A DNA stretch of 64,000 nt, from positions 744,001 to 808,000 of the forward strand of contig JBBELK010000485.1 in assembly GCA_037783545.1 (NCBI GenBank), in the 5' to 3' direction. Numbering within the stretch: position 1 is the first letter of the stretch; every line of letters begins with the position of its first letter. The notes beneath the pieces were generated by a model, which saw only the letters and a program-made list of their open reading frames with translations, made no database searches and was not told where the DNA came from. Origin of the DNA: Henricia sp. BOLD:AAB3569 (lineage: Eukaryota > Echinodermata > Asteroidea > Spinulosida > Echinasteridae). The translations under genes and the position numbers were made by a program. Below, piece by piece: positions 1-64,000 of the stretch.

Positions 1-44
1 CATTTTCAAAACAAAATTTTCTTATGAAAACTTGCACTAATTTC
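1..44 (+). repeat. 44-bp sequence repeated exactly at 22616-22659
   Basis: These 44 bases recur without a mismatch at 22616-22659, just left of the second Harbinger/LTR block. The match probably continues left of the window. It suggests that the duplication unit began upstream and that the second copy lost, or the first copy gained, the ~5 kb that follows here. Confidence 0.85.
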
Positions 45-659
45 TCTCAAAATGCTACCAAAATAGTCCATGGATCATCGTAAAAAACACAAATACCTTA
101 CATTTATTGATACTTACTCTGAATGTAGGAATTTCTCCGTTATTTCTCAGCTAAATATACCGCATCACTCCAAGCAATTGTGGCATCATTCCAGAAGCCT
201 AGACTGGCTTTCAAGTTCTCTCAAATAAACCAAAACCAGTCAATAGAGGGGGCTGCTGCAGTATCTTTTATGATACAAAGGGTACTGCAAGAACAGTTTT
301 ATTATATTTCAATGTATTAAGTTAAAAAGAGAGCGTATCATATATGATACACGCGGCAGTACAGGGTTAACAAACTTTTATACGGCTGGAAATACAAATA
401 ACTCACAAGACCACGTGACTTTTCGGAACCAGAATTTGGTTCCGAAAAGTCACGTGACCTTGAATTTTTCAAAAGTGCTAAAAAACGGCCAAATTTTACG
501 GCGTCTTTTCAGGATATATATCTAATTTACTCTCGAAGGCGCTTCAGAATAATGTATGGGTCTATTTCGTGCCCAAAATAGCCCAACAAAGCAGGTGTGT
601 TCCTTTAACGCGCAGTTAGCAGTTGTACGAACGCGGTACGTGTTGACACCGTGTGTAGG
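45..659. other. no gene seen
   Basis: AT-rich sequence without a supported ORF. It contains the palindromic word ATATGATAC in two places and the hairpin listed separately at 412-456. No RNA gene or transposon end was recognised. Confidence 0.6.
412..456. repeat. perfect hairpin, 20-bp arms
   Basis: Perfect inverted repeat: the arm CACGTGACTTTTCGGAACCA at 412-431 pairs with 437-456 around a 5-nt loop. Each arm ends in a CACGTG E-box word. It may be a tiny fold-back element; no target duplication is evident. Confidence 0.85.
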
Positions 660-825
660 AAAGTGAATGCAAAACATGGCAAAACGACGAGCTAATTTGG
701 GTGATTTTTACCGATTTACACAAAAAAGGTATTTATGAATGGGATTAAAAGTGGGTTTGAATGGTGTTAAACAATCCGCTGATAATGGCCCGCACCTTCG
801 GTTTGGGCCATTATCAGCGTCCAGG
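660..825 (+). repeat. dispersed repeat with internal hairpin
   Basis: The stretch from the AAAGTGAATGCAA word through GGGATTAAAAGTGGGTTTG (741 onward) recurs in altered form at 9537-9722, and its end recurs inverted at 3875-3940. A 15-bp-arm hairpin (778-792 with 805-819) follows. Probably a non-autonomous transposon family. Confidence 0.6.
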
Positions 826-2086
826 GTAGTCTTTCGGAAAGACTGCCTTTTTGCGCGCAATACACGATGTACATAGACTATTCACCATTGGCCGCCAGAG
901 GGCGCACCTGAAATACAGTCGAAAAGACAGTCTTTCATATTCCGTATAAATCGCTCGCAAAATACCGAGCGAATTCCTGGCATACCTTTGTGTGACACGT
1001 TGAAATGCGTGACGTCATCTAATTTCAATAATTCACAACAGCTCTGGTCTGTCTGGTACCCAGAGTACACACTGGACAGGACAGTGCATACAAATGTCGC
1101 TGCTTTTCCAGTCGCGATCGATCGATCGATCAGCAGTCAGCGGGCAAACATGATATGAGGCAAACACGTTGTCCACGGACAAAGCTATCTTGCGCGTTGC
1201 ACTCAGTGGCTCGCCTGTACAGTACGTCCGGGCCTTGCCGCTTGCCGGCCTGCGTTGCTCGTACGGTGGGGTTAGACCCGTGAACGGGTCTACGGTCGGG
1301 TGTGATGATTGGGCGGCCAGTAAAGACGAAGCATTTTCGTTCCAAGTTGGGAATCGAAAAGTTCAAAGGCTATCAAAGACTGGCATTTAGAGATTTTCTT
1401 GGGGCATTTTCTGCTTGGTCACGATTTTATTTCATCGCTTACGCATGGATTGTTTTCTTCTCCTCTATACTATGACATGCTTGTCATATTATTGGCTTCG
1501 GTAAAAAAAAAAAGTGCTAAACAATTTCAGAGAAGTTATCCACTACTATTTTTCACTAAAATGACTTGCAAGCAACTACTAATTTCACTCACTATCACAT
1601 GCTTTGTACACAATGTTTGAAGTAATTGTACATTACAAAAGTAATTGTACATTTTCTAAAGTCAAATATGACCCATTTGATTTTCATTTAGGCCAACAAA
1701 AAATAAGGCAAATTGTTGTGACCCAAGGATCGACCTTTTACGGCCTATTTAAAACAATACTTTTTTTCTGATTCTTCGTGCATGTTTTTGTTTTTACAGC
1801 AAGCAGAATTGCAGAAAATTAATTAGAGCAACTTGCTTGCATAAGCCTCCGAAAATATACTGGAATAACGTTTAATGGAACAAATTTAAATTTGATGTTT
1901 ATTAGTTTACTAAATGTTTAAAATTTCACCATTTTCAGTGCTTTGAGGAGAATGCTTTGAGAAGGCCCATTAATTTTGTGGATATGAAGCTGTTTTTACG
2001 AATTCCAGGGAACAACAGCAAACTACTTTGTAGATAGGACAGAAGCCCTTGAAGGAAATTTGCACAGTTTGGTTAACTAAAAACAA
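826..2086. other. no gene seen
   Basis: Short ORFs only, on both strands, with no recognisable domain. Contains paired GTCTTTCGGAAAGAC-like words near 830 and 930 and a (GATC)n stretch near 1120. The last ~100 bases are a diverged beginning of the tandem array that follows. Confidence 0.5.
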
Positions 2087-3423
2087 AATGGAAATGTTCG
2101 TCAACATTGTCTGATTCATTAGTTTAATATTTGCAGAAATAATTTGAATTTTTAGGTTGAATTCCATATCCGACCACTTATAAACGTCTTTATTCTGTAA
2201 ATGAAAAATAAACAATGCATGTTAGAACAAGTTTGATGATAAAAATGAGAAATAAAATTATGACATGTCTGATTTTAGGCCCCCAACCTGGATTTCCATT
2301 GTTATAAAACCATGTAAAATTTTAGTTTAGTTGTAAAAACCATGGTGTAAAAACTAAGAGAGGAATTTTCATGATTTTTTAATTTTTTCCCACTGCTGTC
2401 CAACATTGTCCAAGGAAATGTTCTTCAACATTGTCTGATTCATTAGTTCAATATTTGACTTCAAGTGCAGAAATAATTTGAATTTGTAGGTTGAATTCCA
2501 TATCCGACCACTATAAACGTCTTTATTTTGTATTAAATGAAAAATAAACAATGTATGTTAGAACAAGTTTGATGATAAAAATGAGAAATAACATTATGAC
2601 ATGTCTGATTTTAGGCCCCCAGCCTGGATTTCCATTGTTATAAAACCATGTAAAATTTTAGTTTAGTTGTAAAAACCATGGTGTAAAAACTAAGAGAGAG
2701 AAATTTTCATGATTTTTAGATTTTTTCCCACTGCTGTCCAACATTGTCCAAGGAAATGTTCGTCAACATTGTCTGATTCATTAGTTCAATATTTGACTTC
2801 AAGTGCAGAAATAATTTGAATTTGTAGGTTGAATTTCATATCCGACCACTATAAACGTCTTTATTTTGTATTAAATGAAAAATAAACAATGTATGTTAGA
2901 ACAAGTTTGATGATAAAAATGAGAAATAAAATTATGACATGTCTGATTTTAGGCCCCCAGCCTGGATTTCCATTGTTATAAAACCATGTAAAATTTTAGT
3001 TTAGTTGTAAAAACCATGGTGTAAAAACTAAGAGAGAGAAATTTTCATGATTTTTAGATTTTTTCCCACTGCTGTCCAACATTGTCCAAGGAAATGTTCG
3101 TCAACATTGTCTGATTCATTAGTTCAATATTTGACTTCAAGTGCAGAAATAATTTGAATTTGTAGGTTGAATTCCATATCCGACCACTATAAACGTCTTT
3201 ATTTTGTATTAAATGAAAAATAAACAATGTATGTTAGAACAAGTTTGATGATAAAAATGAGAAATAAAATTATGACATGTCTGATTTTAGGCCCCCAGCC
3301 TGGATTTCCATTGTTATAAAACCATGTAAAATTTTAGTTTAGTTGTAAAAACCATGGTGTAAAAACTAAGAGAGAAATTTTCATGATTTTTAGATTTTTT
3401 CCCACTGTTGTCCAACATTGTTC
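2087..3423 (+). repeat. tandem array, ~337-bp monomer, about four copies
   Basis: The word CCCACTG(C/T)TGTCCAACATTG recurs at about 2389, 2727, 3065 and 3401, giving spacings of 338, 338 and 336 bp. Between these anchors the sequence is nearly identical, and the first unit is partial and more diverged. Each monomer has AATAAA words but no meaningful ORF. This is a short satellite-like or minisatellite block; the near identity of the inner monomers suggests recent amplification or homogenisation. Confidence 0.92.
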
Positions 3424-3874
3424 AATGTTTTGGCCATGGCATTGGGTCTTAATCTACACGGACAGGCACCCGGCCGGGGACAGGAAGTCACCGGGCTGGG
3501 CTGGGCGCGCACTCGTACCGAGAAATGCCGCTTCTCGGCAGGCAATGCACCACGGTCACTGCACGAAAACGGCCCGATATCATTTTCGCGCGGCACGGTG
3601 AATCACTAGCACTGCACACGTACAAAATGTACACGGCAAGTTACCATCCCACATGACCTAATTATGGAGGCATCGCTTTCTCTTCTACGCAGGCGCCCAT
3701 AATTTTTGACCTTGCTGTTTAATTATTCATGTGCTTCCATTAAGGTTATCGAACTTTTTTCTTACGGAGTAATCAAGACCGAGTTTTCGAGTTCACGTTG
3801 TAAGTGTAGGTACGCCCTCTGGCGGCTAAAATGAACAATGTGGGGATCGCGAACTCGGTCTTGCATCAAGACAA
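3424..3874. other. no gene seen; GC-rich start
   Basis: About 180 bp of higher GC (3440-3620) with overlapping short ORFs on both strands, none recognised. The rest is AT-rich and featureless. Confidence 0.4.
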
Positions 3875-3940
3875 CGTCCAGGGCCCTATCCGATTTTAAA
3901 TGTATGTTTAAGACCACCCAAACCCACTTTTAATCCCTAA
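3875..3940 (-). repeat. dispersed repeat end, inverted copy
   Basis: Reverse complement of the GGGATTAAAAGTGGGTTTGG-type end found at 741 and 9537. With the 741 copy it forms an inverted pair 3.2 kb apart enclosing the tandem array, but I cannot show that the pair is one element. Confidence 0.55.
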
Positions 3941-4606
3941 GTAATGCATGGGAAATTTCATCAGTTTTCATAATCTGTTTCTGGATCCACCAATGACAAG
4001 CTGTGGAACAAAACAAGTGCAACATGTAATATGGATGTGTCTAGTGTAACAGGGTACAGGGTACCACATTTGTTTTGTTTTTTTTGTGCCGAGTGCTCTT
4101 CTTTCAAATTAAAATGAAAAAAAAAATTATCAATTTATTTGGTAAGGTGGCATCAGAACTGATCATTAATGTTAGATTGTTTCGTTCAAAATGTTTCGGA
4201 TACAAATATAACATTATGTGCTAATTGCAGGTGACATTTTTTGGGGGTAGAGGTTGTGTTTACCCTGCCCAGGGCAAAAAGGTAACTTCATTCCATTTTC
4301 AATTGTCTGCAAATGTTCTTGAGTTGTCTTTAACAAAGGGTTCACAAACAGTATCAAACAACAGACAAGCCACTATATGCTCCATGCTTTATTCAGCAGA
4401 AATTATTGTAGTCTTCAGTTTGAATGTATTTACATGTTGCAAATTTTAATATAAATGAGGTAACTTATTAACAAAACAGCAGAAAGTACTTTACGAGAAC
4501 AACTATATGTACACGTAGGCCTAATTTAAATGTCAGCTGTCAGTACAGTATGAGGTGTTTAACAAAAATTAGTGTTAGCCCGGATATTTGGATGAATTGC
4601 TGCTGT
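3941..4606. other. no gene seen
   Basis: AT-rich, short ORFs only, with T and A homopolymers. It ends at the TTA target duplication of the MITE at 4610. Confidence 0.5.
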
Positions 4607-4609
4607 TTA

Positions 4610-5581
4610 TGGCCCGGTCACACATAGACGACGCACGGCCCGCGCACTGAAAATTCAGCAAAAGATGGAAAATAGGTTCAGTGCGTCGTTGTGCGTCCAA
4701 CTTTTGTCAGGATTTGGGAGAGGCTAGCGAGCTGACACCGAATGCATAGCGTGTTGCTGACGCGCTGCGCGTATACTGGGCGCATACAAAGCGCGTACAG
4801 ACCGTATACAATGTCAAAAACTCCAACGAATGCATCACGTGTTGCTAGCGTGTGGGACGAATGGCCAGCGCATGCACCGCGCGCTCAACGCACAGCCCGC
4901 GAACGGCAGCTGTCACGTGACTGTGCCTATATAAAAAGCGTCGGCTCGTAGATCGTATTTCATCTTCTGAGGTGGTTCTTCTAGACACGATCAGTAGGAA
5001 CCTCTGTCATCACCCATGAGGGTCGGAGGAGAAGTGATGAGGAGGTGGTGCGGGACCCGCTCATTTACCCTATGACTACACGCTACGTACACGCTACGTA
5101 CACGCTACGTACACGCCAGGTATACGCTAGGAACACGCAAGATGAACGTTGGGTGCGTTAGAGACCCGTTCAGCACGCTCATATTCGCCGCATGTTCGCT
5201 GGGCATGCGTTTGAAGCACGCTAGGTGTGCGCTAGGTTTGCACTAGGCGTTCGCTAGACCACAGCCGCCGAACTTACAACGAATACACAGCGTGCGCTCC
5301 ACGTATATCTGGCGTTGGTCTAGCGCGCTCTGCGCGTGTCTGGCGTCCTTTTTACGTGTACATTCATGCGTCGAGCTCCGCGCACATTTTTGTGCATGCA
5401 CAACAAATCCCGACGCACACAGCGAATGACGTCGAACGCATAACGTTGGTCCAACGCGCTCGACGAACGAATAACGCATAATAACGCACACCTAGCGAAC
5501 GACAACGCACTGGCAAAAATTGCAACTTTTCAATGCGCGGGCCGTGCGTCCGCCGTGCGTCGTCTATGTGTGACCGGGCCA
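4610..5581. mobile_element. Harbinger-type MITE with TTA target duplication
   Basis: Inverted ends: TGGCCCGGTCACACATAGAC at 4610 is mirrored at 5562-5581, and the similarity continues about 40 bp inward. A TTA direct repeat flanks it (4607-4609 and 5582-5584), the 3-bp TWA duplication typical of PIF/Harbinger elements. The 972-bp interior has no transposase; it is rich in CGC and CGTACG words and holds an 11-bp minisatellite. A truncated copy lies at 22660-23251. Confidence 0.85.
5086..5118 (+). repeat. 11-bp minisatellite, three units
   Basis: Units of ACACGCTACGT in tandem. The duplicate MITE has five units around 22726-22781, so copy number changed after duplication. Confidence 0.8.
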
Positions 5582-5779
5582 TTAGGCAAATGACTTGATT
5601 TTTTATACACGAATCCGTTAACTAAGGACTCCTTCCTAGCAGTGCCATGAAGTGTGCGTTCTGTGTTGTTAAAATTGAATAGTGCAAAACGCGCCTTCTT
5701 TGTGTGCAAGAGCTTCAATTGTGTGTTAGCCTTTACGATTCACAAATATGTGCTAATCGCGGCCGAGGTTGCAAGCAGC

Positions 5780-6305
5780 CATGTAAACCGACATGTGTTC
5801 CATCTACTGCTCCGACTACTTCAGGAAAACCCGACACAGCGAAAAAAGCTGCTTGTGCGGCACGAACTTCAGCAGGTGTTGTTGGGAAATTAATTACTTC
5901 ATTTCGCAGACGACAGTCACACAAAGCAAGACTAACTCGTCTCAAATCACGCGAACAGGTGGCAATGCTGCAGCCATGCAGTTCACCTGCACAGTCCAGT
6001 AGGGATCCAGTTGCGTAGTATCGCAGGGCAATGAAGATTTGCAGACTAGCGTCTATAGAATGATTCCGATGAGTTGGATGGGTTAGATGTGCCCCAATTC
6101 TGTCAATGATGTTTGTGCAGCCGAGCCGAGTAAAACGGTACTTTTTATACATTTCCACATCATCAAATATATCTAGTGGGTTCTTCCAGTCCCTAAATAC
6201 CCTCTCTCTCTGCGAAATGCGCGACGATTTTGCATTAAAAGCAGATGAGGAGCCATAATTAAGAATTTGTTGTTGAACACAGCAGTGACAGCACTTACAA
6301 TACAA
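5780..6305 (-). pseudogene. truncated Harbinger transposase-derived nuclease
   Basis: Reading leftward from an ATG at 6305, about 175 residues resemble HARBI1-type nucleases. A helical N-terminal region with FRDWKNPLDIFDDVEMYKKYRF is followed by an RDLRRVSLAL segment and the first catalytic block VVGAVDGTHV, where D is the first acid of the DDE triad. After that motif similarity stops and the frame ends at 5733, so the second half with the remaining catalytic residues is missing. Family members are usually about 350 residues, so this copy cannot be catalytic. It is divergent from the MADF gene to its right, the usual two-gene arrangement of Harbinger elements. A second copy lies at 23452-23895. 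Confidence 0.8.
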
Positions 6306-6798
6306 AAATTGATGTTTAATTTTCCCGCCAAATAAGCAGTCACATGATATTTAAGATCAATTGCGTTGCTTCTACAATTGATACGGATCAAGCGTGAGAA
6401 TAAGATTGATTGGTAAAGATGATAAGTTTAATATCAATATTAAATTTCTTTATGAAACAGAAGATAAGATTAATTGTAAATTTTATGATTTAAAATTGAT
6501 TGCTTATGAGATAAGACTCATTTCGGGAGGATAAGATTAATTGTAGAGCTTAATGAAACACCCCCCTGCAACGCAGACATATGGAAACGTTTCGTCTGGA
6601 ACACGCGCCAACAACCCAAACACACGCAAAATGATGTCGCAGACAATCGGAAGAGTTGAAATGGATCCAACTTTGCCGATTGTCTGCGTGTTGGTACCGT
6701 CCCCGCGCAAACCATGTTTATGAATGGAAACATGTTTACGTTATGTTGCGTCACGTGTTTTTTTCCCACAATGCAGTGCGCAGAAATGCAAAATCAAA

Positions 6799-7266
6799 AT
6801 GGCGGAAATGGCAGACGTTGATGGTCACGGCGATGAGACGAAAAATGTTTCCAATGAGGTATTGATGGAATGCATCAGAAAATATCGAGCTCTTTACGAC
6901 AAGTCCTGCAAGGACTTCAAGAACCTTAGGGCCAAGCAAAATGCTTGGACAGCAGTAGGAAATGAGATAGGGCTAGGTGTGGCTGAGGCACAGTCTAGAT
7001 ATGGAAATATTCGCACGATTTTTGCGAGGTATGTCAAGGCTCTACGGCAGCTCCCCTCAGGATCGGGCCTCGCTGATGTTCAACTTAAAGAAGAGTTTGA
7101 ATATCTGAGGTGGTTGATCGTGCACATCAAGCACAGAAAGACGGTGTGCAACATGATGAAACCCCACAAGACCGGTAGTCAGGGAGATGCAAGCCTAGCA
7201 ATGGTTGTTGGTCATGTTGGCATGGTTGGTGCCCCGGGCCCGGTGGTGCCTCCAGCCATACTGTAA
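6799..7266 (+). CDS. MADF-domain DNA-binding protein of a Harbinger element, 3' end cut by an LTR
   Basis: The ATG at 6799 sits in a good context (AAAATGGCG), so I prefer it to the longer frame from 6724. The protein of about 155 residues carries a MADF/Myb-SANT-like domain near residues 20-110: a start EVLMECIRKYRALYD, a central NAWTAVGNEIGL, and an R-Y-GNIRTIFARYVK helix. In Harbinger elements such a protein binds the transposon ends and escorts the nuclease. The stop codon lies inside the LTR that begins at 7262, so the natural C-terminus was lost when the retrotransposon inserted. Copy two at 24389-24865 differs by one HVGH repeat near the end. Confidence 0.75.
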   Translation: MAEMADVDGHGDETKNVSNEVLMECIRKYRALYDKSCKDFKNLRAKQNAWTAVGNEIGLGVAEAQSRYGNIRTIFARYVKALRQLPSGSGLADVQLKEEFEYLRWLIVHIKHRKTVCNMMKPHKTGSQGDASLAMVVGHVGMVGAPGPVVPPAIL

Positions 7267-7476
7267 CGGGATTGTATACCAGTCTATTGGACAGTTTACC
7301 AGTCTAACTATAAGGTAATAGTGCATGCTGGGAAGTGACCTTTGACCGTTCTGTTCTAAGATGGCAACCAGTGAATGATCGTGTAATAAATGTTCTTGTA
7401 CTCAATCCGGTAAGATCTTGTCGATCATTGCATAGTTCCTGTCCAGGATGGATCAAAAGTAACCTTGCCCGTTACA
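7262..7476 (+). mobile_element. 5' LTR of a Ty3/gypsy-like retrotransposon
   Basis: A 215-bp unit starting TGTAACGGG and ending CCCGTTACA, a perfect 9-bp terminal inverted repeat with the TG...CA ends of LTRs. An AATAAA word lies near 7386, consistent with a polyadenylation signal. A primer-binding-like stretch follows directly, then Gag. The same unit of identical length is at 24861-25075. No 3' LTR is visible in the window. Confidence 0.88.
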
Positions 7477-7496
7477 AATTGGCGTAGTCGGCAGGA
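7477..7496 (+). other. primer-binding region of the LTR retrotransposon
   Basis: TTGGCGTAGTCGGCAGGATT immediately downstream of the LTR has the TGGCG...GTCGG..GG form common in Ty3/gypsy primer-binding sites. I cannot assign the primer tRNA without a search. Confidence 0.6.
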
Positions 7497-7673
7497 TTCG
7501 TCTAAGGACTTTGTATTTTTGATCAAAGAGCCGGAACAAATTGACGTCAAAACATTCACGCCGAGTCACATGTTTTGGGCTGTTGTTTACACTCGTTTGG
7601 GATATCACAAAAACCCTACAGTGAAATAAGCCATTAACTTGTTAACACCGCTGTGTTTACTATCCACTGAATA

Positions 7674-8782
7674 ATGGATCGAGCAACTTATTTGAGCCGG
7701 TTCACAGCCGAACATATCACCAGACTTTGTGAACTAAACCACATAGATGTAACCGCAGTAAAGACTAAACAAGAGCGAATAGTCTGTCTTTGCGATTTGC
7801 CTACCCTTGTAGAGGAAAACCCACCTCTTCCAGGTTTTGATTTGCTCAAGCTCGTGCAAGAACTTGAGTTCAGTCGCCAACATGAAACCGAAAAGTTATG
7901 CAAGACGCTTGCTAGCGCTGTCCTGGAGTCTGCCAAGACACCCCCTATTGTTAATGTGGGACCCAAGCTACCCGACTTCCACAAGTTAGGGCCAGACGAC
8001 GACATTTCTTGCTACTTAAATACTTTTGAACGTCTAGCCACAGCAGCTGGAAAACCGAAAGAAGAATGGCCACGTTTGTTGGAGCCATACTCAACAGACA
8101 AAGCGCAAAAGGCGTTTCACTCCCTAAATGAAGTTGACAAACAAGACTACGACAAAATCGTGGAAGTAATCCATAGGCGCTACTTTTTAACCCCAGAAGC
8201 GTACCGTCAGAAATTTAAGACGGACACTAAACAATCGGGAGAAACTTTCGAAGAATTCGCTCACCGCCTTGAGTGGAATTTTTACAAGTGGGTGAAACTG
8301 CCACAAGAAAAGTTAAAGGATTTTGATGTGAAACGAGCCTTCGGTCTTGTTTTAACGGACCAGTTCCTATCTGCTGTGGGAGATGAGCAACTTCGTCTCA
8401 AAATACGAGAGAAGACATTTCCAACACTCATGGCAGCTGCTAAAGCTGCTGATGAGATAGTTCTGCAACGTCGAACCAACAACCTCGAAGGATCGCACAA
8501 AACGCCGTTCAGACAAAGCCCCTCGGCATCCATGGCTAACCGAACCGAGGCAAACGAATTCCGATCAAGTAGTACGACGAGTCAATTTAGTGCCACTAAG
8601 CCTAAATCAGATATGACGCCCCATGGTAACCGCGGTCAGTTTGATATAACGCGACGCCGCTCGTACAACTTAGTCTGCTACCGCTGTAAGCAGATGGGCC
8701 ATCGTGAGGCAGACTGCCCAATGCCTCCACCACCTAAGCCGAAATCAGCGATAAATAACGCCGCCGAAGAGAGTCGCCCTAC
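7674..8782 (+). pseudogene. Gag polyprotein, first copy, split by a 12-kb transposon
   Basis: The frame opens at the ATG at 7674 about 200 bp after the LTR. The product resembles Ty3/gypsy Gag: a capsid-like helical region around residues 95-260 (LPDFHKLGPDDDISCYLNTF, SLNEVDKQDYDKI, SGETFEEFAHRLEWNFYKW) and one zinc knuckle CYRCKQMGHREADC near residue 345. It would form virus-like particles in the cytoplasm. Coding sequence is intact until codon 369, where the 12.26-kb element begins; retrotransposon sequence resumes at 21041. The uninterrupted counterpart is at 25273. Confidence 0.9.
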
Positions 8783-8860
8783 TAGGCCATAAGGTGTAAT
8801 AAAAAAGAAAGCTGAAAAATGAGTTTCGTTCCAACCCCCTTGGGTCTACTTTCTGAAGGC
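8783..8860 (+). repeat. left terminal inverted repeat of element 1
   Basis: Starts TAGGCCATAAGGTGT and has GTTTCGTTCCAAC near 8823 and GGGTCT near 8843. Each word has a counterpart in the right end in inverted order; the spacing between words differs, so the repeat is imperfect. Confidence 0.75.
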
Positions 8861-9536
8861 ATAAATATGCAAAGTAATGCATATTTATTGCTATGCTAAA
8901 AGTTCTCCACAAAATTTCCAGTCAAATTTGCATATTGGAAAAAGTTGAAAAAATGGTATTTCTGCACTACATGTCATATTTTTAGGATGTTGTTTAAGAG
9001 TGGTTACGAGTTAATTTTGCGCCCAGTTTAAATGATTTGTAGGACGGCGACGGAATGTAAGTGCTACTGCTGTGGGAAACCACTTTAACTTAATCAAGGC
9101 AACTCGTGAATATTTATGAGCATGTCACGCACGGATTCTGGGATAGTTTTATATGCAAATTGATGGTTAAAGAGGGAAAAAAAGAAAAAAGAAAAGATGT
9201 AAATTATACTCTGACCGCATTAAGACAGAGTAGGCTGATGTACCATCCTTCATAACAGCTGTTGAAGAAGAATGCACCACTCTGCTTGAATAGCCTACAT
9301 GTAAGTACCTGCCTGACGTGTGCTTCTCAGGCTATTTAGAAGACACGTAGATCCAGATGTCAGCTCATAGAAAACAATCCTAGAAGAAATCACTTGTATT
9401 TTGGAAGAAAACAATTTCCTTAACAATGAGTTTCTTGTTCACATCAGTGAAGTTTTGTTTTTATTCAGAGTTTTTGGGAAATGTGGCAACACAATTCTGT
9501 TACATTGTTATGCAATTGCTACTTTTCACCTTTAAT
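8861..9536. other. no gene seen inside element 1
   Basis: AT-rich, with an A/G-rich run near 9175-9197. Only short, unrecognised ORFs. Confidence 0.5.
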
Positions 9537-9722
9537 TAGGGATTAAAAGTGAGTTTGGACGTTTAGCCGTCTTAAACATACGTTTAAAAATGGATAGGGG
9601 CCTGGACGCCGATAATAGCCCCAAGCCGAAGGCCTTTAATCCTATTCATAAATACCTTTTTTTTTGTAAATCGATAAAACTCGCCAAAATTAGCCTGTCG
9701 TTGCATTCACTTTTTTCTTTCA
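9537..9722 (-). repeat. dispersed repeat, copy of the 660-825 family
   Basis: Left part repeats the GGATTAAAAGTGAGTTTGG end in forward orientation. Right part (9640-9722) is the reverse complement of the 660-740 segment (TTTACAAAAAAAAAGGTATTTATGAAT when read leftward, given here only as a location). The family thus has GGATTAAA words at both ends, as expected of a MITE. Confidence 0.55.
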
Positions 9723-10661
9723 TCTTGTTGTTCAAACTGCTGTAGCTGTGCGTGCGCATCAAGTCATTTATTCGATCGCGCGATCCAGGCGTGTTGTGAA
9801 GTCACAGTGCACATTTTGCTTTCGGGAGCGTGCAGTTTCTGTGCGCGTTTGGTTGTTCCATATGCTTACTAGGACGCGGGTAGAAACGAGAGCCAACCGG
9901 TCTTAATCACTGGTTATTATCATTCGTTTAAAACTGGCCCCGTGATGTGCTCTCAGCCAATGAGGATGCGTAAACTGTCTAAGGTATTTATGAATGTGAA
10001 GTTAAACGCTGTTCGGCTGACCACCACAGTAAGACACCCAGCTGAGTAAGACTTCTTTGTCAAGAAACATTTTAGCCAATGGCAAAACGAGTGGCATATC
10101 TGGCATTCTTCGTGCCCTGTGTGCCTTGGGTACTGATATAAATTACGTTACAACAAGAATAGCGGTCTTCAGGGTTTACATCGCTCACAAAATTTAGAAC
10201 TTTATAACTTATCAAGTTGAGGCCATTGGTAGCTCAAGCCTGCCCAGAGATCTTGCCTCAGATGTCTTGGTCTAGCATGAAACGGGACTTGGTATGTCCC
10301 GTTTCAGTGAATCCACATATGAGATACTTCTGCCATCTGAGGCAGTGCCTTGTGTGGGCTCCCAGAGAATAGTAGCAAGCTTGAGACAGCATTCAGATCT
10401 ACGTTCCTCATTTCATCACTGAAGGCTGATGACAACACCTTTTCATATTGAAGACAACTGACCGCGCCTATCCTCTTTGGATCTTGAGGTCTTTATCACT
10501 TGAGTGAATCCAAGCTCCAAAATACTTGATGTCCAGTTCAACCTTGAGAGCTGAGGAAAATCCTTCTCAAGATGTCGTTTCAATGTGTCAGCCCTTAATA
10601 AAGGAAAAAAATACAAGATTGTTGATACAAAATACGAGATTGTTGTGATGCTCCGACGGGA
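9723..10661. other. no gene seen inside element 1
   Basis: No supported ORF. One clean short hairpin occurs near 10277-10304 (GAAACGGGACTTGG, short spacer, then the inverse), set inside a wider CCTCAGATG/CATCTGAGG inverted pair at about 10256-10345. Confidence 0.5.
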
Positions 10662-10735
10662 TGCCCAGATAGCTCAGTTGGTAGAGCGGTTGGCCATGTA
10701 TGCCAAGGATCTGGGTTCGAATCCCAGTCGGGGCA
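10662..10735 (+). tRNA. tRNA-like sequence, probably a tRNA-derived SINE head or tRNA pseudogene
   Basis: A 74-nt cloverleaf can be drawn. The acceptor stem TGCCCAG pairs with CGGGGCA with one mismatch. D arm AGCTCAGTTGGTAGAGC, anticodon stem TTGGC/GCCAA and T arm CTGGGTTCGAATCCCAG (B box GGTTCGAATCC) are all good. The anticodon loop CATGTAT has A instead of the universal U at position 33, and no CCA or T-run terminator follows closely. I therefore favour a relic or SINE head. If functional, the anticodon would read TGT (threonine). Confidence 0.55.
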
Positions 10736-11204
10736 TTGCAATTTTCTCGTGTTTCTAAATTCATCTCGAAAAAAAAAACTACAGTAAGAAATCGGCTACA
10801 CTACAGTTTTGTGCAGAAAAAAATCACAAGTTTATTTAAAGGAGCGTGACCAGATCACATTTTTGACCCACAGGTTGTGAGATTTTTTTTTTGAAATCCG
10901 TATACTTTGAAAGATATTGTTTAAAAAATACCTATGGTAACTCATCTGGTTCAATAAAGCAGTGCACTAAACTACACAAAATTTTTCCATTCGCATCTCC
11001 AAATTTCTTGTTTTCAGTTCATGGAAGTACCGGTGTTTGGGGAGGTATTTTGTATGATTGTTAGGTTAAAACAAAATTCATTTTTTTGAAGACACTACTT
11101 TAATGTTCTCAATTTCGAAATGTGAGCATTGTGGCAAGTGGTATACTGAGGTCACAAGTGCGGAGAAAATGACAAATCCATGTTATTGTTGTCATTTTGT
11201 TATT
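10736..11204. other. no gene seen inside element 1
   Basis: AT-rich with A and T runs. CCACAGGTTGTGAG near 10869 resembles a CACAG..TGTGAG word near 17345, but no further structure is clear. Confidence 0.45.
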
Positions 11205-11655
11205 TCAATAAGTTTTTACCTTAGTAGTCAGGGAATATTTCCGAAATCTGGGAACTAAATCCTTACCAAATTATTTCTTCACCAAATTGTTATTCAAGGT
11301 GTCTGGTAACATCTCCTAAAAAGTTGAAATTCAACTCCCCTAGGAAAACCCGTGGCAGCTCTTTAAAGTTGAGGTACTAGGAACCATTAATCCGGAAATA
11401 TTGAAAAATTTAAATACTGCAGCAACCGTCTTGTGGGGGTCAAATGAGAGGTTTTTCATGATTCTGAATCAATTGTAAACATTTATTTTGCATCAGATCG
11501 ACTTTTGGATGACAAACTGTGATGCTTAGCTCTTTTTTTGATTAAACGTGTATATATATAGATATATATATATATATATATATACATACATAAACATACA
11601 TATGACTGCGCATTCAATTAAAAGGCAGATTTGTCCGTTTATTCATAGTCTGAGA
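11205..11655 (+). repeat. left ~450-bp internal inverted repeat flanking the PIN/CXC gene
   Basis: The stretch matches the reverse complement of 17395-17905 at high identity, for example CCTTACCAAATTATTTCTTC and GACTTTTGGATGACAAACTG. Long (TA)n tracts sit at corresponding places. It starts just outside the 3' end of the gene and includes its last codons. The outer limit is fuzzy and no target duplication was found. Confidence 0.88.
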
Positions 11656-14600
11656 TATCCCCAGACTCTGTATTGTCATGGACACAGTTCTTGCATGTAA
11701 TTCCTTTACAGTTCCCGCATGCTGAGATGCACTTTACACCTTCTTACAGCTGCACCGCCGGTTGCTGCAGTCTCCATTACAACTACAGCTCGTAAATCGG
11801 AGCAGCTCATCAGGAGCCATGGCGTCCAGGGTTGGAATAGGCTCATAACCGCGTACCCCGATCGTCCATCCATAGTCACTGGGATCCAGAGACATGCTCT
11901 GTAGCAGCAGCCAGTCACGAGCTTGAAGATAGGCGCGGAGAGAATGCTGCGCCGCAGCCCCCTCTGTTGGAGGAAGACTCTCTGGTTTGATAAGCCCGGC
12001 CGCTGCCTTCCGTGAGAACATGTTGTATCGAATTGTCCCCAATGTAGTACCTGGTGCGCGGTAGATGTACTGGAAAATAGCAATACCAGCCCGGATCACT
12101 TCGTCCTTATTCGCCCATACGTCAAGGAAGATATCTATGTTTTCGTTAATGCCACCTGCACAAAACCTGTCGAAAAGAGCAGTTTTCCCGTGCCCCCCGA
12201 TGGCAGATACCGTATCACAACCGGTGAAGGCGTGACAAAAGAGCAGGTTGCGCCTCTCTGTTTCAGAGAGGCCTTCTCTGATCCGCCCGACATCGTAAGA
12301 GCCCTTCGACGTGGTTACAAACATTGGATGGTCAATGCTTGAGCTATGGTGCACCAGCATTATCAGCACATCTGCGTCTTCTGCCTGCACCTGAAAATTT
12401 GACAAGATTAAAAACATAAGGAGAGCGTTCTAAACTAAAATAGTGAACTGAGTAGGCTTGCCAAGATTTTAAAACGCCCACACAAATTTTCACTGACCTC
12501 AACAGATCCCTGTTCAGCCAATGCCGCTCTTACAATAGAAGTGTCAGCATCATTATCACACTGCTCCACGGTGATCTGACGTCTTCGGAATGTTGAAGCG
12601 AGAAGATGGATGAGCTCGTTCTTGTTATGAAGGTTGTCCATGAACTTTGCCCTTGGTGTCAAATGCATCGTATCCGGTCGAATCTGTAGATCACAGCAGG
12701 AGCTCTTGGTACGCCGGATGTGGACGTGATCTTTTGGTGAGCTGTTATAGCCATCAAAGACCACAGTGGTCTTCTGGGAGCGACTGCCAAGAGACTGCAC
12801 GTATCTCAGGTAGCTGTTGGCAATCTCTTGCCATGTCTGGCCTTGTTCCCACTTCACCATGTAGAGAATCCACCCGCCATCAACAACCAGACTGGAACAA
12901 GGTTGGTCGGCGAGGTCGAGAGGATCGGTCAAAATCTTCAGGCTAGTCTTGCAAAAGCCTGCTTTGTTCGCCTTGTTCATATTCTGATCTCTGTTGCTGA
13001 ACAAGGACAACGGAAAGGTAGTCAGTTCGTACTCTAAGCTCGACTCGACTGTCATATCCCGCTGGGCGATAATTATCAGTCGGTTGAACAGCTTAACTGA
13101 GTTCAGATGAAGCTTCTTCTCATTGACCTTGGGCACCTTTCTAAGTGATGAGAGAGCCTGTACTTTGAACTTCACCTCCATGGTTGATGTCACTGGCTGT
13201 CCGTCTAGCTTTATCTGCATCTTTCTCCCTACTTCACCTGCTCTCTCGGCGTTGACTGCATCATCTGCAGTGCTCGTGAATCCTGTTGAGAAGGACACGA
13301 GCAACTGCTGGTCTCGGTCAAGGTCGAAGGGGTTGTTGTCCTCGAACCACTTGAGGACAATTCTAATCGCTTCAGCGTCTCTCTTCATCCGTGTTTCGGC
13401 AAGATCTTTGTGTAATGGGCCATGTTTCGGTACATTTTCCTCCATGCGCTGTTTTACGTCGGAGAAGTGGTTAAGAGTTTGCACCCAGCACTTGTGACCA
13501 GATACACTATTCCTCATCCTCCCTCTGCTCACCCCACCCTCCGACTTGGCCGCCTTCATCAGTCTCTGCTCGATACACATGTCACACCATGTGCCAGACC
13601 AGTCATGGCAAGAGTACCGGACTACGTGGTTTCCGTGGACAATGAACCTTTCGAAGGTCTCCTTGTATTGTGGCGACGATTCTAATTGCTTCATGAGCTG
13701 ACAATACAGCCGTGCGCCCTTGGCGTATTGATGATGCCCTGCAGCTGCAAATGTGTCCAGCATCCTGTTAACAATGCAGGACAGATGTCCGTTGTAGTCA
13801 GCAAGCCGTTCACTTCTGATGAAGATTTTGATGACATCAACCATGTAGTGGTACTGCACCCAGAGAGCAGGTGTCCTTCCTCCCTCTGCGAGTCTTTTGA
13901 AAGTTTCTTCAAACCTCTGTCTAAACACTGCAACTATTGGCGCTGTGTGTCTGGCTCCCAACTTCCCATCAGCTACATCCTCCATGAAGGTCCTCATTTC
14001 ATCAAGCTCTCCCTTAGTCAAGGCGTGTTTCATGACAAACTGGCAGATGGCTGCATCTATCAGGAGGTGAGCGCGGATCGCCTTGTCAAAACACCCTCCA
14101 GACAGGATGTGATCGGCAGTCGTACTCCCTGGATAGATCAGCTGGATCAACTCAAGGAGTCCAGAATCATCCATGATATTACCCAAGGACCCGAGGAAGG
14201 ACTTCAGCATGTGAAACCCACCCAACCTGAACAAACAAAAAAGTAAAACGAAACATTAAATATTTTATTCAATACCCAGACCTGCAAAAATCTGTGATAC
14301 CTAACTCATCTATTTAAATCTACCTTCGTCACCCAACCCTATAATAACAACCTCCTTACACCTTCCCTTACACACGTATATACACACACCTTGGAATAAT
14401 AGGGAGATTCGCCTGCGTTATGATGTCCACAGCCTTGAGCCAGATTGGGAGATCGAAGGTAACTATAGTGACTACGTCCCCAGAGAGCCGCATGCACTCT
14501 TTGAGAGTGGTAAAGATGGTCATGTGGTCATTGGGGTCACCTTCAATGATTGGGAGGAAGTCAATCTGCGTGTTCTCTTTCGAATCAGCTGCATGAATTT

Positions 14601-16904
14601 TCTTCATCCAGCCATTCCAGTTGGAGTGTTGGAAATCGGGATCTTGGGTTTTGATAACCCACCCTGCTGCCCAAAGGGTGTCCCCCGGAGAGAGAAGTGG
14701 CTGGTCCTGTTTCATGAAAGAAGAGAGATCAGCAATAGGTAGAAACGTAATAGTGTCTATCCCTGTCAGTTTCCTGTTTGTGAATGGAATAATCTTCACT
14801 TCAGATGCCTTCAAAATCTGAGCCTTGTCGGGCGCCTTCAACTTCACTCTGCTGACAACTGCTGTCTTCCGAACATCTGACGAGTTGGGTGCCGGGGAAG
14901 TGACTTTAATCAAGCCCATTGAATGAAAGGGAGTGTTGCCGTAAATAGAAACAATGTTCAAATCTATATTGTCTCCAACAAACTGAGTGACTGCACAATT
15001 ATTGGTACCCTTAACCTCCATGGAGACTACCTGTTCGTTGTTACTCTGTATATCATTTTCTCCGTTTAGTTTAGCACCCAGTAGATCCACAAGCTTAGCG
15101 TCAACCTCAGCTTCATCATCCGTCTGATTATCAACTTCTTCATTAATTGTACTAGGAGCGCCGGATGCCTCAGAGATGCCGACTCTGTTCCTCTCGTTCA
15201 GGAAGCAGTATTTATAGTTTTGTGTTTCTGCATAAGACTCGGTGTACCCCAACCGGTGGAACTTGTTGAGCATCCACTTTGACCCAAATCTGTGATCCAG
15301 CTGTATGGCAAGCCCCATCTGGTACGGCAATACACCCGAGTTAGGCCTATATGCCTTTATGAAGTTCTGCCCCCAAACGGCTACTCTTTCGTCTGTCTTC
15401 ACTATCGGTCTCAAGATCATTTGAAGGCTCTCAGGAACAAGTGCCAGCTGACTTGGAATATCGGTCATCTTGTGCGCAGTTGAGTATGACTTCGGATCCA
15501 GATCAATAATAGCGATGTCGTTGCAAATCAACTTAAGGGCAGTCTTTATGATCTGGGTCTTCTCGTCACCAAGCTGAACATTGGCATGATATTCTCGCAA
15601 AATGTTACTGGTTCTGTCTTTGAGGCACAGCACATCTGCCCTCCTCTCCTGTGACGTGAAATACAGTGTGTCACTATATTTCTCCTGGAGCTTCTTCTTC
15701 AGCCACTTCTTTGTGTATGCGAGGCTCTTATCTGGTGACTCATCGAACTGCTGTAGCTTTTCGTGGACCCCGTCAAGGGTCATCACCCCATGTTCCAGTT
15801 CCCGGTCCAGCCATTCGCATAGTTGCGAGAATACAACCGCTCGTTCCTCATCCACTATCCTTCCCAACTGGCATGACTGAGGAGAAAAGATTGTATAATT
15901 TAACACAGGGATTGATAAAAAGTACATTAAATATATATATATATTTATATTATATGAATGTGATGATTTAATTTTAACTCGCCTCACTAAATCGGAACCA
16001 TGCAATCACTCACATCTTTAGTCTTTAAATAGTGACCACCCGTCTCAAAAAGAACTTTGCAGCGCAAATGATAAAGGGTTTCCTCAGCGACCAAGTCATT
16101 AATCCCTTCAAGGCGGCCGATGACTTCAGTGCCCCAATTGTCCTTGCGATCAAGTGCTGTCTTCATCAAGCTTGTCTTCAGTTCATCGACGCTCAAATTA
16201 TCAGGAATCCGGTATCTTTTTCTTGCAATATCTGCAAGAGAGTCCAATACCACGCAAAATGTGAATAGCTAAAACGATAATTTTATTAATTCTTTACTGC
16301 CCATCATGATGTACATTGTCGGCTATTCGAGTGACATTCACGTTCAGCGTATAATTGTTACTTTTTTCACACTAACTTGGATGATTCGGGAAGAGCTGAG
16401 CAGGTTGGTTGCAAAGGATGCATACATTTTTGTACAGAAGTCGAACGGAACGTGAATCCGTAGAACTGCATGCACCAGTCCCAGAGAAAATACGTCGTCT
16501 CTTCGTCTGTGCTGACACTTTCTCTGCTTCTGCAGAACCTAAAATATATTAAATATATATTGATTTCAGAAATTATTTGGCTGGCATAAAATGTCTCTAC
16601 TGTTTAAAAAGCGTTAGTGAATCATTAGTCCTTGTTTAGTAAACAGGTAGCACTTACGAGTTGTCTCTAAGGTGACCTTGGCAGATTTGTTGTACAAATC
16701 ACATTTGCACTGGGAGTGGTAACTCAGTCTTCCGACATTCCATGCCTCCTTCATGCGATCCACAATTGAGGCATTTTCTATGTTTTCTGCATACGCCAAC
16801 AGAGTAGGGTATCCTTTAGGAGTTACCTGTGCCAGCTTTTGAGCTGGGGTCTCCTGGCCTTCACAGATGAAGCATTCGGGCGGAGGAATTACGTCTACGT
16901 CCAT
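11640..16904 (-). CDS. XPG/FEN1-like PIN nuclease with CXC cysteine cluster, Academ-like transposon protein
   Basis: Six exons with GT-AG introns fit one frame: 16904-16658, 16538-16377, 16231-16014, 15876-14390, 14226-12498 and 12390-11734, about 1499 residues. Exon 1 has CFIC...H-CKCDLY metal-binding spacing. Exon 2 has CILC. Exons 3-5 hold a long region conserved in an invertebrate family ([14 protein letters not shown]). From about residue 1150 a PIN fold is readable: VVDGG, VVFDGY with following HIRR, NDADTS, DADVLI and [10 protein letters not shown] before GGHGK, matching the acidic residues and GCD turn of FEN1/XPG nucleases. The C-terminus begins a CXC motif ([14 protein letters not shown]). 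A stop at 11734 precedes further CxxC codons in another frame to 11640, so a one-base deletion probably clipped it. Expected role: DNA cutting or end processing during transposition, in the nucleus. Which residues act as transposase is unknown. Confidence 0.8.
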
Positions 16905-17394
16905 AATGACAGACTGCGTACCCTATTCAATCTCATTAAAAACAACGAACATCCGTGTTACATATTCATAATAAAGTGTTGCTTGAGCCTCTGGGGTGAA
17001 CAAATGGGGCGCATTAAATAACGCAATACGTACGCCGTTATACTTTCAACGTTGAAGGTATACATGTCCGTATGCCATACATATTCCGCTTTTGAACGCG
17101 CCCTGCCTTGTTCGGTTAGATAAATTCAGTACCCCTATAAACTGAAGAATTAAATCCGGATTGGAAATTAAATGATTTTCTTGATTTTTTACCAGTGTAT
17201 TTTCTACATGAAACTGACATGTTATTAAACAAGAACGTGCGTCATCTTCCCCAGATATTGACGTTTTCGCATCTTTTTGGTGATTATTTTGATTTGGCGC
17301 AAAAATGAAATCAAAATTAGGTTGGATTCCGATTTAAAAAAACCTCACAGGCTGTGAGGGGTGGAGATCTCCAAACTGGAAATTGAATACAAGA
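16905..17394. other. upstream region of the PIN/CXC gene
   Basis: About 490 bp between the predicted start codon and the right internal inverted repeat; the promoter should be here. No clear TATA box was chosen. A short hairpin CCTCACAGGCTGTGAGG lies at 17343-17359. Confidence 0.4.
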
Positions 17395-17905
17395 TTTTTA
17401 AAATTCTGACTTTGAATAACTGGCAAAATCTACCTTTGAATTGATTGCGCAGTCATATGTATGTTTGAGGCATAAGTAGAGCACTCTCCGAAGTTGAATC
17501 GGTTTACAAACACGTATATATATATATGTATATATACGTTTAATAATAAAAAAAGAGCTAAGCATCAGTTTGTCATCCAAAAGTCGATCGGATGTAAAAT
17601 AAATGTTTACAAATGAGTCATAGTCACGAAAAACCTCTGTTTTGACCCCCACAAGACGGTTGCTGCAGTATTTAAATTGTTCAATATTTCCGGATTAATG
17701 GTTCCTAGTACCCCAACTTTAAAGAGCTGTCACGGGTTTTCCTAGGGGAGTTGAATTTCAACTTTTTAGAAAATGTTACTAGACACCTTGAATAACAATT
17801 TGGTGAAGAAATAATTTGGTAAGGATTTAGTTCCCAGATTTGCCAAATATCGGAAAATATTCCCTGACTATAGTACCTGATATTGGAAAAGTTATTTTAT
17901 TGATA
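17395..17905 (-). repeat. right ~500-bp internal inverted repeat flanking the PIN/CXC gene
   Basis: Reverse complement of 11205-11655, with about 60 extra bases near 17460-17510. The inner part contains a diverged inverse copy of the last codons of the gene, so the repeat includes coding sequence at its left partner. Confidence 0.88.
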
Positions 17906-18784
17906 TATAATCTGCCTGTGCACATTTAAAATTTCAATCCTGATGGGCAATCTGGAGGGCACTTGAACTTGGTTGAAAGGTTGGAGAAAACCATTTTTAA
18001 ACATTTTAAAAAGAATACGCCTATTGCAGAACAGGGATTCTAACCCCGGTGTTAAACCAGGGGCTCAGATTGCTATACATTGTGTTCAGTGAATAAAAAA
18101 AGGTGACAATTTGGTGAATACATGTAGGTGCATTTCACCCACATATTTAGTTTAAAAGCATACTGACTTACATGTACATGTACCTAATGCATGGCAGTTC
18201 AAGTCCCTCTTGTGTGCTAATTATCTTGGTCAAAAGTAGGGTAAGTTTGGACAACCTCAGGGCCTCTTCATTTCCAACTAATCGCTGATGAATAACTTTC
18301 TCGCAAAAAGACTTGAATTCCATCCTGGTGCTGCTCAATTGTGCTATCCAGCTTCACGTTGCAAGACCTTTCAAGCAGAAAACCACTTTACATTAGAATC
18401 AACACTGGTTTCACAAACGGGCATTGCAGGTAAATAGGATCTTATATTATTGCCAGCACAACTCTGCTTCTTTGCACTGAACCTTGCATTTTCACTGATA
18501 AGGCCAAGAAAAAATATAGCTGTGTTTCCTATTACCCGCCACAACCTAGAAAGTCATGCAGAGCCTAGATATTTTATTCAAAAAATCAATAAAAAGTAAA
18601 ACTTGTTGTGCCAACCTGGAACCTAATCTTTCTGTAGATCGACTTTGTTTTTGTTTATCCCCCTCAAAGCTGAAAAAGTTCCAACTTACCCAACCTAAAT
18701 ATTTTTTTTATGTAATAGGAAACACAAGTATTTTTTTCTTGGCCTGAAGGCAAGTTGAAGTGTTATGAAGGGTCCTACTACATG
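17906..18784. other. no gene seen inside element 1
   Basis: AT-rich; only short ORFs. No repeat structure recognised. Confidence 0.5.
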
Positions 18785-19224
18785 TAATTACCATCAACTG
18801 CCATCAACGGCTGCCACCAGCCATCTTTTAATGATAAATTATCCAATTATGGCATGACAAAGAATTTTCGCATTTAAGATGTAAATTCTGGCTTAAAATG
18901 GAAAAATAATCTAATGGCGCAGTGGCAGCCATATTACTTTTGGACGATGTGGGTCGAACCATTAATGGACAAGGGGTGTGCTTTCTTTTGTGTGCGTGTA
19001 TCTAACAAAACTCCTAACACAATATTTGCATTAAAATACCCCTATAAATGCGAAGTGGTATTGTCTCATACCCGGTACATCATATTCAAAATGGTCACCG
19101 ATTTGGCTACAATTACCTTCTTTTTCTGGCGGCATGGCCGAGAACAGCCTGTGAAGGCCTTAGGACGCCCGATAAATGCTGGGGACGACCGATGACGGCC
19201 GATGACGGCAGTTGACGGTAATTA
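18785..19224. mobile_element. ~440-bp MITE
   Basis: TAATTACCATCAACTGCCAT at 18785 is mirrored, with one or two changes, at 19200-19224 (GGCAGTTGACGGTAATTA). No ORF of note inside. Target duplication not clear. Confidence 0.6.
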
Positions 19225-19339
19225 GTATGACCTGTTATAGATAGATGAATTGAAAAAGGGATCAGACCTGGGTACACTCTTATTATTGATGTGCTGAAAC
19301 TTGCCAAAAATAAAAAAAATAAAAACAAAAACATGCTGC

Positions 19340-19437
19340 AAAATTAGTGACCTCGTTTCTTACCCTATTAAAGGCTCTCCTCAAGTCTCAGCCTTTGAGA
19401 AAGACTTGTGGGGTAAGAATGTGAGGGCACTAATTTT
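19340..19437. repeat. ~98-bp hairpin element
   Basis: AAAATTAGTGACCTCGTTTC on the left mirrors GTGAGGGCACTAATTTT on the right, with inner CTTACCC/GGGTAAG pairing. Imperfect arms of about 27 bp. Confidence 0.6.
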
Positions 19438-19699
19438 AAAGCAAATTTATATTCCACATCCTGATGGTTGTTAAGTAGTTTGCCAAAGTTTGTGTTTTAG
19501 ATGTTGAAATTGAAACAAACACAATGTACACTACCCGGTACATGTAGTAGTACAAGTACTAGTACTAGTAGGCCTATCGATGCATGGAGCTTCAAACAAA
19601 AACATTGAAATTTAGTTGCAATTTCCAAGTTGACAATCCTATGGAATAGAACATTTTTTTTTCAAAATTTTTTAAAATATAAAATCATGGAAATTTACA

Positions 19700-19914
19700 A
19701 AACCCAGAGGTCGGAGGTGGTTGGAGGTACCCGGAGGTAGATTTTTTTCTAACGTGTAGTTGGTGCGTTGACAGTGGCCCTGGAGCTACGCGGTATTAAA
19801 ATAACATGCAAGCCGGAGGTAGGTTGAAACAGCTGGCTTAGCAGTAGGCCTACTACATGGTCACAAAAAATTCTACCTCCGGGTTACCTCTGACCTCCGG
19901 CTACCTCCGGGTTT
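19700..19914. mobile_element. ~215-bp fold-back MITE
   Basis: Arms of about 40 bp rich in GGAGGT/ACCTCC: AAACCCAGAGGTCGGAGGTG at 19700 mirrors ACCTCCGGGTTT at the right end. No coding capacity. Confidence 0.65.
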
Positions 19915-20967
19915 CAACCACACCCTTAAAATCATGACATTTTCTCGCTTAATTTTACTGGCCTACATTTTTATCAACAAACTAACATTTTTCCCAATTT
20001 TGTTTTATTTTTTATAACTCAGCCTATCCGCAACAAATAGGCCATAGGCTCCTACTGCTTTGATAAGTTAACGAAAAAGGCAAATCCTTGGTGTTCGTGC
20101 ATTTTATAACGATAATTAATCTCTAGTTTATTTACTTACCAAAGGCAAAGCATGAAGAATTTATAAAATGTTATAGGCCTTGTTTGCTTACCTCCATCGT
20201 TGGTTTCAGCCTTTCTCAGTTTGTCCCTTATTCGTTTGCCTTAGTCTGGACGTTGATCAAAATTCAGATTTTTTACAGATGATCATGAATCATTGAATGA
20301 TGCACTTCGCAGGCTAGTGTACGTGTACATGCTAGTGGACAATGGTGGACCCGCTGCCAAAAGCGACCCGCGCGAAGAAGACGCTGCCCGAAGCCGAGGT
20401 CTTTTAGGAGACGAATGTGCTTCTGCTGGTTATGGTGCACTTTTTTCTTTGAATCGTTTTTCGGCAGCCCTGGGCCGGATGATCATGAGCCGTTTGCATG
20501 GTTTGGAATCGAGGAAGGCCTACCGGCGATGGCGAGCTTCCGCAAACAAAACCAAGCATGCCAAGTCAGAGACCTAAACTCATGAACTGTCCAACTTGTT
20601 GGATTCTCTGTCGTTATCGAATGTAGGCCTAAATGGATCAAACATTTCGGAAAACTCACGTCGGTCGTGTCGGTACGTTGACGCCATTTTCACACTGCAC
20701 AACATGTACGTACGTACGTACACACGGCAACAGTTGCCAAGTTGCCTAACCTTCGACCTGCCGAAGCCCGGATTATGATTGGGCAATCTGCATCACGTGG
20801 TGCCGATGCGCAAATATTTGTAAAGCGCCATCGCATAACAACTATAAACGGTGCTCCGTCGCTGTCTACTATAGTGCCGATTTTGATCGTTAAAATTCTC
20901 AAATTTGACTGATGCTATTTTGGAGAACTTTTCGGAACAATGTTCTTCGGTTATTACTCTGTCTACA
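19915..20967. other. mostly no gene; possible exon-like ORFs near 20290-20790
   Basis: A 94-residue ORF (20293-20577, +) and a 35-residue minus frame starting at an ATG in good context near 20685 (MASTYRHDRREFSEMFDPF) stand out, in GC-richer DNA with a (GTAC)n stretch at 20706. Neither was recognised. They could be exons of an accessory transposon gene or chance. Confidence 0.3.
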
Positions 20968-21037
20968 GCACCGAGTTCTCCTAGACCCGTCGAGTTGGAA
21001 CGAAACAAGAAGTAAACACTTCACACCGTACGGCCTA
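20968..21037 (-). repeat. right terminal inverted repeat of element 1
   Basis: Read inward it begins TAGGCCGTACGGTGT, then GTTTCGTTCCAAC and GGGTCT, matching the left end word by word. Confidence 0.75.
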
Positions 21038-21040
21038 TAC

Positions 21041-21240
21041 GCCCAAACCCCGCCCCCCTGAACCCGTCACGCGCTCCACTAACGAGGTGCGCATACTACA
21101 ATCTTCGAACGTCGCAACGCATATCGACACAGAAACAAGCTCTGGCCCGTATATCGATTTGGCTGTCGGTGACCGTCGTATCCAAGCATTGGTGGATACA
21201 GGTTCCATGCTATCCCTGATTTCGCCGGAATTGTGTAATG
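21041..21240 (+). pseudogene. Gag-protease continuation of retrotransposon copy one
   Basis: Directly after the TAC repeat the sequence matches 26382-26476 of copy two, so this is the displaced right half of the first retrotransposon. It then runs into a retropepsin: YIDLAVGDRRIQALVDTGSM, with DTGS as the aspartic protease active site. Similarity ends near the NDHK residues (about 21240), so most of protease and all of reverse transcriptase, RNase H and integrase are missing here. Confidence 0.8.
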
Positions 21241-22116
21241 ATCACAAACAATTCGCTCTTCTCCTGCTCAGGATATCCCAAATTTTCTGCTCACGATTTC
21301 ACTGGACAGCCCGGACGACCGAATAGGAATTTCCGTTTTCTTTTGAGGAGTTGGCATCATGTTTTTTCCTCACGAACGTACACCGAAGCAACCCGTGTGT
21401 GTGTGCACTAAGGGTTTTTGCCGGGCTGCGCGGGGCAAATATCCTACACTCCACGGTAGCCTGCCGTAGCACGCGCTCGCTCCCGTTCTCTGGACTCTCG
21501 AAACAAACAATTATGTTCGAATGTTCATACTTATGTTTAACTTTGTTTCATACCTGTATAAATAGTCTCTCTTTTGTCAATTACTTATAAATATTGGGGG
21601 AAATCAGAGTTGAGTTTGGTGCAGTTCAACCCTGTACTGCCCAAACAGTTAAAAAGCCAATTAAAAAAATCACTAATATGGAAAAGGGACTTCATATAGG
21701 CCATTTGACACAAATAATTATACAACTTTTTCCAAAATTTTATTGCGCAAGCGGAAATTTGACACTAGCATATATGATACATTGGGCAGTAAAGGCATGA
21801 TTTTGATGCTTCATGATGTACATGTATATGGTGTACATGTATTGTATCTATACATATAGATAGTGCACTTTTGAAATGTAAATGGCAGTACTTGTTTGTT
21901 TTTGAGGTTATATCAATTATCTGATTAGATGAACGTGCCACACAAGCCAAATAGGTCATTTGTGCACACGTTTGACTGTTACGTGGATAAATACATGTAC
22001 ACCATTTCCCAACACAAAATCGAAGAACAATTTTATGTTTGAGTCCACAAATTGGGGCGGATTCACCAGGTTGTGCGTGTGTTTGGGGAAACGGGGTGGG
22101 GGCGGGGGTGGCGCTG

Positions 22117-22149
<33 letters not shown>

Positions 22150-22615
22150 CTGGGAAACTCTTGATCACTTTTCGACAGCATGTCCACATCACCGTCATCT
22201 CCATTGTCAAGAAAGTCGAGGACATCTTTGACGCTCACTTTACAGCGACAGCTGCTCCTCAAAATCCTGAAAACAAATGAAATACAGTAAATGAATGAGA
22301 CCGAATGGAAAATAATTTCTATAAAATTTATAAATCACACAGTTGATCGGTACACGAAACACTTTTTTTTTGTTACGGTACCCGTAACTATGGTATTTTA
22401 CGAAATGTTATGTTACGGCACTAAAATTGTATATCATATTGACCCCTCACCTAAGTTATACTGTAGGCAAGTGCACAGGTACACATGTCCACATACAGTG
22501 CAAAACGCGAACCCGTACACCCATACGTGATACATGTACACATGTATAGCGCATAGCACACAAGCCATGTGCATGCAACTTTACACGGGTGCCCATTGTA
22601 TCACATATGATACAT
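21241..22615. other. no gene seen; contains a 28-base G run
   Basis: No supported ORF. Poly-G run at 22118-22145 preceded by further G clusters from 22093. Short alternating TACATGTA words near 21825-21850 and 22530-22550. Confidence 0.5.
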
Positions 22616-22659
22616 CATTTTCAAAACAAAATTTTCTTATGAAAACTTGCACTAATTTC
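22616..22659 (+). repeat. exact second copy of window positions 1-44
   Basis: Identical over 44 bases. It joins directly to a rearranged fragment of the Harbinger-type MITE (see next entry). Confidence 0.85.
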
Positions 22660-23251
22660 ACGCTATGCATTCGGAGGAGAAGTGATGAGGAGGTGGTGCG
22701 GGACCCGCTCATTTACCCTATGACTACACGCTACGTACACGCTACGTACACGCTACGTACACGCTACGTACACGCTACGTACACGCCAGGTATACGCTAG
22801 GAACACGCAAGAAGAACTTTGGGTGCGTTAGAGACCCGTTCAGCACGCTCATATTCGCCGCATGTTCGCTGGGCATGCGTTTGAAGCACGCTAGGTGTGC
22901 GCTAGGTTTGCACTAGGCGTTCGCTAGACCACAGCCGCCGAACTTACAACGAATACACAGCGTGCGCTCCACGTATGTCTGGCGTTGGTCTAGCGCGCTC
23001 TGCGCGTGTCTGGCGTCCTTTTTACGTGTACATTCATGCGTCGAGCTCCGCGCACATTTTTGTGCATGCACAACACATCCCGACGCACACAGCGAATGAC
23101 GTCGAACGCATAACGTTGGTCCAACGCGCTCGACGTACGAATAACGCATAATAACGCACACCTAGCGAACGACAACGCACTGGCAAAAATTGCAACTTTT
23201 CAATGCGCGGGCCGTGCGTCCGCCGTGCGTCGTCTATGTGTGACCGGGCCA
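22660..23251. mobile_element. left-truncated copy of the Harbinger-type MITE
   Basis: Nearly identical to 5023-5581 but lacking the left inverted end. The junction holds a 16-base inverted piece (22659-22674 is the reverse complement of 4738-4753) before normal sequence resumes, a signature of deletion with template inversion. The right end and TTA are kept. It carries five minisatellite units instead of three. Confidence 0.82.
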
Positions 23252-23451
23252 TTAGGCAAATGACTTTATTTTTTATACACGAATCCGTTAACTAAGGACT
23301 CCTTCCTAGCTGTGCACCCACCATAACTGGGGGCCATCCAGTGCCATGAAGTGTGCGTTCTGTGTTGTTAAAATTGAATAGTGCAAAACGCGCCTTCTTT
23401 GTGTGCACGAGCTTCAATTGTGTGTTAGCCTTTACGATTCACAAATATGTG

Positions 23452-23895
23452 CTAATCGCGAACTTCAGCAGGTGTTGTTGGGAAATTAATTACTTCATTT
23501 CGCAGACGACACAAAGTAAGACTAACTCGTCTCAAATCACGCGAACAGGTGGCAATGCTGCAGCCATGCAGTTCACCTGCACAGTCCAGTAGGGATCCAG
23601 TTGCGTAGTATCGCAGGGCAATGAAGATTTGCAGACTAGCGTCTATAGAATGATTCCGATGAGTTGGATGGGTTAGATGTGCCCCAATTCTGTCAATGAT
23701 GTTTGTGCAGCCGAGCCGAGTAAAACGGTACTTTTTATACATTTCCACATTATCAAATATATCTAGTGGGTTCTTCCTGTCCCTAAATACCCTCTCTCTC
23801 TGCGAAATGCGCGACGATTTTGCATTAAAAGCAGATGAGGAGCCATAATTAAGAATTTGTTGTTGAACACAGCAGTGACAGCACTTACAATACAA
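23452..23895 (-). pseudogene. truncated Harbinger nuclease, second copy
   Basis: Same gene as at 5780-6305, starting at an equivalent ATG. About 105 bp present in copy one (roughly 5762-5868) are deleted here, so even the VVGAVDGTHV block is gone and the frame ends at the deletion. A few point differences and a loss of six bases (near 23510) distinguish the copies. Not functional. Confidence 0.78.
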
Positions 23896-24388
23896 AAATT
23901 GATGTTTAATTTTCCCGCCAAATAAGCAGTCACATGATATTTAAGATCAATTGCGTTGCTTCTACAATTGATACGGATCAAGCGTGAGAATAAGATTGAT
24001 TGGTAAAGATGATAAGTTTAATATCAATATTAAATTTCTTTATGAAACAGAAGATAAGATTAATTGTAAATATTATGATTTAAAATTGATTGCTTATGAG
24101 ATAAGACTCATTTCGGGAGGATAAGATTAATTGTAGAGCTTAATGAAACACCCCCCTGCAACGCAGACATATGGAAACGTTTCGTCTGGAACACGCGCCA
24201 ACAACCCAAACACACGCAAAATGATGTCGCAGACAATCGGAAGAGTTGAAATGGATCCAACTTTGCCGATTGTCTGCGTGTTGGTACCGTCCCCGCGCAA
24301 ACCATGTTTATGAATGGAAACATGTTTACGTTATGTTGCGTCACGTGTTTTTTTCCCACAATGCAGTGCGCAGAAATGCAAAATTAAA

Positions 24389-24865
24389 ATGGCGGAAATG
24401 GCAGACGTTGATGGTCACGGCGATGAGACGAAAAATGTTTCCAATGAGGTATTGATGGAATGCATCAGAAAATATCGAGCTCTTTACGACAAGTCCTGCA
24501 AGGACTTCAAGAACCTTAGGGCCAAGCAAAATGCTTGGACAGCAGTAGGAAATGAGATAGGGCTAGGTGTGGCTGAGGCACAGTCTAGATATGGAAATAT
24601 TCGCACGATTTTTGCGAGGTATGTCAAGGCTCTACGGCAGCTCCCCTCAGGATCGGGCCTCGCTGATGTTCAACTTAAAGAAGAGTTTGAATATCTGAGG
24701 TGGTTGATCGTGCACATCAAGCACAGAAAGACGGTGTGCAACATGATGAAACCCCACAAGACCGGTAGTCAGGGAGATGCAAGCCTAGCAATGGTTGTTG
24801 GTCATGTTGGTCATGTTGGCATGGTTGGTGCCCCGGGCCCGGTGGTGCCTCCAGCCATACTGTAA
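24389..24865 (+). CDS. MADF-domain protein of a Harbinger element, second copy
   Basis: Nearly identical to 6799-7266 with the same start context and the same truncation by an LTR. It differs by an in-frame 9-bp repeat adding one GHV unit near the C-terminus. The MADF residues (AWTAVGNEIGL, GNIRTIFARYVK) are unchanged. The shared LTR junction shows that the retrotransposon inserted before the block was duplicated. Confidence 0.75.
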   Translation: MAEMADVDGHGDETKNVSNEVLMECIRKYRALYDKSCKDFKNLRAKQNAWTAVGNEIGLGVAEAQSRYGNIRTIFARYVKALRQLPSGSGLADVQLKEEFEYLRWLIVHIKHRKTVCNMMKPHKTGSQGDASLAMVVGHVGHVGMVGAPGPVVPPAIL

Positions 24866-25075
24866 CGGGATTGTATACCAGTCTATTGGACAGTTTACCA
24901 GTCTAACTATAAGGTAATAGTGCATGCTGGGAAGTGACCTTTGACCGTTCTGTTCTAAGATGGCAACCAGTGAATGATCGTGTAATAAATGTTCTTGTAC
25001 TCAATCCGGTAAGATCTTGTCGATCATTGCATAGTTCCTGTCCAGGATGGATCAAAAATAACCTTGCCCGTTACA
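24861..25075 (+). mobile_element. 5' LTR, second copy
   Basis: 215 bp with the same TGTAACGGG...CCCGTTACA ends as 7262-7476 and one or two substitutions. Followed by the same primer-binding-like sequence. Confidence 0.88.
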
Positions 25076-25272
25076 AATTGGCGTAGTCGGCAGGATTCGT
25101 CTAAGGACTTTGTATTTTTGATCAAAGAGCCGGAACAAATTGACGTCAAATCATTCACGCCGAGTCACATGTTTTGGGCTGTTGTTTACACTCGTTTGGG
25201 ATATCACAAAAACCCTACAGTGAAATAAGCCATTAACTTGTTAACACCGCTGTGTTTACTATCCACTGAATA

Positions 25273-26477
25273 ATGGATCGAGCAACTTATTTGAGCCGGT
25301 TCACAGCCGAACATATCACCAGACTTTGTGAACTAAACCACATAGATGTAACCGCAGTAAAGACTAAACAAGAGCGAATAGTCTGTCTTTGCGATTTGCC
25401 TACCCTTGTAGAGGAAAACCCACCTCTTCCAGGTTTTGATTTGCTCAAGCTCGTGCAAGAACTTGAGTTCAGTCGCCAACATGAAACCGAAAAGTTATGC
25501 AAGACGCTTGCTAGCGCTGTCCTGGAGTCTGCCAAGACACCCCCTATTGTTAATGTGGGACCCAAGCTACCCGACTTCCACAAGTTAGGGCCAGACGACG
25601 ACATTTCTTGCTACTTAAATACTTTTGAACGTCTAGCCACAGCAGCTGGAAAACCGAAAGAAGAATGGCCACGTTTGTTGGAGCCATACTCAACAGACAA
25701 AGCGCAAAAGGCGTTTCACTCCCTAAATGAAGTTGACAAACAAGACTACGACAAAATCGTGGAAGTAATCCATAGGCGCTACTTTTTAACCCCAGAAGCG
25801 TACCGTCAGAAATTTAAGACGGACACTAAACAATCGGGAGAAACCTTCGAAGAATTCGCTCACCGCCTTGAGTGGAATTTTTACAAGTGGGTGAAACTGC
25901 CACAAGAAAAGTTAAAGGATTTTGATGTGAAACGAGCCTTCGGTCTTGTTTTAACGGACCAGTTCCTATCTGCTGTGGGAGATGAGCAACTTCGTCTCAA
26001 AATACGAGAGAAGACATTTCCAACACTCATGGCAGCTGCTAAAGCTGCTGATGAGATAGTTCTGCAACGTCGAACCAACAACCTCGAAGGATCGCACAAA
26101 ACGCCGTTCAGACAAAGCCCCTCAGCATCCATGGCTAACCGAACCGAGGCAAACGAATTCCGATCAAGTAGTACGACGAGTCAATTTAGTGCCACTAAGC
26201 CTAAATCAGATATGACGCCCCATGGTAACCGCGGTCAGTTTGATATAACGCGACGCCGCTCGTACAACTTAGTCTGCTACCGCTGTAAGCAGATGGGCCA
26301 TCGTGAGGCAGACTGCCCAATGCCTCCACCACCTAAGCCGAAATCAGCGATAAATAACGCCGCCGAAGAGAGTCGCCCTACGCCCAAACCCCGCCCCCCT
26401 GAACCCGTCACGCGCTCCACTAACGAGGTGCGCATACTACAATCTTCGAACGTCGCAACGCATATCGACACAGAAAC
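25273..26477 (+). pseudogene. Gag polyprotein, second copy, right side truncated
   Basis: Intact Gag frame from the ATG with capsid-like region and zinc knuckle CYRCKQMGHREADC, reading through the place where copy one is interrupted (26379-26381 is the single TAC). It continues into the Gag-protease linker (NEVRILQSSNVATHI) and then breaks at 26478, where unrelated inverted-repeat sequence begins before the DTGS motif. The visible ORF to 26559 has a non-native tail. No downstream pol genes are present. Confidence 0.88.
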
Positions 26478-26640
26478 TAGTCTTTGTGAAAGACTGTCTT
26501 ACGTTGCTTGGTTCGTGTACGTGCGCGGTCGACATTGCACCGTGTGGACAGGGTACTAGTTTATGTGCCATTGGGTTCAGTCTGTAAGACAGTCTTTGGA
26601 ATCTTTCCACCTGTCACGTGAGACCAGGGACTTTGACCTG
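26478..26640 (+). repeat. left arm of an 8.9-kb-spaced inverted repeat
   Basis: Begins TAGTCTTTGTGAAAGAC. The reverse complement of 35258-35423 matches it over about 160 bp, with an internal duplication in the right arm. Could be the two ends of one large element (26478-35423) or two MITEs in opposite orientation. No matching target duplication was found. Confidence 0.75.
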
Positions 26641-27042
26641 AACATACATATTCAAACGAAGGTCATTTTGGAATCGCCCAATCGCAAAGATGATATCATT
26701 GCTCATGAATAATGATGTAAGACTGGTGACATGATAAACTCTATAACTAGATCTAACGGTACGTACGGAAGCGCACTGTACGCCCTACGAATGTACCGAT
26801 GTGCTCCCCACCAAGTCCAAGTTGGCAGCGTAAAACGTTCGTCGTTGGACTTTTTAGGTGATCGGGCCAACAGCCCGATCACCTATTGCTCTCGTACGAT
26901 TTCTTTATTTTTTTTTTTTTTTTTCTTTTTCTTTTTCTTTTTCCACTCAAACGTTTCCAGAGGTTTTCTTCAAAACGGTTCAAGCTATCAACTTAAAACT
27001 TGGTAGGAACATCAACCCCAATGTGAAGATGTGCATACAAGT
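26641..27042. other. no gene; short hairpin and poly-T
   Basis: A hairpin AGGTGATCGGGC / GCCCGATCACCT lies at 26856-26884 followed by a T-rich tract (26905-26945). A related word with CCCCGATCACC recurs near 30473. Together they look like one dispersed repeat family. Confidence 0.5.
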
Positions 27043-27770
27043 GTGACGTCATTGTGACGTCATTAGGTATCAAATTACAAACCAAAAATGACCAAAATAT
27101 GCATGTTTTAAAATGCTTCCGTCTGGAAAACCACGTGACCCATGATCTTCGTATTTGACAGGCCTATATATCAGATCATGGCCTACAATTTTCTTCGTGT
27201 GGGCATTTTCATCTGACCCTTTCTTCTGGGGTCAATCTGAGGTCAAAGTTCAACGAAAACGAAAATCTCAATTTTTGCACTTATTGAGCAACAATGCCCA
27301 TCAAACCAAGCTGAATCTTTAAGAAACTAAGTACAGGCATAGGTCCTATAGCAGACTTTCACCAGCGTGTTTAATATTATGATGGCATCAAGCGTGACGT
27401 CATCGTGACGTCATTAAGTATCAAATTACACCTCCCAAAAAACCAAAATATGCATATTTTAAAATGCTTCCATCTCGAAAACCACGTGACCCAGGATCTT
27501 CGTATTTGGCAGGTTTATAGATGACATTCTGTGCTACAACTTTCTTTGTGTGGGCATTTTCATCTGACCCTTCCTTCTGGGGTCAATTGGAGGTCAAAGT
27601 TCAACGAAAACGGAAATCTCAGTTTTTACACTTACCAGTAACAATGCCCATCAAACCAAGCTGAATCGTTAGTAAATTAGATACAGACATAGGCCCTACG
27701 GCAGACTTTCACCAGCATGTATAGTATCATGACGTCATCAGGTGTCAAATTACAAAAATTCAAAGGTTAT
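27043..27770 (+). repeat. ~345-bp tandem/dispersed repeat with CRE-type words
   Basis: The block GTGACGTCATTGTGACGTCATT followed by (A/G)GTATCAAATTAC occurs at about 27043 and 27391, and a third related start occurs at about 27729. Between them the text is closely similar, including AAACCACGTGACCCA and CATCTGACCCTTC. Related sequence is also at 29940-30230. Confidence 0.75.
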
Positions 27771-29187
27771 TATTTTCAAAATTCATATCTCAAGAACCGT
27801 AATACTGTTCCACAGACGGACTACTTCTGTTATCGTGAACAGAGAGCCCCATATACTCCACACACAGCGCCCGTGGTTACTGCACATTCCTATGGGCACA
27901 CACAACTTCCGGCGAGTTCGTGTCAGTGGTACACACTTCAACGCTAAAACGAATCGGGCTAAATAAGATCGGAACACTTCGGGTAAAGATTTGCGCGTTC
28001 TGATTGGCCGGTTGGCTTAGAAACGTCATCATCGGAAAAGAGTATGCTTCCAGCTAGCCTGGGGTCCATTCGCGTACAAAATCGACCGCGGGTTGCAACT
28101 TTTGCGATCAAAAACATTTTTTCTCGTCCATAAAGCGATCCATAATCAACGTGAATCACCAAGCGACAAGGTATGTATACAAAAGTAGACATTAAACAAT
28201 CCTACCATACTGACAAAAAGTCCGTAAGGCCTACCATTTGTCGCAAAAATGTACTTTTAGGAGGGCATGTTGAGCAGGAATCCGAGACTTCGCTCGCGTG
28301 CAATGTCCACACCGACGTACGACCGAGTTCCACGCCGTGTGTAGGGCCGGGACGTACGGCGGTGGTGTGCCCACTGCATACGCGATGATCTCGTAATTCC
28401 CGTGAAACAAGCAATGATGCAGCGTTAGAAAACCTGCGTTTTACGTCAATCTGTGCAAAATTGTGTGCCAATTTTGTAACTGATATTGAATTTATTAACA
28501 TTCAAAGACAATACGTGATATCAGATACACCAATTAAAGATATTTAGTTGTTACTTAACAAATGAAGGCAAATAATTTGTTGAGTAATATTATTCTTTGT
28601 CAATTATTTTTGCAGCTTTTCTGTGGTCCTCGTCCTGTGACATACCACCAGTGAGCCTGAAGATGAAAAAGGGTAGTACGAGTCCCTTGATGATGCAGAA
28701 TCGTCATCCATAGTTGAGCCTCCTGCCCGTAGTAACATCTGTAATTACTATTATTTGTAAAGATTTAAATATAACCTCTAGGCTCCACATCCGTTTGTTT
28801 TGATCAAAACATAAATTATTTATCTCTGAAGAATAATACGTCATTCTCTTCTCTGTTTTGTATTTAATGTAACTTTGTAAGCAATTTGGAAAGTTGTACA
28901 GTTTGTGTGTGGATGCGCTTCCTGTCATTATTTTTTGCTGCCCTCAATCCACACCTCTCCAAAATAGTATTGGCTTGGTAATTAACACATACAGTGATTG
29001 ATTATGTCAATTAAATTATTGATGCAAGTCCCAATCTTGACAATAGACAGATTTGATTATATCAGTATCTCTTATCAATCTATTTTTCAACATTAATTGG
29101 GGAAAAATAAGGTTCCCTTAACAATCAACATTTTTGCATAAATTATGCAAATTATGGGATTTCAATATAAACTAATTATCTGTAGTT
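27771..29187. other. no gene seen
   Basis: Only short ORFs. The GC-richer part at 27960-28390 has small ORFs on both strands, none recognised. AT-rich beyond 28400. Confidence 0.5.
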
Positions 29188-29283
29188 AAGCAGGTTTGAT
29201 TATTACAATGTCTTGCATCATTTAATTAAAGTAAATACTTTAATTAAATGATGCAAGATGCATTGTAATAATCAAACCTGCTT
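29188..29283. repeat. 96-bp palindrome
   Basis: AAGCAGGTTTGATTATTACA at the left mirrors the right end, and the inner CTTGCATCATTTAATTAAAG mirrors across a 9-nt centre. One base differs by an indel. Likely a fold-back MITE. Confidence 0.8.
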
Positions 29284-30283
29284 AAGATAAATTTGAGAAA
29301 AATGAGTTTTCCCTTGAAAATTGACCGTTTTTGCATAAATTATTAATTTATTATGCAAATGAGGTATTTAAAATATAAATTAATTATCTGTCCTTGTACA
29401 TATATTAATAACTGTTGTTTGTACCAACTTTGGGCCATCCAGGATAGAGTTGAGCAAAGATATATAACCAAAAGTATAAGCCACAGTGACCATTGTCGGT
29501 GCCAAATTAGAAATAAAGAAAAACATAGGATAACCTTTGACCTGCCGATGAATTTTTACCCTGTTTTCAATTATCCAAACCGACTGTAGCTTCGCAATGC
29601 AAAATCCGATTTGAAAAAAATAAACAGATTTCTTCTAGTCAATAACCACTCTTTCAATTGACACTGATTTTAAATCGATGTGGGCTTTAAAATAAAAGGG
29701 TTGAAACTGCCTAAATTATAATTATAGATACTTGAACAATTCTTTCACAACATGATAAGTCTAAATGAACTGAACAAATCATACGATGTCATGACCCCTG
29801 TGTGACGCCTACTTCCGGTCCAAACCGGAAGTTCTTCGAAAATGTGCAAATTTTTAGCATTTTTAATGCAAATAGATTCAAAGTGGTAGTGAATTTGACC
29901 ATATTTCTACGGAACGAAATGTTTCCACACATGTGGACCTTTTGACTATACCATTGGTGACGTCATGACATGGACGGTGGTTACGTAATGTGGTGTCAAA
30001 TTACGCAAATTTGGAGCTGAGATGTTTTAAAATGCTGTATCTTGAAAACTACAACAGATATTGGTATGATTCCTTCGCCACATTTAAGAACTTGATGTTC
30101 AACATATTGTTCAACAATTTGTGCACAAAATTGTGACGTCATGATGTCGTCACAGGTGTCACATTACAAGATTTCAAAGATTATTATTTCAACAATTCAT
30201 ATCTCAAAACGGTGCAAGCTATCAACCCCCCAGCTATGGCGGATATGCAGGGAGGAGATATTAGTTACCGGATTAGTGTATAC
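29284..30283. other. no gene; contains a copy of the CRE-word repeat
   Basis: From about 29940 to 30230 the sequence resembles the 27.0-27.8 kb repeat (TGACGTCATGA, TCAAATTAC, CAAAACGGTGCAAGCTATCAA). The rest is AT-rich and unrecognised. Confidence 0.5.
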
Positions 30284-30404
30284 AGCAGCCGATTTCACGA
30301 AACTTTACGCAATTGCGCAAGTCCACCTACGCCATAAGTTATTGCGCAAGTAATGGCGTAAGTGGACTTGCGCAATTGAGTAAAGTTTCGTGAAATCGGC
30401 TGCT
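30284..30404. repeat. 121-bp palindrome
   Basis: AGCAGCCGATTTCACGAAAC at 30284 is mirrored at the right end, and the arms of about 53 bp carry only a few mismatches around a short AT-rich centre. It contains repeated TTGCGCAA words. Likely a fold-back MITE. Confidence 0.85.
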
Positions 30405-30998
30405 GAACTTCCATTTTTGCCATTCCACAGGTGATAACAACGTCTGAAATTCATCACAAAATGTTCATTTACCCCGATCACCTGGCGTTTGTAACAACAA
30501 ACGTCATACCTCTAGTTTAGGTTTGTTTCTATAGATTTCTGAGTATAAATAATGACCGCCAGAAGCAGGGGCTAATCAAAATTAGGAGAGACGGACAGAT
30601 CTTCGGAGGACATTTTACAAAAATAAAAAAATTCGAACCGTGTCCGGAAACTGGGCCATGCAGCAACGATAAATGTTTTCCTTCCTCTGTTGATTTAACG
30701 AGTAAGAATTTACAAGTCGGACATCACTATTGCTATTCCTTGACAAAATGACTAAATAACCAATGTTAGCCGTCATTAGGTGCAGATCTGATAGAAAAAC
30801 AAATTTGGCAGGAAGAAATTAGATTATATTTTAATTTTGACAAAACTTAGTAAGTAGATGAAGTTGACTTATAAATTCTTTCCTTTTTCATATAAAATAA
30901 TACCATTGGTAAAGGGTTGAGAAGTTGATCATAATTGTTTCTTTAAAAACAAAATGACTCGGCTAGCATTGTAATGTGCAGATTTGATGGGAAAAAAA
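30405..30998. other. no gene seen
   Basis: AT-rich, no supported ORF. Includes the CCCCGATCACC word near 30473 related to 26856. Confidence 0.5.
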
Positions 30999-31139
30999 TA
31001 GACCCCTTGCACAGCGGCCATGACAGAAGGCAGTCACCTGGTCACATTGCGTCATGCACGAGTATGCACTTTATGGATCTATTGTCACATTTAAATATAA
31101 AAACCTGCCCTCTGTCATGGCCGCCGTGCAAGGGGTCTA
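30999..31139. mobile_element. 141-bp MITE, TAGACCCCTTGCAC ends
   Basis: Left TAGACCCCTTGCACAGCGGC and right end are inverted with one mismatch over about 30 bp. Adjacent A-rich DNA makes the target duplication ambiguous, possibly a TA dinucleotide. Confidence 0.75.
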
Positions 31140-31404
31140 AATCAAGTGGCAAAAATTTAAGATTTTGGGAAAAAACACATTTGTTCAGCCTGTCTCATAT
31201 GTTTTGCACACAAGGTCTGAAGCCATGATCACCTTCTCAATTCTTTCGGGTACTGGTACCTTATTATGAGAAATTGCCAACTATTTTGTTGTTGACAATT
31301 TGCAAACAAATTATTTACCATTTATTCAACACAAAAACCATGCATTTGTTCAGCCTGTCTCGCATGTTTTGCACACATTTATTAAGCCATGATCCGGTAC
31401 CTTC

Positions 31405-32085
31405 TTGCTACTTCCAAATACTGAAAGCCACCCAGATCAAACTGCATGGCTTTCAAGAACAGCATTTTTCCCCCCATCAAAACCGTTGCTCAAAATGGAA
31501 TCTTTAGTTTACTCATTTTACTGTGCGGTCAGTAAATGGAAGATTTACGTCAAATGACTTTACACTCGTAAAGTTGCTACGCGGGTCGCTTTGACAAAAA
31601 GCCGTTTAGTGGTAATTTGACGTAAATCCTCCATTTACTGACCGCAGAGTGGCACGCTAAAACAAATCTCCCCTCGTCCAAAAATGGTACGTGCTGGATC
31701 TGGTATGGTGCTTGACACGTTATACGCGAGCGCCATAGCGCAGGCAGGACTTCAGATTTCAGCCACCGAGAGTGGAAATGTGGAGAAGTAAAACGTGCAT
31801 TAGTTGAAGGTCTACTTCAGAATGTAAATTTGATGGTGAAATTGATAAAAACGAAGCCGTGTACGTCAGTCTTGAGAGTATTTCGGCCAGGGAGGTGTGT
31901 AGAACGTGTGGAGATTCAGATGTTACCAAAAATAGCAATTTCCTGTAAAATGAGTAAACTAAAGATTCCATTTTGAGCAACGGTTTTGATGGGGGGGAGG
32001 GGGGGGGGGGGGGGGGAAATGGAAATGCTGTTCTTGAAAGCCATGCAGTTTGATCTGGGTGGCTTTCAGTATTTGGAAGTACCTT
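31405..32085. repeat. fold-back: 31405-31521 inverted at 31946-32085
   Basis: The segment with AGCCACCCAGATCAAACTGC and CAAAACCGTTGCTCAAAATG is repeated in inverse orientation on the right. A 26-base G run (31991-32016) lies in the right arm where the left arm has a short C run. A related direct repeat (TTATTTACCATTTATTCAAC) flanks both arms, at about 31312 and 32142. Confidence 0.75.
31525..31645. mobile_element. 121-bp MITE
   Basis: GCGGTCAGTAAATGGAAGAT on the left mirrors ATCCTCCATTTACTGACCGC on the right, arms of about 31 bp. It lies between the arms of the larger fold-back. Confidence 0.75.
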
Positions 32086-34225
32086 CGTGCGAGAAATTGC
32101 CTGATAGTTTTTTTTGTTTTTTTTACAATTTGCAAATGAATTATTTACCATTTATTCAACACAAAAACCATGCATGTATTTTAAAGGGTTTTGAATTATG
32201 GCCGAGTGAAATTTTAAAAGGCATTCTTTAGTTCTGTAATGCGTTTGGTACCATTTTTGAAAGTTTACCAATCATGTCTTTAAACCTAAGGAATGAAAGC
32301 AATGATTGAAAGATAGGGCATAAACATTTTCTTGTGATAAGCAGATTGTTTTACTATAGTACTAATAATTAGTACAAATCTTATAAGTGACGTTATTAAT
32401 ACAGCTTGCTGTGTTGCTATATCAATGCAGGCACGAATTTACTTGTCTTTCCAAAAAAATAATTGTCCCAAGCACTGACACTATACATGTAAAGAATAAA
32501 CAAAAACTTGGAGGTCAGAGTTCAATTGTTATGTAGCATTTATTTCGTGTAGTTGGAGGCATGCTTCCCAGTGGACTCAAACTGTCAAATTTTGTTCACA
32601 TGTACGCTTTTCTATACAGGAGCAGGGGTTGATATCACAAAGAATTGTGACGTGTCGCAAAAGTAGCCAAATCCATCGGAACTCGCTGAACCCATTGCAA
32701 GATGTGATAGATTTGGTAGACTTGTGACACGTCGCAAGTCTTTGACCCCATGGCCCAAATTCATTCTGCTCTTTAAGTTTAAGCAGGAATATACATGTAC
32801 CTTTATAGCTCAGAAAAATTAACTTTCAAAATCCACTAGCTAATCTCATGACATCAGTAAGCCAAGCATCACCACGAAATTGGGCACTTTTACAGTGGAG
32901 CTTTCATAAGGGCACAAAATGTGTCTATTCCCTCCTTGGACAGTTTGCTCAAATTTTCAACATGTAGGTTCATTCATGATTATTAAAGAACTGTCCTAGT
33001 TACATGTACATCTGCATGGAAGTTGTACCTTTCAATTAGGCCTCCATGTTATGTGAATACACCATGGAGTGTACATGTACTTACATGTAGCTGATTACAT
33101 GCTCAAAAAAGAAGTTGTCATGCAAGGCTTCAATACAGTCTAATTCATTATGATTAAAGACTACTGTTTTGTGTGTGGCTGTCCGTTGCAATTGACATAA
33201 GTCAATAAGTGAAATAAAAAGTCTTGTGTAGCTTTAATTTTCCATCATTCATCAAATATGGAAACCCCAGACACGAAGCAGCAACAGGACATTTTACATT
33301 AAAAGAAGACCAAAGCGTGGAGACAAAGGATTGCACACTCTTCTGTTGGGAGAAGCCGCAAGTAGTCAGGAAGTATACGGACTGATGAGAATCCCGTGTA
33401 GATGAAGGTCAATCTTATTCCTCATTTTCTGAAGAAAAAAGCAAAATAATCGCATACGATAGTAAATCGTGAGAATTTGGTAAGAATCTGTCTAAAACAG
33501 CGTTTAATTGTAATTACTAAATTCATTTTCCCCCGTGGCTCATCAAATGCACATCAAGGACACAGCATTTTCCACAGGTCTGGTCTCTACTACACTGTTT
33601 CAAGCAGGTACGAGTTGTTCATGCATAAAGCTGAACTGAACACTTGTGTAGGCAAAAGTGCCCTGTTTTATCATGATTTTTGTAATATCAGCATGAAAAG
33701 CTTGTTATAAGGTGGATCTTGTATTAATAATTATGTGATTATTGTCACTGTTCCCCTGTACAGAGACTGCAAAAGGAAATACCAGTAAATGCTCAACATG
33801 GGTTTGTGCCCGGGGTTTGTGTGTGCCATCATGGGTGGATTGACTGCTATCTTGTGGCATTGGAATTTTTGTTAAAGAAAAGATTATCAATTACAACAAA
33901 TTTTACCTCGCAGAAATACTTTGCCGACAGAGATTCCATCTTCTGTACCGTACTTTATTGAAACTCTGCTGATTTGTGGGTCTGAGGAGAACAAAGAGAA
34001 ACGAAAGTGAAAGAAATGGTTAGAATAAAAACCATCATTCATCAAATATACATAATTAAAGTGTTTTCAAGCAAACACTTGAAATATTTTCATTGCTAAA
34101 ACGTGTTTCCTGCAGACCAAATTTACCCGGTTTGTCCTCCAGATTGGAAGTGTGAACAAATAGAGCCCATGCTATGATGCTTTCCTGCTAGCAGCTATGT
34201 GCGTTTCCCCACATGGCTATATTGT
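32086..34225. other. no gene seen
   Basis: About 2.1 kb of AT-rich DNA with short ORFs only. A weak inverted pair (TTGTGACGTGTCGCAA near 32645 and TTGTGACACGTCGCAA near 32725, with further loose pairing) may mark a small repeat. Confidence 0.5.
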
Positions 34226-34240
34226 CCCCCCCCCCCGCCT

Positions 34241-34274
<34 letters not shown>

Positions 34275-34287
34275 CCTCCCCCCCCCA
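34226..34287 (+). repeat. ~60-base C-rich homopolymer tract
   Basis: Almost uninterrupted C with a few G/T. The opposite strand could form G-quadruplex structures. Such tracts are error-prone in sequencing. Confidence 0.8.
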
Positions 34288-34850
34288 GTCATCCATCTGG
34301 AGGACAAACTCAGGAGGGTCGTCACCGTGACAAGATTTGGGAAGTTGATCATAATTGTTTTCTTTAAAATGAATCATCTAGCATTGGAATGTGCATATTT
34401 AATGGGAAATTAACAACATTTCGAGTGGCAAGATTTAAGATTTTGCGAGGAATCACTTAGAAATTTACAAACCTGTCTCATATGTTTTGCAAGCAGTATG
34501 CACGCAAGGTCTGAAGCCGTGATCAACTTCCCGATTATTTCCGAAATCTTAAGTTAACATTTCCACAATAAAAGTACGATTTCTTAACGGAATTTCACGT
34601 TTTGGTGATATTATGCCGTAATAACTTAAGACAAATGTAGTGCAGGCATTTCAGTAAAATTTTACCACGATGCGAGTGAATCTGCATCATGTAGCATGTG
34701 TGTAGGCCTATGCAAACATGTCGTTCGTTACAATTATCCTTCAGCATATGCGGATATTTTGTAAACACCATCATTTTACAGCATTCCTACCTTCAAATCT
34801 TCAAATCTTGCACCTACGCCGCTGAGAAGTACCTGCATCCTTTGCTAAAC
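34288..34850. other. no gene seen
   Basis: AT-rich sequence; the part around 34340-34520 resembles 30930-31200 (GTTGATCATAATTGTTT, TGTCTCATATGTTTTGC), so it is a dispersed repeat. Confidence 0.45.
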
Positions 34851-35033
34851 CAGGCGCGGATCCAGAGGGGGGTTTTGGGGGTCAAAACCCCCCCTGCTCC
34901 GACACCAAAAAATATAATGCAATGCATTTTTTGCGTGTCCGTCTGTCCGAAACAAGCAGACATAAAAATCTGATGGGCAAAACCCCTCCCTGGTGGCAAA
35001 ACCCCCTCCTGGAAAAATTCCTGGATCCGCCTG
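34851..35033. mobile_element. 183-bp repeat with GGCGCGGATCCAG-type ends
   Basis: CAGGCGCGGATCCAG at the left and CTGGATCCGCCTG at the right are inverted. Inside are paired GGGGG/CCCCC runs. Small elements with such ends are common in animal genomes. Confidence 0.65.
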
Positions 35034-35257
35034 TCTTTTGATATAATCCTCGTCGCTTCTGTTAACACGGTGACGATCCGCCATCATAAATCCTCAAAAT
35101 CACCACGCACATTTCTGTTTATCGTTACGTCGTGTGGAAAGTCTTGCATACAGTACAACTACTTCGAGGTACAGGTACACGACCTTCACACGCCGTACAT
35201 TCGGAAACAGGTTATGCTAATCATTACGTCACGTAGGAATGTGCTCGGAATTTCGCG

Positions 35258-35423
35258 AGCAAACCACGTGACACGTGAACAGATTCCAAAGACGGTCTAA
35301 CAAACAGCACCCATAAACTAGTTCCCTGTCCACACAGTGCAATATCGACCGCACGTACGGCGCATAAACTAGTTCCCTGTCCACACGAACCAAGCAACGT
35401 TAGACCGTCTTTCACAAAGACTA
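35258..35423 (-). repeat. right arm of the 8.9-kb-spaced inverted repeat
   Basis: Reverse complement of 26478-26640, with the GTGTGGACAGGGAACTAGTT segment present twice here and once on the left. Its outer end abuts the Crypton-like fragment in mid-codon context. Confidence 0.75.
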
Positions 35424-35655
35424 AGTATTGGCCGGACTTGGTGCGAACTTCGGCATAGAAGCGGCGTAGAGAGTCGTTTAATTCTTGTTCTTCCAACTGT
35501 TCTACTTCATTTATGGTCATTCCCCTGTATTCTCCGTATGTTGCAAGTATGCAAAATGCATTTTCGACTGCTCGTTTTGTTTCTTTAGCGTCTTTTTTGT
35601 CCAAAATTACGTCAAGTTCTTCCTCTGTTAATATCGCAAAGCGAGCAACCACCGG
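35424..35655 (-). pseudogene. Crypton-like / ZMYM-QRICH1-type N-terminal fragment
   Basis: The minus strand reads RFAILTEEELDVILDKKDAK, then TKRAVENAFCILATY and LRRFYAEVRTKSGQY. This is the arrangement seen at the start of the tyrosine-recombinase-like region of Cryptons and the domesticated ZMYM/QRICH1 proteins: an acidic helix, a KRA..N...L..Y helix and the L..FYAEVR.K.G motif. No in-frame ATG is clear, and the sequence stops exactly at the inverted repeat arm, so only about 75 residues remain. Recombinase catalytic residues are absent. Confidence 0.6.
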
Positions 35656-36072
35656 ACGCCATTTTGATTTATGCTGTAATAGACTGGTACAGTGACTCTT
35701 TCACTAATCTCTACTGCACAAACGAAAAGCACATGTGTCGTCGGTAAAAAGATCATAGTGTACTGGGACAAATCTAGGCCGTGTGATAGTACCCGTGTGT
35801 TAGACACACGGACGAGTTGCTGGAATAGACCAATGAAATACCGCGGCTGCCTGATGAATATTTATGAGGTATAGTAAAATGAAATAGCATTGCCGTAGCG
35901 TTTTATCAGTTGTGTTATATTCTGTCTGTCGCTAAACGTCACTGGAGTGAAAGCAACGTTGTGCCCGTGGTGACAAGCAAAGGAACAAAGCCGTTGTCTA
36001 CGCAACACATACACGTATCCAATCATGAACTGTGTTAATTGATTATTAAATTATGCAAACTTTGACCTTGAA
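35656..36072. other. no gene seen
   Basis: Short ORFs only, AT-moderate. Contains a small GTGTGTTAGACACAC palindrome near 35793. Confidence 0.45.
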
Positions 36073-36795
36073 GGGGTAATCAGAGTTTATTTCTCCTTTT
36101 TTATAGGAATGCAATGGCACCCAGTAACTAGAAAGACATTATTCCGAACAAAAAATTTGAAAATTCCGTCCTAGTTGAAAGATAAGGACAATATTTATTG
36201 TAAATTGACCTTGCATGGACGGCGCCATTTTATGCGCATAAGCAGTTTACATTGTATAATGATCTGGTGACATAAGGAAGATTGATTGAGGAAGTTGCCA
36301 GACTAGTCGAGCTGTCACACCGAACAAGTCAATTTGACTGTTTTCGAAATGGACTGCTTCGGCTCAGGTTTAGTGTATCTCGGGTGAAGAGACATCTTGC
36401 ATCAATGTCAATTTGAACATTCAAAACTCTTGTGCATATTCAATAAGACCACCAAAAACATTCAAGCCAGTAAACTGAATAGATCAAGTGTTTGGAAAAC
36501 AACCCATGTTCTATAGTTTTTACGCTTACGTGTTCGTTGACTACCGATGTGTCATTAGTTGAACTCAGGACTTTAAATATTACTAACGTTGCTCATTATG
36601 GTTCTGCATATAATTTGCCCGCCGACCCGAATGTGATTGAGACTTTTCTCTGGAAAAATTACTCGGAAACTATTGATTGGATGGACCCCATGACATGAGA
36701 GGTGAGGGGTTTCTGTTTTCATAAACTACCGGGTGGGTGCAATTGTTGTTTTGGGGCGATGCCATTTTATAGACAGTGCAAACTCTGATTACCCC
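36073..36795. mobile_element. ~723-bp MITE with GGGGTAATCAGAGTTT ends
   Basis: GGGGTAATCAGAGTTT at 36073 is mirrored exactly at 36780-36795. An unrecognised 68-residue ORF (36492-36698) lies inside. Target duplication not certain. Confidence 0.7.
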
Positions 36796-37551
36796 CTTTA
36801 AAGTGTCCTTCCTTGAAAAAAATGTAAAGTACACTCATACACTGGAAAGGCTGTTAAGCACTGAGCAAGAAGACTTCATAATTTTTTGGAATGCATTACG
36901 GAGTTCAATAAAAGTTAACTTTCCGCCCATATGACCTTGATATGGGCCTATACCTACAATACATGAATAGGCAAAATGCACTCGTACCGGTACCATGCTT
37001 GGATTGGACTTGAACCTCGGCCTCTTGAATACTGGACAGTCAGTCTTCATGACTCAACCACTAAATTTGCTGGTGCCAATAGACAGTGTCGAATATCCTG
37101 CAGCAGGCAACTGTAATATGAAATAAGGTAAAATTTACATTGCTCCATGCAATCTTTAAAGATATAAGCAAATTTGATTTGTTGTTTTCCCCAAAATAAT
37201 TGTTAAAGCATTTACTTTATTTTAACGACAAAACCAAGGATGGGACGTTTAACCGGTTAACCGTAGACAAAAAAGTTCAATGATTATTTTGGTGGCCTAG
37301 GGGTATTGTGCAAATGGCACATGCATCTTAGTTTTTACTATAAACACCAGCAACACTCTTTAGTGTCGGCCGAACGGTTAACCGGTTAACCGACACTTGA
37401 AAGAATTGCAAACCGGTTTCTGAATTAACCGTAAATTCCTATCCTTAGACAAAACATCATACTTTGTATTATAGACATCGGCAACCCTGTAAAAAACACT
37501 GTTTTTATATGACGTTTTTGCGCATTGACTAGACTTTCCCAGGTCTGACTT
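36796..37551. other. no gene; TTAACCGGTTAACC words
   Basis: TTAACCGGTTAACCG occurs at about 37249 and 37378 and a related CGGTTAACCGG near 38862, suggesting ends of small repeats. No ORF supported. Confidence 0.45.
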
Positions 37552-37727
37552 CCCATGCTTGGTCTGTGGTGCGGTGCGTGCAGTGCACCCTCTGGACTGG
37601 TGGCCTGTCAAATCTCTTTTTTCTGTCTCTGAAGACTTTCTGAGACAGTGGAAACAGAAGAAAACAGATTGGATAGGCCACCATTCCGAAGAGCACACTG
37701 CGCTGCGCGTTGCAGACCAAGCACGGG
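37552..37727. mobile_element. 176-bp imperfect fold-back MITE
   Basis: CCCATGCTTGGTCTG at the left mirrors CAGACCAAGCACGGG at the right. The inner GGTGGCCTGTCAAAT pairs with ATTGGATAGGCCACC. Arms about 60 bp with several mismatches. Confidence 0.65.
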
Positions 37728-38416
37728 AGATCAGACTTGGCCAAGCCTATACACATTGAATTATTGGCCTTAACGTGAGTTGAATTATTGGTGGACCGCC
37801 AATAATTTGAAACATTAACTCTTTCAGTGCCCAAATTCTCGCGTTTTTCATAATCCTTTGAAATTCTTTGGAAATTGATACAATCAAGATCGTACATGTA
37901 AGATATTGGCACTGAAAGTGTTAACAGTAATTGTTTGATAGCTAAACGGTCAATTTTTTTCGATGTCTCATTTGAAAGCAAATAACTTTTATATTTCTAG
38001 AAAATTATTAATTATAAAATCCTTTTTTTATTTTTCAGGGTGCCACAACCTAAAACGCAGACTGTAAATCTTTAATTTGTTTAAAAACCACCCGAATTCA
38101 ATTTCCACCATCAATAATCTGTTTTGTTTACTACTCCAAGAAGTAACCAATGAGAACAACTTACTTTTGTGAATTTGTCAATTTGTGCGAAGAGTTTGTG
38201 CCTCATGGCATCCTACCCCAAGTTGCCTTCCGAAAATTTTGCAGGTTATGGTCAGCTTTTTCTTGGCTTGGCATGGCTCTAGTTGATGTAGTGGCGACCA
38301 AGGGAACACTCTGTTAAACAAGAAACATTGAAAAAACACCAAGATGTTCAATACCATATACCGGTACTGCACATGATGTCCATAACAAAATTACACATAA
38401 CCAGGCATATACCCAG
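37728..38416. other. no gene seen
   Basis: AT-rich, no supported ORF. Confidence 0.5.
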
Positions 38417-38594
38417 CACGATATGCGGCAGAGGGACTCCCCCTAACGCCACTATACCTCAACACACTCTTCCCTTTTGTTAACGCACCAATCCGCCCCC
38501 TAAAAACTGAAAGGAATTCTTTGGAAATTCCTTGGATGTTTGAGACACAATAGGGGAACAATGGTAGGGGGGAGTCCGTTTGCCACATATCGTG
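38417..38594. mobile_element. 178-bp MITE
   Basis: CACGATATGCGGCAGAGGGA on the left pairs with the right end (CCGTTTGCCACATATCGTG), arms about 29 bp. Confidence 0.7.
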
Positions 38595-39284
38595 CTACAT
38601 ATGACCAGGCATACATGTACATGTATCATGCATATTTGTGTACTTCATTTGTACTTAGTTAATTGGGAGTGAACGCAGAAAAGATATGCACCTACCGGTA
38701 CATGAATCCACCCTCCTGTCTATATGACCCATCGTCATTTCAAAAATTACTGGACCCATGCATCCCCATGCTTGGTAATTCTAATCAGAATAGCTATACA
38801 TGGTAAGGTTGAAAAATTATGTTTAAATTTTAATTCAGTAACCATTTTGTAACTCTTTATTGCCGGTTAACCGGAACCGTTCGGCGGGCACTTTAAAGGT
38901 TGCGGCCAGTGTTTACATATGAACTATGGATACATGTGCACAATATACATACATGTACCTCCACCCCCCAAAAAAGTTGATTCCTCTTAATCAAACGGCA
39001 AAGTTTAAAACTTGTTTTTCCAATTTGTTTTTGGTGTGAAATCAAGTGACAAAGAGTTTACCGTCCGGGAACACTGCCTGGGACCCCATGCACATATGGG
39101 ACAAGTTGGAAAATTTCTCCTAGGAATTTTTCGTCAGTAAAATCATGACATTTTCCCTCCTAATTTAGAATTTTTATCAAACTAAAATTGTGACATGGAT
39201 TGTCTTTCTGTACAAACCCTTATGACCTTTACTTACATCTAAAGTCAAATTTCGCCTGCCTTGCATACGTGACCCAGTCTAAAA
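38595..39284. other. no gene seen
   Basis: AT-rich with CATGTACATGTA words. No ORF supported. Confidence 0.5.
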
Positions 39285-39436
39285 AGAAATCTGCAGCAGA
39301 CCCACGCTCATTAAAATACAAAAACACAATGGAAATTCAAGGCGGAACACGGACATTCCAGGCGGTATGTGGGTACTGCCAGGAATTTCCATTGTGTTTT
39401 TGTATTTTAATGAATATGGATCTGCCGCAGATTTCT
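39285..39436. mobile_element. 152-bp fold-back MITE
   Basis: AGAAATCTGCAGCAGA at the left and TCTGCCGCAGATTTCT at the right are inverted. The inner TTAAAATACAAAAACACAAT arm is perfect. Arms about 54 bp. Confidence 0.75.
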
Positions 39437-39819
39437 TCTTGTGGTCGCAAAAACTTGACCTAGCCTGCGCGACTTACATGTATGCTACCTTTTTCCCAGA
39501 GCGGGTCACATTATGTGACGTAGGCCATGGGCCAAAACCTGTATCGTGCAGTTTCGTTTTTACTTTTTAGGGGCAACTTTATTCTTTGGTTATAAGTAGC
39601 TTGGGGCATACTGATTAATATTTCACCTGTTCACATTTGAACCGTCTGCTCCTTAATGAGAAATACAGGTCAGAAAATCGGTAATTTGTACGGCTTTCTA
39701 ACGCTGTTTTCCTAACGTGAATCTACCAAAAGAGGGCGCTAGTCCTAAACCTCGAACTACCACTACCGCTGCAAACTGCCATACCACCGTTTTAATTTGG
39801 ATACGAGGCGGATTTCAAG

Positions 39820-40899
39820 ATGGCAGCGCCCGTGCCCACGTGCGTTTGTCATTTGGTCGAGAATGAAAAAGGAAAAGTTACCCTGTTTACGACCGTCAGT
39901 TGGCAGAAATTTTGTTACTGCAATCGCAGATGGAAGTTGCTCGATGGCAAACACCGAGAATTGGCTGATCAAAACGAAGAAATAGTGCAGAAAAGTGCCC
40001 CCGATGCTGGACTTGGATACCATCGGCGCTGCTATCAAAGGTAGGTATAGAAAACATGCAAAATGGAGAGCTGTACCTTGTTAATTTATTTTACAGGTAC
40101 ATGTATATACACGTTCGTCACTAAATCTTCCTAAAATGACATGATAACGCCCCAGAAAGTTGAAGTGTGGCGAGGAAACATGATTTTTAGCAGTGAAAAA
40201 AAAAGTTTTTCTTTGGAAAATCTTTTGGATATTTAGGCCTATCATGTTTATGTTATTCTTTCCCTATAATCAATTTTTTGGAAAGGTGATATACAATTTC
40301 CAGTCATGCCAGTCCCTAACATCTTGACAAAGGGATGTGGATGTGGAATGCAAACATACATGTAGCCTATAGCTGCCATCTTTCCAATCAGCAGTTTCAA
40401 ATCTATAGAACTTATTCAGGGAACATACAGTCCTTCCACGTGGACAGCTAGGGTATAATGTAAATGTCGCCATAGTCACCAGGTTCCTGAGGTTGCCACC
40501 CTACTCACCAGCCATTGTTCATCAATGGACCTGGCGACTATGCCGACATTTTCTGTTAGAAAATGACAAGGTTACTTAAAAGTAGGAAACATTTTTTTCG
40601 ACACGTACAATACTCACCCCCACCCCAAAAAAAAAACATTGGAGCCTCAGTAACAAATTTTTGAATTTTATGAACTTCACAGGTTTTGTGATACGACGCG
40701 AATTGAACGAGCTGAAAAGCGTTTGGCTAAAAAGACACCGGACGTTCCAAGCTCCACTGCGGTCAAAGAAACTGAAGAGTCGTCTCAAGAACCAACAAGA
40801 AAATCAAGCCGGCTTTCGTCTGGAGTTTCACTCTCACAACGGATCAGCCCTGATGATTGACGGTATGGCACTGATTCAGTCCTGTAATATAAAGGGTGG
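39820..40899 (+). pseudogene. 5' part of a PIN/CXC family gene, broken by deletion and Polinton insertion
   Basis: Exon one (39820-40040) starts at an ATG in good context and encodes a cysteine-bearing N-terminus (CVCHLVENEKGK ... LGYHRRCYQ) ending at a CAAAG|GTAGGT donor. The acceptor TTCACAG at 40676-40682 joins in frame to FCDTTRIERAEKRLAKK. Further on, another frame has MIDGMALIQS, the start of the same PIN domain that reads VVDGG in element 1. The roughly 700 residues that separate these regions in element 1 are missing, and a TGA interrupts the upstream frame near 40858, so this is a decayed deletion derivative. The Polinton follows directly after the codons for IKGG. Confidence 0.7.
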
Positions 40900-41016
40900 A
40901 GTAGTATAGGAAAAGGGGGTATTGGACACAAACTCAGAAATATCTTTGAGTTTGTGTCCAATGTCCCATTTTCTTTTCAATTTTATTTTTGCCATTTAAA
41001 GTGCCAAGAAAAATGA
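40900..41016 (+). repeat. left terminal inverted repeat of the Polinton
   Basis: About 117 bp matching the reverse complement of 56124-56240 with few differences. Its outer part contains its own hairpin: ATTGGACACAAACTCA at 40921-40936 pairs perfectly with 40947-40962. Confidence 0.93.
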
Positions 41017-41063
41017 GATATTGTTTTAAAATTTATCATAAGGTTATGTTTTATATATATAAA

Positions 41064-41673
41064 ATGGAGAGTGGACACAAGCCAACTGGATATTCTGGAT
41101 GGAACAAAAAACGACTCACCAAGTTTATTAGCGACGAAAATCTACCGGCTGTTATTGACGTCGGTGAGAAAATTGGAACGAGAAGACAACTAATAAAAAC
41201 GGTCAAGCGATATGCGGATGAGTTCAAAAATATTAGAGGCCAAACTAAACAGTCTGCTATCGCTAATCGGCAAGTATAACATAAATAAGGTTGAAACCAC
41301 GGGCAAAAATAACAAGTATACAAAGGGTGATTACTTAGAGTCGATAAGAAATTATTGGCGGCCTATATACAGCGGGGTCATCAAGCCAATATATTTTAGG
41401 GGAATAGTGCCTCAACGCTTTGCCAACGTAATTCAAAATTACGAAATAAAAATTGGTCGCGAGAATTTAGATTACGTCAATTTCTTCAAATACAACAGAA
41501 ATACAATTTTCGGTAAAATGCTTGAAATGATACGGACCAAACCAAATTACAATTTTCAGTTGGGATTACGTGTAACTCTAAAAAAATAAACGCGCAGGGG
41601 GAAATTGAAGAAAAAGAAATCACATTCCGCACGAGCAATGAACTAGTTCTACAACAGCGACATTGGCAAGGCG
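41064..41673 (+). pseudogene. putative N-terminal part of the Polinton polymerase, frameshifted
   Basis: Three overlapping frames cover this stretch. First, from an ATG at 41064 (ESGHKPTGYSGWNKKRLTKF), ending at 41279; then 41212-41589 (GIVPQRFANVIQNYEIKIGR); then a third frame leading into the polymerase ORF. One break is at a 7-A run near 41583. Order, strand and continuity suggest one ancestral N-terminal region with at least three single-base breaks, but the first piece could also be a separate small gene. No domain recognised. Confidence 0.5.
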
Positions 41674-44600
41674 TTGAATAGTACTATAGAAAATCTAAAG
41701 GCAAAACTAGAAGAATTTCAGACGGAAAAGAGCGGGTGGTCTGTGTTTAAGCTAAACACGCTGTACATAAACTTTACGGAGTACAAACCTATTAGAGGAA
41801 GCTCTTACATTAAATTACCGGATTACATAAAATATAAAAAGGCCGTGGTCAACGTTAAAAACGATGACGATAAATGTATAAGATGGGCATTAAGAGCCCC
41901 ACTTGGGAAATTTAAAGACAAGTTTTTAGATGACGTTACTAAGAAATTAAAGCGTAGAGTTAATCGTGATCGTATAACAATTTATAAAGAAGAAGACGGG
42001 TTAAATTTTAAAGGAATAACTTTTCCAACCCCAATAAATCAAATCCCTAAGATTGAAAAACAAAACGACTTAAATATTAACGTGTTTGGTTACGACGAAA
42101 AGAATGGAATATACCCTCTCTACATTACAGAAAGTGAGTCGGGTGAAGTCATTAACCTGATGTTATATTCGGAGGATGATAACAACCACTACTGCTGGAT
42201 CAAAAATATAACCAAATTAATTTTTAGCGAGAACAAGCACAAGGAAAAGAAATACGTTTGCGTCCGCTTCTGCGGCATTTTAGCAGTCAAATGATATTAA
42301 ACAAACACAAAATTGATTGCTTCGGCGTTAAACAAAAGGCTAGCAGAATAGTCATGCCATCTACGGAATTGGATAGATACAATCGTAGACGAGACGTTAT
42401 AAAATTTAAAAACACTCAGCATAAAATGCCAACTCCGTTTGTAATTTACGCAGACTTTGAATCTCTCATCGTGCCCCACAAAGAAAAAGCGGGCAACGCT
42501 ACCATTAAAACTCAAAAACACGTGGCCTTCGGGTGGTCTTACGTAGTAGTCAGACACGACGGGCACCTACTTAGTAAACAATATTATAGGGGCGAAAACG
42601 CGGTTGAAAAATTGCTTGCAAACTTACAGAGAGAGGAATCTGCCATAAACAAACTTTTCGAAAAGGAAAATGCACAAAAAAACATGATAAATACACGAAA
42701 GAAGACGAGGCTAAATTTAACGCTTCAAAAAATTGTTGGATTTGCGAGTACCCAATCAGGCAACTAGACCCATCAAAGTGTACGTGTGAGTTACCAAAGT
42801 CAAAGAAAATAAAACGGGATGATAAAGATGTCTATTGGTGTGAAAATTGTCAAAAGGAAACTCAGTCGTTCTCAAAGGTGAGAGACCACTGTCATATAAC
42901 CGGTAACTTTAGGGGCGCTGCTCACAACGCTTGTAATTTGAAACTCTCCATAAAACCAAAAATAACTAAAATCCCAGTTTTTGTTCATAATTTGGAAAAT
43001 TACGACGCACATTTACTCATGCAGGGAATTTCTGAATTTAGCGGTGACATTTTTTGCATACCAAAGACTTCCGAAAAATACATTTCGTTTTCTCTAGGGC
43101 AACTGAGATTTGTCGACTCGTTTCACTTTTTAGCTAGCTCGCTAGATAAGCTTAGTAAAATATGCCCCAGCGAGCAATTTAACTTGCTCAAAACTCTAAC
43201 TCATGACGAAGAAAAATTCAAGTTGATCTTGAAAAAGGGTGTTTATCCTTACGAGTACATTGGACTCTTTCGACAAATTTAAAGAGACTAAATTACCGCC
43301 AAAATCAAAATTCTATAGCAAGTTAAACAACGGTAACGTATCCGACGAAGACTACCTGCACGCTAAAATAGCTTGGCGGGAATTTGAAATCTCTAATATG
43401 GGAGAATATCACGACCTGTACGTACAGACTGACACGTTATTGTTGGCGGACATTTTCCAAAACTTTAGACAGACTTGCCTAGAGCACTACGGGTTAGACC
43501 CAGCCAATTACTTTACATCTCCGGGCCTCAGCTGGGACGCCCTGCTCAAACATTCAAAGGCGCAACTAGAATTACTGACGGATTACGACATGTATCTTTT
43601 TGTAGAGCGCGGAATAAGGGGCGGAATTTCTAGCGTCGGGGCTAAGAGACACGTCAGAGCAAACAACAAGTACTTGCAAGATTACGACGAAACGAAACCG
43701 AGCACGTTCATACAATATTTGGACGCCAATAACTTGTACGGGTGGGCAATGTCTCAACCGCTGCCAGTCGGTGACTTTAAATGGCTTACCGACAGAAAGA
43801 TTAAATTCTTTACGGAAGACGTACTACAAATATTGGAAGCTCAATCTGAGAGGGGATACATTTTGGAAGTGGACTTGGAATATAAAAAAAAACTACACGA
43901 CGAACACAACGACTATCCTCTAGCTCCAGAAAACTTGAACGTCCCCCAAGAGTGGTTTTCGGATTACCAACGACGACTAATCGAGAAAAACGAGCTATCA
44001 CCACCCGTCGTCGACAAATTAACGTGCACTCTGAAAAATAGAACTAAATACGTCGTTCACTATCAGACTCTAAAACTGTATTTCAACCTCGGATTAAAGT
44101 TGACCAAGATTCACAGAATTTTATCGTTCAAGCAAACTGCCTGGATGAAGTCGTACATTGACAAAAACACTCAGCTACGCAAGGAATCAAAATCGGATTT
44201 TGAAAAAGACTTTTTTAAGCTGATGAATAATTCAGTCTTTGGCAAGACGATGGAAAATGTGCGTAATCGTCTAAACTCTGAGCTAGTCAGATTAGAAGAC
44301 GAAAAGAAGCTTTCTAAAATGTGCTCGTTACCGAATTATGTATCTACTACCGTCTTTGAAGACTGCAAATTGGCCATGGTCAACCTGTACAGAACAAAGA
44401 CGGTACCGGACAAGCCAATCTACTGCGGCATGACTATCCTCGAAAACGTTAATGTACGACTTTTATTACAATCATTTGAAGCGCAAGTACAAAGATAACG
44501 CGAGCCTAGTGTACACAGACACCGACAGCCTTCTCTTGGAAATTAAAACTGACGACGTGTACGCCGACATGGCCAAGTATAAGCACTTTTCAAATTATCC

Positions 44601-45009
44601 GGAGGATCACGAGCTGTACGACAACTCTAATAAAAAGGTCACAGGCAAATTTAAAGACGAGGTCGCGGGCCAACAAATTATAGAGGCTGTATGCATCAGA
44701 CCGAAACTGTACGCCATTCAGACAGAGCGAGACGTCATCAAAAAGGCAAAAGGCATTAAAAAGGTGGTGGTCAGAGACAACCTGACGCTAGACTTGTACA
44801 AACAATCCCTATTTAAATCTACTCTGGTTTACGAAAAACAAAACATTTTAAAGAGCGAAAAGCATCAAATTTACTCAATCACTCAGAATAAGTTAGCAAT
44901 TTCGCCTCTGGATACAAAGAGATTTCTTTTAAACGACGGCATAAATACCCAAGCGTACGGACACTACTCTACAGAGGGTGGCAGCTCTGTGCCCGCGGGC
45001 ACTACTTGA
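41674..45009 (+). pseudogene. polB: protein-primed family B DNA polymerase (pPolB), frameshifted
   Basis: Five overlapping frames in order (41674-42294, 42258-42767, about 42700-43282, 43239-44498, 44452-45009) encode successive parts of a Polinton polymerase. Readable motifs are Exo I VIYADFESL, a CWIC/CENC zinc-binding stretch, Exo II HNLENYDAH, Exo III YHDLYVQTD, Pol A YLDANNLYG, Pol B LMNNSVFGK and Pol C YTDTDSL. It would replicate the element from a terminal protein primer. Four single-base indels separate the frames (near 42265, 42690 in an A run, 43265 and 44455), so the copy cannot encode an intact enzyme as written. Its 3' end overlaps the integrase 3' end by 46 bp on the opposite strand. 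Confidence 0.93.
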
Positions 45010-45959
45010 AGCTCTTGTCGCACAAAAGACCTCTTTGGAGCGGGGTCGTTTAAATAATACAAGATTGGTTGACCGCGCGTGCGCGTGTACTCTTTGATCG
45101 TAAACGTTTGAAGAGACCATATGGGATCAGTCGCTCGCCTCTTTTCACCACCCTCTGACTCACCCGGCTGATACATATACCTGACTAAATCTTTACTAAT
45201 TTTTAGCGGCGTCTCTTTAACGCCGGGTGCTGCGGGCGTTTGCTCGACTCGCTTCAATTTAATGGCGTCTATAGGCTTCTTACCGATCAAACGCGTCACC
45301 TCATCATTCATAGCTTTGATTACGTCGGGGAGTCTCTTTACCCACTCTGTATTTCTAGACTTTGGGTCAAGCATTTCTTCCGAGTATTGATGACCGAATA
45401 ATACCTCGGCCAATGACCTGTTGAATCTCTCTACTATACCCTGGGCTCGATGTAGACCGGGTATGCCGCGTTGTACTATAGCACCATTTTTATTAATGAG
45501 CGCGCTAAAACTACCCATAAACTTTCTACCCGGATCTACTTTAATAATCTTTGGCCACGTCAAAGGCGATCGCTTGTAAATTTTGTTAATGGCGTCGGTA
45601 ACTTGATCCGTAGTCTTAGAAGTTAGCGGCTCGGCTTCTTTATATCTACTCGCGACGTCCACGACCGTCAACGCGTATTTAAAGGTTTTAGACCCAACTT
45701 TGTCGTAGGGCAAAAACAACAGGTCGGCTTGATGCATGACGTTTGGTACGCCGTAACTAGAATTTAAAGAAGTAGGCCTAGGTATATACGTCGGGGGTGG
45801 CAGATAAATTTGCCACATTGCTTGTTTGCGCAACCAATTTCTAGATTCTGCTTCACTCGTCTTTGCTTTTTTAGCTAAATTCTTAACCGCACCATCACCC
45901 TTCTAGTACCCCCTTGGCCCGTAATACAACTTGGCAAATTTCTTGTCGTTCATAGTCAT
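44964..45959 (-). pseudogene. int: Polinton integrase (retroviral DDE type), one in-frame stop
   Basis: Start at the ATG 45959-45957; a TAG at 45905-45903 interrupts the N-terminal region (KLYYGPRGY then stop), where related proteins have a residue. After that the frame is open for more than 310 residues. The N-terminal linker WLRKQAMWQIYLPPP precedes an rve core with the acids in QADLLFL, VDPGRKFMG and QGIVERFNRSLAE. The C-terminal part (IKEYTRTRGQPILYYLND) is chromodomain-like. It inserts the element with a short staggered cut. Convergent with the polymerase. A functional form could start at an internal ATG after the stop, lacking the N-terminal zinc-binding part. Confidence 0.92.
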
Positions 45960-45971
45960 TTATTTAATTTA

Positions 45972-46392
45972 GATATATTTGTAAACCAAAAATGTCAGTA
46001 AACCCAGACCGCCCACGATGAATACTAGCTCTCTGTCTTTTACGTGTTCTGGCTTGGCGTAAAAGTCGGACAATCTAGGCTCGCGAGTTAACCCTACCGG
46101 CATTTTTTTTATCTTCGCCGGTGAGCTGGTTGTACTCGTACAGTGATTCGTCGACGTCGCTAAAAGTACGCTGAGCGTGAGCTTCTTTTTTAAGCCGGTC
46201 GTTTAAGTAATCCAAATATTTTAAGCGGCTCTTTTCAAATTGCTGCTTAGCGGTAGTAAGTTGTTCTAACGCCAAGTCGTGTCGTTTAAGTTCTTCGCCG
46301 TCTTTCCCGAGTTTAGAAAACAAGAAATTTGACCCCGCAAATGCAACCGCATTCAATACGGCTCCACCAACCATCATCGCTATCGACACCAT
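45972..46392 (-). pseudogene. small conserved Polinton membrane protein, frameshifted in an A8 run
   Basis: The frame from 46392 begins MVSIAMMVGGAVLNAVAFAG, a hydrophobic glycine-rich segment, then a charged helix (EQLTTAKQQFEKSRLKYLDY, DVDESLYEYNQLTG). At an 8-A run near 46105 the frame changes, and the continuation (REPRLSDFYAKPEHVKDREL) ends in a second membrane segment FIVGGLGLLTFLVYKYI. Polintons of other invertebrates have one protein with this order, so I read it as one gene of about 140 residues broken by one indel. The function is unknown; the topology suggests a virion or host-membrane protein. Confidence 0.65.
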
Positions 46393-46452
46393 TTTAATTA
46401 AAGCGCTAAAAATTTAAATATAAAATTATCATTATTATATAGTAAAATAAAG
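46393..46452. promoter_or_regulatory. bidirectional promoter between divergent Polinton genes
   Basis: A 60-bp AT-only-like spacer (TTAAATATAAAATTATCATT) separates the start codons of the membrane-protein gene (-) and the capsid gene (+). It contains TATA-type words on both strands. The assignment rests on position and composition. Confidence 0.55.
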
Positions 46453-47495
46453 ATGAATAAGCACTTTGGAGAGAAAATTGATCCTTACAGAGAAATCAAA
46501 AACCCAAATTATATTAAAGGCCAGAGAAGGTTAATTTGTGCCGAGGTATCTGCCGAGACCGCGAGTGCCGGCAGTACTTTTAATCTAGATTTCCCTAAAT
46601 TGACCAACGACGACGTGTTAATTCCGGGCACGGCATTGTTGATATTTAGAATAGTATTAAATAGCGACACGGACGATAACAAAACTCTTTACAACAACGT
46701 GTCTCGCAATATCGTAAAGCAGATGCGAATTTCCATGAACGGCAACGAGATTTACAACTTGGACGATTACGACGTCTATCAGTCTTATAAAGATCACTGG
46801 ATATCGCCTCATCACCAAAATAATTTGAGTCTTTTTGGTATTGAAAAAGAAAACGTAACTAAACTCAGGACGGAAGCCGACGACGCGGTAAAAACAAACA
46901 AGGGCGACGTGGCGGTGGCAAACACTTACGGCAAGTTTTACGCCATTCCGTTAGACATTGGAATTTTAACCGACCATCACCCATTTTATCCGAGTGGATT
47001 AGAGGGTAAACTGTCGTTTGCCATCAAGTGGAACGATCACTCTAGGGTCGTAAAGTCTACCGACGACGCCGCGACTTACAAGATTACTCACTTGAAATTG
47101 CAGTATGGAATAATAAATGATTATAGACTAGCTAGTCAAATTAAAAGCAGGTACAAGAGTGGAGTTTCTTTTTATTTCGACAGAGTCCACCGCCAATACG
47201 AAAAGATTCTAAATAAAACGGACAACGCGTGGACTCTCAACATTAACACCAACGTCAAGAGCTTAAAGGGAGTGTTTTTAATTTTCAAGGACTTGACCGA
47301 CAAGAACCCGCAAAACAGTTATAACCCAGACTTGACTAAAGTAAAAGTTCAAGTAGAGGGTACGTCCCAGAGTTGAGGCGCGATCAACACTTTGGCGAGA
47401 TTTGCAAGTACTTTGTAGACGCCCCGGGGGCGCATATACCGTCGACCGTGTCGAAATACGTAGAAATGATTCCTATGCCGATGGTCAAGTACCTG
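46453..47495 (+). pseudogene. MCP: Polinton major capsid protein, 3' part missing
   Basis: The frame opens at 46453 and is intact for 307 residues. Features typical of Polinton/adintovirus hexon-like proteins are present: a short basic N-terminus, a first jelly-roll region (VSAETASAGSTFNLDFPKL, ISMNGNEIYNLDDYDVY), HHPFYPSGLEGKLSFAI, then LKGVFLIFKDLTD and YNPDLTKVKVQVEG. After a stop at 47374-47376 the continuation lies in another frame (RDQHFGEICKYFVDAP) to about 47490, where it runs into ATPase sequence. The expected second half of the double jelly roll is therefore absent. It would form the capsid shell if complete. Confidence 0.82.
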
Positions 47496-47860
47496 ACCGA
47501 TTTCACACGCTGTTTATCATCGACGACTGCAGCTCTCGACAAGACCTAAAATACCGCAAGAGTCTGAAAGACTGCGAAAATTGCGAGTTGTCAAATTTGG
47601 CCATGAGCCGGCGACACGACAATCACTCTTGCTGGTTGCTTACCCAAAAATACAACAGCGTGCTAAAGGATTTTAGAGAGCAGACAGAGTGGATAGCCAT
47701 GTTTTATTGCAAGGACGAGCGATCTTTTAATCAGTGTATGAACGAAAATAGAGGAGTACCCAGAGAAGAATTAGAAGCCATATAGTATAAGTTAAAGAAT
47801 ATAAAGTACACTAAACTGATATTGAAGACCGATCCGCTGGTAACTTACGACGTATTATAA
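47496..47860 (+). pseudogene. C-terminal half of the FtsK/HerA-type packaging ATPase
   Basis: The frame containing HTLFIIDDCSSRQDLKYRKS shows a Walker B strand (LFIIDD). It is followed by LAMSRRHDNHSCWLLTQKYN, the sensor region of Polinton packaging ATPases, and FREQTEWIAMFYCKDERSF. A TAG at 47783 interrupts the frame, which then continues to a TAA at 47860. Walker A and everything before it are absent: capsid codons lead straight in. This indicates a deletion joining the two genes. The intact enzyme would pump DNA into capsids. Confidence 0.78.
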
Positions 47861-47907
47861 ATAATTACGTTTTTCGTTGTAAATAACTGCGTTTGGTATT
47901 ATAGATC

Positions 47908-48555
47908 ATGGACAGTTGTAACGCAATAAACTCAGTTTTGACGTTGCTATCTACAATTACTTATCAATTGTTCAAGTTAAACGCCGAATTAACTTGCGTA
48001 AAAAAGCTATATAATAAAATAAAGTCTATATTTAAAACTAAAATGGAATTGGCGAGCGTAATGAGAGAAGGAAAGCCGGATTTGAAGAGCAAAATGTTGG
48101 AAGTCGTCGCCGCGGGTAAAGCTAAATCGTATCTCGGTAAAGACTACTCGCAAAAGGAAGTCGAGGCTATGAACGACGAGACGCTGACTAAACTCGAACA
48201 ACTATACGAGACCAAGATTGGGGCGGAGATGATAAAAGGACTAGGGCTGCCGATAATCACGGCCTTTACCAAGATTGTAAAATTTGCGTTGCCTAAATTT
48301 GGGATAGGCAAATTAAGATTAAACTTGGACGACGAGACCAAGCTGCACGTTGAATTAGAGACGAATCCGGCGGTAAACTCGAGCGTTAGCCGATTGCTTA
48401 GCGGGGTTTACTTCAATTACGGACACTTGGTCGGTCCGTTTACTGCGTTTTTAATTACAGCTAGTCACGTTGAAGTTGTAGAAGCCGAAAATGATGCTGT
48501 AGTTGAAACTGTAAATGAATTGCAATCAAAAGAAGACGAAGACAATTTATTTTAA
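47908..48555 (+). CDS. Polinton protein of unknown function, hydrophobic centre
   Basis: A 215-residue ORF from 47908; an internal ATG at 48043 (MELASVMREGKPDLKSKM) is an equally good start. It has a charged helical N-half, then a hydrophobic stretch GLGLPIITAFTKIVKFALPKFGIG that could associate with membrane, and an acidic C-terminus ending ESKEDEDNLF-like (QSKEDEDNLF). The frame is intact, in contrast to its left neighbours. Not recognised beyond being collinear with other Polinton genes. Confidence 0.6.
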   Translation: MDSCNAINSVLTLLSTITYQLFKLNAELTCVKKLYNKIKSIFKTKMELASVMREGKPDLKSKMLEVVAAGKAKSYLGKDYSQKEVEAMNDETLTKLEQLYETKIGAEMIKGLGLPIITAFTKIVKFALPKFGIGKLRLNLDDETKLHVELETNPAVNSSVSRLLSGVYFNYGHLVGPFTAFLITASHVEVVEAENDAVVETVNELQSKEDEDNLF

Positions 48556-48630
48556 TTTAATTATATATTAAGAGTTGGTTGACCACCCAGATTATATTAC
48601 CACCAAACGTAACGAATTCGGTTTAAAAAA

Positions 48631-48876
48631 ATGATGTTAAATATTATAGTATCTAATTATAGATACGGAATGGATAAAAAAACGATATCAAACACCATTA
48701 TCATCTTGGCGTTGTATGCATTTGAAATGTCTCTTGGCGCAATGGCGATTGGGCCTTATCTTAGTAAAAAATCTGTAGAACTAAACAAGTTAGACTTGAT
48801 GGATGTCTTTAAACTCGTTGCAATCGTGTCTTCCGTCAGCTTTATAAATAGCTGGTTGGACACCAAGGGCTTATAA
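48631..48876 (+). CDS. small two-span membrane protein of the Polinton
   Basis: 81 residues, with a possible alternative start at 48670 (MDKKTISNTIIILALYAFEM). Two hydrophobic segments are visible: TIIILALYAFEMSLGAMAI and VFKLVAIVSSVSFINSWL. AT-rich spacers lie on both sides. Function unknown. Confidence 0.55.
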   Translation: MMLNIIVSNYRYGMDKKTISNTIIILALYAFEMSLGAMAIGPYLSKKSVELNKLDLMDVFKLVAIVSSVSFINSWLDTKGL

Positions 48877-48942
48877 CCTCTAATGCAATCTAAAATTGTT
48901 ATATTTTAATTTAATAAATTTAAGCTGTATTAACAAATAAGA

Positions 48943-50877
48943 ATGGATGCCGAAGGCGGTGAATTTATACCCATGGACGCGCTAGACCCGGAAAGAGCTG
49001 ATGCTCGAGATAAAGAATATCAAGAACAATTTGTTGACAATGACACTCCTGATGAGCTAGAACCAGGACTACAAGCGCGGTTAGACAGACTAAAACAGCC
49101 GGCCGAAACCACTCAGCAGACAATTAGTCGTGTTGATAGAGAATTAAGAAAACAACAAGTAGATAAATTTTACGATGATATTGCTGGCGAGGATAAACCG
49201 CCTTTAATCGACTATAATAAATTCAAGGTTAAAAAAGATGGTAAACTGTACGTAACGTGGGGTAAAAGAGACATCCCGTTAACGCAAAATAATAGAAAGC
49301 CATATTATAAACTTACTCTTCTAGGTAGATATAAGACTAAGTTTATTCGAAATGGGCTAGGTCTCGAAGTAGGTCTACCAAAAAAGACCATACAGCCTAT
49401 GGAATCCGGGAAGCCTGATCTAAATACAACTGCAGACTCGGTAGACGTAACATTAAGAGAAACTGAAGATGAATCTCTTAGAGATGAGGCAATAGATGAG
49501 TATATAGAAAGAACTAAATATGCCCACGACCCAGACGTAACGTTTGAAGTTAATGAAGACAAAAGTATAGATGCTACTTGGCAAGGAAATATGTATCGCA
49601 TTACAGAACGAGGTGGAGAACCTCTTACCGGTAAAACATTATTTGATCATGCGTATAAGAGTAAGAACTTTGAAGGCTTTGCTAGAGCTCTGGGTATCCC
49701 CGAGGATGAAATTAAATTCGTAATTGATGCAACAGGTATTGTAGAAACCAATGTAAACGGTGCTACTCCTCAAGAACTAATAGCTAGGTCTGAAGCATTT
49801 GAAAGAACGCTGAATGCAGATATTTTTTTCCCCGCTAGCGAAACCCTTGACAAAGATGAGATTGAAAAAAACTCTTTTATTAATGAGCGTACTGACAATC
49901 AGTCTTCACAAACAGATCCTGGCAATTTTACGAATGAAGAATTCATTACGTACGAAGGTAAAAAATATAAAGTTAGAGACTTGGCTAATGCGGCTAATAC
50001 AATGGCAACTACAAAAGAGAGCTTAACATTAAATACGCTTGAACTAATGAAAATACAATGGAAAGTTGATGCTGCTCAAAAGGAATTGGCGGCTAGTAAA
50101 GATGAGGTTGTTCAATTAAAATATAAAATAAAATCGGTAGAAGAAAGGTTTACAACTACTGCATCGGATGGACGTGTCCGTTACGATGCAAAAACGGGCA
50201 AACTTTCTGGCCCCGTAAAAGACATGCAAGGTTTTAAAAATGACGTTAAAAAATTAAAAGAGCTTTTAAAAACTAAAGAATAAAACGTTTCTAAAACTAA
50301 AAATGAATTAGGAAATTTACTTGAAAATTTATCGACTAGGCTAGAGTTAGTTAATGCTGATTCTAAAGAGCTGAGAAACCAGATGAATAGAATTAAAGCT
50401 ACTGTCTCCCGTATGCTGTATGTAGATAAGACTCTAGCAGATAAAGTTAGAACTCTATTCAGGGAACAGGGCGTCACGGTCGTAAGCATTCTAGCCGCTT
50501 TTTCTTTAGCGGTAAGCACGTTAATAGCTAGCGTAGTAGCTGGAGTAAGAGGTGCAGCAACCGCAGTCTCGGGGTCGACCGTCAAGCCAGTTGAGCCAGT
50601 TGAGCCGGTCAAGCCAGACAAGCCAGTCACCCCATCACAACCTACTAAACCAAAAAACTTAAACGAGTGGATAAAAAGTCAACTATAAAACTTAGCAAAT
50701 TTGTTTAAGAAGCTAGGGGCTAAAGCGTTAGCCGCATTGCCGGCGATATTAGGAGGCCTAGCCAGTTGGTTATTTAATCTACTAAGCAAGTTTACGGGGC
50801 TATTAGCCCAAAACGTATGGGCTATGATTAGCGGAGTTGCACTGTTGATATTTGTTTACGTGCAAAAGAGAATTTAA
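48943..50877 (+). pseudogene. large Polinton virion-type protein with two in-frame TAA codons
   Basis: The first ORF (48943-50283, 446 residues) has an acidic, proline-poor N-terminus, two related YK/W repeat-like blocks (KFKVKKDGKLYVTWGKRDIP and FEVNEDKSIDATWQGNMYRI), and a coiled-coil C-part (TLNTLELMKIQWKVDAAQKE). The same frame continues after TAA at 50281 (TKNELGNLLENLSTRLELVN, a transmembrane VVSILAAFSLAVSTLIASVV, a KPVEPVEPVKPDKP repeat) to TAA at 50686, then again (NLFKKLGAKALAALPAILGG and AMISGVALLIFVYVQ) to 50877. So about 644 codons are interrupted by two stops, both in the context TAAAAC. Membrane-active virion protein is my guess; the family is unnamed to me. Confidence 0.65.
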
Positions 50878-50887
50878 AAACGTGACG

Positions 50888-50973
50888 TAAAACGTAAAAT
50901 GACGTGGAAATGGGGTTAACTCGGCTAAGCGCTTAGCCGAGTTAACCCCATTTCCACGCCATTTTACGTTTTA
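50888..50973. terminator. 86-bp palindrome between convergent Polinton genes
   Basis: Uninterrupted inverted repeat centred on 50930/50931 (GGCTAAGC|GCTTAGCC) with 43-bp arms and one mismatch. It fills the 93-bp gap between the plus-strand stop (50877) and the minus-strand stop (50971-50973). A hairpin at the junction of two converging transcription units suggests bidirectional termination or 3'-end formation, but this is inferred from position only. Confidence 0.7.
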
Positions 50974-52824
50974 ATAGACTACTTTATAAATCAAATAACC
51001 CATTCCCGCAATAGCTAAATACCCTACTATCAAAGAGGTCTTTTCTAGTTCATGGTCGCCAGATTCAATAATTTCTTTATGTAGATTTTCTTGTTTGGCG
51101 ACATTATAATTAATTACTCCTTCAGCCGGCTGTTGCATCTGTTTGAATGTTTTATCACCTCCAAGTTTGTTAATACCCTCCGTTTTAACTTTGTAGTAAT
51201 CGTTAAAATCAGATGTTTGTGGTTTAGGTATACTAAAAAAAATTGCTTTCATCCTTAACATCCACAGGCTGTTCGTTTAAATTTTGGTTAGCTCCAGTCT
51301 GCAAATTTCTAGTAGCAATCTGTAAATTATTGTTGTATCCGTCGTGTACTCCTACTAACAAGTCCATATCCGAAGGAATCAAATATAGTCGAGGTTTCAA
51401 GACGAAATTTAAGGGGGTTCTCGCGTATTGCAAAGAGTCTTGAAACTGATTTATGCTAGTTTCTATATCTTCTTTCGCGTTTATTAAAGTTGCATTGCCC
51501 GTGTTTCGGTGAAAGGATTAAAACAATTAATTTACACAAGCGAACGAATTTAGAAAGCTTACGTGTCTCTGTAACGAACAATATCAAAAACTTAAATTTC
51601 CGACGTCGGGAATTGGAGATACAAGCCTTTTTCTTGAAACGTGCTTCACATGTTGTACATGTGCGCGTACGATCATATGTACATAGTATGTGTACAGTGT
51701 ACACATGTACGCGCACATGTACATTTACGTCATAACCCTGTCGATTAATTGACCTGCCAGCCTTTTAATCATTTCTTGTTTTTAATCGACTGGCATTAAT
51801 CCTTGACGGATTTTTACGTTCTTGGTACCAAATGAAAGCTGATAACTTTTTCTATTCTAGAAAAATACCTATTTAACTTTAAAAAAACAAATTTGACGCC
51901 CAAATCGGCCCAAACACGGGCAGTGCAACTTTAAGTCCTCTACTATATTACCAAATTGCCTCTGCGCATCGAGCCCAGTACTCGGCGATAATACGCTAGT
52001 TTTTGTTTGGGCTTGGGCTCCTAACAGCGCGTATACGTACGCCCTTATCGACTCATTTATTTTCGTAACGCCGACGTTTGTAAACGCACTATTTGTCGGT
52101 ATAACATCTTTCCACGCGTCTGCAACTTGTTCATTCTGTTTAATAGACGTCACGGTATAGGTAGATCCATGGCCAGATCCCTTAGGCGGTTCCGGCCATC
52201 CAAAACCCATTAAAGTTGAGTTTACGTATTTACCAGTATGTATACCTAAATCTCTGGCGTCACCATTTATACCCGGAACGGTTCCGCCGCCGTAGTAAGC
52301 AGTACCAAGTCCATTAGAGTACTCGTCTCTAGTTTGTTTGAAAGAATGATTTTGGTCTACACCAAACAACATGCAGACGTTTACGAAAGCCCTATTGTCG
52401 ATGGGATTGTTTACTTTATTGAAGGTATTATCTCCAGGTATTCTAGACTAACTAACATTTCGTAAAACAACTTTCTGATTGTAAAGTAAACGTGAAAATT
52501 GAATATCGACGACACGTAACGGTCACTAGAATTTAATAAATCCATTCCTACCCCACACCCCGTAGTGGCGCACCACGTGACAAAATTAAACTGATTTTGA
52601 TAAAAAGACATCGGGTCGGAAGCCCACCGATTGACCACCTCGTCCGTAGTAACGCTAGAAATGTTATACTCGGTCGTTAAATCAGGAAACTCTGATATCA
52701 AAGAGTTTTCTTTATTCACTATAATTTTTAAATTGTTAATTTTTTGAGATAAAAAACTGGGTTTTGTAGATAAGGGCGGCGGTATATTAACCACGTATCC
52801 TTTTGAAAACTCTTCGTCGTCCAT
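50971..52824 (-). pseudogene. conserved Polinton structural-type protein, interrupted by a MITE and indels
   Basis: Pieces in order on the minus strand: 52824-52411 (SVTTDEVVNRWASDPMSFYQ, FVTWCATTGCGVGMDLL, FNFHVYFTIRKLFYEM); 52420-51924 (RAFVNVCMLFGVDQNHSFKQ, GLGTAYYGGGTVPGI, ESIRAYVYALLGAQAQT, STGLDAQRQFGNIVEDLK); then a 429-bp MITE; then 51494-51233 (INQFQDSLQYARTPLNFVLK, SDMDLLVGVHDGYNNN); and 51261-50971 with a final membrane segment VGYLAIAGMGYLIYKVVY. Two single-base frame changes (near 52420 and 51250) plus the insertion break it. I recall this TTGCGV/GAQAQT family as recurrent in invertebrate Polintons; its role in the particle is not known to me. Confidence 0.7.
51495..51923. mobile_element. 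429-bp MITE inside a Polinton gene, TGCA target duplication
   Basis: TTGCCCGTGTTTCGG at the left mirrors the right end CCCAAACACGGGCAG with two mismatches. The word TGCA flanks both sides (51491-51494 and 51924-51927). Taking out the element and one TGCA copy brings the two halves of the surrounding protein-coding sequence together. An internal hairpin (ACATGTGCGCGTAC ... GTACGCGCACATGT) lies at 51657-51720. No ORF of its own. Confidence 0.85.
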
Positions 52825-52943
52825 ATTTTAATATATAATTAGATACTATTATAAATCATAAAAACACTTTTTTCGTTGATGTATATAAAATTGATATTAT
52901 GCGTCGATGTTAGTAATTAAACATAATATCAGTTATTAATAAA
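52825..52943. promoter_or_regulatory. bidirectional promoter with repeated TATAAAATTGATATT motif
   Basis: AT-rich spacer between divergent start codons. The element TATAAAATTGATATTATGCG plus TCGATGTTAGTAATTA (52882-52919) recurs at 53676-53710 upstream of the second minor-capsid-like gene, and loosely near 54436-54470 upstream of the third. A TTATTAATAAAATG start context is shared by the first two genes. This repeat marks a common (probably late) promoter. Confidence 0.65.
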
Positions 52944-53671
52944 ATGAAACACACTTTTCTTGTAACGAATAAAAATCAAACTTTCCAACTAGACCCTACG
53001 ATAAATAACGGGTTTGGTTGCCCTCGTAACAAGATTGAGCTATTAAGCACAAATATAAATATACATGCATTCTTCAATGTTACTAATTTAATTCTATTTT
53101 TTTGCTTTGGCCCCGACTTTTACGACGCTGATCTAGACGATTCGTTTTGTATTAAATTAGAACCCGGGTATTATGACGCCGCTAGATTAGTTGAGGTAGT
53201 TAGCTCTTACAACTTTAGTTGGCTAAAGTTTAAGACTGTGCCAGGAGAAACAACAATAGATGTGACTCTAGATAAGGGTTATTCTATATTATTTCCTACT
53301 ATTCCCAATTTATTTTATTTCGTTACAACAACCGTAGCACCGTTTCAAGTTGTAAACGAAGAACACAATGGGTACGTGCTTAATGCCGTTGCTTTTAAAA
53401 CGACATGGACTATACATATAAATACCGACTACATTAGTTGTGTAAATGTTTATTGTAACCAGATTAATAATAAAACTAACTTTTACAAGGCGCGCCAAGC
53501 ACTTTGTTGGGGGTGATACCTCCATCTTTTTTAAAAGGTAAATATCATAGCAACGCTATCGACAAAAACTACACGAGCAATGTCAAAATTCCTTTGATAA
53601 AAAAAAACGGCGTAATAAATGAGCTAGTCTTTCAACTAAAAGATTATAACGGCGAAGAACTTATCATCTGA
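52944..53671 (+). pseudogene. minor-capsid-like protein 1 of 3, one frameshift
   Basis: Starts MKHTFLVTNKNQTFQLDP after TTATTAATAAA. It is about 240 codons long: a beta-rich pattern with KIELLSTN, LEPGYYDAARLVEVV, FSWLKFKTV and CVNVYCNQINNKTNFY. A single-base loss near 53490 shifts the frame, and the remainder (LLGVIPPSFLKGKYHSN, GVINELVFQLKDYNGE) ends at 53671. The size, repeated beta pattern and place near the capsid genes suggest a vertex (penton/minor capsid) protein; I did not verify the fold. Paralogues follow directly. Confidence 0.6.
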
Positions 53672-53733
53672 TGATATAAAATTGATATTGTCCGTCGATA
53701 TTAGCAATTAAAAATGTATACATTATTAATAAA

Positions 53734-54455
53734 ATGAAACACACTTTTCTCATCACGAGAAACTTTCAAACTAAGCTCGCCGATCGATAATAGTTGCGCC
53801 ATTAGATGTAAAAACATTAAGCTATTGAGCGCCAGCGTGCGCGTTAGGATATTTTTCAATATTAAGAAATACACGTCGGTTGATTGGGGGACTTGGGCCG
53901 CCGGTAGTGATGGGCAAAAACATATTTCCACTTGTATAAGACAAATTTTAATACCTCCTAGCTATTATACCATTCACAGTTTTGTTAATTTTTTTAACTC
54001 TTACCATTTTGGATGGCTAAAGTTTGATATCTTAGATGGCAGTTATCTAAAAATACAGATAGAGCGTTTGCGTTTTATAGATTTCACTAAAATTGCTAAC
54101 TTAGTTGGATTAACGGATGAAACCGTTTTATTTTCACCCGACAGTACAAGGTCCGTAACCGTAAAACCGTCAATCGGCGAAAGCCCCGGCGCCGTAAATG
54201 TTTATTGTAAACAAATTAATACCCAAAACAACTTTTTTTAACGGAGAAAATAGCACTCTTTTGGGAGTGGTACCGGCAATTTTTTTACACACGCACGATT
54301 ACGGTCAAGCCGTCGCCAATAATTACACAGAAAATGATGGAATTCCTTTGATAAATGGAGTAATTAACGAGATTGAGTTTGAGATAAAAGATTGCAGAGG
54401 TTGCGAGATGTCGACAGATAAAATATACTTGGTTTTATGCGTTGATGTACAATAA
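53734..54455 (+). pseudogene. minor-capsid-like protein 2 of 3, two frameshifts
   Basis: Same start (MKHTFLIT) and architecture as its left neighbour: SSPIDNS, KNIKLLSASVRVRIFFNIKK, FGWLKFDILDGSYLKIQIER, GAVNVYCKQINTQNNFF, then in another frame GENSTLLGVVPAIF and NGVINEIEFEIKD. One break lies just after the start (near 53765), the second at a 7-T run near 54235. It carries a repeated copy of the upstream promoter motif. Confidence 0.6.
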
Positions 54456-54493
54456 AAAGTTAGATAATTAAAATAGTAATTGCCATTGATAAA

Positions 54494-55145
54494 ATGAATC
54501 ACACCTTTGTAATAAAACAATCAGACGTAACATTTCAGTTGCATAGTCCCATAGACAACTCTGACGGTATCAAAAAGATCAAGTTGCTGAGCGCTAGCAT
54601 GCCCTGGAGATTTTTTAACATCAGAGATAGAACTAACGTCCAATGGGCCGACGTAGGAAGCAATTCAAAAAGATATAATATTAGGAATCACCACATGGAC
54701 CCCGGCATATACGACGTTAGTGAAATAATTAGAGAACTTAATTACCTAGAAATAGAGGGGTTGCAGTTTTCGTGGTATCCAAGCGGTCATAAATTATATA
54801 CCTCCGTAAGTCCACAACGTGCTATTAGATTAAATAAAATTGGAGAGATATTAGGCCTGTCTAGAGGCTGGATAACTTATGGCCAGCACATCAGCTACCC
54901 GATAAGAGATACTGTAGGGGCAATAATGATCTATTGCGAACAAATTGCTATGAACGAAAACTTTTACAACGGAAGTCGATCGCAATTATTATAACCAAGT
55001 AGCGGCTAAGGAATATACGACAAAACCCGGCGTTAATTTAAATAACGGCATAATTAACGAGTTTAAATTTCAGGTAAAATATTGTAACGAGTGCCTGATT
55101 GTAGACGAACACTTAAAACTGATTTTAAGTATTGAAATTATTTAA
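54494..55145 (+). pseudogene. minor-capsid-like protein 3 of 3, one frameshift
   Basis: Starts MNHTFVIKQSDVTFQLHSPI and keeps the family pattern: IKKIKLLSASMPWRFFNIRD, MDPGIYDVSEIIRELN, LQFSWYPSG, GEILGLSRGW, GAIMIYCEQIAMNENFYNG. The frame breaks near 54990 and continues as NQVAAKEYTTKPGVNLNNGI and NEFKFQVKYCNE to 55145. This is the least broken of the three and the best template for structure prediction. Confidence 0.6.
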
Positions 55146-55167
55146 TAATAAAGTTAGTTAAATTAAA

Positions 55168-55851
55168 ATGGAAGCGAGATTGCCTGAACCCAGAGAGCGA
55201 AAAATGTATCCAAATCTGCCGGTAGAATCACCCGCGGTATTACCGGCTTTACAGATTGACGACGAGGTAATTGTAGACAATACCGCCTACAGGCTATCAA
55301 AAATCGACGGGGTAAAAAAAGAGATTGTTAGAGAGAGAGATAAACGGGCGGGGCTTTATAACAAGTATAAAAAGGTGAACGCTGTATTGACGTGGGGTGA
55401 AACATTTGCCGAAGCCACTTCCGCCGTTAGCGGGGCGGTTGGTATAGCGGCGATCGCCGGTGTCATTTCGGCGCCTTTAGGATTTATATTTGAAGGTATT
55501 GCGCTCGGCACCGTAGCGTGCGCTCTTGGGCTAAAGTACTTTAACCGTAAAGTAAAGTCAAAGTCTAAAAAGCACGACGAAATCAGAGTGCTCGCAATGT
55601 CTAAACTAAACACTATAGAAGATTTAATCAGCCACGCCATAAACGACGGTAAAATTAGTCACGAAGAATTTGCTCTGATTAATAACGAGCTGACCAAATT
55701 TCATGAAATGTCTGACTCGCTAAAGAAGAAATATAGATCTAAAGAAAATAAAAGCGTAGATGAGACCGAGGTTGAAAAGCGAGTTTCGGAGAGATTAGCT
55801 AAAGAAAAAAAGGATCTTATAGGAAAACGTTTGAATTCAAATTCACAATAG
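55168..55851 (+). CDS. conserved Polinton protein with glycine-rich membrane segment
   Basis: An intact 227-residue ORF with the start preceded by AAATTAAA. A proline-rich N-terminus (PEPRERKMYPNLPVESPAVL) is followed by a charged helix (KKEIVRERDKRAGLYNKYKK) and two hydrophobic segments (AVSGAVGIAAIAGVISAPLG, FEGIALGTVACALGL). Then come a basic KVKSKSKKHDEIRVLAMSKL block and an alpha-helical C-terminus with NDGKISHEEF. I recall the KKHDEI..LA.SKLNTI..H...A..DGKIS.EEF pattern as frequent in invertebrate Polintons; its function is not established to my knowledge. Confidence 0.7.
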   Translation: MEARLPEPRERKMYPNLPVESPAVLPALQIDDEVIVDNTAYRLSKIDGVKKEIVRERDKRAGLYNKYKKVNAVLTWGETFAEATSAVSGAVGIAAIAGVISAPLGFIFEGIALGTVACALGLKYFNRKVKSKSKKHDEIRVLAMSKLNTIEDLISHAINDGKISHEEFALINNELTKFHEMSDSLKKKYRSKENKSVDETEVEKRVSERLAKEKKDLIGKRLNSNSQ

Positions 55852-55891
55852 ACGTAAAAAAGAGCGGGTGGACCAACGAAGGTCCGCCAGC

Positions 55892-56089
55892 TTATGAAGA
55901 TTTACACGTAATCCCCACCGCCCCATTTTTAAAAGACTGACTGCTATACTTGGCTCTCTGCGCCGCCATTATTTTTAGGCAGTCGTAACAATTTTTAACT
56001 CTCAAACCGATTTTCTTAATTTTAAATTGGTTTATGTCTTTAGTTTGATGACACCTGACGCAGCACTTTGTTTTTGGTTCATAAATCAT
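55892..56089 (-). CDS. small CxxC zinc-ribbon-like protein of the Polinton
   Basis: 65 residues with CCVRCHQTKDINQF and NCYDC, a CxxC...CxxC arrangement able to hold one zinc ion, and a basic middle (KIKKIGLRVK). The right end of the Polinton lies about 35 bp beyond its start, and it converges with the gene on its left. Small proteins of this type are common near Polinton ends; DNA binding or transcription control is a guess. Confidence 0.6.
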   Translation of the reverse strand: MIYEPKTKCCVRCHQTKDINQFKIKKIGLRVKNCYDCLKIMAAQRAKYSSQSFKNGAVGITCKSS

Positions 56090-56123
56090 TGTATATATAG
56101 AAAAGATAGTCTTATTAAAATTA

Positions 56124-56240
56124 TCATTTTTCTTGGCACTTTAAATGGCAACAATAAAATTGAAAAGAAAATGTGGCATTGGACACAAACTCAAAGATAT
56201 TTTTGAGTTTGTGTCCAATACCCCCTTTTTCTATACTACT
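56124..56240 (-). repeat. right terminal inverted repeat of the Polinton
   Basis: Mirror of 40900-41016, including its internal hairpin (ATTGGACACAAACTCA at 56178-56193 with 56204-56219). Confidence 0.93.
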
Positions 56241-56500
56241 GGTGGAACCTTTGCGGAATTGGCTGATGCACTGCTCACCAAGGCTCTTAATCTATGTTCT
56301 AGGATGAAATGCACACGACTGGACTTTGTGACTGATCGCTACCCAGAGATGTCCATATAGGACTGTATTCGCGTCGGGAGGGTTCAGGTGTTCAGCAGAT
56401 TGACATAACAAGACCTGATCAGAAGCTACCCAAGCAACAAGGAAAGGCTTGTGAAGACACATGCTGCTTATGCAGATTATAAATTCAAATTTCGGGGCAA
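56241..56500 (+). pseudogene. continuation of the PIN-domain codons of relic element 2
   Basis: Directly after the Polinton the frame reads GGTFAELADALLTKALNLCS, RLDFVTDRYPEMSI, then a TAG; in nearby frames it continues as DCIRVGRVQVF and QIDITRPDQKLPKQ. This corresponds to the stretch of element 1 with [16 protein letters not shown], so the Polinton sits within the first half of the nuclease domain. A stop and at least one frame change show decay. Similarity is lost by about 56450; the remaining PIN acids and the CXC cluster are absent. Confidence 0.7.
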
Positions 56501-56857
56501 AAGTCACACAATTTGGCAAAAACATAAGAATAGCGCCCCCTAGCGGCGACCCGAAGTGCAAAATAGTGACTCATATTATGCTAGTATGACTGACAACTAT
56601 CTGTGGCAAGTTTGAAAGCATTCGGATCTAAAACAAAGCCACTATGATAACAATTCTGTTTTTTACCAAAAACTACCCAAATTTAGGGAAAAATTGTCAC
56701 CCTGGGTTAATGTGCAAATTTGGACGATGTGAACAACCAGATTCAGATTTAGCACTATCGAATTAGTAAATATCACCTAATTTTAAGTTGCCCCTAAAAA
56801 GTAAAAACGAAACTCAATTTCTAGGCCTCCTATGTACAGGTTTTGGCCCATGGCCTA
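56501..56857. other. right end of relic element 2
   Basis: Non-coding. The last ~80 bp mirror the left end: TTGCCCCTAAAAAGTAAAAACGAAAC near 56788 and AGGTTTTGGCCCATGGCCTA ending at 56857 (given as two separate words). Confidence 0.7.
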
Positions 56858-57302
56858 TTATGTTCGAACACTAAACACGCTACACATGCACTCGTTCCAA
56901 ATGTGCCATTCAATAACACAGTCGTTTCTTATCTAGCTTTTAATGGAAATTTGAGCGAGCGATTCATTGTCCAAATTTATGAACAAGATGCGTATGCACA
57001 GCTGGCTATAGCGAGGACACCAGAGGTCATACCGTCCATAGGTCATATTGAAGACAAATCGTCATTCTCTGACAATTTCATCTTTCCTACAACTTACTCC
57101 ACATGCTTTATCAGCCTACAGGCAATTCTTGTAATTCTTGGACTGGTGTGCATCAGGTGTTTGTGATCGTCATCCATCTCTTCTCATTCAGTTGGGTGCA
57201 AATGCTATACATGTACTTGGTACGGTGAAAATGATTACCTGTATTGAAAAACGCAAGAAAATACACAATTTTAGATGGTGATTAAGCACTATACCAACAA
57301 TG
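56858..57302. other. no gene seen
   Basis: Short ORFs only (for example 56843-57166), with no recognisable domain. Confidence 0.45.
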
Positions 57303-57631
57303 TAATAATAATAATAATAATAATGATTAGATTTGTATAGCGCACATATCCACCCTGCAGGGCGCTCAAGGCGCTGTTACCATTATTACCGCTGCCATCA
57401 GGGAATCACCAGAACCATTTCGCTTCAACTAGGTGGCTGCTGGTCAGGCGCTCAACCCTATCAGCAGTTAGATTGTGGCATTCCCCTTAACAGCTTCCCA
57501 TATATCGCTTGGGTTGACGAGGCAACTGGGATTAAGCGCCTTGCCCAGGGACACAGACACGTCGGTCGAAGTGGGGCTCGAACCCCCAACCTCTGATTGG
57601 GAGTCCCGCTTCATACCCACTAGACCACACG
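57303..57631 (-). mobile_element. tRNA-derived SINE
   Basis: Reading leftward from 57631, a tRNA-like head (GTGTGGTCTAGTGGGTATGA with A box, then B box GGGTTCGAGCCC near 57570) is followed by a body with CCCTGGGCAAGGCGCTTAAT and a simple 3' tail of ATT/TTA repeats ending at 57303. This is the pol III-transcribed SINE layout seen in several marine invertebrates. Confidence 0.8.
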
Positions 57632-58148
57632 TTTTATCCCAAAAAATGTATTACATTTTAACAATTATTGCGTAAGAGTATTTATGGGTACATTTATTCA
57701 ATTAGGACATCAATGTCTGGGTACGGGTGTTCTCGGTTGTGATTTGTCCTGGGTACATGTTATTTTTTTGTAATGGCGCCTCTCGATAAAACAAAATGCT
57801 TTTATTAATTGAGAATTGCAAGGTTGACACGGACGACATGTGTCCAAAACAAGTTAACATGTATGGAGTGCGGACCTGCATGCAGTGCAGACTAGCACAC
57901 AAATTAGTCATTATTTGTGTTTTTTTTTGTTTTTTTTACTTATTTCATCAGTCATTGCTTATCAATAGGGTAGCAATGTCACAGACCTGGCAACTAATAC
58001 ATGTAATGGGCTATGCCGAGATTTTAGTTAAAAGTATAAAAAAATAAAATAAAGAAAGAAAGAAAACTAGGTTTGTCCCTATAGTAGGGACGACTAGGCC
58101 TACTTATAGTACTACATGTACCGTAGCCTAAATTCATGTATGGAAAAT
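57632..58148. other. no gene seen
   Basis: AT-rich with an A/G-rich run near 58040-58066. Confidence 0.5.
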
Positions 58149-59616
58149 GGGACAACTCGTACCCGGGACAACTCGAACCCCCGACAACTCGAACCCAAAA
58201 AGACGCACCCTGGTCAAGAAAGCGACCACAGCACAGAACTCTGGAGATTCCAAGGACCTCCCATGGTGTTTTTTCAATGTCTGATTTGGACTGTAAGGTC
58301 AGATTTCAGAAATGTGTATTTTGACTATAAAAGCGTGCGCAAACATTTTTCCACATATCGATCAAGATGAAATCACAAAATAGGCCTAGTTAATCAGCTC
58401 AATGTGAAAAATTCCGTCCACATGTAAACGTCAACAATTAATTCACCTTTTTTAGACTTCTAAAAGTATCCCCGCACAACCACCATAAGTTGGTCATTGT
58501 GATGTTAAAACGGCGGTCGAGTTGACCTGTAGGCTACTGTCATCATCCGATGGAAACGGGACTTTCATACAGGCGCACCACAGTCGTTCCGATTAAAACA
58601 TTTTTTTTTCAGACAGGCGTCTTAATGCGAGCCGTGCGCACACTATAGATCGACGTCTGAAACCAAGTCGCTGTTCAGTCGTTCTGACCGACTGGAACAG
58701 TCGATCTTTCGACTTCTGGCGAACCAAGTCGCTCCAAATTGTTTCATACGTCGAACTTAATTCAAATTTCTGGCCCGGATAATTTAGTTCGGCGCGACTG
58801 TGGTGCGCCAGTATGAAACAGGTGCAGGATTTCCCGGTGAAACCGACTGCCTAAAGGAAAAACTACCGTTCACCTTCCCCAGTTGGGTCCATGCATTAAG
58901 TACATGGAGCATGACATAACCTGTTTTCCAAGAAATCTCACCAAGAAATCTGGACCAGAAATCTCACCGTCAAACAAACATCTTGCTGTGTTCCAATTTA
59001 AAAATTAAAAAAAAAAAATAATATCGTCAGAAAGTATTCTTTATTTTCAGTATCTATTAAAAAAGATGAAATTGAACAATGCTGCGATGTTTTACAGCGC
59101 ATTTCTCACGATGCGTCACTTCGTATTAGTGTACCCAGTGCGCGCGCGATGACGTCACAGATTTCCAAGTCCCTAGTTTCACTGACTTTTTTTTGTGCAG
59201 AAAATCTTTTCCCGACTCTTTTGCCCCTACTTGGAATGACACTTTTACCGTACAGTTTTCACGAACCTTTGTCGGGAATTTACCGGGACATTTGTCTGGA
59301 CATTCAGAGTTTTGGCGATAGTTTTAGTGCCACTTTTGCCGGCCCCTTGTGAAGACTTTTGACCCGAATTCAGCCACATTCTGCCAAAACTTTTCCTTGA
59401 AATTTTGCTGTGACATTTGCCGGGATTTTTACCAGGACTTTGTCGAAAATGTTGCCGTGATTTCTGTCACAACTTGGCTGACTTTTGCTGCAATGTTTGC
59501 TAAAACTTTTGCTGTTTTTGGGGGTGATGTTTCGCAGGACGTTTAAAAATTTACAACAAAATGATAACAACAAAAGGGGTACGAGTTGTCCCGGGCACGA
59601 GTTGTCCCGGGCACAA
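58149..59616. repeat. region bracketed by inverted GACAACTCG minisatellites
   Basis: At 58149-58196 the unit GGGACAACTCG(T/A)ACCC is repeated three times. At 59575-59616 the inverse unit is repeated twice. The 1.4 kb between may be one fold-back type element. Short ORFs inside, including 59149-59352, were not recognised; 59160-59540 is rich in repeated ACTTTTGCCG-like words. Confidence 0.55.
58563..58818. mobile_element. 256-bp MITE
   Basis: TTTCATACAGGCGCACCACA at 58563 mirrors TGTGGTGCGCCAGTATGAAA at the right, arms 24 bp with one mismatch. The interior has further AGTCG/CGACT pairing. Confidence 0.75.
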
Positions 59617-60135
59617 CATTAACAATAGCCATTAACAATGGAGCTATAGCTCCATGCAATAACAGTCTACAAAAAAAGCACAAAAAACACAAACCAATGG
59701 ATATGGTGTGGAGGAGTTGGTAGTAGTCAGTGTTAACTTGTCTTTGGTTCGGCGCGGGCGTTGGAACAAACCTCCAGCTCCAAAACATTAAAAAAAGTCG
59801 ACTCTAGGCCTTTTTCCAAATCTCGGCTCCGTCTCCGTCTCCGCCATCTTGAAGCCGCATACCAAACTTCGGCTCGGCTTCAGGCTTCATTTTGGGGCTT
59901 CGTTTTGGCCCAAATGAGGCTCCAAAACGAAGTCAACCAAAGAGGTGACTTCGGTCGGCTTCGTGACGTCTAAAACGCTGGCATACGTCAAGGTATGACA
60001 GGGCCTTACGTACGGTCCGCTGCCGTTGTATTTTGGGCGCGCGCCCAATTTTTGACGTTCACAGTGTGGACGTACACAGAAACGATAACGGTAGCCGTTA
60101 ACGGCAAACGCCCAAAGTTGAGAAGTTTCAACTTT
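59617..60135. other. no gene seen
   Basis: Contains an inverted GGAGCTATAGCTCC word near 59639 and a GC-rich stretch from 59990. No ORF supported. Confidence 0.45.
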
Positions 60136-60279
60136 CAGCGGTACCGCCGACGTTGACGTTCCGTCGCCGTTCCGTTGACGTTCCGTCGCAATTCACTCTA
60201 GTGTGCGTCCACACTAGAGTGAATTGCGACGGAACGTCAACGGAACGGCGACGGAACGTCAACGTCGGCGGTACCGCTG
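60136..60279. repeat. 144-bp perfect palindrome, 70-bp arms
   Basis: The left arm 60136-60205 (starts CAGCGGTACCGCCGACGTTG) and right arm 60210-60279 are exact reverse complements around a 4-nt spacer CGTC. Within each arm ACGTTCCGTCGC-type words repeat. Perfect identity over 70 bp implies recent origin or ongoing homogenisation. Confidence 0.95.
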
Positions 60280-60740
60280 AACGTCGGACGTCAGTCAGAC
60301 GTCAAAATATGGTAACCCTTGTGACGTCATTCTTGCGTCGGTCTTCGGACGTCAGTGTGACGTCATGTGGCGTCAGTGTGGCGTCGCACATCTGACGTCA
60401 GCCGGACGTCAAACTGTGGTCACCACTGTGACGTGAGTCTGCGTCGCACAACTGACGTCAACTGAACGTCAAATTATGGTGAACACTGTAACGTAAGGGT
60501 GGCGGTATGACGTTTGGCCAACGTAAACAGCAACGTAGAAACAACGTCAGCCTAACGTTGATATGACGTGAAATAAGGTTGTCAATATTGAGCGGCATGG
60601 CGTTTGGCCAACATTAACGGCAACGTTCAAACAACGTTGGGCCAACGTGGAAATGACGTGGAAATAAGGATGGGAATCGAGGGGCATGACGTTTGTCCAA
60701 CGTCAACGGCAGCATGTGGGCACACGACGTGTTAAAGACG
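60280..60740 (+). repeat. ACGTC/TGACGTCA-rich degenerate repeat
   Basis: Many copies of GACGTCA, AACGTCA and GGCCAACGT in a loose tandem arrangement of about 70-130 bp. No ORF. The density of CRE-type half sites is high; it may be a decaying minisatellite related to the palindrome arms. Confidence 0.65.
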
Positions 60741-61635
60741 TCTTTTTTTCAGTCGTTTTCGAGTCGTGCGTCATAAAGTGGCCGTGACCAAAAATTGACT
60801 TCTTATAGACGTCTTTTTATAGCTTGCATGTAACTCAACAGATTTACCGTGTAAAAAGGCTAATTTGCTTCAGTTTTGGCAGTTGTTTTGATTTTTGTAA
60901 ATGGGTTGTTGCTTGATAATAGGAAAGTTGGCAATTGTACCAGTCCAAAATGTTGCTGCATGTAATTTGATATTTTAAGTCCTGTGACAGTTTAAACGTG
61001 TAGCCTATAGTTTAGCATTTTAGTGCTAACGTCATGAATGTTAGGCCAGCTCAAATTGTGAACTTTATCTTTTACTAGGCCTACATGTACACCAGTCCAA
61101 AATGTTGCTGCATGTAATTTGATATTTTAAGTCCTGCGACAGTTTAAATGTGTGCTCCCATCTTCAAAGAAACTGTGCACTGATCATGTTTTAGCTGTGT
61201 ATGTTGGTAGGTGAACACACGCCTAGGTTCAGACTATCTGCCGAGTATAGGCCTGTGATAGACCTACATCTAAGTTACGTTCGAATCAATTATGTAGCCT
61301 ACGGTAGTTAATTAGTTATTTTAGAAATCCAATTGGACACGTAAACTTTATAGGTCACTAAAACAAACCTGTTGCCATGGTCGAAATCAACAATTTTTTC
61401 TTTATTTCTTGACACTCTTCAATACTCTGGCAGATGCTAGTTTAAATTGCTGACTGCCTCAGCAAACTGAGGGCCGCATCAAAAGATGACATATCTTTAC
61501 TCTTTCCATGTTCTGCCACCAGCATTTCCTTCCCCATATTTAGGACTTATTTTGCTGTCAGCCATTTTGTTGCCATGTACAAGTATGCAAATGAGCTTGA
61601 ATGGAGTGCAGTGATTGTAGGAGCTATCAGAATAT
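60741..61635. other. no gene; short direct repeat
   Basis: The words CAGTCCAAAATGTTGCTGCA and following ATGTAATTTGATATTTTAAG occur twice (about 60942 and 61093), a ~150-bp-spaced direct repeat. Otherwise AT-rich. Confidence 0.55.
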
Positions 61636-62018
61636 CAATATTCAGTGTAATAATTCACTTAAGGGTTTCCCTTATCTGGAACTCTCTTTAAGTGACACAC
61701 TTAGGAAAGTGTTGCACTTAGAACCTTTCTGAATGTCACTTAAGGGATTCTCTTAGTAAAGTGATTTCCTTAAAAGTTAGGTTTAAGGTTGCCCTTATAG
61801 GTTAAGTGTGTTTTATGAATACGGCCCCAGGGCACTTAAGTCTAAGCATCCCGCTAAGATAAGTGGAGCACTCAACTGCGTATTCACAAAAGATTTAAGC
61901 GCCCCGCTTACCTTAGTGGTATACTTGTTGTTGTATATTTTATGGCATATTCGGCAACTAAGGCCATTTATGCCATCAACTATACGGTTTTAGCTTTAAC
62001 TATACCATATTATCAACT
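61636..62018. other. CACTTAAGGG-rich repeat stretch
   Basis: Repeated and inverted CACTTAAGGG, TCACTTAAG and CTAAG words between 61656 and 61915, suggesting a small palindromic element with imperfect ends. No gene. Confidence 0.45.
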
Positions 62019-62815
62019 TGAGATGACGAAGAAGGAGTTGCAGTTTTAGAAGTGGGAGGAAAACCCCCAGAGAAATGCTCCAGGGGAAAACCCACGCGGT
62101 CAAGTAGGGACTGCAAACCCAATCCACATACACGCCCCGGATTCGAACCCGGGGGTGGATTGCAATATAACCGTCTTAAGTCTGAGACACATCATATGTC
62201 CTAACTGAGTTTATGACATCTTAGCTACGACATATTGAAAAATGCCTTGCAATATCCAAGTTAGGATGTCTTAGCTAAGACATAAAAGCTTGTATGTCTT
62301 TACTGCTGTGAGCGGCGTTTCAATCGCATTCGTGTGTTTGCATACCATCGCGCATGTGTGTTACATTACTTGCCGGTTGTTGCTGCCGTACGTACGCGTG
62401 ACAGTGGCGTGAAAAACATCGTGAAAACTTTCAGAATTAACAAAGGCCCAGCTTGAATCGTAATCTCCTTTCAGTGAAAACTGAGTTTAAGAAAGACAAA
62501 CTATCAAAAAATAAACTTTTGATCCTAGTCACAATGCTCCTTTTGTCTGAATTGAGCAGGACATTTTGAACAATTTTCTAAAGACATAACTTAGGACACG
62601 TATTAGGTGTCTTAAATTTGCTGTGTCCTAGGACACAAGTTAGGATACATAAATGTTTATTGCAAGGCAAAATAATCTATGATGTCTTAGTGATGTCAGA
62701 GTTATGACGTCCTAGCAGTTAGGATGTCCTAACTTTCTTATTGCAATCCACCCCAGGACCCCAGAGGTGAAAGGCGAGGAAAGAACCAGTACGCCAACCC
62801 GACCGACCGTGGTAT
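62019..62815 (-). mobile_element. SINE-like sequence split by a MITE
   Basis: Reading leftward, CTGGGGTCC near 62762 and GGGTTCGAATCCGGGG at 62134-62149 form a B-box-bearing tRNA-like part, followed by TTTTCCTCCCACTTCTAAAA (62042-62061), a motif common in marine invertebrate repeats. The 603-bp element at 62153-62755 separates the pieces. Confidence 0.5.
62153..62755. mobile_element. ~600-bp MITE with GGGTGGATTGCAATA ends
   Basis: GGGTGGATTGCAATA near 62154 mirrors TATTGCAATCCACCC ending near 62754. The interior is full of TAGGACA/TGTCCTA-type words (cATATGTCCTAACT, GATGTCCTAACTTTC). No ORF. The GC-rich flanks make the target duplication ambiguous. Confidence 0.75.
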
Positions 62816-62948
62816 ACTTAATCAATCAGTGCACGCTTAACTCTGTCACGTCATAATGTCTCTGCTATCAAAGCAGCGGAGACCACGCGCGGACGTTTAA
62901 AAACATTCGATTACTACGCGCGTGCATCATACGCGCCATTGAGCTACA

Positions 62949-63783
62949 GTGTATATATATATAAAACTGGAGACGGCATCTGGCTGGAATCGCGTTCGCG
63001 CGTGCGTTTTCAAAGTAGGGTAAACAACAATCTTGTTCGTTCGCGTTGTGTACACATTCAAACGAGGTTTTTAACAAGTGTACGCATTTTTTCTTCATTT
63101 ATTCGTAAATTTGGGGCTGAAAATAGATTATGTCATGTCGAAATTTGTTTTAAAAGAGATAACAAAGATGACTGGTACACTGCAGTGCACTGTTTCCTGA
63201 AAGATTGGCGAAATGGAAGATTATTTAACAGGTAAGTATAGGCTATAGTACAATCTTTGTTTATCATCTTTCTTGTAATTATATGCCCATTGCCTTTGAC
63301 GTACGTACAGTGAATTAACACCCATGCAGTTCGAAGGTATCAAAAAGAAAAGGGGATAAGGCTTAGGAATAAGTTGCTTACGGAATACGACATTTTGTTT
63401 CTTCCCGTGCATAATCATAAGTATTGCAAAATAATTAGTAATGTTTCAAGTTGTGTTAGTAGGCTGGAAAAGTTACCCATAGAATATGGGGGATTTCACA
63501 TGTTATAGGACTAATTTATATATTTTTCAAGACGAGGAGATAAGAATATTAAAAATTTCGTCAGCAAATTAATTTACACAACAGTATTCGCACTGCAAAT
63601 TCATAAGCTTTAATCGATCTTAACGGTAAAATATTCACACTATTTTTTCCAATTGTTTTCCACAGATTTCTTCAAGAAACAACACAAAGAAAAATCAAAG
63701 ATGCAGACTGGCTTAACATGAGTACTGGTGTATCAGCATTTCCTTTCCCTAAAAAACTGAAAGAACGCGGCTACAGCCGATAA
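62949..63783 (+). CDS. possible small two-exon gene, unknown function
   Basis: A TATA box (TATATATATATAAAAC, 62951 onward) is followed by an open frame reading GAENRLCHVEICFKRDNKDD and WYTAVHCFLKDWRNGRLF up to a strong donor AACAG|GTAAGT at 63231. After an intron, the acceptor TTTTCCACAG at 63665 joins the same frame to FLQETTQRKIKDADWLN ... KKLKERGYSR and a stop at 63783. The start is unclear: the long frame opens upstream of the TATA box, and ATGs after it lie in other frames. It could therefore be a non-coding or differently framed transcript. Confidence 0.35.
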
Positions 63784-64000
63784 TTTGATAAAGAAGATCT
63801 GAGATCAACGAACCGAAGAATAATATAACCAAATGCGACAAAATTAGAAGGGAATGCTGTTAAGAAGGGAAAAACCCGCCACTTTTGTAACTGCGGAACT
63901 GTATGCATAGAAATTGAGCTCATTGTAGTTTTGACTATGCATGTCAGCATCACTATCGCTATATATTAGAGTCAAACATGAGAGAAATATAAGATCCTAA
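63784..64000. other. no gene seen
   Basis: AT-rich. No polyadenylation signal downstream of the possible gene could be chosen with confidence. Confidence 0.4.

Follow-up and report, generated by a model that had tools for sequence, protein, structure and literature searches.

The insertion in the Gag-Pol retrotransposon

The window analysed here, a 64,000-nucleotide stretch of the Henricia sp. genome (contig JBBELK010000485.1, positions 744,001 to 808,000), contains two copies of a Gag-Pol retrotransposon, one of which is interrupted by an insertion at 8783..21037 (this feature and all target-site features are given without strand). On the left, the retrotransposon agrees with its second copy over 2,929 bp (99.18% identity) and ceases to do so exactly at 8782; the right flank restarts at 21038, with a match to the second copy of only 106 bp (98.1%). 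The uninterrupted second copy is an exact empty site, with the TAC of the target at 26379..26381, and the insertion is bounded by TAC on the left (8780..8782) and on the right (21038..21040), the 3-bp target-site duplication of an outer element. This element starts and ends, to the base, at 8783 and 21037 (TAGGCC...GGCCTA), and alignment gives imperfect terminal inverted repeats, TAGGCCATAAGGTGT on the left (8783..8797, + strand) and TAGGCCGTACGGTGT on the right (21023..21037, - strand). Additional matching motifs lie inward of the terminal repeats at both ends. The open reading frame split by the insertion is Gag-like, with a zinc knuckle above and a SCAN match below the Pfam cut-off; protease matches in the retrotransposon sequence past the insertion are weak and sub-threshold. 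The original prediction of a real insertion in Gag with both ends fixed to the base, a TAC duplication and imperfect TAGGCC-type inverted repeats was therefore accurate as to the boundaries.

Inside the insertion lies a second, inner Academ-type element of 6,646 bp (11225..17870, - strand), leaving 5,603 bp outside 11222-17873. It is flanked by TAG on the left (11222..11224) and right (17871..17873), its ends are TAGTCAGGG, and it has its own terminal inverted repeats of ~340 bp, the left one (11225..11570, + strand) being 92-94% identical to the right one (17515..17870, - strand). The inner element carries a transposase gene on the - strand (11639..16904), for which a splice model, with two database relatives joined into a chimera as its guide, gives ~1,500 codons in six exons (16904-16658, 16538-16377, 16231-16014, 15867-14390, 14226-12498 and 12390 to ~11639) and five GT-AG introns. 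Exon 5 (12498..14226, - strand) encodes part of a proposed DDE domain, with GGFH and the conserved E (in IEQ), followed by the start of an XPG-like nuclease; exon 6 up to a frame break (11740..12390, - strand) encodes the second half of the nuclease and the start of a CXC cluster. The model also shows an apparent intron (15768-15649) as well as, at ~15258-15152, frame breaks and a stop; these were rejected as coming from the reference P0032, which is divergent there; the frame of the window is open at both places. A gene of about 1,500 residues with XPG and CXC parts had been predicted, and the nuclease and the cysteine cluster were indeed found, but within the inner element; nor is the copy near-intact as proposed, since its reading frame is shifted at ~11740 and terminates within the CXC cluster.

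Two nested elements and their families

The important question is whether the insertion is one transposon or two. A single 12.26-kb element with TAGGCC ends and an XPG/CXC gene was the original reading. In its favour, the gene is enclosed by the TAGGCC ends, and internal deletion, which would account for shorter copies, is a common origin of non-autonomous elements. However, none of the ten sister outer copies spanning this site contains the block 11222-17873, which is itself bordered by inverted repeats and a 3-bp duplication, so that there are two elements and not one, the gene belonging to the inner element with its own repeats and TAG. Longer outer copies have a different gene at a different place, and the inner ends are found elsewhere in the genome with no outer sequence in the flanks read. 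With sister copies lacking the block and a different gene in the longer outer copies, we rejected a single autonomous element as highly improbable.

Both families largely follow a 3-bp rule. Perfect 3-bp duplications flank 10/11 independent two-ended outer insertions (C297 has no matching one), and the ends held in the same proportion when the TAGGCC family was searched for copies with different ends or without a duplication. Among sister insertions alone, the true ends show a 3-bp match in nine of ten cases vs. 11 of 550 control comparisons, which used mirrored 3-mers from other positions in the outer flanks. For the inner family, a 3-bp duplication is present at four of the five independent two-ended places read, the site C611/C230 having no match. 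For the inner element, duplications of 1 bp or 4 bp were discarded, as the other inner places fit 3 bp. At the inner insertion site, the ten sister copies read ACCTACCT or ACCCACCT; a TAG duplication implies that the site read ACCTTAGTACCT before insertion, which is four bases longer, and the 3-bp reading leaves this extra TAGT unexplained. Such repeats are easily misassembled, and the nest could in principle be a false contig join, but exact 3-bp duplications accompany the outer ends at nine other independent loci and matching 3-bp flanks accompany the inner ends at three other independent sites. These recurring ends show that both families are real, as distinct from showing that the nest in the window is correctly joined; an assembly artefact is nonetheless extremely improbable. 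The locus is almost certainly an Academ-type element inside an Academ-type element of another family inside a Gag-Pol retrotransposon, both insertions with 3-bp duplications.

The outer element of the window (5.6 kb) is a non-autonomous deletion derivative that has lost the main exon. Three longer relatives of 10.28 kb (C423, C154 and C32) have an unbroken main frame of 1,235 codons, of the same kind as the inner gene yet different, with 24-30% identity between the outer and inner proteins; two of these copies are 99.95% identical (4 mismatches in 10.3 kb). The outer element of the window also contains a tRNA-Thr-like sequence (10662..10736, + strand) within a block of ~157 bp that is present in six non-autonomous outer copies and missing from four longer ones, and is possibly a tRNA-derived SINE. 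Considering the evidence as a whole, two nested Academ-type elements, of families that each encode a protein of their own, are very probably the best explanation.

The encoded proteins and a tentative mechanism

The nuclease is the only part of the proteins with a confident fold match. Structure comparison, made with the database relative P0008, and residue conservation identify a FEN1/EXO1/XPG fold with an acidic active site in the inner transposase chain, and an XPG-type nuclease is likewise present in the transposase chain of the three longer outer copies, backed by the structure of a 60% identical relative. A FEN1/XPG-like nuclease had been predicted, and the structures of relatives of both proteins support it. 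In FEN1 residue numbering, D86, D181 and D233 are named in the titles of matched entries. The proposed DDE domain has conserved residues, a D66/D229/E471 set about as conserved as those of the nuclease, and a fitting topology, with no confident fold match in structure lists filled by nuclease entries. As these searches used long chains, a DDE family missing from the matches listed may still be a relative; outside the nuclease, Foldseek gave weak matches, with Transib (E 0.65) and RAG1 (E 1.7-2.4) among unrelated proteins. The CXC cysteine pattern of LIN54 was found in P0111 (E 0.0025). On outer-type proteins, Pfam TCR matched at or below the cut-off and DUF6589 below it, and on the inner exons Pfam and NCBIfam gave nothing above cut-off (weak matches to ING, HapK and Phage_holin_4_1). 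No helicase family turned up when Pfam was run on the exons of the inner gene and on P0111, P0008, P0032 and P0095. With P0002 as query, viral_contigs yielded no relative and a PDB sequence search one chance match. Each family is thus predicted, from its sequences, to have its own enzyme with two nucleases.

How might such an enzyme work? Each encoded protein would recognise its own inverted repeats, perhaps via N-terminal cysteine-rich modules and the CXC cluster. The RNase H-like D-D-E domain would excise the element and attach its 3' ends to the two target strands with a 3-bp stagger, the FEN1/EXO1-like nuclease of the same chain would act at the ends by cutting or trimming the 5' strand or flap, and host repair would fill the 3-bp gaps, a division of labour that would resemble that of TnsB and TnsA in Tn7. 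We put this scheme forward tentatively, at somewhat less than even confidence. The FEN1/EXO1-like domain might instead be the strand-cutting transposase, with the N-terminal D-D-E region structural or dead, as the confident fold match of the nuclease alone could suggest; the conservation of D66/D229/E471 and the fixed short duplication, which strand transfer by DDE transposases is established to yield, speak against this and make it very unlikely. The nuclease may also serve post-insertion repair only, removing flaps or resolving intermediates, and be dispensable for excision. This is rather unlikely, albeit in keeping with the 5' flaps and recessed ends on which, according to matched entry titles, its FEN1/EXO1 relatives act.

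Distribution among hosts and relation to known systems

The inner protein is 75-85% identical to proteins of other phyla, and its next best match by score within its own genome reaches 52%. A rotifer protein and that of the fish Aldrovandia share 89% (490 columns) and a priapulid protein and that of Aldrovandia 90% (333 columns), above some fish-fish pairs, such as Xyrichtys-Dissostichus at 76%. An origin by contamination, or by vertical descent with strong constraint, would have to accommodate these rotifer-fish and priapulid-fish values as well as the low identity within the own genome and is quite unlikely, even though the comparison across hosts covers protein rather than silent sites and the tree has low support at many nodes, with most fish sequences clustering together. 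A wider reading holds that one protein performs Tn7-like double cutting in animals by means of two unrelated metal nucleases, a DDE domain acting on the 3' strands and a complete FEN1/EXO1-type site acting on the 5' strands, and that the inner clade has moved horizontally among at least five animal phyla (Rotifera, Priapulida, Chordata, Cnidaria and Porifera) and into the host of the window, in which one coding inner copy would have the same ends as many non-coding ones; taken jointly, these propositions are on the unlikely side. Horizontal transfer of an Academ element is reportedly the subject of Zhang et al. 2016, cited in PMC5791352.

The open-licence literature, outside which most subscription papers lie, contained no paper pairing "Academ" with "XPG" as whole words, and therefore no study testing their chemistry was found there; further papers were covered in part (PMC10294476, PMC9004415, PMC8594854, PMC4298943, PMC10799480, PMC5791352). 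In the Henricia genome the ends are exact, an empty site occurs naturally, duplications follow a 3-bp rule and the main frame is unbroken in three long copies; these resources make the role of a flap-type nuclease in cut-and-paste transposition open to assay. The near-identical outer copies with an unbroken main gene could be used to study the movement of poorly studied elements. A caution is that an exact empty site delimits an insertion, not a single element.

Kojima 2020 is said to have AcademH as its subject. The nuclease of AcademX is of XPG type. PMC10045372 describes AcademX as a lineage of the Academ superfamily with a 3 or 4 bp duplication and a nuclease in the protein, and AcademH as belonging to the same superfamily, with a helicase and 9-10 bp duplications. 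Compared by description only, the elements of the window resemble AcademX in their 3-bp duplication and nuclease-bearing protein, and the outer family is Academ-type and AcademX-like; the predicted Academ affiliation is supported, and no Academ-named protein is among the matches listed. Two families nested in one another, and young copies that are nearly identical, are features of the Henricia genome that go beyond AcademX as described. Unlike AcademH, the elements combine a nuclease with a 3-bp duplication, with no helicase in the proteins scanned. Compared with the FEN1/EXO1/XPG family, the nuclease sits behind a transposase-like domain and before a CXC cluster, with 8-19% identity over the aligned part, and the cysteine pattern resembles that of LIN54 but here forms the C-terminal part of a transposon protein. 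Finally, the proposed split, in which the 3' strands and the 5' strands are each served by a nuclease of their own, resembles that between TnsB and TnsA of Tn7. These are separate proteins, TnsA being of another nuclease fold, and Tn7 makes a 5-bp duplication, whereas in the two families of the window both proposed activities would share one chain, and the duplication is 3 bp.

Ends and target site of the outer insertion

The window (G000:C485:744001-808000; G000 is the 740.7-Mb source genome and C numbers are its contigs, by which copies are named) contains a Gag-Pol retrotransposon twice. Copy 1 breaks off after 8782 and resumes at 21038; copy 2 has no interruption at 26379-26381, and matches the left flank at 99.18% over a long stretch (2,929 bp) and the right flank at 98.1% over a short one (106 bp). 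In the interrupted ORF a zinc knuckle passes the Pfam cut-off, a SCAN-like stretch falls short of it, and aspartyl protease matches 3' of the insertion are sub-threshold. Given this break and resumption, the TAGGCC start and GGCCTA end of the insert and the TAC bordering it on either side, the boundaries originally predicted, 8783 and 21037, are correct.

The left 300 bases of this outer element occur at no fewer than 14 genomic places, the window included, and the 13 others formed the compared set. Ten independent copies besides the window have both ends, nine of them between identical 3-bp flanks (AAG, TAA, ATA, AAT, GGA, CTT, GTA, CTA and AAA), while the flanks of the C297 copy are unequal (CCT/CAG). 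The 3-bp duplication is thus exact in 10 of 11 independent two-ended TAGGCC insertions, window included, a count that excludes C274 (flanks identical to those of C438), C245 (right end not intact) and C835 (no right end found in the 16 kb examined). Control 3-mers at mirrored offsets within the same flanks matched in 11 of 550 cases. One derivative of 139 bp (L033, G000:C518:578687-578825) has both ends and an AAA duplication, which suggests that outer mobility needs little beyond the ends. A tRNA-Thr-like sequence at 10662-10736 sits inside a ~157-bp block, possibly a SINE, that six non-autonomous outer copies contain and four longer ones lack.

Elsewhere in the window, a ~338-bp unit recurs in direct tandem copies (2090-3425; 83-98% alike), and a gene cluster at 41197-55851, putatively Polinton/Maverick-like, has a minus-strand integrase core at 44964-45902 (rve, E 3e-9), and 42608-43282 weakly matches DNA polymerase B and endonuclease VII; neighbouring frames may encode polymerase and capsid proteins.

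A separate inner element and two genes

The original prediction treated the whole insert as a single 12.26-kb transposon with an XPG/CXC gene of its own. That gene does not belong to the outer element, because the block 11222-17873 is missing from all ten of the 13 outer copies that span the site, and has its own inverted repeats (~340 bp, 92-94% identical, beginning TAGTCAGGG) and a TAG on each side. At this site C466, C495, C438, C274, C120 and C62 read ...TTTTTACCTACCTGAT..., and C423, C154, C32 and C245 read ...TTTTTTACCCACCTGAT...; C297, C835 and C518 do not cover it. The first six match the outer sequence of the window at 95.9-97.3% in their longest piece and 92-95% in others; the latter four form a subfamily at 81-94% over aligned pieces, except for one short C245 piece at 98.6%. 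The TAG duplication implies the target ACCTTAGTACCT, where the ten sister copies have ACCTACCT or ACCCACCT. At 11221-17874 the window thus holds four bases, TAGT, missing from all ten; they may reflect a minor change that came before, or the footprint of a previous visit.

The inner left end has at least 41 genomic matches (40 of 511 first-look candidates scored), and those listed are 93-97% identical, the exceptions being one short row (88%) and the window. Since 25 of the 41 start at query base 4, we place the end at 11225, giving an element of 6,646 bp (11225-17870, minus strand). Flanks were examined at six genomic places with two facing inner ends, and no outer sequence was found in them. 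C521 (TAA) and C832 (TTG) match across 3 bp; C231 and C242 represent a single site, flanked by TTT (the match extends to four T; the C242 right end is decayed), and C611 and C230 another, with TGT versus TCT. Four of five independent two-ended sites, window included, therefore have the duplication. Only the terminal ~345 bp of the C611 element matches the window's inner element (95.7%); its interior is different. This locus (L049, G000:C611:744660-748690) is a non-coding inner-type element with a foldback structure, whose inverted arms, ~1.3 kb long, fall into two pieces (97-98% and 90%).

Guided by relatives, the inner gene was modelled with six exons, five GT-AG introns and ~1,500 codons. 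A frameshift at ~11740 stops the frame within the CXC cluster, where relatives read on. The outer family has a different gene. Its longer two-ended copies measure 10,282-10,287 bp; between C423 and C154 there are 4 mismatches and one gap base in 10,287 bp, and C32 shows 99.6% identity. All three keep an unbroken 1,235-codon frame (three variable positions in 3,705 nt), the sole ground on which they are predicted to be autonomous; the same frame in C245, read ungapped, has one stop and an offset. Over aligned parts its product, P0111, shows 24-30% identity with the inner protein, and when matched against the insertion it gave nothing beyond these matches to the inner gene. The window's outer element retains remnants of upstream exons and has lost the main exon.

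Relatives of the inner gene

With the inner protein (P0002) as query against its own genome, at least 77 matches were obtained (72 of 249 candidates scored); among them the only full-length one is the window, the second best by score is 52% identical and no other exceeds 61%. Several putative long-frame Academ-like families are present: frames of 1,466-1,633 codons, 25-29% identical to P0002, occur on C702, C720, C832, C346, C155, C409, C40, C71, C480, C1037, C638 and C542, with an internal stop in one C155 row. Fragments of a ~50% identical gene also lie side by side on opposite strands (C422, C319:94273-95835, C485:240891-242803, C93:1650565-1652246, C315, C1261, C30, C34 and C1512), and such inverted pairs could yield hairpin RNA and silencing. 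One broken fragment occurs eight times at ~100-330-kb spacing in C47:111159-1147700, which suggests either tandem duplication on a large scale or a feature of the assembly.

The P0002 search returned 107 proteins, of which 37 (18 with named hosts, 19 without) were aligned and placed in a tree. The inner protein is 83.6% identical to one from the rotifer Seison, 85.3% to Priapulus, 83.0% to the fish Aldrovandia, 79.2% to the coral Paramuricea, 75.1% to the sponge Dysidea and 76.7% to Myxine; the remaining named fishes range from 60.9% to 79.9%, a second Myxine protein reaches 53.8% and a wasp protein 30.0%. Aldrovandia is 89% identical to the rotifer (490 columns) and 90% to the priapulid (333 columns), exceeding some fish-fish pairs. 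Together with the isolation of P0002 within its genome, this pattern points to probable horizontal transfer of the inner-type gene, as judged from protein sequence comparison. Contamination of single records may lie behind the cross-phylum likeness, but the relatives differ among themselves, which argues against one contaminant. Weighing against horizontal transfer, support is low at many of the tree's nodes, and most of the fish sequences cluster. To go by its title, an earlier case of Academ horizontal transfer was reported by Zhang et al. 2016, cited in PMC5791352. Gain of an Academ element in Daphnia lines is recorded in PMC8594854.

Mechanism and class

The duplication of 3 bp, the ends and the parts of the protein are observed. 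The proposed DDE domain would cut and join 3' ends, and the FEN1/EXO1-like domain would cut or trim 5' strands, a division of labour that we advance tentatively; that the nuclease acts in repair only is nearly as likely. In PMC10045372, AcademX elements are described as having 3 or 4 bp duplications and a nuclease, and AcademH elements 9 or 10 bp duplications and a helicase. Judged from the features described there, the outer and inner elements both resemble AcademX in those tested, in keeping with the Academ assignment first proposed.
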